A stretch of 64,000 bases of DNA. Source: Fistulifera solaris. Taxonomy: Eukaryota; Bacillariophyta; Bacillariophyceae; Naviculales; Stauroneidaceae. Shown here piece after piece: positions 1 to 64,000 of the stretch. Under the pieces are notes generated by a model, which worked only from the letters and a program-made list of their open reading frames with translations, was not told the DNA's origin and did not search any database. The translations under genes and the position numbers were made by a program. Within the stretch, counting starts at the first letter, position 1, and every line of letters begins with the position of its first letter. The DNA is taken from the NCBI GenBank assembly GCA_030295235.1, contig AP026123.1, forward strand, positions 1,922,001-1,986,000. The letters run 5' to 3'.

Positions 1-743
1 GGTCCATCGTGTGCTGAGTAATACTTAGGATGTGTACTACGGAGTAATGGTTATAGCTGTATCGTGAAGTGGAGAGAAGGGAAACAAGCCAACACAGTTA
101 GTTGTTTCTCATAATCTTTCCTCAAAGAGCAAGAAGTAAGATGAACAATTGGATTATAAGCTGTAAATTACCTTGTACCCGAGATACAGCAGCATGCAGC
201 ACGCGTTGTGTTTTGCGTGATAATTATTGATGATGTTGCTTGTTGGTGGAATACGGAAAAAAGTTTATGGTTTATGGCCATTTTCGCGTTTTTTGAACTG
301 ACACTCGTACATTCGTTGTGTAGGCAGATCGCCCAATCATAATCACTGATTTCAATTATGGATATACTCTGTACATAATTGTATCCGATAAGTGTTCTGT
401 TTTTGACGAATCCGTAGTAATGACGCAAACATGAAGTCAGAAATTTAACTATGGACATTATAGTATCATACTTCCTACTTATTACTATTTGCTAAAGACT
501 CCTCGTTCCTCGTCACTCGCAACTCGGGACTGTGTCAAGAGTCAAGAGTCGTCGTCAAGTTTGATTGATCGAGTGATAAATATTTTCATTGCATTACAAT
601 GCGATGCTCGATGCGATGCGATTGATCGATGATTATTGATTACTCCGGACAAGCACAGCTTCGTACTTCCTATAAATTATAGCTGCTCTTTTGTTTCAAA
701 TAGAAATTTCAAGATACCGGTACCAGGTATCAATCAACTGATC
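1..743. other. Intergenic, no gene recognised
   Basis: I see no supported gene here. The stretch at about 595-640 is locally repetitive, made of GATGCGAT-like units, and precedes the plastid fibrillin gene, so it probably includes that gene's promoter. Short reading frames on both strands have no recognisable content. Confidence 0.5.
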
Positions 744-1448
744 ATGTTTATTCGACAATCTTTCTCTCTGTTGTACCTCGTGTTGCCCACCCTCGCCCTC
801 ACGAATCTTCACTTTAAAATAAAGCGTTCCTGTTCACTTGCCGCTACTCTTATTTCGACGCGGAACGAGCTGGTTTGTGATATTGACAAAGCATTGTTTC
901 GCAACCAGAACCCTGATTCTCTCTTGCAGCGTCTTGAAAATCTAAATAAACTGGACGCCCCGAATCGATCCCCCCAACACGCTGGGTTATGGTATGTGTG
1001 GTACACCGATTGCCCGCCACCGTCGAACGGAAAGCTCGGTCCTTTCTCCGGATCCTCCCAACAATTTATTTCCTCAGAAGGAAATGGCTACCAGAACTTA
1101 CTAGATGTCAATGGCTGGTTGACAGCCACATTAGACGGAAAATGGGAAGAATGGGACGGGCGGCTACTTGAAGAAAGTCCAATGGATGCAGAAAGTGACA
1201 CAAAAGAATCTCGGGACTGGGGTGCCAATCACTGGAAAGTGACATTCATCAGGCTGCAAATCGCTTTGTTTGGCTTGCCAATATTTACACAAACGTTTCC
1301 ACCGAAAACTTCTCGGATCTGGCGAACTACGTTTCTCGACGACGACATCCGGATTGTTCGAGCCGGAAGAACAGGCCGTCGCGAAGATGAATCCGTCTTT
1401 TATACCAAACGCACACCACCACCCGGCGGAAAGGTAGCATCGCCGTAA
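744..1448 (+). CDS. Plastid lipid-associated protein / fibrillin-like
   Basis: Predicted 234-residue member of the PAP/fibrillin family, lipocalin-like proteins of plastoglobules and thylakoids. The C-terminal half carries the family pattern: a tryptophan-rich strand (LDGKWEEWDG), then IWRTTFLDDDIRIVRAG, which resembles the fibrillin motif where a new strand ends in a dilinear D-D-x-I-R-I segment, then a final strand. I chose the ATG at 744 because it gives a hydrophobic N-terminus (FIRQSFSLLYLVLPTLAL) fitting a signal peptide. An in-frame start at 636 would bury it. The middle (TRNELVCDIDKALFRNQ) matches the usual N-terminal helix of the domain. It is convergent with a second fibrillin 58 bases downstream. 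The family call is from motifs; the ligand is unknown. Confidence 0.65.
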   Translation: MFIRQSFSLLYLVLPTLALTNLHFKIKRSCSLAATLISTRNELVCDIDKALFRNQNPDSLLQRLENLNKLDAPNRSPQHAGLWYVWYTDCPPPSNGKLGPFSGSSQQFISSEGNGYQNLLDVNGWLTATLDGKWEEWDGRLLEESPMDAESDTKESRDWGANHWKVTFIRLQIALFGLPIFTQTFPPKTSRIWRTTFLDDDIRIVRAGRTGRREDESVFYTKRTPPPGGKVASP

Positions 1449-1506
1449 ATAAATAGCATTCGAATGTTATATCTATTTTTAGCTTGCAAAAACTTCCCCT
1501 CACGTG

Positions 1507-2271
1507 TCATGTGGCGCGAAGATCAATAGGTCTTGAAGGATTGATTAGGTCATTTCGCACCTGAACGACAATCAGGCCTCGTCGTTCCCAATCTCCTGCC
1601 GTGCTTTCTGTATCCTGGGGACTCACAAATATGCGGAGATCGGAATCACCGTACAGTACGCGTAGCACCGATGATCCCTGAATGGGTAATTTCAAAGCGA
1701 ACGACCCCAGATGCAGCGACACTTGTGTCACCGTTACGATGTAATCGTCAGGGCACTCTTTTCGTAGCGACGATGGCTGTCCAAAACTCAACCAAGGAAA
1801 AGGCCCTCTGTTTTTCTTTTGCGCGACTGTTGCCTGAAAGGTTCCTTCCGCACGTAAATGTACGCTGGGTCCAAGCAGTTCACTGTAATTGACAACTCGC
1901 AGTGCTTCTCCGTCCTCAAAATACTGCTGACCCGCAACGGTTTGTTCCGGAACGAACGAAAGACGTTTCCAAAGCGGTGGTGATTGATTCGGGAGTACAA
2001 TGCTGCAGAAAAATGGACCCAACAAAGATTCGTTTGGGTCGTACTTGTGTCGCTGGGACGAAAATAAGTCCTCTACTAAAAAACTCAAATCATCCTTCCG
2101 ATTCTCCAATATTGCATCTAGTAGCCTGTCACGAGTAGAGAGTGCGACCGAGGATAAACCTCGGGAGAGTTCTGATTGCTGCTTGAATTGGAAAGCAGAG
2201 CTCATTGCAACGCACAATGAGCTGAAAAGGACCGTGCTAGATAATCTCAAAGGTCTCATTTTTTCAATCAC
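1507..2271 (-). CDS. Plastid lipid-associated protein / fibrillin-like
   Basis: Predicted protein of about 250 residues with a clear PAP/fibrillin domain. Visible elements in order are a signal peptide ending in MSSAFQF (ASAFAP-like, the plastid import signal of diatoms), an N-terminal helix (STRDRLLDAILENRKDD), the LLGPFFCSIVLPNQ strand, the GEALRVVNYSELLGP segment, and the closing strands VLRVLYGDSDLRIFVS and GLIVVQVRND. The last two correspond to the family pattern where the molecule reads its lowest-energy strands before the end. Start may be the methionine at 2271 or that at 2259. Plastid localisation is inferred from the presequence. It shares its 3' intergenic space with another fibrillin-like gene on the other strand. 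Confidence 0.75.
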   Translation of the reverse strand: MIEKMRPLRLSSTVLFSSLCVAMSSAFQFKQQSELSRGLSSVALSTRDRLLDAILENRKDDLSFLVEDLFSSQRHKYDPNESLLGPFFCSIVLPNQSPPLWKRLSFVPEQTVAGQQYFEDGEALRVVNYSELLGPSVHLRAEGTFQATVAQKKNRGPFPWLSFGQPSSLRKECPDDYIVTVTQVSLHLGSFALKLPIQGSSVLRVLYGDSDLRIFVSPQDTESTAGDWERRGLIVVQVRNDLINPSRPIDLRAT

Positions 2272-2669
2272 TGAAAGAACCCCGATTTTTTGGTCTTGTC
2301 AACAAGTGCTTCGTCAAACTGTGATAAAAGCACAATGTGATTTCGGTGATTACAAGGAATGGTTTTTAGATGATAGGCAGCGACGATAGAGTTGTCTGAG
2401 ATGCTTTATCCGATATCTTCATTGTTGCCGTTTTTGTTTGCGTCGAAAATCGAAGGTCGAAAAAATGATGGTTCAAAAGAATATTTTATCGTACCGGTTA
2501 TGGATACTACTGGATCCGGGACCCACTCACGTTTTGCAAGCAACGATTGTTTTTCGCGACGCGATCATCGACGTCGAGGGCGTTATTGCCATTGCGAAGA
2601 GGATGCAACAAATCATCAGTTCGAATTAGCTATTAGCTAACTACCTCTACAATACATAATAGCCGTATC
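2272..2669. other. Divergent intergenic region
   Basis: About 400 bases between the minus-strand fibrillin and the plus-strand glucokinase. Short frames are present but none is recognisable. It probably holds both promoters. Confidence 0.5.
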
Positions 2670-3900
2670 ATGACTAAGTTCTACTTACTAACTGGAGATA
2701 TCGGGGGAACCAATTCCCGCATTTCCTTGTACGATCCGGCGATCAAAGAGCCGCTTTTTCGTCCATTTTTTCCGGAATGCGGAGCACTTGCCGGAAAAAA
2801 GTCTCAGCGATCCAAATGCATTCGCTCAAAACATTCTAACGCCCTTTTTAAGAGATCATTGCGGATCAATTTTCGAGACGGGTGAATCTATTGCCATTAA
2901 TGCTTGCTTGGCATCCGCTGGTCTGGTTCAAGGCAATGCCGTTCGACTCACCAATTTGGGTAATTTACTCATTGACGGCAACGCCATAGCATCATCGACG
3001 ACGAACCGTTATCTCGAAAGTATTGTATCGTGTCGAATCGTGAATGACTTTGTGGCACAAGGATACGGCTGCTTGACGCTGACGCAGGATGAAGTCATTT
3101 ACCTTTCGGGGCCCTATGAAAATCTTCAACATCTACCCGAGGGTCCCAAAGTGTGCGTCGGAGCAGGTACCGGCCTCGGAGAGTGCTACTTGACACCCTC
3201 TCCGTCTGGGTATGTATGTCACCCGAGTGAGGGAGGGCACGTCGAATACGCTCCTCGATCGGAATTGCAGCAAAAGCTATGGTCCTTCTTGTGCAAGAAA
3301 TTTCAGATCTCGCGAGTGTCCGTGGAGAGGGTCGTCAGTGGTACAGGACTCGTCAATGTATACGAATTCCTTACGAACACATTTTACGATAAAATCGATA
3401 TGACGCTTCACAAGGAGTTTGAGAAGACCGATCCCGACCAACGCGCCCGTGTCGTGGCCACGGGTGCTCACAACGATTCCCAACTCGCCAAACAGGCTAT
3501 GCAAATTCTCATGCAAGCGTACGGTGCCGAAGTCGGATCCTCGGCAATCAAATGGATACCGCATGGTGGCTTGTTTGTGACCGGAGGGTTGACGCCGAAG
3601 AATCTTTCGTTTGTGAAAGGACCCGATTTTATGGATGCTTATCGTGACAAAGGTCGAGTGTCACCTTTATTGGAGAAAATTCCATTGTTTGCTGTTTTAG
3701 GAGAGGATCTAGGTATTCGTGGGGTCCACAAAGTCGCTTTGCAAGAGTATGAGCAGAGCAAAGGAAGAATGCCTGCAAAACCTGAGACTGCGTCTCGTGT
3801 TCCTTGGATGTCCTATACCTTGATCGGGCTTCTTGGAGCTGCCTCTGGAATCTTCCTTTCAAGAACCCAGTTTTCAAAGAAAATTTTATCTTTCAAGTAA
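2670..3900 (+). CDS. GLK: Glucokinase, bacterial GlcK type, with hydrophobic C-terminus
   Basis: Phosphorylates glucose to glucose-6-phosphate with ATP. The N-terminal ATPase-fold motif is TGDIGGTNSRISLYD, followed by VNDFVAQGYG, the adenosine/phosphate motif VCVGAGTGLGECYLTP, the glucose-binding EGGHVEYAPR and the late GGLFVTGGLTPKN. Length is about 409 residues, longer than bacterial GlcK (about 320) because of a C-terminal tail with the hydrophobic run YTLIGLLGAASGIFL, which could anchor the enzyme in a membrane. The reading frame changes once, at the T run 2766-2771: upstream reads to PLFRPF and downstream resumes as RNAEHLPEKSLSD. One T fewer would join them, so I treat this as a probable sequence error. 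No plastid presequence is seen, so the enzyme is probably cytosolic or bound to an organelle surface. Confidence 0.85.
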
Positions 3901-3957
3901 AGTAACTATTTTTCAATTTATTGAAACTAGTGCATCTTGTGCTCATCATCGACATCA

Positions 3958-4409
3958 CTACCATTCCAACGTTTGCGGGACGTTCTTCTGATCGCGAGCG
4001 AGAGTCGCCTCTTTCATCACTTTTTCCAAGGACAACATAGGCAAGCCAAATTGCGTCGCAACTACTTTGAACCGTGCCCGCACACGCTGCATCTGTTCTC
4101 GAACGGTTTTTGTTTCTTCGGAAGCGCTGTTTTGAAACACTACGTCAGGGTCGGGAAAGTCTGCCAGGGCCTGTTGTAACGAATCCGGTTCTTCTTTTCA
4201 TTTTCGCTGCAGCTGTTTTCACTTAAAATCTGTGCGCAGCCCTGAATGAACCCCAGTTCCATACCATAATCGATAGCGGTAGTTCGCCCCAATTGGTAGC
4301 CTTCCTGGAAACCATGCAAGAGGCCATCTTTCGTGCCTTCGTCTCGTCCTTCTTGCTGATAAGCCGTTACAAAACGATCCGTATCCAACCAGTCGTCATT
4401 ATCCGTCAT
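3958..4409 (-). CDS. LTO1: LTO1 (ORAOV1) homologue, Yae1-domain protein
   Basis: Small adaptor of about 150 residues. In yeast and human, LTO1 pairs with YAE1 to deliver iron-sulfur cluster assembly to the ribosome-recycling ATPase ABCE1/Rli1. The N-terminus shows the deca-GX3 pattern: glycines every four residues through EGRDEGTKDGLLHGFQEGY and onward to GMELGFIQGCAQIL. The C-terminal half (ALADFPDPDVVFQN, then RVRARFKVVATQFGLP) matches the LTO1 region containing a FP-x-D-P motif and a late basic helix, so LTO1 is preferred over YAE1. The two halves lie in different frames and meet at the short T run 4195-4198 (A run on the coding strand), consistent with one missing base. It is convergent with glucokinase. 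Confidence 0.7.
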
Positions 4410-5046
4410 CGAATGCGGCTTGCTAACGTTGTGTTAAGTTCTCTTCGATGATGTAGCAATATCGGCAAATGTGTTGCTTGGTATTGCTCTTGTCGTTGCG
4501 ATTGTTGCGAACGAATGAGGAATGAAGAATGAAAGACGAAATGCGACTGTCTTTTTTACTTTACGTAGTACCTGATCGTGTCCGAGCAGTGATAAATACC
4601 CTAGTAAAAATATTGACCATTTTGAATTGAATCCGTGTCTGGTGTCTGGATCCTGGATCCAAAGCTAAGGTTATGATTTCCCCTCGCGTGACACTCGAAT
4701 GTGTCTAGACTGAAGGAATTTTCCAGGGACTAACTTGTCGTTATCTCCAGCATTTTGTTGCCTGTTCATACAAAGTATGCATGTAACCCCTTGAGCGGGA
4801 GTTCAGGATCGATTTACGTAGACGTTGCTTGAACCAAGAAGAGTTTATAATTCCAACGGCTCATCGCGCCCAAAAATGCTGTAAAGTTTAGTAAATGACA
4901 AGGGCATTGCTTTAATTATAGGTATCACTACTTATGAACAAGTTCCTCAGCATATTATGATATGACCCCATTCAAGAAAGCAATTTATAGATCATCCAAT
5001 CATCATGGATACTCGAGAAGCAAGGTCTCATCGAATGATTATTTGA
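4410..5046. other. Intergenic, nothing recognised
   Basis: About 640 bases upstream of LTO1 and downstream of VPS2. No coding or RNA feature could be supported. Confidence 0.5.
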
Positions 5047-5712
5047 TCACCGTTTTAAATTGTTTAATCGAGCTTCCAAATCGGAAAGTGCTGGATCGTC
5101 CGACGCACCCGCAGCAACTGCTACTTTACCAGATTCACTCTCTGCGTGACTTATCATACCCGCAGCTGCCTCCGGTAATTCTTCTCCAAATGATATTCCT
5201 ATTTCATCCAGAACTTGATTCACGACACGATCTTCCTCCTCTTCAGCTGTTTCGTCTGCCATTGCATCATCGATAGCATCCCCCATGACGTCCTGCATCA
5301 TTTCAGTTCGGGCGTTCTCTCGTTCGAAGTCAGCTAACATCTTTGTTATAGTCTGCACATTGACGGCTTTGTTCATTTTCGCCATAACTTTCGCTGTACT
5401 TTGCATTGCTGACGCCATGGCTTCATGCGACTTAAGAGTTTGCAGCTTGAGCGCGACTCCCTGCAGATGACTCCGCATTTCAACAAACTTTGCGACATGT
5501 TGACGTGTCCGGACCAGATCTTTGGCTAAAATCTTCACAGTTGTCATCTGATTCTCCCGAGCAGCTTTCTTAATTTCCATCGTTAAGCGTTTCTCTTCCT
5601 TTTCCAGTTGGGCTTTCTCGCGGTCAAGCTCGCGGACGGCACGAGTGATCATACGCTTGTTCTCGCGCAGCACTTCTTTGAGCGGCTTATCCCTACCCAG
5701 TAAATTTCCCAT
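5047..5712 (-). CDS. CHMP2: ESCRT-III subunit VPS2 / CHMP2
   Basis: Complete 221-residue ESCRT-III core subunit with the normal family length. The basic N-terminal hairpin is typical (NKRMITRAVRELDREKAQLE, then KILAKDLVRTRQHV), followed by the helix with MADETAEEEEDRVVNQVLDE that forms the acidic autoinhibitory part. It ends in a MIM1-like motif, LSDLEARLNNLKR, which in homologues binds the MIT domain of the VPS4 ATPase. The protein acts at endosomes in multivesicular body formation and in membrane scission generally. Single exon, no anomalies. Very close in pattern to animal CHMP2A. Confidence 0.95.
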   Translation of the reverse strand: MGNLLGRDKPLKEVLRENKRMITRAVRELDREKAQLEKEEKRLTMEIKKAARENQMTTVKILAKDLVRTRQHVAKFVEMRSHLQGVALKLQTLKSHEAMASAMQSTAKVMAKMNKAVNVQTITKMLADFERENARTEMMQDVMGDAIDDAMADETAEEEEDRVVNQVLDEIGISFGEELPEAAAGMISHAESESGKVAVAAGASDDPALSDLEARLNNLKR

Positions 5713-6243
5713 ATTTTGTGACAGAGAGGAGAGAAACGTGTTTATTGCAGTTGATTTGGAAGATAGTCGCCTTGCATGCGGATTATCATTGTTATTGAGC
5801 CGCTTTGCAGCGGCATCGCGTAAAACCCAACGGAATTTTTTGTCTTGCTTTCTGGGTCGTGCAGCAGTTACACTACGGTTAAGCGTTAAGCCAAATGGTG
5901 ACTCCGAATAGTAGCCTTAACCTTAAACGATGCTATACATGAATCCAAGAACACTCTCAGTACAAAAGCAATGTAGAGTTAACGTAGGATAGACAGCGAA
6001 ATGCAACCTTATGCCTGGCATTTTTGAAGTTTTCGTTCTTCTTGTTCGCGGCATTCGATGTCAGAATTTCAATAGCCTTTTCCAGAGTCTGGCGATCTAC
6101 CGTCAATTTTACCTTCACCCCATTCAATCTCCGTTCTTTGTTGATCGGAAAGAAACTGTGAAGAACACACAGCGGCGTTGATCGTTGCAATCATTCTTCT
6201 CCACCTTGTTGTAAATACAGACTTTGTCGATTACTTTGACATC
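5713..6243. other. Divergent intergenic region upstream of aureochrome
   Basis: About 530 bases between VPS2 (minus) and the aureochrome (plus). A 77-codon minus-strand frame (5957-6190) has no recognisable content and I do not call it. The region probably carries both promoters. Confidence 0.5.
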
Positions 6244-7769
6244 ATGGATACATTCGATGTTGACCTGTTTGCGAAGTATCTTTTAAATGATAATATCGGA
6301 GAAACGAACGGGGGCGCCCCGTTCGACTTCAGGTAAGTTGAAGTCTTCCTTCCGAAGCCAAAACATGACCACTCGCGATACGCAACTGCCCATGATGTAA
6401 ACACTACATCATGACCTGTAATCTAATTTTGTCTCACTTTACGAAGCAATTACGGTGATGACAGCGACGACCTGCTATCTGAGGATAATGCGGACGATGA
6501 TTTTTTAGCCCCGAATTACTCCAAAACTTCTCTGCTTTCCGATGACACTTTTCCGCAACCCATTGTCAGCACGTCAGTAATTCAGCCAACTATCTCGATG
6601 ACAGCGTACAATCGAATTAATCCTCCAGCTGCGACAGGAGTTGCCACCAGTGTAGCTGCCTTCCAGAAAACTGCCTACAATCCTGCTGGCACCACCAGCG
6701 TTCCATTGTTGCACTCATCGGGGCTCGGCGACGCTAGTCTTGGCGCGTTCAACTATATTGTCACTCTACCGTCAGTTACACCAACTACTGTAGCTACGAA
6801 TGCACCAGCAACAGAGATTTTTTTCTTTGTTGTCGTCTCAAGCGCCAACTCTCGGCATGCCAAAGATCCCAGCGCCAACCAACATGACAACACTACCAAA
6901 AGCTACCCAGCCGAAACCTAGCAAAAAGCGATCAGCACCCGTCGACGCTTTTGAATTTTTAATGCAACAGCAGGAACAGGAGGATGACGATAACGAGGAG
7001 GATGTTTCGGAAGAAGAGCCGGAAGAGAGGACACCGACCGGTCGACCTAAGAAAAAGAAATCAATCGTGCAGAAGGAGCGCCGGCGTGAACGAAATCGAC
7101 TTCTTGCTAAAAAAGACACGCGAGAAAAAGAGAGGCTATTTGGAAACATTGCAGATGGAGGTTCTTGCATTGCAGCGAGAGAACTACAAACTTCGAGACT
7201 TGGTCAAGTCGGAGGTCGTGAATTCGGAAGAGATATTACAGGGCTGTAACGCTTTAGAAAGTGTGCCTCAGTCTGTACTGGATGCGTGTAAGCAAATGGA
7301 GCAAGCAGACCCCGAACATCTATTCGACATGGCGAGCCGAATAAAGACTTCGCAGCACGCTTTCATCATTACTGATCCCAGTTTGCCGGACAACCCCATT
7401 GTTTTCGCATCGGGGGATTTCTTGAAACTTACCGGATACGATCGCTCGCAAGTTCTTGGTCGCAATTGTCGCTTTCTACAAGGTCCGAACACGAACAGTG
7501 CCAAAATTGAGACAATAAGAACCGCGTTAGCGACCGGCGAAGACATGAGTGTTACTTTACTCAATTACCGCGCCGACGCGACTCCATTCTGGAACCAACT
7601 ATTCATTGCCGCGTTGCGGAATGCTAATAGTGAAATTGTTAATTACATGGGCGTCATCGTGGAGGTGACTGGCCCGGCACCAGGCGACCCTGAGCACGGT
7701 AAAGCATTGCCGAGAACGGTAGTCGGCGCTAACGCGACGCCGGACATAGACACAGCAGCCGTCGGTTAA
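6244..7769 (+). CDS. AUREO: Aureochrome (bZIP-LOV blue-light transcription factor)
   Basis: Blue-light-responsive transcription factor of stramenopile algae. Exon 1 is 6244-6332 (MDTFDVDLFAKYLLNDN), followed by a GT-AG intron 6333-6446 in phase 2 and exon 2 6447-7769, for about 469 residues. The acidic and Ser/Thr-rich N-terminus is followed by a bZIP basic region (ERRRERNRLLAKK, then TREKKRGYLETLQ) and leucine heptads (MEVLALQRENYKLRDLV). A C-terminal LOV domain carries the photoactive cysteine motif GRNCRFLQG, with FASGDFLKLTGY before it and the NYRADATPFWNQL strand after. All flavin-pocket landmarks I can see are intact, so it should form the cysteinyl-flavin adduct (type 1-like). Two frame changes occur at homopolymers, T7 at 6818-6824 and A6 at 7109-7114; the second falls inside the conserved basic region. 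Both look like sequence error. Confidence 0.9.
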
Positions 7770-8858
7770 TCTGCTCCCAGTTCACATTGATCTCGTTTCG
7801 TACCTTCTATCTCGTGAAGTACGATGTCTGAATGAATCGGAGCCTCGTAATGCATTGAACCAAATGTGATTATAATAAATAGAAACAGTCAAAAGGGCGT
7901 TTTGTTGAACTCTATCAGCCTCTAGCATCTGATGAGGGCTGTCAATTTATCGACTTATCAGACTAGAATCTCGCTGCTAGACCTAGTTAGCTGCGATGCT
8001 TGCGGCCTCTCCCAATAAACCGATTTCGACGAGCAACTCCGCGCGACGCCTAAACCTTTAAGTGGAACGTAAATTTTTTTATTTTCACTTCCAGTTTCCT
8101 CCTTCTAGAGCATCGGGTACGGGTAAACTATGGTGAACTTAGTGTTTGACGCGTGGTGTAGGTTTCATAGGCAAGCAGGGGCAAGGCAGATGCGATGCGG
8201 TGATGAGGTTAGAACTCAAGCTAGCTACTAGAGTTGATTATTATTGTTAGGTGTTTTGTGATAGAAAAGGGCTGTAGAACTGTAGAACACGCAATACGAA
8301 AGGTGAAAGACGAAGGAAGAACGTATTTGTCCGAAACAGGTGATTTCTACGTGCGCGCTACGTGTTCGTACGCACTTTGAGTTCAGAAAGTAAGGCTTAT
8401 GGCGCATGCCTTCTTTTGTTCTTTCGGCCAATCAAGGAGAGACATTTCCAGTTTCCAGTCGTCGCACTGCAAAGTTGAACTTGATCAGAAAATGAGGATA
8501 TTTGATTGTACTCATTGCTCTACTTATTATTGAATCTTCAACCGAGTTCTGCTGTCACTATGGACTGAGAAGTGATTGTTCAGTCGGGTCATTTTTACAT
8601 CATCGGAGTGAGAGCGTGACCTAGGAAACTCCTTACAAAGTCGTCATAGTAGGTCGTTGATTTTGTACACGTCGCCTGTTTTTCCGTTGTGCTTGGCTTG
8701 TGCCTGGGGCTATAGAAGCCAAATGTATTTGTACGGTTCATTTTCGTGCAGGAATGCAGGAATTGAAAAGACACCGAAGGAAAACGGCGGTTCCTTCGTC
8801 TTTCTCATTAACCGTTCGCCTTGCTCAATCATCAAAATCATCGTCGACTGCATCCACC
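7770..8858. other. Intergenic between aureochrome and bZIP gene
   Basis: About 1.1 kb without a supported gene. It lies between two co-oriented bZIP genes and should include the 3' end of the aureochrome and the promoter of the second gene. No repeat or RNA structure stood out. Confidence 0.5.
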
Positions 8859-9783
8859 ATGGCTCATGTCTTTGAAAGCATTGCCGAACAACCAGTTGCA
8901 TGGGGAGAGAGCGACATCGATGAAATGCTAGCTGAGTATCTCTTGGATGATGTTGCCGAGGAAGCAGGAGCAACGCTGCCCTACAACGAGTAAGTCTCGA
9001 GGCGCGGAAGATTGGCCGTCGTAAGCATTACGGGCATCTCACTCCTTAACTTTCTCAAATAACAGTCACGACGAAGTGAGAAAGCGATCCCGAGTTTCGC
9101 CTGAGCATATCGAAGACGGCAACACGCCGCCTAATCTTATTGTTCCCCAAAATTCTCTTTCAAGCGGACCCACTCCGGATGCATGTGTCCCTGACCCGCT
9201 TTCTCGTAGCCTGCCCCAGGGTTTCCGAATCATACAGACACCTTTAGTCGCAATCGAACCGAAGAACGCTAGTCTATCCAGCTCGGAGTTCTTGATTGAC
9301 GAGAAAGAGCTCGCTGAAGCCGTCTCCAAAGCTATGGAAGTACCGGTGTTCGCACCTGTTCCGATTTCTCCGGTTGAAAAGAAGACTACAAAGCGTCGTC
9401 GGACAGATGCCGCATCCAAATCCGCAATACAGCCTGCTGCAAGCCAAATACTTCCCAACGGTGAAGGGAAAATGGCACTTTCTGTGGAACCCGTCAAAAG
9501 CACTCGTCGCAAGGATTGCCCGGAAGAGCATGAACGACGCCGAGAGCGCAACCGTGTCCTTGCTCGCAAAAGTCGCCAAAAGAAAAAGAGTTTGTTCGAA
9601 ACTCTTCAGAAGGAAGTGGCTCGATTGAACCATCACAATCAAATCATGAGAGAAATCATTACCACAAAGATGGGCATCACTGATTTAGACACTATTTTGA
9701 ATCAGTATGCTCCGCAGGCGGATGATGATTCGGTGGATCACGGAATGGAAGCCGCTAGCGTTTCCGGATCCGATTCTGACTAA
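8859..9783 (+). CDS. bZIP transcription factor, aureochrome-like bZIP without LOV
   Basis: Two exons, 8859-8989 and 9066-9783, joined in phase 2, give 282 residues. The bZIP lies near residues 180-230: ERRRERNRVLARKSRQKKKS, then LFETLQKEVARLNHHNQIM, closely resembling the aureochrome basic region and zipper. There is no LOV domain; after the zipper comes a short acidic tail ending in SGSDSD. The first exon (DIDEMLAEYLLDDV) resembles that of the upstream aureochrome (FDVDLFAKYLLNDN) and is followed by an intron in the same phase at the same relative place. This suggests the two genes arose by tandem duplication with loss or gain of LOV. A nuclear role as a DNA-binding partner or competitor of the aureochrome is possible but is inference. 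Confidence 0.85.
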
Positions 9784-10102
9784 TGGGAAAGCCGTGTCCC
9801 GCTGAATGCAATGCTTTTCTATACTGTATGCTTCGCATTTCCCCAATTGAATGACAACCAACATGAATATTATGCCTCGCCAAGTCTACCTCACCAAAAA
9901 TATTATATTATGCTAAAAAGATCGCGCCATTTGTAAGCTCATTATGTAAAAAATTAATCATGTGAAAGTCTATTTTGTTTTTATTTCCAGGAAGGAATTA
10001 TTACAGCTGTGAAGACGACGGCGGCGAACGCGTTGCATTGTAAAAAGGATGAGTACAGTCATGGATGTTCAGAGACGTGTTTCAAGATCAATGCTATTTC
10101 GT
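9784..10102. other. Convergent intergenic region
   Basis: About 320 AT-rich bases between the 3' ends of the bZIP gene and the EF-hand gene. Nothing beyond probable 3' untranslated sequence. Confidence 0.5.
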
Positions 10103-10732
10103 CTATTGATCGCTGGACATGATGCGACAAAAGCTTTCAAAGTTGATCTTTGCATCAGGGGAGAAATAGGAAGCTATTAATCGAGCCTGTGCCTCGGTCA
10201 TGTCCTCTCCCAAAATTTCACCGGAATGCCGCATAAAATCTTCCGAACTAATGTACCCCTTTCCAGATGTATCGAGGAGACGGAAAGCTTCTTTCAGAAC
10301 GGTAAGCCGATTTCGTTTAAACTGTTATATAAAAAAATCAGGACCTTTAGTGTCAGATGCCATGTTGCGTAGCAGAAATGACATGAGAGCTTGAATTCCC
10401 TAATTCACCTTTGATAGTATTTTGAGAACGTCATCGACAGAGAGCAAGCTTCCCAAATCTAGCTCCAGCATTTGCTCGAAATCGTTCAGTTGAATCCTTT
10501 CGGGTTGAAAGCCAAGTCCCAAGTACAAACTATAGAATTCTGCGGTCGATAAGCAGCCGTCATGATCCGAGTCGAGTATTTCAAATGAATCTCGGATATC
10601 GTGCTCGTCCCTGGGGTCCATTTCAATCCTTGTCATTGTCTTATGAATCAGCGAAGGCAGGTTTCGATTGTGACGCATTCCACATTTTAAAATAGCAACA
10701 AACACCCAAGCATGAATAATGAAAAGCAACAT
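10103..10732 (-). CDS. EF-hand calcium-binding protein
   Basis: Two exons, 10409-10732 and 10103-10321, joined in phase 0 across an 87-base GT-AG intron, give 180 residues. The first clear EF-hand loop is DSDHDGCLSTAEF. A second hand in exon 2 is DTSGKGYISSEDF, and a later degenerate hand is SPDAKINFESF. This resembles calmodulin/centrin-like organisation with four hands, of which one or two look able to bind calcium. The N-terminus (LLFIIHAWVFVAIL) is hydrophobic and could be a signal or anchor, although an internal methionine near the TRIEMDP segment could also serve as start. The target is unknown. It is convergent with the bZIP gene and downstream of NAE1 on the same strand. Confidence 0.75.
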
Positions 10733-10880
10733 TGCGGGTGCGAACGAACCCAGAGCGGGTTTAGGGTTAAGTTGAAATAAATTACTCCGTACTCCGGAGT
10801 GAGTAGTCTATAAAACTAAGGACGAGAGTCATCTTAGTCTCTCTATTGTTTAGCTCTTGTCTAGAAACTTATTTCTGATT

Positions 10881-12431
10881 CTAAAAGTGGTAAACGCCAC
10901 CCATGGATGCAATACCATTGAAGACGTACGTGTTCTTGATGGGAATGTATTGCCCGGTAATCAGCTTGACAGCTTCCTGACTTGCAACTCCGCCAACAAC
11001 GCTGGCAATATTGTGTACTTCCGCATTTCCAAACCGCGCCATTTCCTTACAAATTCGAGTATCCTCTAAGGAAAGGCCATAAGCCGTCTTCATATATTCC
11101 CAACATTCGAGCAGGCGAGGTACATCTTTCTCAAAATCATCGTTCACACCAGGATATCGCTGTTCACGTTCCCAGAACATCTGACATGCCGCGAACCCTA
11201 AATACCACCACAAAGCTGTCTGTTCTGGCCTTTCCTCATCTTGCTCCGAAGCTCCAAGATCATCGACTACGTCTTCCGTCGGATGATACCCCATGAACGT
11301 TGGTAGAGGTCCAGTTTGAAGCCAGTCCAAATGTACTGCATTTTGACAAAGCAAGGTAATTTCATCATTCGTAACAGAAGTATCCCCGGTGCAATTCGCG
11401 CGAACGTAATCGAAGTCTTTCTTCGCTTGTTGCTGGTAGAGTTCTTGCAAATTCACGTACTCCGCCGTCGATGCCGCCATATCCGGTATCTTTCCCACCA
11501 CCGGAGGTACACCGCCGTGCTGCTGCAAAAACGATTGCAAGGCTCGTAGAAGCACCAAGTCGCGTTCCGAATTGCAATCCGACAATAAATAGTCAATATC
11601 GACTGTTTTTGGGGGAGTGTAGGCTAGATAGGCATTCTCTACAGCTTGCTGGAAGTTCAGTTCATTGTCGTAGTTGCGCGCCATCTTTTTGATTTCTGCT
11701 TGAAATTCTTGTTTCTCGGCAAAACTCGTAGGTAACCCTCCAGCATGACTCTCTTTCCATTTCTTTTGTACAAACAAGAGGATGAATGGATAAGGTACCT
11801 GTCCGAACTCTTGGCTAGACAAGCCTGCCCAAACTGCATCGTCCGCATAATTCTCTTCAAATGCTTGCTGCAGCGCAGGAAACGGGCACGTCAAACGCAA
11901 ATCGGGAACACTGTCTCGCATTTTCGGGTCGAGCAATAAAAGCGGTGCCGTTTGAATTTGCACAACACCCACCAGGCCGTACGAGTGCACGGCGATCATA
12001 GGTACGTTTTGATCCCAGCACGTTTGAGCAATGGCTTGACGCAGCGGTGGTTCGCAATCGGCCGCAATCACTAGCACTTTCTTTTTATCGGGAAATAATT
12101 GCAATAGGTCGAATTTCTCCGCCACCAAGCCACCGGAAATGTCTTTCCAGTCGCCGGTCACGTCCGGATTCAATTCCATCAGATATTCAGTCGCCATTTG
12201 CGCACGCGATTTGTGGGTGCTCGAATCCAGAAAGAAATTGCTGGTACAATCCGAGACGCCGGAGCTATCATCTATTACGAGAAAATTACCGACACCCGGT
12301 AATACCAGGTTCTTGAGCGTCTCGGTCCCCGCTGCGGTGGCTCGAACCAAGACTACGCACGTGTTCCCCAACGCGGCTTGCCCAGCGGCGCCCCAAAGAC
12401 GCAGCTGACGGTCGTATTTGTTATCAGTCAT
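10881..12431 (-). CDS. NAE1: NEDD8-activating enzyme E1 regulatory subunit NAE1/ULA1
   Basis: Regulatory half of the heterodimeric E1 that activates NEDD8/Rub1 for cullin neddylation. It runs 516 residues from the ATG at 12431, matching family length (about 530). The N-terminus is diagnostic: DNKYDRQLRLWGAAGQAALG, with the Rossmann adenylation-like fold and FLVIDDSSGV, but no catalytic cysteine is expected in this subunit. The C-terminus has the E1 signature VASVVGGVASQEAVKLITGQ followed by the closing strand PIKNTYVFNG. The partner UBA3 is not in the window. Single exon with no breaks. Confidence 0.95.
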   Translation of the reverse strand: MTDNKYDRQLRLWGAAGQAALGNTCVVLVRATAAGTETLKNLVLPGVGNFLVIDDSSGVSDCTSNFFLDSSTHKSRAQMATEYLMELNPDVTGDWKDISGGLVAEKFDLLQLFPDKKKVLVIAADCEPPLRQAIAQTCWDQNVPMIAVHSYGLVGVVQIQTAPLLLLDPKMRDSVPDLRLTCPFPALQQAFEENYADDAVWAGLSSQEFGQVPYPFILLFVQKKWKESHAGGLPTSFAEKQEFQAEIKKMARNYDNELNFQQAVENAYLAYTPPKTVDIDYLLSDCNSERDLVLLRALQSFLQQHGGVPPVVGKIPDMAASTAEYVNLQELYQQQAKKDFDYVRANCTGDTSVTNDEITLLCQNAVHLDWLQTGPLPTFMGYHPTEDVVDDLGASEQDEERPEQTALWWYLGFAACQMFWEREQRYPGVNDDFEKDVPRLLECWEYMKTAYGLSLEDTRICKEMARFGNAEVHNIASVVGGVASQEAVKLITGQYIPIKNTYVFNGIASMGGVYHF

Positions 12432-12891
12432 TTCTGGGATTATCAATGGATTCCTTTTATAGCAACAGAAGGGGTGATTGAGATAAAGGTAGCAAAAACT
12501 TCACAATAGTTCACTGTAACACAATGATCTTCCGTCCTCGGCGTCGCATGCGGTGCGGTGCGATAATAAGTTTCCGCCATCTCCCACCGCCGTCCGTCCT
12601 CCACCCTCAAGGTAAGTAGTTAATTTTTATTTAGTATGACTTCGTCGTACCAGGAACAAAATGTGTCGCATAGACGCAGGGACCAATATCATGATCCATG
12701 TTATGCAAAAGAGCTCGTCGCTTGCGGCGTCACAACAACAGCAACTAACTTTGTAAAAGCAGCAAGCGCTTTCAGTTTACTTCTCTTGCTGTTATTATCT
12801 CTCTCAAGCACTAGCTAGCAAACCGCTTATTCGGTGTCTTTAAACTGCAACTAGTAGTAGGAGCGTAACGATCAATAAATTTTCTGCAATC
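12432..12891. other. Divergent intergenic region
   Basis: About 460 bases between NAE1 (minus) and NDUFS4 (plus), likely a shared promoter region. No supported gene. Confidence 0.5.
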
Positions 12892-13659
12892 ATGTTGACA
12901 GCCTACACATCTCGAATTGTCCGCCGCGCGTCGGTCGCTCGCCTGCAAGCCGCGAACCTCGCTGTGCCGGTGCCGAAGAAGGAAGGAGAAGAAGAGCAGG
13001 CACTATCTCCGGCTGCCGCAACTCGTGAGAAAATGAGCAATTATGATCGCCATATGGTATGGGGTCACGTGGGTGAAGAAGGCTTTCCGGTGCCGGTCTT
13101 GCCTGAAAAACCGGCCGAAATTGCCCTTCTCGACCCCGCCGATCACGGTCACCGGGTGCGCCAAGACGGAACGGCTCGCACTGTGGTGATTCGCCAGCAG
13201 AAGAAAAGCGCTCGTCAGGCCCCACTCAACCCGGAAGCTAGCTGGAAGATTTATTTTTACGAAGACGGTACCTATTCGGAGAAGTGGACGAACTCTCTCA
13301 TGGGTTGGACGTCGAATGCTGATCCGTACCAGTGCGCCCCGCCCTTAACCTTTGAGAACGCCGCAGACGCTGTGTATTTCGCGAAAAAGCGGGGCTGGAA
13401 CTATGTCGTGAAACAGCCCATCATGCGTTACATGCGAAACGATGATGCTCAATACCAAGACAACTTTCTTCCTCAGGCGATCGCAGCGAAAGTTCAGAAA
13501 GAAGGAACTAGCTGTTACCACTGGAAGCGTTCTTCTGCAGGAACATCTCATTACTTTCGTCCTTTGAACTACCATGGAACTGCACCGGTCGTTCAGCACG
13601 GACCGAACGGTACAGCGCCCATTGCCAAAGCTCCAGAAGGCTACTACAAGCAGCGATAA
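12892..13659 (+). CDS. NDUFS4: Mitochondrial complex I subunit NDUFS4-like
   Basis: Accessory subunit of NADH:ubiquinone oxidoreductase. It has 255 residues, longer than animal NDUFS4 (about 175). The core ETC_C1_NDUFS4 domain is clear: ARTVVIRQQKKSARQAPLN, then WKIYFYEDGTYSEKWTNSLM, MGWTSNADPYQC, and FENAADAVYFAKKRGWNYVV. The N-terminus (LTAYTSRIVRRASVARLQAA) is basic and amphipathic, fitting a mitochondrial presequence. The C-terminal extension of about 80 residues (to APEGYYKQR) is not part of the animal protein and may be a protist addition. Single exon, intact. Confidence 0.9.
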   Translation: MLTAYTSRIVRRASVARLQAANLAVPVPKKEGEEEQALSPAAATREKMSNYDRHMVWGHVGEEGFPVPVLPEKPAEIALLDPADHGHRVRQDGTARTVVIRQQKKSARQAPLNPEASWKIYFYEDGTYSEKWTNSLMGWTSNADPYQCAPPLTFENAADAVYFAKKRGWNYVVKQPIMRYMRNDDAQYQDNFLPQAIAAKVQKEGTSCYHWKRSSAGTSHYFRPLNYHGTAPVVQHGPNGTAPIAKAPEGYYKQR

Positions 13660-14355
13660 GTTCCTTCTTCTTTTATTATTGATTATAAGTTCAAAGTAGG
13701 AGAGATTGAGTAGTGTACTCCTGAGGTGCAGCTAGCAAGTTCGAGTAGTTAGTTGGTGTTCTTCTGTTCAACTAGTCATCTTGGTCCAATTATTGCGCAC
13801 ACCCTTACGAGACTTAAGTCACAAAGTTCGAGACTTGCCTTCTTCCGACCGACCAACAAGGTGCAAAGCTAGAAAACGGTCTTGCAGACTTCTCCTCTGA
13901 CCGTGAATGAATCACAATCCGTGATTGGATGTGATGTCAGCGGTCAGCGACGAATAATAATTGCACGGATCTCGGATCTCGGATCTCGACCAGACGGCTA
14001 CATTTTTATCTACATTCAAAATCTTGGGTACTCTTTTGCGATAGTAGTTGAAGAATTTGCGAACGAAGAATTTGGTGGAGTATACGAAAAAGTGTATTGC
14101 TCCTCTTTGCGACTAAGGTTTAACGGATCGAAAGAGACATTCGTTGCGACAGTTGTTGTGGTGAAGAGCGTGGAGTTGGAGCTGGCCGGCGACGGCGACG
14201 AAACAGCGCATGACAATCTACGATAGAGTACAAATAAAACTTTTCACTTCCACGACACACGGCATTTGTAGATCGCTGCTGAAGCTAAAAGAGAGCCTGT
14301 TTTACTTGATAATCACTTTCGCAACAGCTGCTTCTAAACTTTTAATTCGTTGATC
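13660..14355. other. Intergenic upstream of Rab1
   Basis: About 700 bases. A 114-codon plus-strand frame (13882-14226) has no recognisable domain and a biased composition, so I do not call it. It likely includes the Rab1 promoter. Confidence 0.5.
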
Positions 14356-15473
14356 ATGAACCCCGAATAGTAAGTTAATGGCGTGGTGCGTGTTTTGTTT
14401 GCTAGCAAGCGAATGTCATGATTCCGTGTTTCAAGAGGAAATGCCCGCTGCAGCGACAATCGAGAGTCCCTTTTAGTACTACAGTTCGACCTCTTCGATC
14501 GTGTTCGAAAACAAGATTAGACAAAAACTTAGCAATTAAGAAAGATGTGGTGTTACAACGCACCTCTCGTTGCAGTGTCCCCCTTTTTTCATTCAGGATG
14601 AGGACTATGACCTTAGTGGGTGACACGCTCGTTTGCAATGTTGCGCGGCTCAGGGCTCTATGAATGACCAACTCATAAGAGTGGGCAAAAATGTGATTCC
14701 TCCTTTTGCATGATCGGCACGTGGATGACTTAGTCCAATGAGAATGATATGATCTGCTCTTCTGGTTTACTTGTGTACTAACAATTCTCGTTTTGATTTG
14801 CAGCGATTATCTCTTTAAGCTCCTCCTCATTGGAGACTCTGGAGTTGGCAAATCTTGCTTGTTGCTTCGATTCGCCGATGACACCTACACGGAGTCATAC
14901 ATTTCTACCATCGGTGTCGATTTCGTAAGTCTTTTACAGCTGGCTAGTACCTATATCCTATATAATTCCAGGAAACTGACTTGCGTTTTCCTGAATTTGT
15001 TCTAGAAAATCCGCACCATCGACTTGGACGGAAAGACAATCAAGCTTCAGATTTGGGATACCGCAGGACAGGAGCGTTTCCGAACCATTACTTCTTCTTA
15101 CTACCGTGGTGCGCACGGAATTATTGTCGTGTACGACGTGACGGACGCTGAATCGTTCTCGAACGTTAAGCAGTGGTTGCACGAAATTGACCGATACGCA
15201 GCCGAAAACGTCAACAAGCTTTTGGTCGGCAACAAGTCCGATTTGACAGCTAAACGAGTGGTTAGCACCGAGCAGGGTAAGGAGTTTGCGGACTCGCTCG
15301 GCATCGAATTTTTGGAAACGTCTGCCAAGACGAGCACCAATGTCGAACAGGCCTTTCTCACGATGGCGAGCCAAATCAAGGCTCGAATGAAAACTCAGCC
15401 TACTGCTGCTAGTAATAAGAGCAGTGTCAATCTCAACACCAAGCAAGTCAAGCAAAACCAAGGCTGCTGCTAA
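14356..15473 (+). CDS. RAB1: Rab1/Ypt1 small GTPase
   Basis: Small GTPase controlling ER-to-Golgi vesicle traffic. Three exons, 14356-14369, 14804-14924 and 15006-15473, give 200 residues. The first exon encodes only MNPE plus part of a tyrosine codon and is separated by a 434-base intron, which is long for this window. P-loop GDSGVGKS, switch I region YISTIGVDF then [10 protein letters not shown] (Rab1-specific), switch [26 protein letters not shown] and ETSAK guanine motifs are all present. The C-terminus ends GCC, the double-cysteine geranylgeranylation signal. The intron after the ISTIGVDF codons sits exactly in the effector loop. Confidence 0.95.
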
Positions 15474-16069
15474 ATGGTGTAACTTGGTTGTTCATTCTTC
15501 CGCATTGTGTTTAGAATATCTGGATTGGTCCTCACACATGTAGAGGCTGTTGATTTCATTGTACTCTTGGTCGAAATGGGAGCAAGCAGCGATGTTTGTG
15601 ATAGGGTACAGTGCAACTATTAACGAGATTTATTGATATTGACGTTTTACAACAGCTTTGTAACCGATTACTAGGATTAGGCGACGTCGAGGCAGTTCAG
15701 CCTTCGTCTCGTTGACGTGGAGAGGAGAACGTTCAGAACGTTGTGGTATTTTCAGCGTCGCATGTTGCATGGGACTAGGCGTTTCATTCAAGGAACTTCG
15801 TGCATTGTAAGTTATGCAAAAGCACTTTGAATTTTGTTGATATTCATTGTTCATTATAGCTTTCGAGGCGGTTGAACAGGCCCACATCAAGGGGAACATA
15901 TAAGCTACAGTAGGATTAAAGGAAAGCACAACAAAGTGGACTTAAATTTGAGACTTGAACTAAAATTTTGCATTATAAACCCAAGTTTCTAGTTTGTCCG
16001 TACAAGGGACAGACGGTCTCAACGAAAGTTCGTCAAGTGCCTCACAGCTTGCTGCGACAAAAACTCGCA
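15474..16069. other. Intergenic, left of the hAT-like element
   Basis: About 600 bases after Rab1. I find no gene. Confidence 0.5.
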
Positions 16070-16077
16070 CTCCAAAC

Positions 16078-16390
16078 TAGACATGTGGCTTTTTCACTGT
16101 AACTTGCAACTTCACTTGAGCACCTGAAGTTTACTTTACTTTCACTTTACTTGAGACTTCGGTGAGTTCACTTGAAGTACCCAACCTACGTAAATGTACG
16201 TAGGACTGCGTAGATTAGGGATGAGAGGGATAGGCTAACTTTCATAAGCTCAGTGCGACATAGTTTCTTACACAAAACACCATAGTAATTCATTACCGCT
16301 TAGTTCACTGTTCACTGCTAACTTCACTTGAAGGCCACTAACTTTACTTTCACTTGACTTTCACGGAAATTTTGAAAAGTCACATGTCTA
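16078..16390. mobile_element. hAT-like miniature inverted-repeat element (MITE)
   Basis: A 313-base non-coding element bounded by terminal inverted repeats. The left end reads TAGACATGTGGCTTTTT, and the right end is its near-perfect reverse complement ending CACATGTCTA. Directly outside each end stands the same 8-base sequence CTCCAAAC (16070-16077 and 16391-16398), a perfect target-site duplication. Eight-base duplications are the hallmark of hAT transposons; the ends start TAGAC, close to but not exactly the usual YARNG start. The interior is made of degenerate ACTTCACTTGA-like motifs and encodes nothing. It must have been moved by a transposase supplied elsewhere. Confidence 0.75.
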
Positions 16391-16400
16391 CTCCAAACGG

Positions 16401-16677
16401 CTCCAAAAATGGAGTTGGGTACACTAAAGCAGATACTAAAAAATTAGCCTACAATAAATACGTATACTAATAATTGTTTTTGGCGATCGTCGAGAAATTT
16501 TGAAGTGAAGGAAGTTCATGGTTTATGATATCATTTAACGCTACAATTTGCATCATAGATCGTCTTTACAGCGGTTACAGGCGTTAACTTACTATAGCAT
16601 ATACTGTAACCCACTCCAGAAATGGAGTCCGTTGGCAGGAATACTTATATGTCGCACGACACTCCATTTTTGGAGTG
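16401..16677. repeat. Three copies of a CTCCA-n-TGGAG palindrome
   Basis: Three short perfect or near-perfect palindromes lie within 280 bases: CTCCAAAAATGGAG at 16401-16414, ACTCCAGAAATGGAGT at 16613-16628 and CACTCCATTTTTGGAGTG at 16660-16677. The arms are the same and the loop varies. The MITE's target site (CTCCAAAC) is a similar half-site. Function unknown. Confidence 0.6.
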
Positions 16678-17088
16678 CAAAGCCGTGAGGCACAAGCGTC
16701 AAGTCCGTTGTAGATCACTTCTTCCCCTTTTTTTACATTTCCTTGGATAATATCAGTCAACGACTACCTACTTGGCCATTCACTGTACTAAATAACAATA
16801 TTTAGCACTTAATCAGCGAGCTAGTCCTTCTGATACTATGGACATTAAACACCAGGCTCGCGTGGCAACGTTTACAAGAAGGTGAAACATTTAGCAGTTT
16901 AGCCCGGGCGGCACAACAACGCTTTTTCTCACTCCACCCATTTACTGCCAAGAGCGCAACCCGCTTTGCAAGTCATGCAAACAATAAAATCAGCATCATC
17001 CTTTTTCCATTTATATTACTACCAAAAGACATTTATGGTTGGTCCTCTCTGAATTACCGCTACTTGTGCAATTGTTTCATCGAAGACA
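16678..17088. other. Intergenic upstream of the membrane-protein gene
   Basis: About 410 bases with no recognisable gene, presumably the promoter of the gene starting at 17089. Confidence 0.5.
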
Positions 17089-18127
17089 ATGAACGCGACA
17101 AAGAGACGCAGAAGATCAAACAATAGCCTTGCTGCTCTTTCGTCGTTTTTGCCATTCCTGCTCCTTAAAACCGCTAACGGTGATGATGCCGCGTCCCAAA
17201 ATAACGCAAGAAATTCGTACAGTTCCAACAGCAACGGCTATAGCAACAGAAGCAGCAATAAAAATTCCAACAGTAGCAGTAAGAAAGGATTTCAAAAGGC
17301 ATCTCCATTTTGCAATCAGCACGTGATTGACGTCAACGGGGTTTGGATTACCTGTGATACACCAGGGTCTTACTACTACGGAGGATCTGCCTATCGAAAC
17401 TCCGAAGTCTGCAAGACTGGAGACAAAGCGAAACTATCATTCGATTGTAAGTAATGTTTTCTGAAGCATGGCCTCACTCACCGTATTATTTATCTCATTT
17501 CAAACCGCTTCAGTTTACATCCCATCTTATTTCGTAAATCAGACGTTGGCACTAAAGATTGAATCAGGTGTGTATGATAGCTTTCAAACGGTCGGGTCGT
17601 ATGCAGATATCTGCCAGAGCGAGAATGTAACGGTGACTTCTACAGATGGCTCAGGTACAGGATGTCCAAATCCAGGATCGTATCAAATATACACCACGTA
17701 TCAAATGCCATCAATTCACGACTCATCATTACATTACACGCCCGATATCAAACTATCATTTACGAATTCGGAAGGCGAAACAGTGGGCTGCGCAACGACA
17801 GGAACCGTTGCCGAACATCACTACCAAGACAAGCGAGCGACGACCGGTTTGATTGCTCTCGGCCTGGGATTACTCGTTTTTCTTATGGTTTTCGCTTCGC
17901 TGCTGCACTTGTCCCATAGGAGAAAGAAAAGGCTCGAGACTGTTCTGGAAAATCGTAAACAAAGCTATCATTATTTTAGAGCGCTCCCTAATGGGCAGGT
18001 AATCCCGATGCACGGTGCGCAAGCTGTGACAGCGAGAAGACCAATCGCGGTTCTTTCTGATGATGCGATCAACATCTCGAACCCTGCTTACAACGAGACT
18101 CACTTACCTACCCGCCCCATGCTATAA
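17089..18127 (+). CDS. Type I membrane protein with two cysteine-containing repeats, unknown function
   Basis: Two exons, 17089-17446 and 17514-18127, joined in phase 1 across a 67-base intron, give about 323 residues. The order is a signal peptide (SLAALSSFLPFLLLKTANG), an Asn/Ser-rich linker, an extracellular part with two related modules (ITCDTPGSYYYGGSAYR and GCPNPGSYQIYTTY, each followed later by a K-L-S-F segment), one membrane helix (TTGLIALGLGLLVFLMVFAS) with basic residues after it, and a cytoplasmic tail of about 75 residues. The Asn/Ser run is encoded by repetitive AAC/AGC codons. I do not recognise the family. The layout suggests a cell-surface or vesicle protein. Confidence 0.7.
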
Positions 18128-18275
18128 ACGTCGCTAAGGATACAGTCCTACCAATTCTGATTGCTAATGCAACAAACGCCTGTATCAATACTCTCATAAC
18201 GCAATAGAGCACTCCTTTATTAAAATAGAAAAGAAATGTATCTTTGCCGGAGGCGGTAATCTATTCTTCGGGTTG

Positions 18276-18860
18276 TTACGATTTGGCAGTCAATTGCTTT
18301 AGTCTTCGGTCTATGTCGATTTTCAGATTCGCCGCTTTCACATACGCTTCTAAACTTTTCCGTGCATTTTCTTGAGCGATTTTGAGTTCTCGCGGATTCA
18401 AGCTGCCGCCAAATAGGTCCAACGGGTCTATCCGACTGAGGCGTGCCTCTTCGTCGTAGTATTCGTGTTGCTCGACCGTCCACACAGTTGATTTAGTTTC
18501 GTTATTGTTCTTTCTCTGACGAAGTCCTTCGTCGACTGCGTTTCGTGACTGTGGGTTGCTTTGATTCTCTTTCATGCTTTCGATGAGATGAATAGGATCC
18601 GTTGTAGTGAAAGAGCAACAAGAGTCCTTCTCGGAAGCAGCATTTAAAACGACACGAGGACGAACTTCCTCACGAACATCATCCGCCACCAAAATAGAAT
18701 CGACTGACATGAAACTTTTCTTTGAATGACGAGCTTTTGTGAGATTCCACAGAGCCTTTTTGAAGTGACCCGATGCTTCTTCATGTTCGTTCTGATACAA
18801 ATCCAGCAGAGATAAAACCTCTACCAAGCCGTCTGTTGACGACTCTTCCGACATTTTCAT
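18276..18860 (-). CDS. VMA22: V-ATPase assembly factor VMA22 / CCDC115-like
   Basis: Predicted protein of about 194 residues from the methionine at 18860 (or 18854), although the frame is open further upstream to 19193. The N-terminal helix (VEVLSLLDLYQNEHEEASG, then KALWNLTKARHS) and the C-terminal signature (RIDPLDLFGGSLNPRELKIA, then a helix to DIDRRLKQLTA) match CCDC115/Vma22. That protein is an ER-resident factor which helps assemble the Vo sector of the vacuolar proton pump. I prefer the late start because the upstream extension looks like translated non-coding DNA. The middle is low-complexity and polar, which is normal for the family. Confidence 0.7.
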   Translation of the reverse strand: MKMSEESSTDGLVEVLSLLDLYQNEHEEASGHFKKALWNLTKARHSKKSFMSVDSILVADDVREEVRPRVVLNAASEKDSCCSFTTTDPIHLIESMKENQSNPQSRNAVDEGLRQRKNNNETKSTVWTVEQHEYYDEEARLSRIDPLDLFGGSLNPRELKIAQENARKSLEAYVKAANLKIDIDRRLKQLTAKS

Positions 18861-20145
18861 TCCCTTTTCGCAATTCGAACTTTCGTCAACACTTTGCTTT
18901 GTTGATGACACACCAAATAATATATCTTTCGTAAGAAAGACAATTGGTGTACTTATAAAACCTTTTACTGGTACTTGTTTGATGACTACGATCATGGTCA
19001 AACGGTCGGAGCGGTCGCGATCATTGCGCGGTGCACAATAAAGTGTAAAACGCGTAAAAAGTAAAACGTGTTCAGAGTCACAGCAATAATTAGACCATAC
19101 TGCAAAACGTTGTTTATCCGTTCTCCCACGCACGACCGACCGCCCAGCCTCATTTTTTTTTGACGATGCGATTGTTGTGAATAACAGAAGCAAGCAGATC
19201 GCTTCTTCATCGATTAAGTGAATTATTCATTGCCGGCTTGTCGAAAACATACCTCTGAAAGTGTCCTCGTGGTGTCGTTTATCCTCACTTTGAGAACGAA
19301 AAAGACTTCATTGATGAATGAACAATAACGAGATGAACGATCGTCGAGAAAGTGTCCGTTAGAGATTGCAGGATGGCCAAGTGAAAAGAGCATTGCGAGC
19401 ATCAAGAAACTTCAAACAAGCTTTGTCATTGCTTGGGTACAATTTGAAAATGTGGGTGTTTCGACGACTCAGAAAACATTGGGCTTTTACAGCGTCGAAA
19501 GTTTTGGTGGAGCCATTTCATGGGTGATTTGACCCCAACAAAGCACACACTCTTCACCTCCTATTAGCCTTGTGAGCACGAAGTTCCAAAGGCTTTCGAA
19601 TACATTCTTTTGACCTACAAATACTTTTGCACGCTGCGAGGTACGCAATGCTAGCACCCTTTGGTTTAGGGCCCTCGCCTGGCACCGGCGATTGACCTTT
19701 TAGCAAGACGCGCGCTTAGTGTATTGGACTTCCTTGCGTCTTTCAGTGTCAACCACTATCCTAGAGAGCGAATTTGTGAGTGGTAGAATCTGTTGCGTAT
19801 TTGCAGAGAAGCTACTGCTTTGATGAATGCATGTTCCGATTGCGATGGTTGACTGTCCTCTTCTGCAAGGCTGCCATGAATGACTTCTTGCGCAAGTGAG
19901 CATTCTTCGAAAACATTTGAAGGAGGACAAGAGTTGTTGCGATCATATAGATTTAGGAGTACCTGCAACATGTCATCGCGTAACAACTACGACTCAGTCC
20001 GGAACGAAAGACATGTATTCCATGCCGACCAGTTTAATGACATAAGTGATGCCGTGCGGTCGAGGTTCTATCTATGATTATATTGTTGCCAAGCACAAGT
20101 GAATAGAAATGTACTATAGATGTAGACGTATACTGTGGCTCATGT
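18861..20145. other. Intergenic, nothing recognised
   Basis: About 1.3 kb. Small frames on both strands show no domain. A short GC-rich stretch near 19670-19690 (GGGCCCTCGCCTGGCACCGG) is unlike its surroundings but I cannot assign it. Confidence 0.5.
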
Positions 20146-21861
20146 TTACTTTCGAGACTTCTTGCGAGCTCGCGACGAGTCCTCCGTCTTTCGTTTCGAA
20201 CGAAGAAGTCGATTCGATCTTCGAGGTGCTCCGTCTTCTTGATCCACACCTTGCACCAGCTCACAAAGCACGTCTGTATGCTGCGACAACAACAATGCCG
20301 TGTACTGGAAGTTGTTCGACGCTCTTTCTGTGAAAGCCTTTGTCACCAGCAATGGACGCAAATCTGTAGCTTCTTTGACAAGGTTTGCCGATCCATTGTA
20401 CACATCATTCAGCGCATAAAGCTGGTCTATGGTCGAGCCGTCCGAGCACCTTTCGCCAAATTCATTCAATACCACTATCTTCCGGTTGCGAGAGAGCAGC
20501 CGCTTCAGCCAAGAACGGTCAAAGTAGTATCGCCTAGAAAACACTCTGTTTTCGTCCTCCGCTCCGTCGCTACCGTCCCTCAGCTTGAAGCTCTGCACAC
20601 GGATTTCACGAAGACTAGGGTGCTCTTCCGCACATTCAAAAATTCCTCGCAAATGGGGACCCCAAAGCAAACACGTACGAGTTTGGTGTAGCTCTAAGCA
20701 TGATAGTCGCTGATTGGCACGAAGGGCAGCAGTCAATGCATCTGCAACCGATGCGACCTCATCAAATAGAAAACGTTCTCGGTTCTGAGATCCGTAGTCA
20801 ACTCCTATACACAATCGCTCAAAATGGCCGAGGACAGCGACGCGATTCAAGAACGAGATGATACGTGTATGCCAAGCAAAGCTCCACTCAAATACAAAGA
20901 TTGGAGTAATATCGATAGCCGGAATATTCAGAGAATCAAAACTTTCTGGATGAACGTCGTTTGCCTGATGTACCCTGTAGTACAGTGTCTTCACCTTGGC
21001 GTTGAATGGAAGCAAGGCACATACCGTATTTCGGATGCTAAGATCGAGAGTCTGAAACACGTATTCAAGTTTCAAAAGCCGTTCCAGATTTGAAATGCTC
21101 AACATGCCCCCATTTGAAGTTTCGGATACGATCAGTTTCCCAAAGGGAGATTTTCTGAGTTCTAGCGCTTCAACAAACGCCGTCCCGCCGTCCAGAAATG
21201 TATGTTCGCCTTTCATCAACAGCAAGTCCAAGGGATAGGGTCTTGTCGCCAGAATCTCCGATTGTTTTGCGCTGAAATCTGCTTCAAGATCGATGCATCT
21301 TGTTGGATTAGAGTCCAGCATTTGAGCCAATTGCTCTGGTAGAAGAGACGAAAGGTCAAGAGAAAGACTGCAATGGTTGCAGCGATGAAATCGAAGTACC
21401 GTCTGCGGAGATGCTTCATGCTTGAGAGACCCGAAAAATGTGATGGTTTCTGCGATAGCGGCCTCTCTTTCACCGTAAACCATGTAGTGCAAATTATAGC
21501 CCTGGACGTTTTCGAGTATGACGAAGACTCTTCGTTTGGCATACGCCTTGTCATAGTCCTTGTAAATGAAGATGAAAGTTCCGTTTTCCCGCCAGATCAC
21601 AATTTCGTCATGAATCCCCCAATCAAACTCGCCGAGAGCGGTTGGTTCATCCAGAAATTTGTAAACTGGCCATGATTCGGAAAAATTGAGCGGTAACAGA
21701 GCCTTTTGTCTCTGTGAGAGCCGATGCCAGGGAATGCGCTGTAGGGTCGGGACTTCGTGCTTCGTGTTCTTTCGTACGTAAACACATGCGGAGAGCACGG
21801 AGACGAATAGAAGATAGCAGCTCAGTTCCGAAGGACTCGTAAGAGCCGAAGAGAGGAGCAT
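20146..21861 (-). CDS. Large protein with N-terminal membrane segment, unknown function
   Basis: A single open frame of 571 residues. The first 30 residues (LTSPSELSCYLLFVSVLSAC) are hydrophobic and may be a signal anchor. The body contains irregular leucine-rich stretches such as LSLDLSSLLPEQLAQML and ISNLERLLKLEYVFQTLDLS, reminiscent of degenerate leucine-rich repeats. The C-terminus is strongly basic (RRSNRLLRSKRKTED, SSRARKKSRK) and could act as a nuclear signal, at odds with a membrane protein unless the N-terminus is not used. I do not recognise a named family; similar unknown proteins with diverged LRRs are common in diatoms. Length and lack of stops support a real gene. Confidence 0.65.
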   Translation of the reverse strand: MLLSSALTSPSELSCYLLFVSVLSACVYVRKNTKHEVPTLQRIPWHRLSQRQKALLPLNFSESWPVYKFLDEPTALGEFDWGIHDEIVIWRENGTFIFIYKDYDKAYAKRRVFVILENVQGYNLHYMVYGEREAAIAETITFFGSLKHEASPQTVLRFHRCNHCSLSLDLSSLLPEQLAQMLDSNPTRCIDLEADFSAKQSEILATRPYPLDLLLMKGEHTFLDGGTAFVEALELRKSPFGKLIVSETSNGGMLSISNLERLLKLEYVFQTLDLSIRNTVCALLPFNAKVKTLYYRVHQANDVHPESFDSLNIPAIDITPIFVFEWSFAWHTRIISFLNRVAVLGHFERLCIGVDYGSQNRERFLFDEVASVADALTAALRANQRLSCLELHQTRTCLLWGPHLRGIFECAEEHPSLREIRVQSFKLRDGSDGAEDENRVFSRRYYFDRSWLKRLLSRNRKIVVLNEFGERCSDGSTIDQLYALNDVYNGSANLVKEATDLRPLLVTKAFTERASNNFQYTALLLSQHTDVLCELVQGVDQEDGAPRRSNRLLRSKRKTEDSSRARKKSRK

Positions 21862-22441
21862 GATAAGCTTTTAGTATGCGGACAAGAGCGTCGTCACGGT
21901 GCGGATCTGTAATGCGTTGCTACGAAAAATAATGAGAGCAGGACGACGACCCGCAGCAAGCCCTTTCGTATTCACGGCATCGCCGCGAGTACTAGATAGG
22001 CGACGTGGACCAACTACAAACGTGAATCAGAAGACATCGCAATGCTACCAGAAAGCATTTGCTCTGCGTTGATGGGCGCGAGCGATTGATCACAGTTCGA
22101 GGACTTCAACATCAGTTTGTTGTTCTGTCGAGGGCGAAAACGTCCGCTGTGATGTTGTTTCGTAAATAAATTCTCCTATAACCGCTCGGAGGTTTTGACT
22201 TTCTAGGTGAGGTGTTAGTAGTAGGTGCTCGGAATAAAGACTTTAACTTGCAAGGAGGACGACTCTCTAGAGTCACTCAAGTGTCTCGTCTCTCTACTGT
22301 ACCTAATATCTAATGGCTCTCATTTTATGTGTTAAAAAGAAAACCCAAAAGAGCAGTCTTAGCATCATCACGCTGTCTACAGCACATCTAATAAAAGAAT
22401 AAGAGCGATTAGATCATCATGCCTATCACATTTGTATCAAT
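21862..22441. other. Intergenic between unknown gene and alpha-tubulin 3' end
   Basis: About 580 bases holding the promoter of the unknown gene and the 3' untranslated region of alpha-tubulin. No feature supported. Confidence 0.5.
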
Positions 22442-24059
22442 TTAATACTCTTCGCCACCAGCATCGTCACCGGTATCCGCACCGACTTCCTCGTAGTCCT
22501 TCTCCAACGCCGCCAAATCCTCACGGGCTTCAGAGAACTCACCCTCCTCCATACCTTCCCCGACATACCAGTGGACAAAGGCACGCTTGGCGTACATGAG
22601 ATCGAACTTGTGATCGATGCGGCTCAAGGCTTCGGCGATTGCCGTGGTGTTGGCCACCATGCACACGGCACGCTTCAAGGCAGCCAAGTCACCTCCCGGA
22701 ACTTCCATCGGCGGCTGGTAGTTGATACCGCACTTGAATCCGGTGGGGCACCAGTCGACGAACTGAATGGTACGCTTGGTCTTGATGGTAGCAACGGCCG
22801 CGTTGACGTCCTTGGGGACAACGTCTCCACGGTACATGAGGCAGCAGGCCATGTACTTTCCGTGACGAGGATCGCACTTGGTCATCATGCTCGAGGGCTC
22901 AAAGACAGAGTTGGTGATTTCGGCAACCGAAAGAGACTCGTGGAAAGCCTTCTCGGCCGAAATGACGGGAGCGTAAGAGGTCAACATGAAGTGGATACGA
23001 GGGTAAGGAACCAAGTTGGTCTGGAACTCGGTAACATCGACGTTGAGGGCTCCATCGAAACGAAGGGAAGCAGTCAAGGAAGAGATAACCTGAGCAATCA
23101 ATCGGTTCAAGTTGGTGTAGGTGGGAGTCTCGATATCCAAGTTGCGACGGCAGACATCATAGAGCGCTTCGTTGTCGAGGCAGAAGGTGCAGTCCGTGTG
23201 CTCCAAAAGGGCGTGCGTCGACAAGACGGAGTTGTAGGGCTCAACGACCGCAGTAGAGACTTGCGGAGAGGGAGAGACGGCGAACGAAAGCTTGCTCTTG
23301 CGACCATAGTCAACCGAGAGGCGCTCCAAGAGGAGACTGCCAAGACCCGAGCCAGTACCACCACCAGTAGCATGGAAGACCAAGAAACCCTGCAGACCGG
23401 TGCAGTTGTCGGCAAGCTTGCGGATGCGATCGAGGACGAGGTCGACAATTTCCTTGCCCGTGGTGTAGTGACCACGAGCGTAGTTGTTGGCAGCATCCTC
23501 CTTTCCGTTAATGATCTGCTCCGGGTGGTACAACTGGCGGTAAGCTCCCGAGCGCACTTCGTCACAGACCGTGGGCTCGAGATCGACGTAAACGGCACGG
23601 GGGACGTGCTTTCCCGAAGATGTCTCGCTAAAAAGGTGTTGAAACTGTCATCCGAGCTACCGATGCTCTTGTCGTTGGGCTGTAGTAGTAATTGAGAGAA
23701 GCGTGAGGTATCTGGATCCTAAGGACTTGATAGACGAGCTACTATTTCACAGCAACGTACCATATCACCATCCGGCGTGATGCCGTGCTCAAGGCAGTAA
23801 AGTTCCCAGCACTGGTTTCCAGTCTGGATACCAGCCTGACCCAAGTGGAGCGAAATGCATTCTGAAAAGGAAATACAATGTAAGAATAGTATGTGAGTGC
23901 TTTTGATTTCAAATGACAAAATAGTCATCCTGCCGATCTGCGCTGTAGACTCTCGTAGAAAATGTACCAAGGACGGCGGTCCGTCATTTTTAGTGCTCGT
24001 CGCCGTTGTAACGAGTTTAGCAGCCAAACACGCAAGTGAATGTACCACTTACCACGCAT
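22442..24059 (-). CDS. TUBA: Alpha-tubulin
   Basis: Microtubule subunit. Three exons on the minus strand: 24053-24059 (only MR plus one base), 23761-23861 and 22442-23679, with introns of 191 and 81 bases. The protein is about 448 residues. Landmarks are [20 protein letters not shown] at the start, the GTP-binding GGGTGSG loop, the [20 protein letters not shown] region, and the acidic tail ending GGEEY with the terminal tyrosine that is removed and re-added in other eukaryotes. The lysine of the DKSIGS segment is at the acetylation position. Inside exon 3 the frame shifts in the T run corresponding to 23630-23634: DDSFNTF and then [13 protein letters not shown] lie in different frames, and one more T restores the match. 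This is probably a sequence error, since the rest is perfect. Confidence 0.95.
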
Positions 24060-24465
24060 GATGTTCAAGTAAAGCTACAAAGAAAAAAGCAACGAAAGTA
24101 AAAAGACAATGGAAGCAAACTCTCACGACAAGAATTGCACCAAAGATTTGTGTTGTGTGCCTTTGCGTTGCTGCTGCTGCGGCCTCTCGTCGGAGCCGCT
24201 TCACGCAAATAACGCAGGGAAATTTTTTCGACTTTGCTGTGTCGCAGTTCCTTCCGACTATGGACTACGTAGTATCTCATAGAGTGTACTTGGCGGTGTC
24301 GTGTAGATGCCGTCATGTTCAGGAACCAAATTCACACTCGTGACTCATTGAGAAATCCGCGTGCTTCGGTCTGCTTCGTGCATTTCATTGCAGGTCAAGG
24401 CGCAGTATTTGAACCATTATCAACAAACTATCCATACAAACAAATATAATTTAGCCGGTCGAAGA
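24060..24465. other. Shared divergent promoter region
   Basis: About 400 bases between the alpha-tubulin start (minus) and RPN12 (plus), most likely a bidirectional promoter. Confidence 0.5.
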
Positions 24466-25200
24466 ATGAATTCTATCGGACAACAGCTCGAAAGCTACTT
24501 AGCCAGCGGCAATCAAGAAGAAGCCAAGACGCTGCTCAATCAGGTCAAACTCGCTCTCCTCACGCAGCCTCTCGATGTGAATGAACGAGCGCAAGCAGTG
24601 GCGGCGCTCGAAATCGGTGTATTATTAGCCATTCAAGCGGAAGATCTCGACTTGTTTGGCAGAACGGTGGCTTTGATTCAACCCTACTACTCAAAAGACG
24701 GCCCGACAACGCCGCGACGATTGCTTGTCATCGGATTGCATCTTATGCATCTGCTCGTCGAAAATCGTCTTAGTGAGTTCCATTCACAGCTGGAGCTTTT
24801 GACGGAAGAAGAGGCGGCTACACCGTTTATTAGCTTTCCCGTGGGTCTCGAACGGCAGTTGATGGTGGGAATTTACGATGAAATTTTGGCCGTGACGGCA
24901 CCAGACGCTTCGTATCAAATCTTTCTCGATTTGACGGTACAGACGGTGCGAGATGCCATCGCCGACTGCATGGAAGTCTCGTACGAGTCACTTACGACGA
25001 AACAAGCTGCGGAAATTATGAAATTCGACTCGACACAAGAACTCGTTGATTACGTTCAAGAATCGAGGGACGACTGGATCTTGCAAGGCGACGTCCTGAC
25101 ATTCCAACCCGTAGCGTCTTCCGGAGCACAAGATATTCCTTCTATGGAGTGGATCGAGCAATCGCTCACGTACGCTACAGAAATGGAACGCATTGTTTAA
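24466..25200 (+). CDS. RPN12: 26S proteasome regulatory subunit RPN12 / PSMD8
   Basis: Lid subunit of the 26S proteasome, 244 residues. It shows the helical SAC3/CSN8-like fold: ALEIGVLLAIQAEDLDLFGR, LLVIGLHLMHLLVENRLSEF, and a PCI-like winged helix (MEVSYESLTTKQAAEIMKF, then DWILQGDVLTFQPV). The C-terminal helix SLTYATEMERIV corresponds to the tail that locks the lid in homologues. The start at 24466 is chosen because the family begins with a short leader before the first helix. It is convergent with TPK at 25290. A broken partial copy lies at 31.9 kb. Confidence 0.9.
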   Translation: MNSIGQQLESYLASGNQEEAKTLLNQVKLALLTQPLDVNERAQAVAALEIGVLLAIQAEDLDLFGRTVALIQPYYSKDGPTTPRRLLVIGLHLMHLLVENRLSEFHSQLELLTEEEAATPFISFPVGLERQLMVGIYDEILAVTAPDASYQIFLDLTVQTVRDAIADCMEVSYESLTTKQAAEIMKFDSTQELVDYVQESRDDWILQGDVLTFQPVASSGAQDIPSMEWIEQSLTYATEMERIV

Positions 25201-25289
25201 AAAGTAATTTCTATAGTAACTCATCTTTCTTGGCGTTTTAAGCAAATTGACGCCTGCTGTTCATGAATGCAACAAATGTACATGTGGTT

Positions 25290-26085
25290 TTACTTGTCTG
25301 ATCGGCCACAAAATACTTCGGTTGTAAAAATCACTGGTGATGAAACGGTCACACTCAGCGGGATGCCGTTTGGTTCGTTTATTTCCTGCGCGATGCGATT
25401 CGAGGTCGAGACCATACCGTTGAATGAAGATGGATAGTCGGTCAGATTCCACTCGAAACCAGTTAGCGTCATAGACTCACATGGTGCTCCGAGTGGAATG
25501 ATGCCGCACGTTTGCCCCTCACCAACATGAATTGTAGTGTCTCCTGACAAGGGTGGTAACGCTAACTCGATATGATTTTCAACATGAGCTGGAAGTAGAA
25601 ACGCCATAGTATAATCGTCGTACAGCCAAAGAGATTGCAGCTTCGGTTCCTCTGCCCACTGATACAATCGGCTCATCGAAGCCATGACTTGATCGAACCG
25701 TCCACCAAATGCCCCGAAAACACAGCACTGACTACATTCATAATCATTCACCGCTGCTAAAAGGGCCTTTTCTAAATCATTCTTGTCCTGATCATAAAAT
25801 TTTCGAATGGTCACACCCATCTTCTCGTAATGCTCTCGCGTTTCAGATGTCAAGGAATCCAAATCCCCGACAACCAAATCGGGTGTCCACTGGGGCTGTG
25901 CAGCACGCAAGCGATTGGCTCCTCCATCGGCACAGATGCGTACTTGAGCTGAATTCCATAACTGTGTGAACAAAGGACTCGGCTCGTCGCCGAGGGGGGC
26001 TGTTTAGGATGATGAGGGCTCGTTTGTGCGCCGAAGCAAGTAAAGGACTTTTGTGATAAACAATCGGGCGTTCATTCGTCGACAT
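25290..26085 (-). CDS. TPK1: Thiamine pyrophosphokinase
   Basis: Converts thiamine to thiamine diphosphate with ATP. About 265 residues from the methionine at 26085 (MSTNERPIVYHKSPLL). Catalytic-domain motifs are intact: RICADGGANRLRAAQ, DLVVGDLDSLTSETREHYEK, YDQDKNDLEKAL, and VFGAFGGRFDQVMASMSRL. The C-terminal thiamine-binding region is GEGQTCGIIPLGAP then MTLTGFEWNLTDYPSSF and NGIPLSVTVSSPVIF. The N-terminal 30 residues lie in a different frame and meet the main frame at the G run 25994-25999; one G fewer joins IILNSP to LGDEPSPLF, as in the second copy. It forms a convergent pair with RPN12, and this pair was duplicated to 31.9-33.1 kb. Confidence 0.9.
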
Positions 26086-27595
26086 GATAGTAGCTGTATC
26101 CTTTCTCGAACGAGTGAACGGTTGGGAAGTCAAAGACGAGAACTCGACGTGAGCGGATTCGGATTCTTCTCGAACCCTTTCAAAGCAATGGGTATGAGAG
26201 AACCCACCTGCTATAAGTTTCGAATATCTTCTTGGGATTTTTGCAAGGAAGTAATAACTCTGTTTCTCGATCGAAACAAATGTTTGTCGGCTTTCTTGCG
26301 CAATTGCCCTTTTAATTTTTTGCAAGAAAAAGTTAAACTAATTATTTAATTCCTAATTTTCCTAAAATGCGGATGCATTTTGACACTCAAGTGAATTTTC
26401 CACTGGTTTTTCTCTTTTGTCACATTTCTTTCAGAAAATTCGATTTCTGAATCACTGTACCACAGTATTGCCCTTTTAATTGGTTTGAGATACTATAAGG
26501 CCAAGGCTGCTAGAGAAGTGTCTGCTTTCAACCGTTCTCGATATTCCTGTATGCGCAGTTGCTGTACAAATCTAAGCAGTGCGACATAGATGGACAAAAC
26601 AACTTTCGACAAGGACCATTCACCGTGTAATTATCGCGTTAAATTGGTTGCCCTTTGTTCGTCATGATTGTCATGAAAGCATGTTCTTCTTCCTATTGAG
26701 CACCGGAAGTCTCTTTTATTGTCTTTTGTGAAGCTTAAGTGGTAAGGGGTAAGGAGTCATTTCTTAACAAATAGTAGTCAAGCGAAGATGGGCACTGAAA
26801 CGAAGCCGTCCTTGAAAAGCAACTTAGGCGTGTGGTGACTTTCAAATTAAATTTGATCATTACTCTTACACACGTCGTTTTACAGAAGCTATGACATATT
26901 GAATTGAATGTAAACTTTTTGTCGATTTACAACTGGGTAGAAGCCGAGGCCATGGACTAGCAGGAGGGCATTTTGAGAAAGCCTCGAGACGATGCTTAGA
27001 TATTGCCGTGGGTCCTTATTGGCCAACGATGTTGCTTTAGACGTTTGCACGTCTAGGATTTTGGAAAGAAATCCGAATCGGGGCGCATAATGAGTCGGTA
27101 AGTATTCGACCAGCTCGACGAAACTGAACCGTCGTTCGGGTGGATGCTTCTTTCTCATGGGCATCTTTTTCTCGGTAGATCTTGAGAGCATTGTGTCTAA
27201 TTTGTATTCACTTGTCTTTCTGCTCCTACACTGTAGCATCGCCACCGGAACGTACATGGCTGTGAAATTTATTGCATCTGGTAAACGGAAACACAGAACT
27301 TTGCGAGCAATGAACAAAACCATATTCAAGCTCCTTCCTTAACTATTAGGCACTGTAAAGCGCCGCACACCTTCTCATTCTGAATTCGAGAAAGCTGCAC
27401 TGCTAAAGTAGCGTGTAACAGCTGTCTTCGCCATATTTTCATCGGCAAAGCCGTTTATCGTTTTTATATTTGAGATCAAATGGACGTGAAACTAGATCAT
27501 CGGTGTTACTACTGGACTTATATAAATTTATATAGACAGATGAACGACGCAAAAGTCTATTTAGACAGAGGTACATGATCCTCCGCATCGCGACC
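26086..27595. other. Intergenic, with array spacer block (copy 1)
   Basis: About 1.5 kb between TPK and the first HA gene. The part at about 26570-26810 is repeated, diverged, at 31375-31600 and 36280-36510. A 146-codon minus-strand frame (26889-27329) has no recognisable domain; I cannot decide whether it is coding. Confidence 0.5.
26570..26810 (+). repeat. Array spacer block A, copy 1
   Basis: Diverged direct repeat shared with 31375-31600 and 36280-36510. Landmarks are a GCAGTGCGACA start, a TTTCGACAA segment, ATTCACCGTGTAATTATCGC and a TGTGAAGCTTA segment. It marks the left edge of each HA unit. Confidence 0.65.
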
Positions 27596-29204
27596 TTATA
27601 CAGACGAATCGTCATTCTTGCTGCCGCTGTCCATTTGGTTCGGCGTGACAATTCGCTTCGGTCGCTTTGGCGGGAAATCACATTTCTCGGTATTCGCTGT
27701 TGCACGCGCGAAAGTTCGGTTTATCGTTGCTTTGCCTGCGGCGCGGTCCAAAGCAAGCTTCTTCTTCGAACGACGCCACCTTCGGATTCTTCGCTTTTGC
27801 AGTGCGATTGCTTTCTCTCTTCGAACGCTCCTTTCTATCGATCGCGTTGACGGTTCCATATCTTCGTTTTCTGATCTTGCCCTCTTTTTGCCTTCCATGT
27901 CAACGACAAATGTCTCCAAGTTTACTTCTGGCGTGTCATCCTTTTCACCGTCGTCGCAATGCCCCCAGAAACGACAAAAGTCAATGCCATCCAGTTGTTC
28001 TAGAGATGCGAATCCCTCACCAGAGTGATCAACCTTGCGTTCTTTTACCTCCACTGACGTTACGGTGCTAGCACCAGCATCGAAATTTAAGATGCCCTCA
28101 AAAGTCTCGCTCTCTTGTGCCCAAGAAACTGCTGATTCCGTCTCCGCGCTTCCTTTTGATGCTACACCTTTGAATAAACCTTTTCTGGATGGTGAACATA
28201 CTTCCGTACGAGCTCGAAGTGGATTTAGCAACCGCACGGATTTGTCTTCCGCAAGTTGACGTTGGTCCATGAGAGACGGCTGGTCAACAAACCGCTGGCT
28301 ATTAGTCTTTCCTCTCCGGGGTGTGCCCGTTTGGTCAAAACTGCCTTTACCCTCCGAAATTAATTCGTTGTTCGTGTTGCGCTCCTTTTCAGCGATTGTG
28401 GAGCTTCGTGTTTTCATTTTGCAAGCTGATTCGGACGATGATAGAGAATTCGTAGCATGGCGTTTTTGCGCGCAGCAGACTGTGTAGACCATACAAAACC
28501 TATTTCATTCAGTTGCTCCTCTCTGTCGGCTCTCATCTTGTTCTGTCTCTTCACTTGTCGTTGTCGCCTCATCCAATCGTACAGGTCTTTGTCTTTCGAT
28601 TGTTTGACATCCATGTGCCCATTTTCCAATTTGTAGGTAACAAGTCGCTGGTAATATTCATCCCAATCGTCGCGAACATCCCAGACAAATCCTATCTGAT
28701 CCATCAGCTCCTTCCTGTTGCTCAACAATTTTCCATTTCTCTTCTTATATCGTTGTTTGGTGATCCATTCGCACAACTCGTTATCGTCGTTAGCCGTGAC
28801 CATCGTGTGCCCCTGAGCCTTTCTGAAAACAAGGAGCCGCTGGTACATGTGGTTCCAAGCCTTATCGTATTTGCTTTCTTTTTGGTAATATTACGAGTAT
28901 TGGCGATTGGTGAACACCAGTCGAAGGATAAATCATTCAAAAGAGCTTCGCGATCTCGGCGCAGGTTGCCGGCACGTTGAGAGGATTGTTGCGTGGTAAC
29001 CCAAGTGTGCAATGACTCGTGGACGTCAACATTGGGGACATTACAATGCCCGTTCGCCTTGTGAAACACAGTAAGCTTTTTGTACATCTTCATCCAAATT
29101 TTGTCGTCACGAGACGTCGTTTCGTGCCGAACTTCAAGCACATCACCATTGTTCTCAGGTGCTGCAAACGACGATTCATCCGAAGTATAGTCTAGTAAAT
29201 CCAT
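27596..29204 (-). CDS. HA-repeat protein 1
   Basis: First of three tandem paralogues. It starts at 29204 with MDLLDYTSDESSFAAPENNG, nearly identical to the third copy. Three helicase-associated (HA, PF03457-like) repeats follow, each with the pattern W-x-x-x-Y-x-x-L-x-x-F-x-x-x-x-G-H and ending in G-F-x-W: MYKKLTVFHKANGHCNVP, MYQRLLVFRKAQGHTMV, YYQRLVTYKLENGHMDV. The C-terminal half is Ser/Lys/Glu-rich and keeps a degenerate form of the Tudor-like segment seen in copy 3 (FCRFWGHCDDGEKDD). The frame changes at two T runs, 28879-28883 and 28463-28467 (A runs in the coding strand), so it may be a pseudogene or, like other genes here, carry sequence errors. HA repeats occur beside helicases and are thought to bind nucleic acid; function here is unknown. 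Confidence 0.65.
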
Positions 29205-30025
29205 TTTGAAGCTGATAAACAAGAAAGAATTGATTGTGCAAGGCGTTGTAACGCATGTTGCGGAAGAACGCCGCTGCAGCGGGCGGCTTGCCGCTTGTTC
29301 CCGCTCATCGCATGGACATCGACTGATTTTCTCTCGCACTACTTTCAACGTGAGAGTACAAGTACCGGATGCACATTTTCTCGGTCATCGCATTAGAACG
29401 CTTCGCCGACGTCATCAATCTAAGGTCGCAATAAGTCGCGAATATCATATTACCACATCACGGCATCCCAATGGGGAAAAATCAAACTCTCAGAATCCGT
29501 TAGGAAGGAGATGAACCCAATTGTACTTGCAGCAGCTTCGTATAGCAAGTTCTCAAATTTCCGTCCTACTGTCTCGGATAACGCGTGGCATGACTTTACA
29601 ATCTTCTTAAGCGCGCTCTCGTGAAGTAGACCTAGCGGATAATAAAAGGAGAACAAGAAACTCTCGTTTGCTCACATGATTCATTTCGTTGTCGTTCTTT
29701 ATCCGTAGATGCGTCTGTCTTTCCTCCCTGATTTGGTTATTCTGAAGACAAGTTTGCTTTAAACGCTTGCGAGGTTCGCATTATGACAAGTAGAACTGCT
29801 CGAATGCGATTGGCTTATGAAATCATCGGCGACTTTTCTTTGCCGAGGTTTGGAACTGAAATTTAGTTGAGTGCTCGACGTCGTTCATTACAGACCCTTC
29901 AACTTATCAGAAACAAATACTCCGGAGTATCAGGTTAACCGATCGACTCATCACACGGATCTTGCACTGATGAATGCGCCACAGTAGATTAAGTGGTTAT
30001 CAGATTTTATTCAATACCTTCAGTG
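29205..30025. other. HA1 upstream region and spacer
   Basis: Contains the HA upstream block (about 29220-29470, conserved in HA2 and HA3), with GCGGCTTGCCGCTTGTTCCC near 29282. No gene seen. A palindrome ATACTCCGGAGTAT lies near 29918. Confidence 0.55.
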
Positions 30026-30415
30026 TCATAGGTATCTTAGGGCGCTCCAAATATTGTGATTCTGCACGTTTGCCCCTCTGTCATACGCTTTGTAGAGGTA
30101 GACAATTCGCTTCAATTTCGCGACATGAGATGGAAGTGGAAAAGACTTGACCCATCGTCGTACAGCCATGCGATTCGTAGAGGTACTGCTAATTCGCTTC
30201 GATTTTGCGACATGAGCTGGAAGTGGAAAAGCCTTGGCCCATCGTCGTACAGCCATAAAAACTGCAACTTCGGTTCCTCCGCCCAATGTTACGACCGGCT
30301 CGTCCATGCCATAACTTGATCTAGCCGTCCTCCGCATGCTCAGAAAATCTGCACTCAATAAACATTCTTGTTCTGATCGTATAATCGTCAAATAATGGTC
30401 ACACCATCGTCTCAT
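30026..30415 (-). pseudogene. TPK gene fragment 1
   Basis: Degraded piece of the thiamine pyrophosphokinase gene on the minus strand. Reading from 30415 downward it matches the central part of TPK: remnants of EHYE, then the segment equivalent to QVMASMSRLYQWAEEPKLQS, then FPLPAHVAKSKR matching LLPAHVENHIE. Several frame changes and stops are needed to follow the parent, and the catalytic motifs upstream are absent. A segment of about 84 bases is tandemly repeated inside (about 30104-30187 and 30188-30260), giving VRRWAKAFPLPAHVAK and VRRWVKSFPLPSHVAK. Not a functional gene. Confidence 0.75.
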
Positions 30416-31374
30416 AATGCTCGAGTACCATCAGCACTTTGTATAGCATCTTATTTCCGCCCCACTCGGAGAAAGCTTCAAACAATTCTAAGTCTTCTAG
30501 ACAGGATCTTTTGAATTGGCGAAATTGCATTTGAAAACAGGACAATTTGCGGGTGCAACTCGTTTTCTCCTCCTTTAAAGCTTACGCGATTCCTCCTTGG
30601 TTGATTGCCAGAAAGTAGAAAATGTTCGTAACGCTGCCAGCAATCGCGCACTCGATACAGCTACCGCATTGATACCTGGCAGATTGACGAACGTCTCTAA
30701 CCATCAAATTAGATTTTACAACCGAATGAGAAACAGTTGTCGTTTCATTGTTTACCCTCAAATAGAAGCATCACCCTTCTTGCTTCTCCCACCAAACCAG
30801 CTCTCGGCTCTCGTATTGACGAACTGACCGCAGCAGGGTATAGCATAAAAAAATAAGCAGCACCAAGGGTTCCATTTCAACAGCAAGTCTTGAACCGGAC
30901 ACTCAAATCTGGTGAGACAAAGTGAACCATATAGCAACAATCTAGTAAACCAGAAACCCTCTTTTGGTTCCGATAAATGAACGACAGCGCTCTCAATAAA
31001 ACTTGAACGCCGATCTTAAACTATGAACCGGATGCCGTGTGCTTACCAGCTAGATCGAACGAAGTGTCGGTCATGATCGCCGACTGATCCAACATCACCG
31101 ATGATGCAACACCGTGCGATCTTCCATAGAGCTATAACGAACACACTTGGGCAAGGTTCAATAATGCTGGTGTTTACGAACGCATCTCCAAAAGTGTGAT
31201 CGATAACAAACGCTAACAACCTCATCAAATTAATCTGCGTTCGCCATCGGTCCACCATCTCTTTTTTCGTTTATTGGAACGTTGTCGCGCTCGCCGAGGA
31301 TCCGGCTTTTCGGGGGGATTGAATCATGACCATTAGGGACCGACATATAGTAGCTTCATTACTGTACTCAGCCT
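30416..31374. repeat. Array spacer block B, copy 1
   Basis: About 0.95 kb of non-coding sequence that recurs diverged at about 35.2-36.25 kb and 39.25-40.25 kb. Shared landmarks are the GGTTGATTG segment, TTGAACCGGACA, GATAA-TGA-GA followed by GCTCTCA, and CATCACCGATG near the end. No gene is supported in it. Confidence 0.6.
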
Positions 31375-31600
31375 TGGGCAGTGCGACGTTCTTCAACGAA
31401 AACAAGGTTTCGACAAAAACACTTTCGCGACAAAATGGTCGCTTTTTGCTCGTTAACATTGTTATACATAGTATGTCTTCTTTTTACCGAGCACGGCAAG
31501 GCTCTTTGATTGTCTATTGTGAAGCTTATATGGTGATGGCGAAGGGGAAAAGCACATCTTTGTAATTTGATTTACAAACCAAGATCGGCACTATAACGAA
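31375..31600 (+). repeat. Array spacer block A, copy 2
   Basis: Second copy of the direct repeat described at 26570. It lies just left of the duplicated RPN12/TPK segment. Confidence 0.65.
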
Positions 31601-31877
31601 GACGAATGTGAAAGCAACAGACGGTTTTTATATTGACTGAAACTCGATTAAATCCGCTTTCATTTGTCTATCCGATGATTAGACACAAATGGATGGATCG
31701 TGTTTAACTGTCAGTCTCAAAATTATTTTTGACCAGAAGGTGATTTGAGACCTTCCATCAATTTGATAGGAAATGTACACTGGTCACCCCCATGACATGA
31801 TCGCGTGTACTATGAGCCAACCAGCGAAGATCTTGACTTCCGTCTGCAAGAACAATGAATTTTACAAAATGTGATAT

Positions 31878-32200
31878 TCAAAGACGTCCCATAACGCTGC
31901 CGCGATTTCTCGTCATCGATTGCATCTGATGCATGTGCTCGCCAATTATTTTTGTAGTCACAACGAGTCATTTACGCGAAACCGGCTGCGAGAACTATAA
32001 AGCTGATTCAATACAAGAACTGACTAAAGGAGATTACAGGTACTGGCCGAGGAATGACTGGATCTTGCAGGGCGACGTCCTGACATGTAAACCATGGCGC
32101 CTCCTAGGAGACACGGCATTCCTTCTATGGAGCGGACCGACCGTTTTGCTCACATCTTGCTACAGCAATAGAGCATATTGTGTCAATGTAAGAAAACTAA
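31878..32200 (+). pseudogene. RPN12 partial pseudogene
   Basis: Degraded copy of RPN12. The left part matches parent bases from about 24700 (RRLLVIGLHLMHLLVEN). It then jumps across a deletion of roughly 200 bases to the part encoding SYESLTTKQAA, and continues through DSIQELTKGD and NDWILQGDVLTC to a piece matching IPSMEWIEQSLTYAT. Frame changes and a stop near the original LLVEN site show that it is not translated as RPN12. Like the parent it is followed, convergently, by a TPK copy, so both came in one segmental duplication. Confidence 0.85.
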
Positions 32201-32287
32201 AATATATACGGGGTAAATTATCTTTCTTGGCGATTCAAGCCTCTAGACATGCCCTTCTCGTAAATGCAACACGTATACACATGCTGG

Positions 32288-34526
32288 CTACTCTTCTGAT
32301 TTGCCACAAAAGACTTCCGCTTTGAAAATCACAGGTGAAGAAACGGTCACACTGAGTGGGATCCCGTTCGGAACGTTTACTTCTTGTGCGATTCGATTCG
32401 AAAATGGAACGATATGATGAAGCGAAAAAGAAGAGTAGGTCGGGTTCCGTTCAAAACCAGTTAGTGTCATGGATTCACACGGTGCTCCGAGTGGTATGAT
32501 GCCGCACGTTTGCCCCTCACCAACATGTTTCGAAGAGTCTCCTGACAATGGCGGTAACGCTAATTCAATACGATTCTCAACATGAGCTGGAACTAGAAAT
32601 GCCATGGTGGAGTTGTCGTATAGCCAAAGCGATTGCAGTTTCGGTTCCTCTGCCCAATGATACAACCGGCTCATCGAAGCCATGACTTGATCAAACCCGC
32701 CACTTAATGCCCCGAATACACAGCACTGACTGCAGTCATAATCATACACCGCTGCCAGAAGGGCCATTTCTACATCATCCTTGCTGCTCCGAACAACAAC
32801 CTCTTGAATAGCCACACCCAATGTCTTGTAATGTTCTCGTGTTTTGGATGTCAACGAACGCAAATCACTGACAATCACGTCGGGCTTCCAAAGCGGATGA
32901 GCAACACGCATCCGATTGGCTCCACCACCGACACAGATGCGAACCCGAGCCGAGTTCCACAAACGTTCGAACAAAGGGCTCGATTCGTCACCGAGGCCGA
33001 GGGGACTGTCATGGATGACGAGAGCTCGTTTGTTGTCTGAGTCAAGAAGGGGACTTCTATGAACAACAAATGGGCGTTCGTCCTGTGCCACCATTTTCAG
33101 ACGATCATGACGAAGGAACATTTGACGCTTGATGGGAAGCAACAAACCCGATTTCCTTTCCTGGTCCAGGAAAGATGACTGATCCTTCCCCATTGCTTGA
33201 CTATCTTCTTCCGTGTGCTTGACTTGGTTGGTGTGCTCGACTTGGTCCGGTGAAACATTTCGCGTGGACTGCTTTGGCGGTGTATTACTCTCTTCGGTCA
33301 TCGCTTTTGCACGCGAAGAAGATCGATTTGCTTGAGTCTCCACGCGATCGTTGGACACATTCTTCTGCGATTTTGCAGTCGACTCTACAACCGGTACCAC
33401 GTTCGATTTCTGCTCTTGTGCAGTTGGATTCGCTTCACTGCTGTCAAGCGCTTGTTTCTTCACTCGATTGGTCGACAACGAATCTTCTTTCGTTGCACGC
33501 TTTCGCTTGTTTGAAGTCTCGCTCTCTTGTTTCTCGATAATTGGCGACTCCGCCTCAAGGCTTCCTGTTGACTCTTCGTCTGACGCTGATCGCTTAGTGG
33601 ACCGCGCATGGGCTGTTGCATCCATTTCGATTAGATCAGGCAACGGCTTGGATTTGTCCTTCGGGCGCTCACGACGTTCAATGACGTTTTGGACCTCCAA
33701 AGGCTCGCTATCGTGCTTGTCAGAGATTACCGACTCGGTCTCGGCGCTTCCTGTTGATTCTTCTTCTGAGACCGAACCCTTCCCGGATCGCGAAACATCT
33801 GAAGTATCCTCTGCAGGTGCATCTTTAAATCGCGCCACTTTGTCTTGCGCGAGTTCACGGCGTTCCGAAAGAGAGCTCTGTTCGACTTTGCTCTTGGCAC
33901 TTCGTGTTTTGGTCTTGCGAGCTGGTTCAGATGATGAAAGAGACTCCGTATCTTTGGACTTTGAGGGCTCCACAGACTTGACAACCCACACAAACCCTAT
34001 TGCTTTCAATCGCTCCTCTCTTTTGGCTTTCAATGTCTTTTTCTTTCTTCTGTTGTCGTTGCTTTTTGATCCAATTGTAGAGCTTCTTGTATTCTTCGAC
34101 GTTAGCCGGAACCATCATGTGCTTATTTTCCTTGATGAAGGCAACGAGTTCATTATACATTATCTTCCAACGCTTGTCGTTATGGGTTTCTTCTTCGCCA
34201 CCACTAGGCTCGTCATTGGGCTTCGCGCTTGGCTTGGTGCTAGGTTTACTCCAATTCGAATCCAGCTCATTCAATAGGGTTTCACGATTGCGGGGTAGCT
34301 TGCCCGCAATTTGCAACGCTTGTTGTTGACTGGTCATCCACCAGAAAAGCAGTTCGTGTTCATCAACGTTGGGGATATGACCGTGCGCTTTGTGAAAAGC
34401 TTGGAGTTCTTGAAACTTCTCCATCCAAAGTTCGTCGTCGTGGGTCATTTCCTTTCGATTTTCCAACACATCTCCTTCGCTCTCAAGAGACACAGACGAT
34501 GCTTTTTTGTTTGATTTGCCACTCAT
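32288..34526 (-). CDS. HA-repeat protein 2 fused to a TPK-like domain without catalytic motifs
   Basis: A long gene starting at 34526 (MSGKSNKKASSVSLESEGDV). The N-terminus has two HA repeats (WMEKFQELQAFHKAHGHIPN and MYNELVAFIKENKHMMVPAN, the second ending EERLKAIGFVW). A linker of about 280 residues, rich in Ser, Glu and Lys, leads without a stop into a complete TPK-like domain (ERPFVVHRSPLLDSDNKRAL to IFKAEVFCGKSEE). The parental TPK start methionine survives in MVAQDERPF, so the old 5' region became linker. Motifs needed for catalysis differ from the parent: ICADGGAN is ICVGGGAN, VVGDLDS is VVSDLRS, YDQDKND is VRSSKDD, and FGGRFDQ is LSGGFDQ. The thiamine-side C-terminus is well kept. One frame change lies at the T run 34038-34042 near the HA repeats. 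Confidence 0.7.
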
Positions 34527-34913
34527 TCTGTATTATCGATACCAGGTAATCGAAAATGAATTCAGTTTCGTTTGTGAGATGATTGTGCGTTGTGAGCCAT
34601 GCTGCGGAAGGATGGCGCTGCAGCGGCGGCTTGTTGCTTATTCCCGCTCCGGTCATGCATGCAATTGCAACGGTCATCCCCGATTGCGTTCGTGGCACCG
34701 TACTTCGAAGAATAGAGTGTGGGTACCGGATAAAGATTCTTTCAGTCGTGTCACGCTTTGTATTTCTCACCATCATTAATCTAAGGTTCCAAAACATCCA
34801 GTTATAACGACGCGGCATCCCCATTGAAAGAAACATGCTCCCGTTTGTTATCAGCAATCAAGTCAGAGAGAATTTGAACTAATTCGTACTTTCAACAAGT
34901 CTGCGTAGCAATA
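34527..34913. other. HA2 upstream block
   Basis: Upstream region of HA2, conserved with those of HA1 and HA3 (GCAGCGGCGGCTTGTTGC near 34619, TCAT-AATCTAAGGTT near 34775). No gene. Confidence 0.55.
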
Positions 34914-35243
34914 TTATCCGTCTTTTCGTTTTACCACGTGCTGCGCTTCGTAGAGTCTCCCAAAATTGAAGGTTTTGCTAACTCGTTTCAAAATTGCGAC
35001 ATGAGCTGGAAGTGGAAAAGCCATGGTAAATCGTCGTTCAGCAAAACGAAATGCAGCTTCGGTTCCTCCGCCCATAATACGAACTGCTCGTCGATGCCAT
35101 AACTTGATTGTGCCGTTCACCGAATGCTCAATAAATACATTATTGATTGACGCCACTACCAGCAGGGTCATTTCTAAACCATTGATCGTAAAACAATCAG
35201 TTGTCACACCCATCGTCTCGTAATGCTCGAGTACCCGCAACAA
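34914..35243 (-). pseudogene. TPK gene fragment 2
   Basis: A 109-codon minus-strand stretch clearly derived from TPK. EHYETMGVTTDCF matches EHYEKMGVTIRKF, LEMTLLVVASIN matches LEKALLAAVND, and TMAFPLPAHVAILKR matches TMAFLLPAHVENHIE. The catalytic GGRFDQ region is replaced by unrelated residues and both ends of the enzyme are missing. A dead fragment lying in the spacer of the array, at the equivalent place to fragment 1. Confidence 0.8.
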
Positions 35244-36279
35244 ATTCGTATAGCAGTATTATTTCTTCTTTCCGGTACACTCGGAGAACGCGTAATGCGA
35301 TTCTCTAAATATCTTTGGCACGATATTGTAAATTGACGAAATGTTCAATGAGAACACGACAATTAAATTTGCGGGTGCAACTCATTCCCCCTCAGTTCAT
35401 GTTTATGCCATTCCTCCTCGGTTGATTGTTAGAGAGTACGTTCGCACCAATCGCACAAGTCGGTACAGCTTTGATACCTGGTAGGTTGACGAATGCTTGT
35501 TGCCCTTCAGTAAGATATGACAACCAAGTGAGGAATATTTGTCGTTCCATTATTTACCCTCGAGTACAACCAACAGCCTTTTCACTTCTCCCATCAAACC
35601 AGCTCTTGGCTCTTGTATTGACGAATTGACCACAGCAGGGTGTAGCATACCAGGTAAAAATGAGCAGCGCCAAGTTGTTCCATTTAACAGAGTTCTTGAA
35701 ACTTGAACCGGACAATCGAATCTGATGCGACGAAGTGGACCATATCGCAAAGTATTGAATCAAAAGCCCTATTCTGGATCCGATAAATGAAGAGACAATG
35801 CTCTCAGAAAGTATTCGACCATGAATATCGAACGTGAAATATGCGTTAGCTGCGATATCGGGCATAAGGATTCCGTGTGATTGCATTTGCATGAAAGGAG
35901 TTACCACGATCGCCGATTGCCCCAACACCACCGATGCTGCAACAATGTACGATTTTCCCCTATAGTGTTTTTAATATTGTGGCGAGGATCTGCGAACGTA
36001 TCTGCACAATATGCCAATGATGGACGATCACAACATTATCCAAACCAAATAACTGCGTTCGCGGCCATCTCCCCATCGTCATCGTATTCTTTATTCTTTG
36101 TCGGCTTTTTCGGCATGGATGCAGTTCTACCATGATCTGTGGTTAGAGCATTACTGGCTTACCGGTATCCGAAGTAGTTGTGAGCATAAATTTTTGAGAA
36201 CCGAAAAGATATTCCCCGCTTCTGGAACGGATGACGTGTTGTTGCTTTATTTTGCTTTGCGCATCAAGGCCTTGATCCT
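35244..36279. repeat. Array spacer block B, copy 2
   Basis: Diverged copy of the spacer at 30416-31374 and of that near 39.25-40.27 kb. Copies 2 and 3 are closest to each other: both contain AAATATGCGTTAGCTGCGAT and GAACGGATGACGTGTTG. No gene supported. Confidence 0.65.
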
Positions 36280-36510
36280 TGAGCAGTGCGACATCCATCA
36301 ACGAAACGAGATGTTTCGACAAAAAGCATTCACCGTGTAATTATCGCCACAAAATGGTCGTCTTTTGCTAGTCAACATTGTAATTAACAGTATAACTTCT
36401 TTCAATTCAGCATGGCAAGGCTCTTTTCTAGTATATCGTGAAGCTTATAAGGTGAAGGCTGAAGAGGGGTCATATCTTATATTTTGAAATAGACAAGGGA
36501 AGCTTGGCAC
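36280..36510 (+). repeat. Array spacer block A, copy 3
   Basis: Third copy of the direct repeat described at 26570, with GCAGTGCGACATCCATCAAC at the left and the TGAAGCTTATAAGGTGAAGG segment near the right. Confidence 0.65.
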
Positions 36511-36948
36511 TTTGGCGAACGGTGGTGGGGCTTGGTTCGATACGGTGACGGTCGATCTTGGTGGCGATCCGCGCCGTAGATGGGAATCTTGTGAGCGTGG
36601 TTCCAGGTCAGCCATTCGGATGTCTCGGGGGCAGCCAGTCTGAATCGGATTCTAGTGGCTTATATCGCGAGAGTACGACCTTACAACGTGGATAGGACTT
36701 ATAATAAAATTTAAAAGTTTTTTATCTACAACCTTTCCAAAAAAACAATTTTTCGTTGTTGATTCTGATATTTTATCATATGTGGTGAGTCAAAGAAGAG
36801 CGATTGGCAACTTATGGTTTGCTGTAATTGCCAAATGACGGTCCACAATCTTGCGTGAAAAAACTTGCTCTACTTCCACCATACTGAGAGGAGTCGATGC
36901 TGATTTCATCAGGCAAGGGATCGAATCTCGGAATCGGTAAGTGCACGC
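36511..36948. other. Spacer right of block A copy 3
   Basis: About 440 bases with a GC-richer stretch at 36530-36660, without recognisable gene. Confidence 0.45.
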
Positions 36949-38898
36949 CTACCCCTTGAATCTGAGCTGGAACGCCCGTGATAGATTTGTACACATGATC
37001 AAATGTTGAGTTTCTTTTTTGCTGCATCCACAAATTTCAAATGCAGGAGCCTCATCTGGACGGTTTTGTGGGCCTTCCCAGCAAGAAATGAGCGAACCAA
37101 TAGGACAACTTTTATGCGGAAAACTTGCCGCCCAATGGCGACCTGTCGACTGTGCCGCGGACGTGATTGTTGACTCAAAATCGACCATGCGCTCACCCTC
37201 CTGGTCTTCCTCACCGCAACTCTTTTCCTGTGGCTCGACTTCAGTTCCACCTTTGCGGAGAAAGGGCTTACGCGTTACGTTTTCCCATAATTCTGGGTCA
37301 TTTTCCTTGTCTTCGTGAGACTTAGTATCGATCCGCGCCACGTAACCTACTTCAATCATGTGCTCAACTTGACTATCATTCTCGGACTTGCCCGGTGTGA
37401 CTTTTTGCATTGATCGTTTCGGCACTTTACTATCTTCTTTGGTCTTTGCTTTTGCACGCGTAAAAAACCGCGTTTTCATTGCTTTACTTTCGACGCAGTC
37501 GGTAACGACTCTCTTCTTTGATTGAACACTCGACACTACTACCGAGTCCACTGTAGCAGCCTTTGTTTCTGTATCTGTGCTCTTACACTTCGTTTTTTTC
37601 GATAGTTTTGTCGGCGTTGAGTCATCTCTCGTCGGTTTCGCCCTTTTTTTGCGTTCCGCTTTGACCAAGAATCTCGTCACGTCTGCTTCAACCAAATGCT
37701 CTTTATCGCCGTCGTCGTATTGAATTAGATATCCCCAGAAACGACGACCATCATCATCCTCAAATTGCTCATATGATTCGATTGCTCCGCCAAAAAGCTG
37801 AAATTTGCCTTTTTCTACCTCGAATGGCTTTTCGATCCGAGTACCAACAGCTAAGTTTTGTACTTCCAAAGTCTCGCTTTCTTGTGGCCAAGTAATCACT
37901 GATTCCCTTTCGGTGCTTCCTGTTGGTAAAGATGACTCTTGAGACCAGACGAATCCAATTTCATACAATTTCTCCTCTCTGTCGCTCGACAACTTTCCCT
38001 TTTTCTGCAAAGATCGCTGTTTGCTAATCCACGTGTACCACTTTTTGTCATCGCTAGCGTTGACATTCAAATGTCCATTCTTTTCTTTAAAGGCAACAAG
38101 TCGTTGATATTTTTCATCCCAAGCTTCATCGGGTGTGAGCTTAACAGCCCAGGCAAATCCTATCTCATTCAATCGCTCCTCTCTGTCGCTTGACAATTTC
38201 CCCTTTTTCTGCAAAGATCGCTGTTTGCTAATCCACTTGTACCACTTTTTGTCATCGCTAGCTTTGACATTCAAATGTCCATTCTTTTCTTTAAAGGCAA
38301 CAAGTCGTTGATATTTTTCATCCCAAACTTCATCGGGTGTGAGCTTAACAGCCCAAGTAAATCCTATCTCATTCAATCGCTCCTCTCTGTCGCTTGACAA
38401 CTTTCTCTTTTTCTGCGATAATCGTTGTTCGCCAATCCACTTGTACAGTTCTTTGTCATCGTCAGCCGTAACATTCATGTCTCCGCGCGTAATTTTGAAG
38501 GCCACGAGTCGCTTGAACACTACATCCCAAGCATCAACGTCTGTACTTTGCACTTCGGTGCTGGGTCTGTCGACAGCCTTGACATCTGGTTTGGCGCTAG
38601 GCGTACTCCATTTAAACCCCAATTCGGTCAAAAGTTCTTCGTGATCCTGGCGCAGGTTGCCCGCGCGATGGATGGATCGTTGAGTAGCAACCCACGAGAG
38701 TAACGGTTTGTGATGTTCGTCGTTCGGGACTTTGCAATCGCCTTGCACATCGTGAACTGCTTTGAGTTGTCGGTACTTCTCCATCCAGATTCTATCCTCC
38801 GGTGTTGTTGTTTGATTACGACTTTCGAGCACATCCCCTTCGTTCTCAGGTGCTGCGAACGACGATTCGTCTGAAGTGTAATCTTCTAGTAAATCCAT
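36949..38898 (-). CDS. HA-repeat protein 3 with Tudor-like segment
   Basis: The intact member of the array, 649 residues from the start at 38898 (MDLLEDYTSDESSFAAPENE). Four HA repeats follow: WMEKYRQLKAVHDVQGDCKV, FKRLVAFKITRGDMNV, and two nearly identical units beginning DEKYQRLVAFKEKNGHLNV, each ending in G-F-x-W. The last two result from a 204-base tandem duplication. A segment resembling a Tudor/chromo-type strand follows (VEKGKFQLFGGAIESYEQF, then RRFWGYLIQYDDGDKEHLVE), then a basic, Ser/Thr-rich tail. I infer a nuclear, nucleic acid- or chromatin-associated protein. The last 80 residues (from about ITSAAQSTGRHWAASF) have no counterpart in the other copies. Confidence 0.75.
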   Translation of the reverse strand: MDLLEDYTSDESSFAAPENEGDVLESRNQTTTPEDRIWMEKYRQLKAVHDVQGDCKVPNDEHHKPLLSWVATQRSIHRAGNLRQDHEELLTELGFKWSTPSAKPDVKAVDRPSTEVQSTDVDAWDVVFKRLVAFKITRGDMNVTADDDKELYKWIGEQRLSQKKRKLSSDREERLNEIGFTWAVKLTPDEVWDEKYQRLVAFKEKNGHLNVKASDDKKWYKWISKQRSLQKKGKLSSDREERLNEIGFAWAVKLTPDEAWDEKYQRLVAFKEKNGHLNVNASDDKKWYTWISKQRSLQKKGKLSSDREEKLYEIGFVWSQESSLPTGSTERESVITWPQESETLEVQNLAVGTRIEKPFEVEKGKFQLFGGAIESYEQFEDDDGRRFWGYLIQYDDGDKEHLVEADVTRFLVKAERKKRAKPTRDDSTPTKLSKKTKCKSTDTETKAATVDSVVVSSVQSKKRVVTDCVESKAMKTRFFTRAKAKTKEDSKVPKRSMQKVTPGKSENDSQVEHMIEVGYVARIDTKSHEDKENDPELWENVTRKPFLRKGGTEVEPQEKSCGEEDQEGERMVDFESTITSAAQSTGRHWAASFPHKSCPIGSLISCWEGPQNRPDEAPAFEICGCSKKETQHLIMCTNLSRAFQLRFKG

Positions 38899-40270
38899 TT
38901 TGTGAATTTGATAATCGAGAACGAAGTTGGTTTCCTTTGTAGAACTGATTGTGCAATTGCATTGCAATGCGATTTGCGGAAAAATGGCGCAGCAGCCCTG
39001 CAGCCGGCGGCTTGCTGTTTGTTCCCGCTCACGACATTGAACCACGACTGACTGTGTCGCGCCGTATTATAAATGCGATAGTACAAGTACCGGATGCACA
39101 CGTTGCGGTACGCTTCGTCGCCGTCATCAATCTAAGGTTTCGAATTATCAACATGTTCTCACCTCATGGCGTCCCGATGGACCAAACCACGGTCTCCTTT
39201 TTCAAAATCCAATCAAGTCAGGAAGAAGATGGCCCATATCTACTTTCAGCAATTTCGTATAGCAATAATATTTCTTCTTTCCGACCTAGTCGACTCGGAG
39301 AACGGGAAGGTTGCGTTACCATCTTTTTGAGCGAGTCTCTTAAATAGTGGATGCTCGTGCCGCGATTCTAGTTTCTTTCTCCCCTCCGTCAATGGCTATG
39401 TAACTTCTCCTTGGTTGATTGCTGGTTGAAACTTCGATTTCTTAACGTTGGCGGCAATCGCGTATGTCAACTAAATTTGGTTGAATGCAATACAAGCATA
39501 CCACGCCCATACCTCCTAGATCAACGAATGCATGTTTCCCACGTATACGATTTCACAACCGAATGAGAAACAGATGTCGTTTTATCACATACCAGGTACC
39601 CTTCGAAATGAGAACTCTTTTCGCTTTCCCAATTAAATTGGCTTTTGGATCCCGTTTTGATGAATCAAAGACAGAAGAACACAGTAATTCGATAAAGCAG
39701 CGCCAAGTTGTTCCATTTCAACAGCAATTCTTGAACCGGACAATGGAAACTGGCGTGACAAAGTAGTGGATCAGAAGTCTGGATCCGATAATGAGGAGAC
39801 AATGCTCTCAAAAAGAATTTGACCATGAATCCCAAACTTAAAATATGCGTTAGCTGCGATATAGCGCAAACGGATGCCGTGTGCTTGCATTTGCACGAAA
39901 GAAATTACGATAATTGCCGATTGCCCCAATATCACCGATGCTGCAACAACGTACGATCTTCCATAGTGCTACAACGAACCAGTTGTGGCGAGGATCAGTG
40001 ATGCTAGTGATTACGAACGTATCTGTACAATATACCGATGTTGATCGATCACAACATCATCAAATGCAAATACTTTAACTGCGTTATCACCCATCCGCCC
40101 ATCTCGCTGTGTATCGTCGGCCTTCGCTTCGGTGCGTTGTGCAATTCTATTGTGTTCTGTGGTTAAAAGTTTTACTGGCTTACCGGTACCCATAGTAGTT
40201 TTGAATAGAAGATTTGAACACCGAAAAGATATCCCCTTCTTCTTGAACGGATGACGTGTTGACGTTATTG
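38899..40270. repeat. HA3 upstream block and spacer block B, copy 3
   Basis: Upstream block conserved with HA1 and HA2 (GGCGGCTTGCTGTTTGTTCC near 39004, GTACCGGATGCACA near 39085, TCATCAATCTAAGG near 39124), followed by spacer block B. Unlike copies 1 and 2 it holds no TPK fragment. Homology to copy 2 ends near the GAACGGATGACGTGTTGA segment at about 40246, which I take as the right border of the array. Confidence 0.6.
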
Positions 40271-40416
40271 TTGTTGCTTTTGCGTTTTCCTTTTATTACC
40301 AGAGACAAGAGTTGACGGCGGCATCGCATCTTCATAGTTATTGCGTCGAAACGTATAAAGTAATTGCAGTTTGCAGCCGTCCAGAACGATCTTTGTTTAC
40401 GGTCTATATTGCAATA

Positions 40417-41014
40417 ATGAAGAGCACTATCGTCTTATGCTCCGTTCTTGCTTGTCTCGGGTGGAATTCCGCATTTTCCTTCGCTCCAACGTGTCGCCCG
40501 ACGTTGTTATCGAGGTCAGAATTTCATGACAATTTTAAAAGAGATGCATTTCGTCAGAAGCATGAAAGAACCGATACAACACTACTATTTATGGCCGAGA
40601 CAAACACAGAAAGCCGGAAGCTACCGTTCTGGTTGGATCCTGGAACCAAAGGAGGAGCCGTCTTCTTGTCGTTTGTTCTCTTCCTCGTTCCTCTCTTGGC
40701 CTACAATGTGGCGACGAATGTATTCGGTGCCGATGAAATTGAAACCGGCATTACAATTGGGGTCGGTTTCACGGTCTTTGCGACGGTAGCATGGGTGTCG
40801 ACTTATATTTTCCGAGTGGCGACGAAGGATATGACCTACGTAAGTACGGTGCCTACATCATAATTGTTTGACGTTCTCTGACAAAGTATTGGAACCTGGA
40901 TAGGCCAAGCAATTGAAAGATTATGAGGATGCTGTTATCGCAAAGCGTTTAGAAGAACTAGACGAAGATGAAGTGAAAGCGCTACAAGAAGAGATTGAGC
41001 GTGACGATTTTTAG
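40417..41014 (+). CDS. Plastid-targeted DUF3007 protein
   Basis: Two exons, 40417-40839 and 40904-41014, joined in phase 0, give 177 residues. The presequence ends WNSAFSFAPTCRP, a clear ASAFAP-type plastid signal. The mature part has two membrane helices (AVFLSFVLFLVPLLAYNVAT and ITIGVGFTVFATVAWVSTYI) and the DUF3007 end FRVATKDMTY, then AKQLKDYEDAVIAKRLEELD. That end resembles the cyanobacterial proteins with the pattern K-D-Y-E-x-A-V-x-x-K-R-L-E-E-L. Homologues are small thylakoid membrane proteins of unknown role in cyanobacteria and plastids. The intron separates DMTY from AKQLKD. Confidence 0.85.
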
Positions 41015-41130
41015 AAGTTCCCTCGGTGTTAAGTATCCATTGAGAAGCAAATCTCGATAGCTCAACGAACTACACTAAGAAGTCGGAAAAGTATAGTACA
41101 TAGCTATGTGTTGCCTATGATTATATTTTC

Positions 41131-42979
41131 CTAGTCGCTTTCTTCGCCTTCACTGGCGTCCCGCTTCGACTTTGATTTTCCTGTCTTTTTCGTTTGTGAC
41201 CTGGATCGACGAATACCCGTTCCAGCACTTCCACTTCTTGTTCGCGGAACGCCTCGACGGATCGTGGTACTAACGCCACTTTCTTCAACATGTTCTTCCT
41301 CGGCGTCTACGAGAGGAGGATCACTTCGTTCGGTCTGTTTGCCCTCGCTGTCCCTACGGCGCGGACGCCGTGCTGCAGAATTCGAACGAGTTCTTCCCGA
41401 ACCGCGACGGCCGTCCTCTCCCACATCAACATTGAAGCTGGCAAAGGCTTCGGCTACTGCAGAGTCATCTGCGTCCCATTCTCCTCCTGAAGCATCGAAG
41501 GAACCAGGAGCGCCGTCAAACGCGGCAAAATCGCCGGCGAATGCATTGTTCTCGCTTCCAGCATTAAAGTCCTCAAAGAGCTCCGTGTCGTTGGTACTAG
41601 TGGCGGCGGCTCTTCGTCGTCGAGCAGCAGCGGAATTGGGATCCAAAGCCTTCCCCTCTTTGGTCTTTCTGCCATCCGTCTGAACGCCTTGACCATCCGT
41701 TCGGTAGCTTCCCACGCGATCACTTTTCTTTTGACGCGATACAGGACTTCTAGAGGTGTCTTTTTCCGTCTTCTTAGGTTCCTTTTCTTTTTTGGGAGCT
41801 TTGGGTTCTTTGCGAGGAGGTAGGGGTCTCCCCGAATACACTGCTGAAAGGCAAAGAATGACTTCGGTCATATCGGCGCGAGCCTTAACATCCACGGTCA
41901 ACATACGATCAATGAGTTCAGTAAGCCCGTCACCGTAGGGATTGTTTTCTGGAATCTTAAAATTACGAGAAAGAATGGCGAGATTGGAACCTTCTTCGAA
42001 ACAATCTTGGAGGAACGCCATGGAGTACAAACAGCACCCCAGCGCCCAAACATCAGTAGCCTGGGTCAGCTTTTTTGCCATGAACAAATCAACCATTTCG
42101 GGTGCGCGGAACATCTGTGTTGTTGTTTTCTGTATTACTTCTTCTGCTTCGGACCTAGCCTGAGGTGTGTCCAGTTTCACGTGTCCGAATACAGCCGATC
42201 CAAAATCACATAGCTTGTATGCTCCACCTTTTACCAAAAAAATTGGCGGGCTTCAAGTCTCGGTGCACGATCGGAGGACGCTGTGCGTGAAGATACGACA
42301 CCGCGTTACAGATCTGACCAAATGCAATGATAAGCGTGCTGAGATCAAATCTCATACCGGAAGCCATTAGATTGTTGCAGACGTTCAAAGCATGACCGCC
42401 CTCACAATACTCCATAAGAATCAGGTGTTGTGGGCGCTCTTTCTTGCCATCATCCTTGCTTCGAAATCCTCCTGACTTTTCGGTGGGAGGAGTTCTGTAA
42501 CAGGCATCCACCATTTTGATGATGGAAGGGTGCGAGAGCCTAGAGAGCAATTTCGCTTCCTTCTCTGCGATATCTCTTTGTTGCCTCGATATTATGGAAG
42601 TCACTTTTAAAACCAAATCGTCCTTCTTTCCTCCCGATGTTTCACTTGCGCGAGGAATAGCGTCGTCTTTACTGTGTTTTGATTTGCGACCATCATGACC
42701 GGTGTTATTTATAGTGTTCCCTCCCCCTACACCATCCGACAGTTCCCGTACTTGATACACGTAAGAAAATCCACCTGTATCGCGTAGCAATTGTTTTAGA
42801 TAGTGTGGCATGGAAATGAGGTCTACGCATAGAAGACTGGAATGAAGCATCATTCCTCCATACTGACAAAGTCTGAACTCACCTTCACCGAGCAGCTTCA
42901 TCACAGCAACTTGTCGCGAATTTATGGTAATTTTTTCACCGACAAGGCCGGCACCAAGACCTCCTTCACTTCCCGGCAT
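41131..42979 (-). CDS. NAK-family protein kinase (AAK1/GAK/BIKE-like)
   Basis: Ser/Thr kinase of the family that phosphorylates clathrin adaptors (AAK1, GAK, yeast Ark1/Prk1). Exon 1 is 42883-42979, followed by a 108-base intron (42775-42882) and exon 2 41131-42774. The glycine loop LLGEGGFSYVYQV spans the intron. Then come the lysine strand LVLKVTSI, hinge LILMEYCEGGHALNV, catalytic loop HRDLKPANF, the family hallmark CDFGSAVFG, and RAPEMVDLF. The C-terminal half is disordered, with an F-rich acidic stretch (ENNAFAGDFAAFDGAPGSFD) that could bind endocytic proteins. The frame changes at the A run 42236-42242, between PANF and LVKGG, where one base fewer restores the kinase; probable sequence error. 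Confidence 0.85.
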
Positions 42980-43521
42980 TTCCAATTCAATAGTCAACCC
43001 GACTGAGTGAAATAACTGCTATTTAGCAAGAGGAAGAGTGTTTATGCCGAGGCGACCTTGAGAACGAGCAATTAGGCAGCTGCACCTCCAGGGCTAATAC
43101 TTTTCTGCGGTACCCGCCAAGCAAATATTATAACACAAAAGCACGACCGTCGAAAGAACGAAGTTATCAAATGTCTTCTGTTTTCTTCGACTTTGATAAG
43201 AGTATAGAGAGAGACGACGAGAGACCAATACATTATTTGCGTGATGGTCTTGTGCCTTCGCGTCTTGCCTGTGCCTTGTTGTGTGCGACATCGTGTGGCA
43301 TTGGGTTTAAAGCCGTACTGGTACCTAGTACTTTTCATCTCACACGATAATCCGACCTGTTGGACGCAAAGACGGTTTGCTTTTGCAACAGCACCCAACT
43401 ACATATTCTGGACTAATTAAGTTCGCTAATTGATTGGAAATTGTTGGTTTATTATTGTTTCATTCATCCTCATGGTTTGAAAAGACTGCTAACAACTCCA
43501 GGTCTCGCAAATCAACTTGGT
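42980..43521. other. Intergenic region
   Basis: About 540 bases between the kinase start and the 3' end of the sulfotransferase. No supported gene. Confidence 0.5.
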
Positions 43522-44641
43522 TCAATCAAAATAGTGTTTGATGAGCTTCCACATTTTAGGCTTCATCAGAGCCTTCGTCATCTTTCTAGCCGCTTTGATA
43601 TGCTTCTCTGTAAAAATATCACGGTACGTCTTTCCCGGCAAAAGGGCAAGGCGTCGTTCCGTCGGGATTCTTGTAAAAACTCCAAAACACCGTCCACGGC
43701 GGCCTCGTGTTGAGTGGAATAGTGATCGTAGTACAAATAATGCACCGGCAGTTCGAGTTTATTTTGAGCTTTGTAGGCCATATTGTGCCATTGAATGTAT
43801 TTGTACCATTCTCCATGACACGGCACGTGCTTGTATTCCTGTAGAATAGGATAGCTCTTTTCCGATTCGGTGTACTTGTCGTCCAAAAATTTGCACCAGG
43901 ACTGCAACCCCTCGATGGAAGTATCATAATGACTGTGACTATCGTGACGATCGTTGTGTTTGTTGTAAAGATGCATGCGTCCCACTAAGTTATCGAACGG
44001 ATTGCGAATCAAATGAACCGCTCGCTTGGGTATGGAGGAATCGTACGTAACAATTTCCGAACCACCGTCCACGTGCTTCTTTCCCGTCAAACAACCCTGC
44101 AAGAAATCCTCCTCCGACGCATAATAGTACGCACCCGGTCCACAATCCATGCAGTAGCCTCCACAATGCGTCTTGGTCAAAATGTACTTTTCGGGTGCAG
44201 GCGTGTTTGGACTCCTTAGGAATGGACCGTCCAGCCAATCGTCATAAACGGGAATACAGGGATCATAGTCTTCTCCGTAGTTCGAGGCTGTGGTGCGTCC
44301 TGTGACTGTTTCGATGTTGGTGATGGTGTAAGACGTTCCCTGTGTATCGATAGAACTGTGAGAGCCTCTGCAGCGAAATTTCCGTCGGTATATTAATAAA
44401 GATCACGCACCGCTCCCCCAAACGACATGAGCCAGGCCACTTCAAGTTTATGATTCTTTTTCTTTTCCGGTTTGCTTGCAGGATCAATGTCATGTTGTTG
44501 CTGAATGCTATCCGTTTCGGCAGTCGACAATAGATAGGAATCACCGATCCCCCACACGAAAAGAAATGCGAGTACGATCCCAATAAGAATAATCACCGGC
44601 GTATATCGATGTCGTGACTTGGCCTTCGTCATGATGGGCAT
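43522..44641 (-). CDS. Membrane-anchored sulfotransferase
   Basis: Predicted type II membrane sulfotransferase. A short N-terminal tail is followed by one membrane helix (YTPVIILIGIVLAFLFVWGI), a stem, then the PAPS-binding 5' phosphosulfate loop AWLMSFGGA-GTSYT, interrupted by a 71-base intron (44340-44410). The 3' phosphate region is KRAVHLIRNPFDNLVGRMHL, with the RNP and arginine expected in the family, and LPVHYLYYDHYST follows. It should act in the Golgi lumen on carbohydrate or protein substrates. The C-terminus shifts frame at the A run 43640-43643: DALPF is followed in another frame by PGKTYRDIF and a helix to the stop at 43522. One more base joins them; probable sequence error. Unshifted, the frame would stop at 43578. 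Confidence 0.8.
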
Positions 44642-45079
44642 ATTGTTATCGAAAGCTGAGAATGATAGAAAAGGCCAGCTTATTCCTGGCTATGGAGAAG
44701 TAGTTGCAAAATGGAGCGTTGGTTTTTTCTCTGCGAATGTGGTTATTTGTCGTGGAGGACGAAAAATTCAAGCCGGTGTGAACGTTGGAGTTCGATGCTC
44801 CTATTCATGAAACGTGCTATGAATAATTATTTCGACAGGACCGTCCTTTCATGATTACCAGTACGATTTTTTGATTCAAATTTTAGACGAAGACGAACGA
44901 AACGGCCCGCGAAAGCGTCCGTCGCAAAACTGCAACAGCATCAAGCAACAACATCACCTAAACATCCCAACAACAGCACCGCGAAATCAAAGTTTTTGAA
45001 AGCAAACATCAAGAAGACCAGGATTACGAAAGCAGCTACCAGCGAGAGCTGCACGACAATATGCTAATACACAGTACAT
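44642..45079. other. Intergenic region
   Basis: About 440 bases upstream of the sulfotransferase. Nothing recognised. Confidence 0.5.
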
Positions 45080-45813
45080 CTTATGATTGAAACACAGGAC
45101 GACGCCTACATCCCCGATAAGGATGTCACGGTCAGGGCTGCTACGAGTTACTCTTTCACCGGAATTGGTGACTCGCTGATGGTAGACCCTCCAGGGTATA
45201 TTGCTCCAGACCAACAGGATCTGATGTTGATTGACATAACGAGCACCATTTTGCATTCCAAAGAATGTACAGCTTCCATTGGACGGGGCAATCAATACTT
45301 GAGTAGAGCAAAGTCGTTTCCGCTGGAGTGGCCGGCAACGGGGGTTGTCTATGGCTATAACAAACGCCCTAATGATCAGTTTACCTTGTCGCCGTCGAGG
45401 ACCAAACAACAAAGTTTTGAATATTTTTCTTTTTGGTGGACACCGGTTCGCCAATGTCCTATTTGTGCCGCGAGGCCATGACGGCTCTTATCGGTGATCC
45501 CACTCGTAACGTGCCGGCGCTAACTATTTGTGGCTGTGCAGAACGAATCATTCTACATGCCGTTTTTTATGTCGCCATTAGGGACCAAAGAAGTGCCTGG
45601 GCATTTCCGCGATGCAAATGTGCTCGGCATGGACTTTTTACAGCGTGCCGGCTTGTGTATGACAGTGCACACACCAATCGATCTCTTCGGCTTTTCAAGA
45701 GCGATGACCGGAGTATGTTTCAAGATTATTCAGCCGAAGATTTGGATTAGGTGGAAGCTAGCGCTCGTTTATGGATGTATCCAAATGTACGTTCTCAAAG
45801 TTTGGTCTATCTA
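45080..45813 (+). pseudogene. Retropepsin-like aspartic protease remnant
   Basis: Short stretch with an aspartic protease active-site motif (LVDTGSPMSYLCREA) and a later segment (ANVLGMDFLQRAGL) typical of retropepsin-like folds. It is not in one open frame and appears broken. It lies outside and left of the LTR element at 46147 and differs from that element's own protease region, so it may be a separate old retroelement piece or a decayed single-domain protease gene. No flanking repeats were found. Confidence 0.4.
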
Positions 45814-46146
45814 GAGCTTTTGAAACCGCAGCTTCAGACGCTTGGCATTGTCTGCATCGCGTTTGAGCTGAGCTGTCTTGCCAGCAAGGCGAAGTGCCGC
45901 GTAAACAACTAGGTTTGTTTTTTGTCGTCTATTCACTCGTTCTTTCTCTCGGCGATGTAGCGGCTCTTCAATTTATCGGGCTAGACACAATTGTTCTCTT
46001 ATTAAATACATACATGGATCCTTGAATCCTGCAGGACGACACGATTCAAGTAAGTACTAGCGGAAGAATCGTTAGACGAGCCACCTTTCGAGCTTGAACT
46101 TGTGAACCTAAATTTGGGAATCTCGAATCTCGACAGTACCTTAACA
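45814..46146. other. Intergenic region left of LTR element
   Basis: About 330 bases, no gene supported. Ends with AACA, which is repeated directly after the 3' LTR. Confidence 0.5.
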
Positions 46147-46475
46147 TGAATCAATCCAGATGTGTTAGGGACAGGGATGGATCGGTAGTGCCACGTCACC
46201 GTGCATTTATGCCTTAAGGTTACATCGGTTCCACCTTGACATTATCCCTTCTATTCGGTCACGGATGCATAAGCTATGCATAACACTTGGAAGTGAGTGA
46301 CCTAATGGGTGATCTAGCGGTTAAGCTAGATCATGAAAGCGTGAACAGAGACGTCGAGCAGGAATTGGAGATGCAGGAGCATTCCATCATTTCGACTAGT
46401 TTAGAGCTCACAGTTTTGAGCCCGGTAAAATAGATGCTCATTACGGCTTGTAATCAGTACTTCTAGACTTATTCA
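46147..46475 (+). repeat. 5' LTR of copia element
   Basis: 329-base long terminal repeat, from TGAATCAATCC to the end CTTATTCA. The only difference I see from the 3' LTR is a two-base length difference near GAGCCCGG. Confidence 0.9.
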
Positions 46476-49400
46476 GTTTATCAACGACCCAGCTTTAACC
46501 AAGATGGATTCCTTTGGGAGATTGATGGAACGAGCGATTGAACGGATTGCAGCAGGGCATCCTCCACCTCGGATTGCGATTGGTCAGCCAAATCCCGAGA
46601 CAGGTGCGATTCGCCCTCATATTCCAACCCAGTATCGCATTCCAGGCGGATTTCCAAATCCACCACCCGAGGCCCCGCTCAATGGAACCGCTAGGGCTTG
46701 AGATTGGTCTTAGCACAGTGTGGGTTAACTGATGCACAGACGACGTCTCTCATGGGAAATAACATCACGTGTCTTGAAGATTTCGGCGAACTTGGCGAAG
46801 AAGAAGTCGAAGAGCACCTAAAGATACTTGCTCGTACTTCCGAAGAAAGAGGAGGTATGGTGCTTGGACTTGGAGTGGTGCCGAAAGTCAAGGCACTTTC
46901 TACACTTTTGCATGAACTTGCAAGATCGGGAGATGGCGTTCTCGATGCATACAAGGTGACAATTCCGTATCTTTGGGAATGGCAAAGCAAATCGAAAGTG
47001 GTTGTCAAAGGCAATGACAAACTCGAAGTTTCGATGCCCGAAGTTTGATTATAAGGATTGGGTTTCGTTCAAGGATGGAATCGAGAACTACTTCCGTCAG
47101 ACGAAAGGAACTCGGATGATCCCGTTATACTACATAATTCGCGAGTGAAACACCTCCGACTGGCATCATGAGTTTCGCAGAGGCTCGTTTGTGGAACGCT
47201 GTCATGATGGTCCCGAAATGCGAAGATGATAATGCACGCGTCTACCAGCAGTTGGTACAAGTCTTTCGTTGTACCGATGGATGGGCTTATGTGGCAATGG
47301 CAAAGCCCCAAGATGGACGTGCAGCATGGAAACGCTTGTGTCATCATTATGACGGTCCTCACGCTGTGGAGAAGCGTATTGCTTGGGCAAAGTCGGAGAT
47401 AACCAACACGGTCTACGCATCCGAAGCACGTTTTCCGCTTGAACGCTCACGTCACAAAGCTAACGGATTGTTTCCGTATCTTGGAACAAAACGGTGCTGC
47501 GAAGAGTGAACGCGAAAGTCGATGCTTTCTACGCCGGCCTGAAAAGTACAAATGAAGATTTCAAGTCACTTGTTACTTTGATTTTCAACAACATTGAAGT
47601 GCGGAATAATTACCAAGCAACTGCCGATGCTCTATTGGAATCAAGTTATCGCATGGCGTCGATCACTCAGAGAGAATCTACTAGTGCTCGAAAAGTGGCG
47701 AAGGCGAATGCCAAGCGCGACGGAAAATCTGGTAATGGCAATTCCAACAAGAAAAAGGCCAAAAGTAATGATGGTCAGAGCGGACCACCGACGGGAACTT
47801 ATGTTCTTGATGAGAAGAACGGAAGAAGCTTTGTAATGGGATTGACGTTACGAATCCAAAGCGAAACTTTACCAACGAAGAATGGGGAAAGATGGGCGAT
47901 TACGTTTCTATCCTGAAGGCGAACGTAAGATTGCGGCAGCCAACACGAACAATTCTTCCGGGAATGGCAGTCGTTTTGGAACTGGCGGTCAAGGCAGCTG
48001 AAAACGTGGGCGGTAGGACTAGTGGTCAAGATAGGAAAGTATCTGTGCTTCGAGTAACACAGATGCGTAAGCTGGCCAAGCTTATTACATCTACACCACA
48101 TCCTACGACGCCAGATCATAGAGCAAACTGCGAACTCGACTCGCATGCCGATACAACATGTTTCGGTTCCAATTTCGCACCATTTGGATTCACCGACATG
48201 ACATGATCCTGCAACAATTGGAGCACCAAAGTTGTCGCAGGAAGAGGAGGCACGGAAGCGATTAATTGGTCAAGTTAAGATTGAATCAAATATTGTGGAC
48301 AGGGAGTCCGCGCTACTCCGTCAAGGGGAGCCCGAATTTGATGTTTTATTGAATGATTGCAGTTCAGTGTTTTCAGAGAAAGTGTTTACACAGAAACTCA
48401 TTGCAGCGGTCAAGATTGCGAGTCCTTATGATCCACCATCGATAGAGGAGTTTCGTTCAGAGGAGCAATCGGATGCATCGATCAACGCAATTGGGAGTGG
48501 CACTCGACATTCAAGAGCAACACCAGAAGAAATTTCGAAGAAATTTGGTTGTGGGTTGGAAACAGCGGCAAAGACGCTGAAAGCTACAACGAATTATGGT
48601 GTAAGAACTGCAACAGGTCCATTAATTCGAAGGTATCGAACCGACATTATGCAATCGACACATCGGCTAATTCGTGCAACCGTTTTTAACGACACCATGT
48701 TTGCGAAGACGAAAAGTCTGCGAGGTAATAAGAGTGCAGAAGTTTTCACGGATGGACATTTTGTGACAGTCAAGCCAACTACCAACAAAACTGGTGAAAC
48801 GGTAGCGAATGCATTGCGCCGAATTGATCCAAGAGGTGGGGATACCTCAGAAGATCGTTACCGATGATGCTAAGGAGAAGCTCGGTCCGAATCACGAAGT
48901 GGATGGAACACATTCGACATTATAAAATGGATTGGGGCAACACGGAACCTTATTCGCATTGGCAGAATAGAGCCGAAGATGCGATTCGTGAAGTAAGACG
49001 AAGGTGGAAGCTTTTACAACATCGACGAGCGATTCCGAACAGACTTTGGGACTACGGGTTGACGCATATAGCCGAGATAATGTCCAGAACAGTCAGAGTC
49101 GGATCAGATCGTACACCATACGAGATACTAACTGGTGATACGCCCGACATTTCTGAGTACATCGACTTCGATTTCTACGATTGGGTATGGTTCTATAACA
49201 ATCCGAACGATAAAGAAGCTCCACCCGAAATCGGAAGATGGCTTGGGGTCTCGCATCGCGTTGGCGCTTCTATGTGCTACTTCGTTTTGACTCAGAAAGG
49301 GGTCGTTTTGTCGAGATCGTCAGTACAACCAATTAATCTACAGGAGGAACTGTCCGATGAGGTACGATCACGGATGGAGAAGTTCGATGTAGAAATTAAT

Positions 49401-52017
49401 GGGAGGTTGGCCGATGACAAGTTCATCAGTGACGATATTACGACAGGAATCATCTACCTTGAAGACGACGATCCAGTCGCTGAAGGAGAGGAAAAGAGTC
49501 CAATCCTGGAAGCCGATGACGTTTGGGATGTCAATGCATACGATCATTATCTCAATGCGGAAATATTACTCCCAGTTGGTGACGGCAGGATCGCCGGAAC
49601 CGTCATTGAAAGGAAAACGAGACTCGGATGGCAAGCCGATTGGTGTGAGACATCAAGTGCCAATGATGGATACAAGGTTGTACAGAGTCAAACTTGCTGA
49701 CGGAACGGTTAGGGAACTTTTCGCGAATAACATCGCCGAATGTATGTTCTCTGAAGTTGACAGTGAGGGACGCTCATATCAGACCATCGAAAGGATAAAA
49801 CGGCCGATCAATAAAGCGGATGGCATATTCGTTTTCAACAAACGAGAATACAAGAAGAAGACGAGCGTGGTTGGTACCTTCTAGTCGAATGGATGGAAGG
49901 GTATTCCGACTGGGTTCCGTTGAAAGATTTGAAAGAAGTGTATCCAGTGCAAGTAGCAGAATATGCGAAAGCAAACAACATCCATGACGAACCGGCATTT
50001 GCATGGTGGGTAGGAGATGTTCTTCAGAAACGAAACACTATCCTAGCAAAAGTTAAGTCGAGATACTGGAAAACGACGCACAAGTTTGGCATTCAATTCC
50101 GAAAACTGTGCAGGAAGCTCTTCAAATTGACAAGGATACCGGAACTGATTTTTGGCGTCGGGCAATTGAAAAGGTAATGGGAAAAATCAGCGCTATGGGC
50201 ACATTCGAAAGGTGGAATGGCGGCTCGGCAGAAGATATTCGGAGCGGCAAAGTCAAACTACCGGGATTTCGAGAAATAAAGTGTCACATGATATTTGACA
50301 TCAAAATGGATGGCAAGTTTACACGAAAGGCAAGATTCGTGGCTGATGGTAACATGACTGGCTTAATTGCCAGCTTACATGACATACTCGACAGTCGTGT
50401 CGAGAGAAAGTGTCCGCATTGCATTTCTGTACGCAGCTCAATGATTTGGATATCTTGGGTTGCGACGTAACAAATGCGTATCTCAACGCACCATGTCAGG
50501 GAGAAGATATGGGTTGCAGCAGGTCTCGAATTTGGAGATGATTTGAGAGGAGCTTGTATGATAATTCGAAAAGCGTTGTATGGTCTCAAGACTTCAGGAT
50601 CGAGTTGAAGCAAAACACTTTCCGAGACCTTAAATGACATGAAGTACGTTTCGACGATGGCGGACCCCGATGTCTACCGACCGAAGTATCAAGAAGAAAG
50701 GTGATCACTACTACAAATTCGTTTTGACTTATGTCGACGATATTTTATGCGTGAGTGAAAACCCGAAAGCTACGATGGATATACTCAGTAAGGTTTATGC
50801 ACTGAGAGACGGCCGAGGATCCCGACAGGTATCTTGGCTTCAATGTAGCGAAAGCACAATTGAATGATGGACGCACCGCATGGTCTTTATCAAGTGATGA
50901 TTATGTCAAGGGTGCGATCGATATTGTGAAAGGCATGCTCGCTAAGGACAAAAGTTACTTAAAGACAAGAGGTAACGAGCGGCCAATGCCAGAGAACTAC
51001 CGTCCAGAGGAGGATACAACACGCTTAATTGACGCCAGAACTAGCGACAAGATATCAACAACTTATCGGAATGTTGCGATGGGCGTGTGAACTTGGAAGA
51101 GTGGACATTTTGCTTGAAGTGTCGTTACTTTCACATCATCTATGTTTGCCAAGAGAGGGACATCTCGAAGCAGTTTACAAGATCTTCGCTTATTTGGACA
51201 ACCACAACAAATCCAACATGGTCTTTGATCCCAAAGTAATACATCTTGATGAGAGTGCATTTCCAAAGACAGATTGGAAAGACTCGATCTACGGTGAGGT
51301 GACAGAGGAGCTACCCCCGAATGCACCCGAACCACTCGGTAAGCCTGTGTACATGACATGTTTTGTTGATGCTAATCATGCAGGGCGAAACTACAACACG
51401 ACGTTCGCAAACAGGGTATTTAATTTATTTGAATAATGCTCCCATCGACTGGTTCTCCAAGAAGCAGAACACCGTGGAATCATCAACGTTTGGATCTGAG
51501 TTTGTGGCCATGCGAATTGCAGTCGAGAAGATTCGAGCACTGCGATACAAGTTACGCATGTTTGGGATTCCAATTGAAGGTCCGACATCCGTCTTGGGCG
51601 ACAATGAAAGCGTTGTTAATAGCGTTTCCAAAATGGAAGCTCGGCTTAACAAGAAGCACAATGCTATCTGCTTTCATGCAGTTCGGGAAGCATGCGCTGC
51701 CGGTTGGATTCGAGTTGGAAAGGAGCCAACAGCAACGAATGTCGCTGACCTTTTCATAAAAATGTTGCCAACGGCGAAGCGGCGCGAACATCTTGTCAAG
51801 ATATTCATCAAGAAGGTCAAGATGATCTTCAGGAAGAATCAACAGAGCTAATGAAGCTCTACCCCGCTCGCAGGTATTGAGAGATTCCTCCTGGACATCC
51901 AAAATGGATGGGCGCAATACAAGTCCAGGTACAAGCAGGTCGTATTTGAGCCACAGAAGGATTGAGGAATAACTTGCGTATCAACGAAACTGAGGCACTT
52001 TGTTGACACGAGAGGAG

Positions 52018-52348
52018 TGAATCAATCCAGATGTGTTAGGGACAGGGATGGATCGGTAGTGCCACGTCACCGTGCATTTATGCCTTAAGGTTACATCGGT
52101 TCCACCTTGACATTATCCCTTCTATTCGGTCACGGATGCATAAGCTATGCATAACACTTGGAAGTGAGTGACCTAATGGGTGATCTAGCGGTTAAGCTAG
52201 ATCATGAAAGCGTGAACAGAGACGTCGAGCAGGAATTGGAGATGCAGGAGCATTCCATCATTTCGACTAGTTTAGAGCTCACAGTTTTGAGCGCCCGGTA
52301 AAATAGATGCTCATTACGGCTTGTAATCAGTACTTCTAGACTTATTCA
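52018..52348 (+). repeat. 3' LTR of copia element
   Basis: 331-base long terminal repeat matching the 5' copy. It ends about 140 bases upstream of the glyoxalase start codon, so the element may supply or disturb that gene's promoter. Confidence 0.9.
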
Positions 52349-52486
52349 AACAAACGGTCCGCGCGATGGGTCGTCAGTCGTCCGCATTAGTCTTTAGTGC
52401 GCATCATCGCGCCTTTTTTGAGAGAAAGATCACTTGATTTCGTTTCGACATCGAGAAAGGTCGCACAAAACGAAAACGAACGAATC

Positions 52487-53742
52487 ATGCGGATTCAGCG
52501 AACGCTTCTCACTTGTATTATTACTTCATCCTCAGTTGCTCAAGCCTTTCAGAAACCGTTTGTTAATCCAGCGTTGAGAAAGTTTGCATTCGTTCCATCA
52601 TTACAAATGTCGTCCGAGTCATCCTTTTCGACATCCTCCAATCCGGATGTAATCCCCGGTCGACCCACCTGGCATCAGACCATGTTGCGCATCAAAGATC
52701 CCCAAAAGAGTTTGGAGTTCTATACCAAGCACTTGGGTTTCACTCACATCGATACATTTGATTTCCCACAGTGGAAGTTTTCGCTATACTTTCTGACCAC
52801 CATGCCAACAGGTGCGCCGTACAACCTGCAAGCGGGGACCCAGGATGCCCACGATTGTTTGTGGAACATGGCCGGTACCACCTTGGAGCTTACACACAAT
52901 TATGGTACCGAAACTGATGAGAGTCAAAAGTATCATGTTGGTAATGAAGAAAGAGACGGTACGTTCTAGGGAGCTAGGCACGGGCAATTGGCGCGTTTTC
53001 TGACCGAAAAGCATTTCTTCTTGCTGGGCACAGGTTTTGGGCACATTGCCGTGAATGTCGATGATGTATACCAGTTCTGTGAAAAGTTGGAACGCGCTGG
53101 TTGTCAATTTAAGAAGAAACCGGATGAAGGGCGCATGAAAGGACTAGCCTTTGTGTATGATCCAGATGGGTATTGGGTGGAAATTGTGAAGCGCGGAGAT
53201 GATCATGAAATCGAAGAAGAAACGAATTTCTCGCAAACCATGTTACGCGTCAAAGATCCAAAGAAGAGTCTGGACTTTTACCAAAAGCTGGGAATGAAGT
53301 TATTGGAGGTCAAGCACTTTGATGACTTTTCCTTGTACTTCTTGGGATCATCCGTGGTGGATACCAACATTGGCTACAAGAATCAATTTCAGCCCGTTCT
53401 AGAGCTAACGCACAATCATGGTACCGAAAATGACGAATCGTTCAAGTATTACAATGGAAATGAAGAAGGACGGCAAGGATTTGGGCACATCGGTAAGTTC
53501 GATTCACGACTGCTTTCGTAAATACGTTGCGAACGAAACCTTACGAGCAAATTTGTGCAGGTTTCCTGGTCGACGATGTTTATCAAGCGTGCGATGCCAT
53601 CCGACCGTGGGGCTACGGATTTCGTAAGGATGTCGATGATGGAAACATGAAAGGATTAGCATTCGCGTACGATCCGGACGGTTATTCGGTGGAAATCATT
53701 AAGCGTGGTGGAATCGATTTTGGTGATCAGCGCAAAGAGTAA
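52487..53742 (+). CDS. GLO1: Two-domain glyoxalase I (lactoylglutathione lyase), plastid-targeted
   Basis: Detoxifies methylglyoxal as the glutathione hemithioacetal. Three exons, 52487-52958, 53034-53492 and 53561-53742, both junctions in phase 1, give 370 residues. Two complete glyoxalase units are fused, as in yeast Glo1. Unit 1 has [42 protein letters not shown] and [13 protein letters not shown]. Unit 2 has [33 protein letters not shown] and [10 protein letters not shown], then [13 protein letters not shown]. The metal ligands (Gln, Glu, His, Glu) are kept in both, so both sites should be active. The N-terminus ([18 protein letters not shown]) resembles a plastid presequence with an AQAF cleavage motif. 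The introns lie at the equivalent GFGH position in each unit. Confidence 0.9.
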
Positions 53743-53824
53743 TACTCTGTATACGTTTCGGTACATAAAGAAGTTTTATCATTATAGCTGTTAGCCTAAG
53801 CTCCCTAGAACTCTTCTACGCCCG

Positions 53825-55057
53825 TCACAGACGACTTTGCGCGATTTGGACAAGTCCCATGGAGTGAAGAGTACTAGTCAGCAATTTCACCAGCCACCGA
53901 ACCTGCTCGTTGGAATTGTGGGCGTGGATGATTATTCGAATGCGCTCGGTCCCGGCAGGTACAGTAGGGGACTTGATTGGAAACAAACAAATACGCTTCT
54001 TCGAAGCAATCGATAAACGCTCGCAAAACTCTGTGCAAACTCGATTGCCGGGTATCACGAGGGCTTGAATCGGCGAACTGCTGTCCGTGAGGTAAATGGC
54101 CTTGTTTTTGGGCAAGGCTGCGTCCATCAGGTTTCGAAAAAGCTTCACTCGTCGAAACAGCATCTCGCGCAGGTATTTTCCCTTTTCTCCCGTCATCGTA
54201 TTGTAAGCACAGCGTATGGTAGCTAACGAATGCAACGGCAGTGCCGTGGAGTAAATGAATGGATAGCCAAAGTTGATCAAGTAGTCTTTGTGCAAGTTGG
54301 ATGGAAAGCACGCGACTGCTCCATGACAACCGGCTGCTTTTCCAAAGGTGTATATGGATGCTAACAAAGCAGGATGTTGCTGCAGTTGTAGTTCACCCAC
54401 TACGCCCGACCCCTTTCCGTAGATTCCGAGTCCGTGCGCTTCATCGACCACGACTTTGGCGTCGTGAGTACCCGCCAACTGCAGCAATTCCCGGAGCGGC
54501 GCCATGTCGCCGTCCATACTGTAAATGGACTCAACTACAATCACGACTCGCAGTTTCGGGTCAAGTCGACGGAGTATTTGCTCCAAATGATGAACGTCGT
54601 TGTGATGGAAGGGAAGCGACAGTCGATCGGAGTGGACGCTTTGCCACAAACGTATCCCCATATGTAAACTATTATGCGCATACTCATCGTATACGATGCA
54701 GTCACAAGGAAGACAAGACACGACGGATAGGTTGGCATCGTAACCCGAGTTGAATAAAAGAGCAGCTTCTCTCTGATGGATCTTGGCTAAATCGGCTTCG
54801 ATCTGGTGAAAGTAAACGTGGTCGCCTGATAGGAGCCGTGAACCAGTGGCCCCAAGTTTCGCATTTTGCTGAACTCGTTCGTATTCTTGCAAAACCAAAG
54901 CCTGTTGATCTGGATCCTGCGCCAGACCGAGATAATCGTTGCTGGAAAAGTCGATGTCGGACGACACCGCGGTAATGTTAGTGAATTGCAGCTTGCGAAT
55001 GGTTCCCTTTTTTCGCCTTTTTTCAAGGGCTTTTTGCATGCGCTGTTCCGCCCACAT
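53825..55057 (-). CDS. BIOF: 7-keto-8-aminopelargonate synthase (BioF type)
   Basis: PLP-dependent alpha-oxoamine synthase, 410 residues, catalysing the first committed step of biotin assembly from pimeloyl thioester and alanine. Motifs are FSSNDYLGLAQDPD, KLGATGSRLLSGDHVYFHQI, ALLFNSGYDANLSVVSCLP, the cofactor-binding VVVDEAHGLGIYGKGSGVVG, and the Schiff-base lysine in TFGKAAGCHGA. The related 5-aminolevulinate synthase is less likely because diatoms make ALA from glutamate. Single exon. No presequence is evident; the start at 55057 is followed quickly by the domain, so it may be cytosolic or peroxisomal. It is convergent with the glyoxalase gene. Confidence 0.85.
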   Translation of the reverse strand: MWAEQRMQKALEKRRKKGTIRKLQFTNITAVSSDIDFSSNDYLGLAQDPDQQALVLQEYERVQQNAKLGATGSRLLSGDHVYFHQIEADLAKIHQREAALLFNSGYDANLSVVSCLPCDCIVYDEYAHNSLHMGIRLWQSVHSDRLSLPFHHNDVHHLEQILRRLDPKLRVVIVVESIYSMDGDMAPLRELLQLAGTHDAKVVVDEAHGLGIYGKGSGVVGELQLQQHPALLASIYTFGKAAGCHGAVACFPSNLHKDYLINFGYPFIYSTALPLHSLATIRCAYNTMTGEKGKYLREMLFRRVKLFRNLMDAALPKNKAIYLTDSSSPIQALVIPGNRVCTEFCERLSIASKKRICLFPIKSPTVPAGTERIRIIIHAHNSNEQVRWLVKLLTSTLHSMGLVQIAQSRL

Positions 55058-55508
55058 GGCTTGCTTTCGATAATTGCTGCTTCTTCTTTAGGCAATATAT
55101 TGTTGTGGCTTCTGCGGTGCATAAACGCAACACAATGCGTTTGTTGTCATCCTCGTTTCGGGCTTACGCCTTCTGCGTGATTGACGCATTGACGGGCTGG
55201 CGACTGAATTTCCATGCTCGTAAAAACTGTGACCTTCCTCTACTGTTTTGGAGAGTGTGCTTTTGTCCTTCTGTCTCTCGTACACTGGAAGTCATACTCT
55301 ATTTTTGAATGTTGCATAAACAGGTGACACAACGCATGTCGTTCCCTTTCCGTTTTTCGCAACGCACCTTCGTGGTAAACCGACGAGAAACAGTCCTCAT
55401 CGGCATTAATGGAATAGTGGAATGACCGAGCCCCTATTATGCTGAAAAGGGGAACCATTGTTTGTCTATTTCGACATTGCATGATTGAGCGAGCGACTAG
55501 ATTCTAGA
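55058..55508. other. Divergent intergenic region
   Basis: About 450 bases between BioF (minus) and the GRK-like kinase (plus). No gene supported. Confidence 0.5.
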
Positions 55509-57653
55509 ATGGAGGAGTTGCAGGACGCCATCGAAGATGCGCAGTACGTAAACGAAATTGCGCAGCAAGACGATGGACCCCGGCCGGTTTTGCCATGGAA
55601 GAAACCGACCGAGGAAGAGCTGGAAATTTGGAAGCAATCCAAGAAGAAAGAATCCAAAGATGCCTTTTCTATGGAGTGGACCATGCAGGAAGAAATAGGA
55701 TTATTTTTGTTCAGTTCGTACTTGAAAGAAACGCATGATGACTATGCGCGTATAAATTTTTGTGAAGAAGTATATCGCTTTCGAAAGTATGGAGTGCAGG
55801 GAAGGAGCGGGTTGAAGCGAGCGAAAAGTATTATTAAACAATTTTTGGTGGCCCTGGAGAAAGATCCTGTTACCGGCGAAGTTGTGTTGCCGCGAAGATC
55901 GTTAGTATTTGAGCACGATTTGAAGAGACCGAATAGCATCGGAATTCCCAAAGATCAGATGCAAAAGCTTTATACAGAGAACATGGATTTTCCTGCTTGT
56001 AGCGAATGTGCAGTTGGACTGAAAGGGGCCGTTCGGAGAGAAATTGTAGAAAAAGTGCAGAATATAGGGAACCTGTATCGGTCGTCAAAAAACAAATCGT
56101 CCTTGCAAGAATCCGCTGCCGCTATCAGTCCCATTCATGTTTCAAGTAGACTTTTGAATTCCAATATTACATCGACGAGAAATATAGCCATTGATGATGG
56201 TGCTGATATAACGGAAACGAGCACGGGAAATGGTTTACATCGTGATTTGTTTGACAACGGCGAGAGCTTGGTCATGGAAAGTTTGAAGCGTGATTACTGG
56301 CGTTCCTTTCTTGAATCTGCAAAGTATAAAAGACTACTTGATTTCTTGTGGTTTAGAGATCGTCGCGTTGAACCTGATGACTTCTTTGAAATGCGAAGGT
56401 TGGGTAGAGGCGGTTTCGGTTTGGTAACAGGTAAGGGAGGTCGTTCAAATTCGCGACAGATTTGCTTTTGTTTCGACATGCCCCTGACATTGAGTCTTGC
56501 AGCTTGCAAGAAGGGAACCTCTGGAAAATTATATGCTATGAAAGTAATGAACAAAAGGAGAATAAAAATGAAAAAGTCAGAACAACTCGCAATCAATGAA
56601 AGACACGCTTTAGCTTCGGTTGAGAGCAAGTTTGTAGTCAATTTGAAGTATTCGTTCCACTCGAAGGATGATATATTTTTGATACTGGATCTTATGACCG
56701 GTGGTGACCTCGGATTTCATCTCCATCAGAAAGGAAGGTTCCCGAAAAGAGAAGTTTTGTATTACTCAGCAAGAATAATGCTAGCGTTGCAGGCCTTGCA
56801 TGATAAGCAATACGTATACCGAGACCTGAAACCAGGTAAGATTGAGATGCGTACTGTATCTGAGCAGGTGCTTACCCGTCATTTTCTCATCGTATTATTT
56901 TATCATTCTCTCTTGCTTTCTATCACAGAAAATTGTCTTCTCGCAGAAGATGGACGGGTGAAAATTACGGATCTTGGTCTTGCGACTAAAATAACTCCCA
57001 AATTGCATGGTGCCGCTGGTACGCGCGGCTATTGGGCCCCGGAGATGTTGCGCCGCGATTCTCGAGGGAAAAGGATGACGTACACTCACACGGTTGATTG
57101 GTTTAGTTTCGGATGCTGTCTTGCTGAATTTATTTCGGGGTCGAATCCCTTTCGATCCGAGGTTGCTCTCAACTACGGACTGGAAAAGGGGCAACAGACT
57201 AAAGAGAAAGCGATCGATTTCGCCATCATGGAAATGGAGCCAGAGTTTCCACCGGAAAAGTTTGAGCCTGATGCGGCCGATCTCTGTCAGCAGCTTCTGA
57301 GGAAGGACGAAAAGAAGAGATTGGGCTACAATGGATGCAGTGAAATCATGTCGCATCCTTACTTCAAAAATATTAACTGGGAAGCCATTATATCGGATAA
57401 AGAGATCCCGCCTTTTATTCCTGCAAAAGACGTGAATGCTGCGACACAGTCAGAGATTGGTAACTTTGTCGAGGATAAAAAGTACCAAGAAACAATCCTT
57501 ACAGAGGAGGATGAAGAACACTACAAGGATTGGGATTGGACAAATCCGCGTGCATTTGCTGCAGAAGTCATCGAATTTCTGATTTACGAAAGAACAACTG
57601 GTGAGCCGCTTCTACCTCCAAAACACGAGGCCTGTTGCTGTGCAATTATGTGA
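55509..57653 (+). CDS. GRK-like AGC kinase with RGS domain and CaaX terminus
   Basis: Resembles G protein-coupled receptor kinases. Three exons, 55509-56430, 56503-56835 and 56929-57653, give 659 residues. Both introns (72 and 93 bases) are multiples of three without stops, so the unspliced frame is also open. An N-terminal RGS-homology region (WTMQEEIGLFLFSSYLKETH, then NFCEEVYRFRKYGV) precedes the kinase: MRRLGRGGFGLVTACKKGTS, YAMKVMNK, VYRDLKPEN, ITDLGLATKI (DLG rather than DFG, as in GRKs), and GTRGYWAPEML. The AGC C-terminal tail follows (FIPAKDVNAATQSEIGNF). It ends CCCAIM, a CaaX-type prenylation signal as in GRK1/GRK7. It should act at the membrane on a receptor. The start is the first ATG in frame, at 55509. 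Confidence 0.85.
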   Translation: MEELQDAIEDAQYVNEIAQQDDGPRPVLPWKKPTEEELEIWKQSKKKESKDAFSMEWTMQEEIGLFLFSSYLKETHDDYARINFCEEVYRFRKYGVQGRSGLKRAKSIIKQFLVALEKDPVTGEVVLPRRSLVFEHDLKRPNSIGIPKDQMQKLYTENMDFPACSECAVGLKGAVRREIVEKVQNIGNLYRSSKNKSSLQESAAAISPIHVSSRLLNSNITSTRNIAIDDGADITETSTGNGLHRDLFDNGESLVMESLKRDYWRSFLESAKYKRLLDFLWFRDRRVEPDDFFEMRRLGRGGFGLVTGKGGRSNSRQICFCFDMPLTLSLAACKKGTSGKLYAMKVMNKRRIKMKKSEQLAINERHALASVESKFVVNLKYSFHSKDDIFLILDLMTGGDLGFHLHQKGRFPKREVLYYSARIMLALQALHDKQYVYRDLKPGKIEMRTVSEQVLTRHFLIVLFYHSLLLSITENCLLAEDGRVKITDLGLATKITPKLHGAAGTRGYWAPEMLRRDSRGKRMTYTHTVDWFSFGCCLAEFISGSNPFRSEVALNYGLEKGQQTKEKAIDFAIMEMEPEFPPEKFEPDAADLCQQLLRKDEKKRLGYNGCSEIMSHPYFKNINWEAIISDKEIPPFIPAKDVNAATQSEIGNFVEDKKYQETILTEEDEEHYKDWDWTNPRAFAAEVIEFLIYERTTGEPLLPPKHEACCCAIM

Positions 57654-57701
57654 AGCGCGCTACTTTAGCTAGTCTCTCTAAGTTCGTACTGTCACCTTAC
57701 T

Positions 57702-60022
57702 CTATGGCAATAAGCTAGAGTCTTTGTTTGTTAGTTTCACCATCGCATTTGTTACATCGCTGATGCTCAAAAATGTACACGTACTGCCAAGAGGATTGTA
57801 ACATCGTGGAGCTGCTACAATGCTCCATGCATGCATCAAAAGTTTATCAGCGTGTAGCTTGGCCGCCATACTTGCGAGTGGTCCTGATCCAGGTCCTTCT
57901 TTGCAAACATCAGCGAACAAAACGTGTTCATATTGTGGGAGTATAGATGCGAGTCCATTTGGGGCAGAGCTCAGGTAGGGACAATCGATTATATCAAGAT
58001 CTTGCTCGCGAGAAATGATTCCTTTGTCAACCAGTTCTCTACGACTTTGTAGAGCAGTTACTACCCCGTTGCCGTATGTAACAATGGAGCTTATTCCGTC
58101 TTCACCATGACGACGAATTTGATCGAAGGTCATTATAGGATCAGAATCGCCAGAACCGGGGTAATGACATTCCCACTCCTGATCTTTTCCATGAAGATGG
58201 CGTAAGTTCAAGAGATGCGTGCTATCAACAAAAACGACAACTCTGCCTGCTCGGGCCTGTAAAACTGCATTTCGAAAACCTTTTACGTAATCGATTCCAT
58301 TACTGAAACAGACCATGTCAACACCAGGAGGAGAATGGGGTAGCATATTAGTGGTGTGAAAATTTCCCCGAAGACCCCGCGATCAAAACCCTGAAGACGT
58401 ATTATCATTCCATTTGGACAATTGCCGTTCGTCAACCAATTCGATATTGCGATTTCGTAGAACATATCTGCCCCACAATCCAAGTACTTAGCGTAGGGAA
58501 TTTCGACAATTGGTGTCAGCCCCACTTGCGCGAATCCCATCGCTGCGCCTAAGAGTGATGTCTCATCTGGGGGAAAGTCAAGAACGCGCGTCGGAAAGGA
58601 TTCTTTTAGTCCATCGGTGACCAGGTAGTAGCCACCATGGCGAACGTCTTCCCCGAGATAGACAATAGTGTCATCATTTGACATGACCTCCGCTATAACA
58701 CGTGTTATATGCTTGCGCATGACATCTTTCTTTTCTCTTCTCTGTGTCGCTGGTGTTGTGTGTTTGTTGTATACATAATGAACGGGTTTAACCTCATGCG
58801 CACTGTTTCTTTGTAGCATCTCCTCCCTGGTCACCTTTTCTTCCTTTGAAGCAGTTTCGAAGCATTCCAACGTGCGACTTTGTATCCATTGGAGCCTGTC
58901 GGCCACCTCATTGTATGACATCACAGAAAATACTTCAACGACTTGCTGTATTGTGCTTTCTAAAATTGGGTTGTCTGACATTACGTTTATGTCGTTGGCA
59001 TCCAGATAAGCGGACTGGCGGTCTGTTGCAGCATGACCGAATCGCCGAATGAGATTTGTGTAAAGAAGCACAACTGGACATGCTTTTGACCTCGAATGAG
59101 ACATAGCGTCCTTCGTTTGACTATATACATCCATCATGTCGTTACCGTTCGCACAATACCGCGGAATTAGGCTATCATTTGCAAACAGTGTATCGACATA
59201 TCCCGCTGTTTTGTAGGAAATGGACAATCCATTGTCCGAGATGCCAAAGACAACCGGTCACTTGATTCGTTTATGTCTTGCATGGCGACTTAAATGAAAA
59301 GCGGACCAAAAGTGATGATTATGAATCGATCCATCTCCTAATGTCACAAACGAAACTTCCCTTCTCTTATTTCCGTCTGATGATTCTGTCTTTCGAAGAG
59401 AATATCCCAAGGCTCGCCCGACCGCTGAAGGGCACTGCGATGCTAAAGTAGATGTCACAACAAAATCCCCGGACCCTTGACGCGAGGCTTTTGAGCCAAT
59501 TGAACAGTGAACTCCTCCTGTAACAGGATCATTTTTACTAACAGTGTAACCTCGAGCTCGGTCGAGCAATATTTGTTCCAACGACACGCCTTGACAAAGT
59601 TGACGGGTAATGTTGATTGCTAGATGTCGGTAATGCAGTGCTACAGAGTCTTGATCCTCGATGACACATCCAGCCGAAGCTAGAGCTTCTTCCCCGCAGG
59701 GTCCTATCGTATAAAAGCCATGACCGATCATGGACGCGATCCTTGATTCCGTGTGTAGACAGAAAGTCGCTAAGGCAGCGTCCAAAGAAATTCGAATCAT
59801 CTTGTCGGGCATGATGTGGGAATACCCACCGACAGGCGGAAGAGGTACATTTACTTTGAAGTCTGTTTGCTGAGTTTTTGCACGAAGGAAGTTTTGTAGG
59901 CGCTGCGACGCCCGATGCTCGGCGAGACCTTCAATGTCATTCCGAAACGACCCCCTCTTAATTATGTAGTCAGATGTCGAGAATACACGCCGAATTTCCG
60001 TAAAATGCCGTCGATACTTCAT
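57702..60022 (-). CDS. 2-oxoacid dehydrogenase E1, alpha and beta fused, with in-frame TGA
   Basis: Thiamine-diphosphate enzyme of the branched-chain type, with alpha and beta parts in one gene. The alpha part has a probable mitochondrial presequence (MKYRRHFTEIRRVFST), SMIGHGFYTIGPCGEEALAS, HYRHLAINITRQ, GGVHCSIGSKAS, and the cofactor motif LGDGSIHNHHFW ending DNGLSISYKT. The beta part has HITRVIAEVMSNDDTIVYLG, FPPDETSLLGAAMGFAQVGL, PIVEIPYAKYLDCGADMFYE, and RLQGFDRGVFG. A TGA stop lies in frame at 59258-59260, between HKRIK and PVVFGISDNG, where homologues have Cys-Pro. A second problem is a frame change at the C run 58366-58369 (one base short) before NMLPHSPPG. It is either a pseudogene or affected by sequence error; motifs are otherwise well kept. 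Confidence 0.8.
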
Positions 60023-60392
60023 CTTCACCAGCTGATACAACTAGCGAATTAGCGTTTCAATGAAACATTATTAACTATTGTTGTTCTTGACATGGTAATA
60101 ACCGAAAAAATAGAAATGAGCTGAAGCAGAATTATTTTTCGTGACAACCTGAAGTCAAAAAAAAGCAACCTACAATTTCTGTGACAGTCACCAACAGACT
60201 TAAGATGATGGTACCGCTCCGATTTTAATTCTCATACTATGATCCGTCGTCTGCAACTCGCGTATACAGTTATGAAGACTGAATAGTTCTGCAACAGATT
60301 GTAGATTATCGCCAAAACCATCACTTTTTCCATTTCTTCATTTTTTTAGAGATTGAGGTGCGTGCGACGCTTGAAATGATCTGCAACTAGCC
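60023..60392. other. Divergent intergenic region
   Basis: About 370 AT-rich bases between the fused E1 gene (minus) and CDC20 (plus), probably both promoters. Confidence 0.5.
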
Positions 60393-61991
60393 ATGAGCAG
60401 CGTTTATCCTTGTACACCGCCTCGTCCTAGACGATCGCATTTGACACCATCGAAAACTCCTTATGTGACGCCGGCAAAATCAGCCTCGACCAAGCTGCGC
60501 TCGGCCTCGCGTTCGTTCTCTGCTCGGAGAGATCATGCATCGCCTTTCTACTTTACTCCATCAAAAGCAAGCGCCATAGAAGACATTGGAGATCGCTTCA
60601 TCCCTTCGCGACGTCATTTGAATATGGATCTATGTCGCCATGCGCTACGGTCTGCGAAGCGTGAACGAGAGAATGATACCTCAAATTCGTCATCGTCGCC
60701 TGCCGATCCGAAGTTTCCCTCGCTAGAAACGCCGATGCAAAAGGAATTCAAACGACAAATGGCCAGTTCGATGTATAATATTCCTATTGAAAGATTCAAC
60801 GAGAATGCTGAACCAGTTGGTCTTTTTTCATTTCGACCAGCCGAAAAAATTACTTCAAATGGTCCTGACCCTTTCTCCTTGGATGTTCTGCGCACGATGA
60901 AGCTAGGAGGATGTTCCTCTATTGATCGACCGCCTACAACAGTTGCTTCATTACGAAAAGTGCCTACTGCTCCAACGCGCATCCTAGATGCTCCAGATAT
61001 TGTGGATGACTATTACCTGAATTTAATCAGCTGGAGTAAAGATAATATATTGGCGGTGGCACTTGCTCGAAGCGTGTATCTATGGAATGCGACCACAGGA
61101 GAGATTCATCACTTGGTAACAGTCGAGGATGGCAATAATTATGTTACTTCCGTGTGTTGGTGTACTGTTCAGCCGCAATATATCTCGGTGGGTTTGAACA
61201 CAGGGTCGGTGCAATTGTACGACGGACGAAGCTTGCAGCTTGTGAGAACATTGCAAGGCCATGCGAGTCGCGTTTCGGCGCTAGCGTGGACGCAGCAGCA
61301 GTTGAGCTCTGGTGGACGAGACTCGAAAATATTGCAAAGCGATGTTCGTGCCGCTCGTCCAATCGTCGCCACTTATCGGGCACATACCCAGGAAGTTTGC
61401 GGTCTGAGTTGGAACGACGACGGGTCATGCCTCGCAAGTGGAGGTAATGAGAATTATCTGTGTTTGTGGGATGCAGCAGCCACGAATAGGAGTACAGCAA
61501 GAATTGAAGGCAATAGCTCGGACTACCGACCACGATTGTTGCTCAAACAGCACAAGGCTGCTGTGAAAGCGCTCGCTTGGTGTCCGTTCCATCGTGGTTT
61601 GTTAGCAAGTGGCGGAGGTACGGCGGATAGAACAATCAAATTCTGGAATACCAATTCGGGGGCAATATTGAATAGCATTGACACAGGTAGTCAAGTGTGT
61701 TCCATTATTTGGAGCAAACACCAGCGAGAGCTATGTTCGTCGCACGGCTACTCTGAAAATCAACTAGTGTTGTGGAAGTACCCAAGTATGACCAAAATTA
61801 AGGAACTAACTGGCCATACGGCTCGTGTTTTGAATATGGAAATGAGTCCTGATGGAACGTCGGTTGTATCTGCTGGGGCAGATGAGACTCTGCGCTTTTG
61901 GAATGTCTTTGAAGAGACCGGTCCATCCTCTTCGAGTCGGTCTAAGAATCTAGCGTGCTTGGATCGTTTAGGAGGGCGAACAATTCGGTAA
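60393..61991 (+). CDS. CDC20: APC/C activator CDC20-like WD40 protein
   Basis: Co-activator of the anaphase-promoting complex, 532 residues in one exon. The N-terminus is basic and Ser/Pro-rich with Ser/Thr-Pro sites (TPPRPRR, TPSKTPYVTPAK) that suit CDK control. The C-box is GDRFIPSRRHLNMDLCRHAL; the M-D-L after it resembles CDC20 more than CDH1. Seven WD40 repeats follow, starting ILDAPDIVDDYYLNLISWSK and including CGLSWNDDGSCLASGGNENY and MEMSPDGTSVVSAGADETLR. The protein ends GGRTIR, the Ile-Arg tail that docks on APC3. CDH1 identity cannot be excluded. Intact. Confidence 0.85.
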   Translation: MSSVYPCTPPRPRRSHLTPSKTPYVTPAKSASTKLRSASRSFSARRDHASPFYFTPSKASAIEDIGDRFIPSRRHLNMDLCRHALRSAKRERENDTSNSSSSPADPKFPSLETPMQKEFKRQMASSMYNIPIERFNENAEPVGLFSFRPAEKITSNGPDPFSLDVLRTMKLGGCSSIDRPPTTVASLRKVPTAPTRILDAPDIVDDYYLNLISWSKDNILAVALARSVYLWNATTGEIHHLVTVEDGNNYVTSVCWCTVQPQYISVGLNTGSVQLYDGRSLQLVRTLQGHASRVSALAWTQQQLSSGGRDSKILQSDVRAARPIVATYRAHTQEVCGLSWNDDGSCLASGGNENYLCLWDAAATNRSTARIEGNSSDYRPRLLLKQHKAAVKALAWCPFHRGLLASGGGTADRTIKFWNTNSGAILNSIDTGSQVCSIIWSKHQRELCSSHGYSENQLVLWKYPSMTKIKELTGHTARVLNMEMSPDGTSVVSAGADETLRFWNVFEETGPSSSSRSKNLACLDRLGGRTIR

Positions 61992-62160
61992 TGCGAAGGC
62001 AATTTATGAGAAGGCCAATCGATACAACAATCAAAGACTAAGCATCGGTTGTCCTGATACAGTAATGATAACGTTATCAAAGAAAGGTTTAAAAAAGCAG
62101 TTTTTTATTCAAAGAATGCAAGTAGGTCTTGTATGCTAGATTGGTTCTAATTTACAGTTC

Positions 62161-63273
62161 TCACTGTTTGTATTCTCCTCTCCATCCGGGTGAAATCCAA
62201 TCGATGACGCCACCTTCTCCGATAACTAGATCCAACCAGTCAGAGGCAGAGGTGCCCGTTCCAGCTTGCGCATCGTTAAGAGGATTACCGACGGGACAAG
62301 TATTGTCAATGCGTGTAAATTGACCAAAGTCCAATCCGGCTTTGGCAGCCGCCTCCCGCACAGCCGGAACGGCAGCAGCCGGTAATATAGGTTCTTTGGC
62401 GTAGACAAAAGCACCTTCGTAATTTCCTTGTAATGTATGACCTTTGTAAGCGACTAACTTGAAAGGCGGGACATCTTTGCTTCCATCCGACTCTCCCAGA
62501 ATATACCAGTTTTCACTAAAGGAAAGACCGTACATTTTCCCTTCCGTGTGCATGGTAGGTGCGTCTTTCGACTTGGTGTCCTCCAAAACCATATGCTCGG
62601 TCAACGAGTTTTCCCAAAACCCTCCTTCCGGCCGTCGGACGCGGAAGAAAATTCCCATACCTAGTTCTTTGTCATTGACTCTCTCAAACGTGTTGGTTTG
62701 ACAGTCAAACAAATCGTAATTCGGATTCAACCCATCCGTTTTGTACCACGATCCCACCAGTGACCTCGGATCAAATGTTTCCACTTTGTATGGAAATCCC
62801 ACTGTTTCAGCCGAATTGTCGACATTTTTCGGCACTTTGACACATTCGTTTTCTTCGATCGTACACGACAGCCAGTCGTTCAGTGCCTCGGAACCAAATT
62901 CGGCAAAACATTGTGTTGCACAAGCCTGTTCGCCTTTACAGCGTCCCAGGCACGTGACACCTTTGATTCCTCGAGGATTCTGAAAGAGAGCCTTCGTTTG
63001 ATCGCCACATTTTTGGACGAAACAAGACACATCGGATTTTTCCATTTGATTTTCTTTGGCGTACTCGGCAAAGCCGTCGTATGCAACAGACGGTGATGAT
63101 GTGACGAGAGCAAAGGCCAGTGCGATGGAAGCAGCCGTTGGTTGCCAACTATTTCTTTGTGCTTCGAGCTGTGTGCCGATGTGTCGCGTAGGTTTTGGGT
63201 GGTTCCGAGGAGCGAACGACTCCACAGAGTAGTGATGCAGTGCGAGTATCCCAAAAACAAGTAGCGATTTCAT
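62161..63273 (-). CDS. VDL: Violaxanthin de-epoxidase-like protein (VDL)
   Basis: Plastid lipocalin-type carotenoid enzyme, 370 residues. The signal peptide ends HYSVESFAPRNHP (ASAFAP-like). A second hydrophobic stretch (ASIALAFALVTSSPSVAYDG) suggests onward import into the thylakoid lumen. The Cys-rich N-terminal domain has CLGRCKGEQACATQCF but lacks part of the cysteines of true VDE. The lipocalin part has LVGSWYKTDGLNPNYDLFDC, with the FDC motif of the catalytic barrel, ENWYILGESD, and FTRIDNTCPVG. VDL proteins of diatoms act in fucoxanthin synthesis (one converts violaxanthin to neoxanthin), so that role is preferred over the xanthophyll-cycle VDE. Which VDL it is I cannot tell. It is divergent from another plastid-targeted gene. 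Confidence 0.85.
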   Translation of the reverse strand: MKSLLVFGILALHHYSVESFAPRNHPKPTRHIGTQLEAQRNSWQPTAASIALAFALVTSSPSVAYDGFAEYAKENQMEKSDVSCFVQKCGDQTKALFQNPRGIKGVTCLGRCKGEQACATQCFAEFGSEALNDWLSCTIEENECVKVPKNVDNSAETVGFPYKVETFDPRSLVGSWYKTDGLNPNYDLFDCQTNTFERVNDKELGMGIFFRVRRPEGGFWENSLTEHMVLEDTKSKDAPTMHTEGKMYGLSFSENWYILGESDGSKDVPPFKLVAYKGHTLQGNYEGAFVYAKEPILPAAAVPAVREAAAKAGLDFGQFTRIDNTCPVGNPLNDAQAGTGTSASDWLDLVIGEGGVIDWISPGWRGEYKQ

Positions 63274-63720
63274 TTTAATGAGTCCAATAAAGACTGAATG
63301 CTGGTGTCTTTGTAAAGGTATGTTCCAGGATAAGTTGTTATTGATATTTCACTTTGACGCTTTGACGGGGCTCCTTGAAGATCGGTGCAATAGGTTTCTT
63401 CGTCGTCCCTTTTCGTTTCATTTTTTTTCAGTCGCGATGAATTCGTGACCCAATCTCTCGCAACGGCACATAGTACACTGCAATAAGGTGTAGAGTTTGA
63501 ATGCAACGTTTTGTGGCGTTGGTACGTCGTACGGTCGTGCGTCATTCAAGTTGACGAAGGTCGGACGCCCAAACGTCACCGTGAAACGACGTAGCACAAA
63601 AATTGGACATCAACGACATCGGCGCGAAAGATCCACAACGACACTTGCATCCATAACAATTCTTTTCACTATTCTGAATCCTTGCGACTCAATTATCAGT
63701 TTCTTGGTTGCTAGAGTCCG
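63274..63720. other. Divergent promoter region of two plastid-protein genes
   Basis: About 450 bases between VDL (minus) and the gene starting at 63721 (plus). A small plus-strand frame (63497-63724) overlaps it but has no recognisable content. Probably a shared, light-responsive promoter region (inference). Confidence 0.5.
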
Positions 63721-64000
63721 ATGAGAGTCTCGTCCGCACTTCTCGTGGCACTGGCAGGGTGTCCGTTGGGGCTGCCTTTGCGCCCCCTCTCATCTCCACA
63801 TCATCGTCTCGTTCCACATCGTCTCACTGCATGAGTCTGCGTCCCGTTTACGATGAACTATGTCAGAAAGTAGGATCCCAATTTGATCTCAAATACACTG
63901 ATTTCACGAATGTCATTGGAGGACAGTCTTGGCAATGCCCGACAGCTTCCGGAACAGCGGAATGGCTGGATGAATCGAGTCCTCGATTTTTGACGGGCGT
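63721..64000 (+). CDS. Plastid-targeted protein, 5' part only
   Basis: Gene cut by the window end. It starts MRVSSALLVALAGCPLG, a signal peptide, and continues in a second frame as AAFAPPLIS, the ASAFAP-type cleavage motif, then MSLRPVYDELCQKVGSQFDL and GGQSWQCPTASGTAEWLDES to the edge. The two frames meet at the G run 63768-63771; one more G joins them and completes the plastid presequence, so a sequence error is likely. I do not recognise the mature protein from these 60 residues. Its head-to-head position with VDL suggests co-regulation. Confidence 0.65.

Follow-up and report, generated by a model that had tools for sequence, protein, structure and literature searches.

The locus studied here raises the question of whether a thiamin pyrophosphokinase (TPK) domain that has lost its catalytic motifs is still maintained as a protein and, if so, whether helicase-associated (HA) repeats belong to it. 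The first-pass annotation had taken the span 34526-32288 to be a single open reading frame (ORF), a new chimeric gene running from HA repeats through a linker into the TPK domain. We analysed the window, that is, the whole stretch of 64,000 nucleotides at positions 1922001-1986000 of contig C3 (genome of 51.7 Mb, 61 contigs), together with the corresponding region of contig C4. On balance we favour, as a whole, the proposal of a duplicated, catalytically dead TPK-fold protein under relaxed purifying selection. The pseudo-TPK appears to be real and is fairly well supported, while the HA chimera finds no support in the DNA as given. The elements concerned are the following.

32288..34114, minus strand: 608-aa stop-to-stop ORF with the HA-gene tail (linker) and the TPK-like domain in one frame (ORF and Pfam TPK domains)
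32291..33079, minus strand: TPK-like part, catalytically dead, from ERP to the last codon (Pfam, codon and residue comparison)
33080..34022, minus strand: linker, the charged HA-gene tail (same-frame homology to the tail of the HA gene at 38898-36952)
33927..34532, minus strand: HA-repeat frame with two HA matches (34436-34260 and 34178-34023), in another frame than the TPK part (Pfam)
34038..34042, minus strand: A-run at which a one-base shift separates the HA frame from that of linker and TPK (frame comparison)

The span read as one ORF holds two frames. What stands of the "one long frame" is its linker-TPK portion, continuous from 34114 to 32288; what does not is its HA portion, the repeats being one base off in the frame 34532-33927. 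Both TPK domains of the C3 copy score above the curated Pfam cut-offs, which places it in the TPK family (TPK_catalytic, PF04263: 63 bits, cut-off 30.7, E 3.1e-17; TPK_B1_binding, PF04265: 26.1 bits, cut-off 22, E 6.9e-06). This is the two-domain family of animal TPK1 (PDB 9HJC, 3S4Y, 1IG3); the match to animal TPK structures covers residues 13-234 of 267, and identity to the neighbouring TPK is 73% over the aligned part. The linker matches the HA-gene tail by tblastn (34108-33077). Four motifs depart from those of the neighbouring TPK, exactly as had been noted earlier: VGGGAN for ADGGAN, SDLRS for GDLDS, RSSKDD for DQDKND and SGGFDQ for GGRFDQ.

An origin by segmental duplication from the neighbouring TPK gene had been proposed, and the alignment bears it out. 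Positions 24983-26073 pair with 31963-33079 at 75.7% DNA identity (1126 aligned positions), and the duplicated segment extends into the 3' end of the next gene, a member of the CSN8/PSMD8/EIF3K family.

24352..25200, plus strand: CSN8/PSMD8/EIF3K-family gene adjoining the source TPK (ORF and family match)
25290..26073, minus strand: source TPK gene (ORF list); the C3 frame is broken by one base at the C-run 25994, and the C4 homoeologue reads through
31990..32094, plus strand: relic of the CSN8/PSMD8/EIF3K-family gene, 3' part, copied with the TPK (60% identity, E 1.5e-5)

The TPK-like ORF is an old duplicate of this source TPK gene (26073-25290). Genome-wide, four TPK loci exceed the Pfam cut-off, a source gene and a copy on each of C3 and C4, and only the two copies carry an HA-gene tail in front, the source genes being without it. 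The copy sits in an array that comprises three HA genes along with TPK fragments and spacer repeats common to its units; the array includes the following.

27617..29204, minus strand: third HA gene in the array, with its sequence divided among three frames (homology)
30001..30348, minus strand: decayed TPK fragment with stops (sequence match)
34949..35148, minus strand: decayed TPK fragment in two frames, with stops (sequence match)
36952..38898, minus strand: HA gene, open frame of 649 aa with four HA matches, its tail of the same family as the linker (Pfam, homology)

One set of spacer repeats common to array units is at 26575-26796, 31372-31547 and 36277-36511, and a second at 30712-31230, 35663-36241 and 39549-40261; we take these shared repeats as a sign of repeated duplication of the HA/TPK unit. 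Within the HA repeats of the open HA gene is a tandem repeat (37945-38461; 204-base unit, 2.5 copies, 91% matches), which we interpret as repeat expansion inside that gene.

Contig C4 keeps the gene order of the window over most of its length, at about 85-90% DNA identity in long aligned blocks, which indicates that the region exists in two homoeologous forms, C3 and C4. Homoeologous contigs would fit an allodiploid such as Fistulifera solaris, described in passages of PMC5935921 (see also PMC13276009). The C4 counterpart of the copy is a TPK-like ORF of 378 codons (locus L006, 5082-3946) with the motifs AGGGAN, SDLES, QSSKDA and NGRFDQ. The junction between tail and TPK is common to the C3 ORF 34114-32288 and this C4 ORF, and in both homoeologues the HA-gene tail and the TPK share one frame, on C4 over the last ~84 tail codons only. 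Because both copies have them, we place the duplication, the fusion to the HA-gene tail and the loss of the catalytic motifs before the C3/C4 split. The gene is not new, the junction, the catalytic loss and the open TPK frame being already common to both homoeologues. Before the homoeologous contigs split, an old segmental duplication would have carried the TPK gene, with its neighbour's 3' end, into the HA-gene array, where the copy would have become fused in frame to the C-terminal tail of one HA gene. On C4, the HA-gene tail also occurs twice in tandem, in one 318-aa ORF (L006 4917-5873, minus strand) upstream of the TPK-like ORF.

Are the HA repeats part of the same protein? In the true genome, the HA repeats, the linker and the pseudo-TPK could form one protein, the break being an assembly error and the HA repeats bringing the dead TPK domain to nucleic acid. 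The likeness to HA-repeat proteins (PF03457; 146 matches in the genome at E 0.001 or better, 141 above the cut-off) consists of the linker, an HA-gene tail, and of two HA matches in the upstream frame, both above the cut-off on C3. The second HA repeat is split over two frames at the A-run 34038-34042, past which it resumes directly in the other frame. No residues are missing there, and an intron across the break is not favoured. A tail in frame with the TPK in both homoeologues would also agree with a single protein.

Many conserved genes on C3 and C4 are, moreover, interrupted by one-base breaks, and an assembly error may therefore explain the one in the HA part. Single-base differences between the contigs disrupt well-conserved genes at, among other places, 23630 (a tubulin gene, presumably alpha-tubulin by its features) and at 25994 (the source TPK). 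Others interrupt frames that are whole as C4 ORFs, of 773 aa (break at 58370) and of 460 aa (6824 and 7114), and at 57481 the C4 side is the broken one. In the C3-C4 alignments of at least 2 kb, 25 coding stretches picked by hand contain 56 indels, some of them at stretch edges or in non-coding sequence, and 42 of the 56 are not multiples of three. This pattern suggests residual assembly errors, and real mutations may contribute too.

Against a single HA-TPK protein, the sequence as assembled contains the break: the frame of linker and TPK opens no further upstream than 34114, and the HA repeats are not in one frame with the TPK part. The C4 HA part is damaged, with its first repeat deleted and a TGA in its second, and the C4 tail carries one TAA and two frame breaks, the last ~84 codons ahead of the TPK part; an HA part that is whole but for a one-base break is seen on C3 only. 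The linker is nearly unconstrained: differences between C3 and C4 by codon position are 10, 11, 18 in one of its two pieces (omega, or dN/dS, 0.41) and 19, 20, 22 in the other (omega 0.69), as against 44, 32, 70 over 256 codons of the TPK part. We regard the joint protein as doubtful. The proposed fusion to nucleic-acid-binding repeats is, as the DNA stands, out of frame on C3 and degraded on C4, unless an assembly error has intervened. The frame that had been read by eye through the HA repeat crossed a one-base break, and claims about frames in this genome need care.

The active site can be judged against Candida TPK, from which we take residue numbers and roles. According to passages of PMC2515308, Mg is bound there by the aspartates D78, D113, D115 and D142, with Lys145 also in the site, thiamine is contacted by an aromatic residue at 285, Ser299 and Asn302, and the active sites draw residues from two subunits. 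Five replacements, encoded by identical codons, are common to both copies: D78 is Gly, the Gly before D113 is Ser, Q138 is Ser, position 139 is Ser and K145 is Met. D115 is Arg in the C3 copy and Glu in the C4 copy. Among the four Mg-binding aspartates and Lys145, the C3 copy therefore keeps D113 and D142, and the C4 copy, with Ala at position 142, D113 only. On the thiamine side, the stacking aromatic (W) is Arg in the C3 copy and Ser in the C4 copy, S299 is Pro and Leu, position 300 is Phe and Ile, and N302 is intact in C3 and Lys in C4, so that neither copy retains the full set of thiamine contacts. The copy is thus unlike TPK in D78, D115, K145, Q138 and the stacking aromatic, all replaced, and in the HA-gene tail that precedes it. 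The thiamine-side C-terminus had been called well kept; its identity is indeed high, but the stacking aromatic and the first two STSN positions have been replaced.

Because the catalytic-side changes are shared and the thiamine-side changes differ, we place the loss of catalytic residues mainly before the C3/C4 split, and that of the thiamine contacts after it, separately in each copy. For the same reason, thiamine sensing, which the first-pass annotation had entertained, is disfavoured for the protein of today, the stacking aromatic and positions 299 and 300 being replaced in both copies. We also considered whether the C4 source TPK is itself dead on account of its motif DQNMND, and dropped the idea: the changes fall at 139 and 140, while D142 and K145 are intact.

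Is this catalytically dead sequence nevertheless maintained? Comparing the two copies over 256 codons by the NG86 method gives a dN/dS of 0.321; for the pair of source genes, over 259 codons, it is 0.088. A codon model with branch classes, fitted to four sequences (source and copy on each of C3 and C4), gave omega values of 0.111 for the source tips, 0.428 for the TPK-like tips and 0.313 for the internal branch. For the TPK-like tips omega = 1 was rejected (2dlnL 19.96), and tying the copies to the source genes worsened the fit by 2dlnL 15.5, the copies being less constrained than their source. None of 200 simulations under omega = 1 gave a value of 0.43 or below, the lowest being 0.61. Taken singly, the C3 copy has an omega of 0.355 (2dlnL 11.8), and the C4 copy one of 0.531 (2dlnL 3.46), which is not clearly below 1. 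When the copies are analysed region by region, omega is 0.375 in codons 0-99 (2dlnL 10.84) and 0.30 in codons 99-198, omega = 1 being rejected in each alone; in the last 67 codons (198-265) omega is 0.70, not different from 1. The codon-position bias between the C4 copy and the C4 source was not significant in the N half (p = 0.17).

Indels point the same way. The TPK part has 3 in 771 aligned bases (6, 6 and 15 bases), all multiples of three, compared with 20 in 803 bases of the 3' flank, 16 of which are not. As controls, in the long C3-C4 aligned blocks 12,097 bases outside the listed ORFs hold 336 indels (27.8 per kb), 278 of them with lengths not divisible by three, and 26,075 bases inside the ORFs hold 70 (2.7 per kb), 51 of them not divisible by three. 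The two other TPK fragments of the array, for their part, have acquired stops. The open frame itself is weaker evidence, because in about 10% of runs, for the C3 and the C4 copy alike, 73 randomly placed substitutions introduce no stop into the ORF; it is omega and the indels that carry the case. The first-pass annotation had held that dN/dS near 1 with stops in other strains would mark a passive relic. With the C4 homoeologue used instead of strains, omega for the two copies was 0.43 and the TPK part, still open as had been described, was without stop in either copy. The idea of lost catalytic residues with continued coding constraint has thus held up, with indels in threes and no simulated omega as low. 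With catalytic residues lost and the protein sequence still under purifying selection, the copies have the sequence marks of a retained pseudoenzyme, under relaxed constraint and, when the copies are taken apart, clearly for C3 only.

A passive relic, that is, a slowly decaying pseudogene without product whose low omega is a leftover of earlier function or due to chance, would accord with the decay of the sister TPK fragments, with the HA part degraded on C4 and broken by one base on C3, with the separate loss of thiamine contacts in each copy, with the omega of 0.70 at the C-end and with the C4 copy not being clearly below 1. It fits poorly with the rejection of omega = 1 for the copies jointly, for C3 alone and for codons 0-99 and 99-198, though catalysis was lost before the split, and with 0 frame-changing indels in the 771 bases against the 16 of the 3' flank. 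We consider it unlikely, with some weight left to it. Gene conversion by the functional TPK, rather than selection, could also have lowered omega, and there are identical runs of 52 nt (C3 copy and C4 source) and 38 nt (C4 copy and C4 source), with third-position differences unevenly spread. The low omega nevertheless survives in codons 0-99 alone and when codons 99-231 are dropped (omega 0.456, 2dlnL 8.49), and copy and source have a high dS (0.43-0.78) in each half; some tracts may have been converted, and conversion as the cause is very improbable. Continued enzymatic activity with a changed chemistry is hardly credible for the copy: D113 is intact in both copies and D142 in the C3 copy, but D78, D115, K145, Q138 and the thiamine-stacking aromatic are replaced in both.

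A maintained pseudo-TPK remains the reading we prefer. Its computed basis comprises the duplication, the shared junction, the loss of catalytic residues, the open frame and an omega below 1. The TPK copy would have lost the Mg/ATP side of its active site first, its C-terminal half staying constrained, and after the C3/C4 split each homoeologous copy would have lost its thiamine contacts on its own. On the internal branch, omega is 0.646 in the N half and 0.067 in the C half, as if the catalytic half had changed and the thiamine half had been held; because this branch also includes source-gene evolution, we only infer this two-step story. The low C-half value would leave room for an earlier thiamine-sensor stage. 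At present the TPK-like sequence, chiefly its N-terminal two thirds, would be held by relaxed purifying selection, more clearly in the C3 copy, and its putative product, a non-catalytic TPK-like protein, is probably kept.

We infer that this non-catalytic protein is produced and that it works by means of its retained TPK fold. The likeliest route would be the TPK dimer surface, with the protein pairing either with itself or with the genuine TPK. Since two subunits contribute to each TPK active site, a mixed dimer with the genuine TPK would be inactive or altered, and such pairing could reduce or change the enzyme's activity; a role as dimer partner is a tentative suggestion. Whether the putative protein would have HA repeats attached to it turns on one base. 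A fuller scenario, in which catalysis was lost at a thiamine-binding stage with the thiamine-binding half strongly constrained, the contacts were later lost separately in each subgenome with the fold retained, and an HA-borne, nucleic-acid-bound TPK partner arose in one of them, seems improbable. An AlphaFold model from two window sequences had a mean pLDDT of 37, too low to be informative. If the protein is made, it would be a candidate regulator of how a diatom activates vitamin B1, and an example of an enzyme turned non-catalytic module whose losses can be put in order by comparing two homoeologues of a single genome.

A known pseudoenzyme of a vitamin pathway is PDX1.2 of the vitamin B6 route, whose partners and effects are known. 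Like PDX1.2, the TPK copy is a duplicate of a vitamin-pathway enzyme that has lost catalysis and been kept. That a TPK label need not mean TPK function is also suggested by the mycobacterial protein SteA (Rv1697), annotated as a thiamin pyrophosphokinase and studied, according to a passage of PMC12977500, as a homodimer in cell-wall hydrolase regulation, although this is a bacterial protein. Among the listed titles and abstract openings on TPK and HA domains, we found no HA-TPK fusion and no diatom pseudo-TPK.

Elsewhere in the window, a 574-aa ORF on the minus strand (20146-21870) has no match in the compared C4 stretch and no Pfam match at 0.01. About 6 kb of C3 (~46090-52352) are likewise without match in the compared C4 stretch, and the ORFs there, judged by eye, look like Copia-type retrotransposon proteins. 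The silicon-transporter family has 23 matches in the genome, pieces being counted apart, as fits a diatom.
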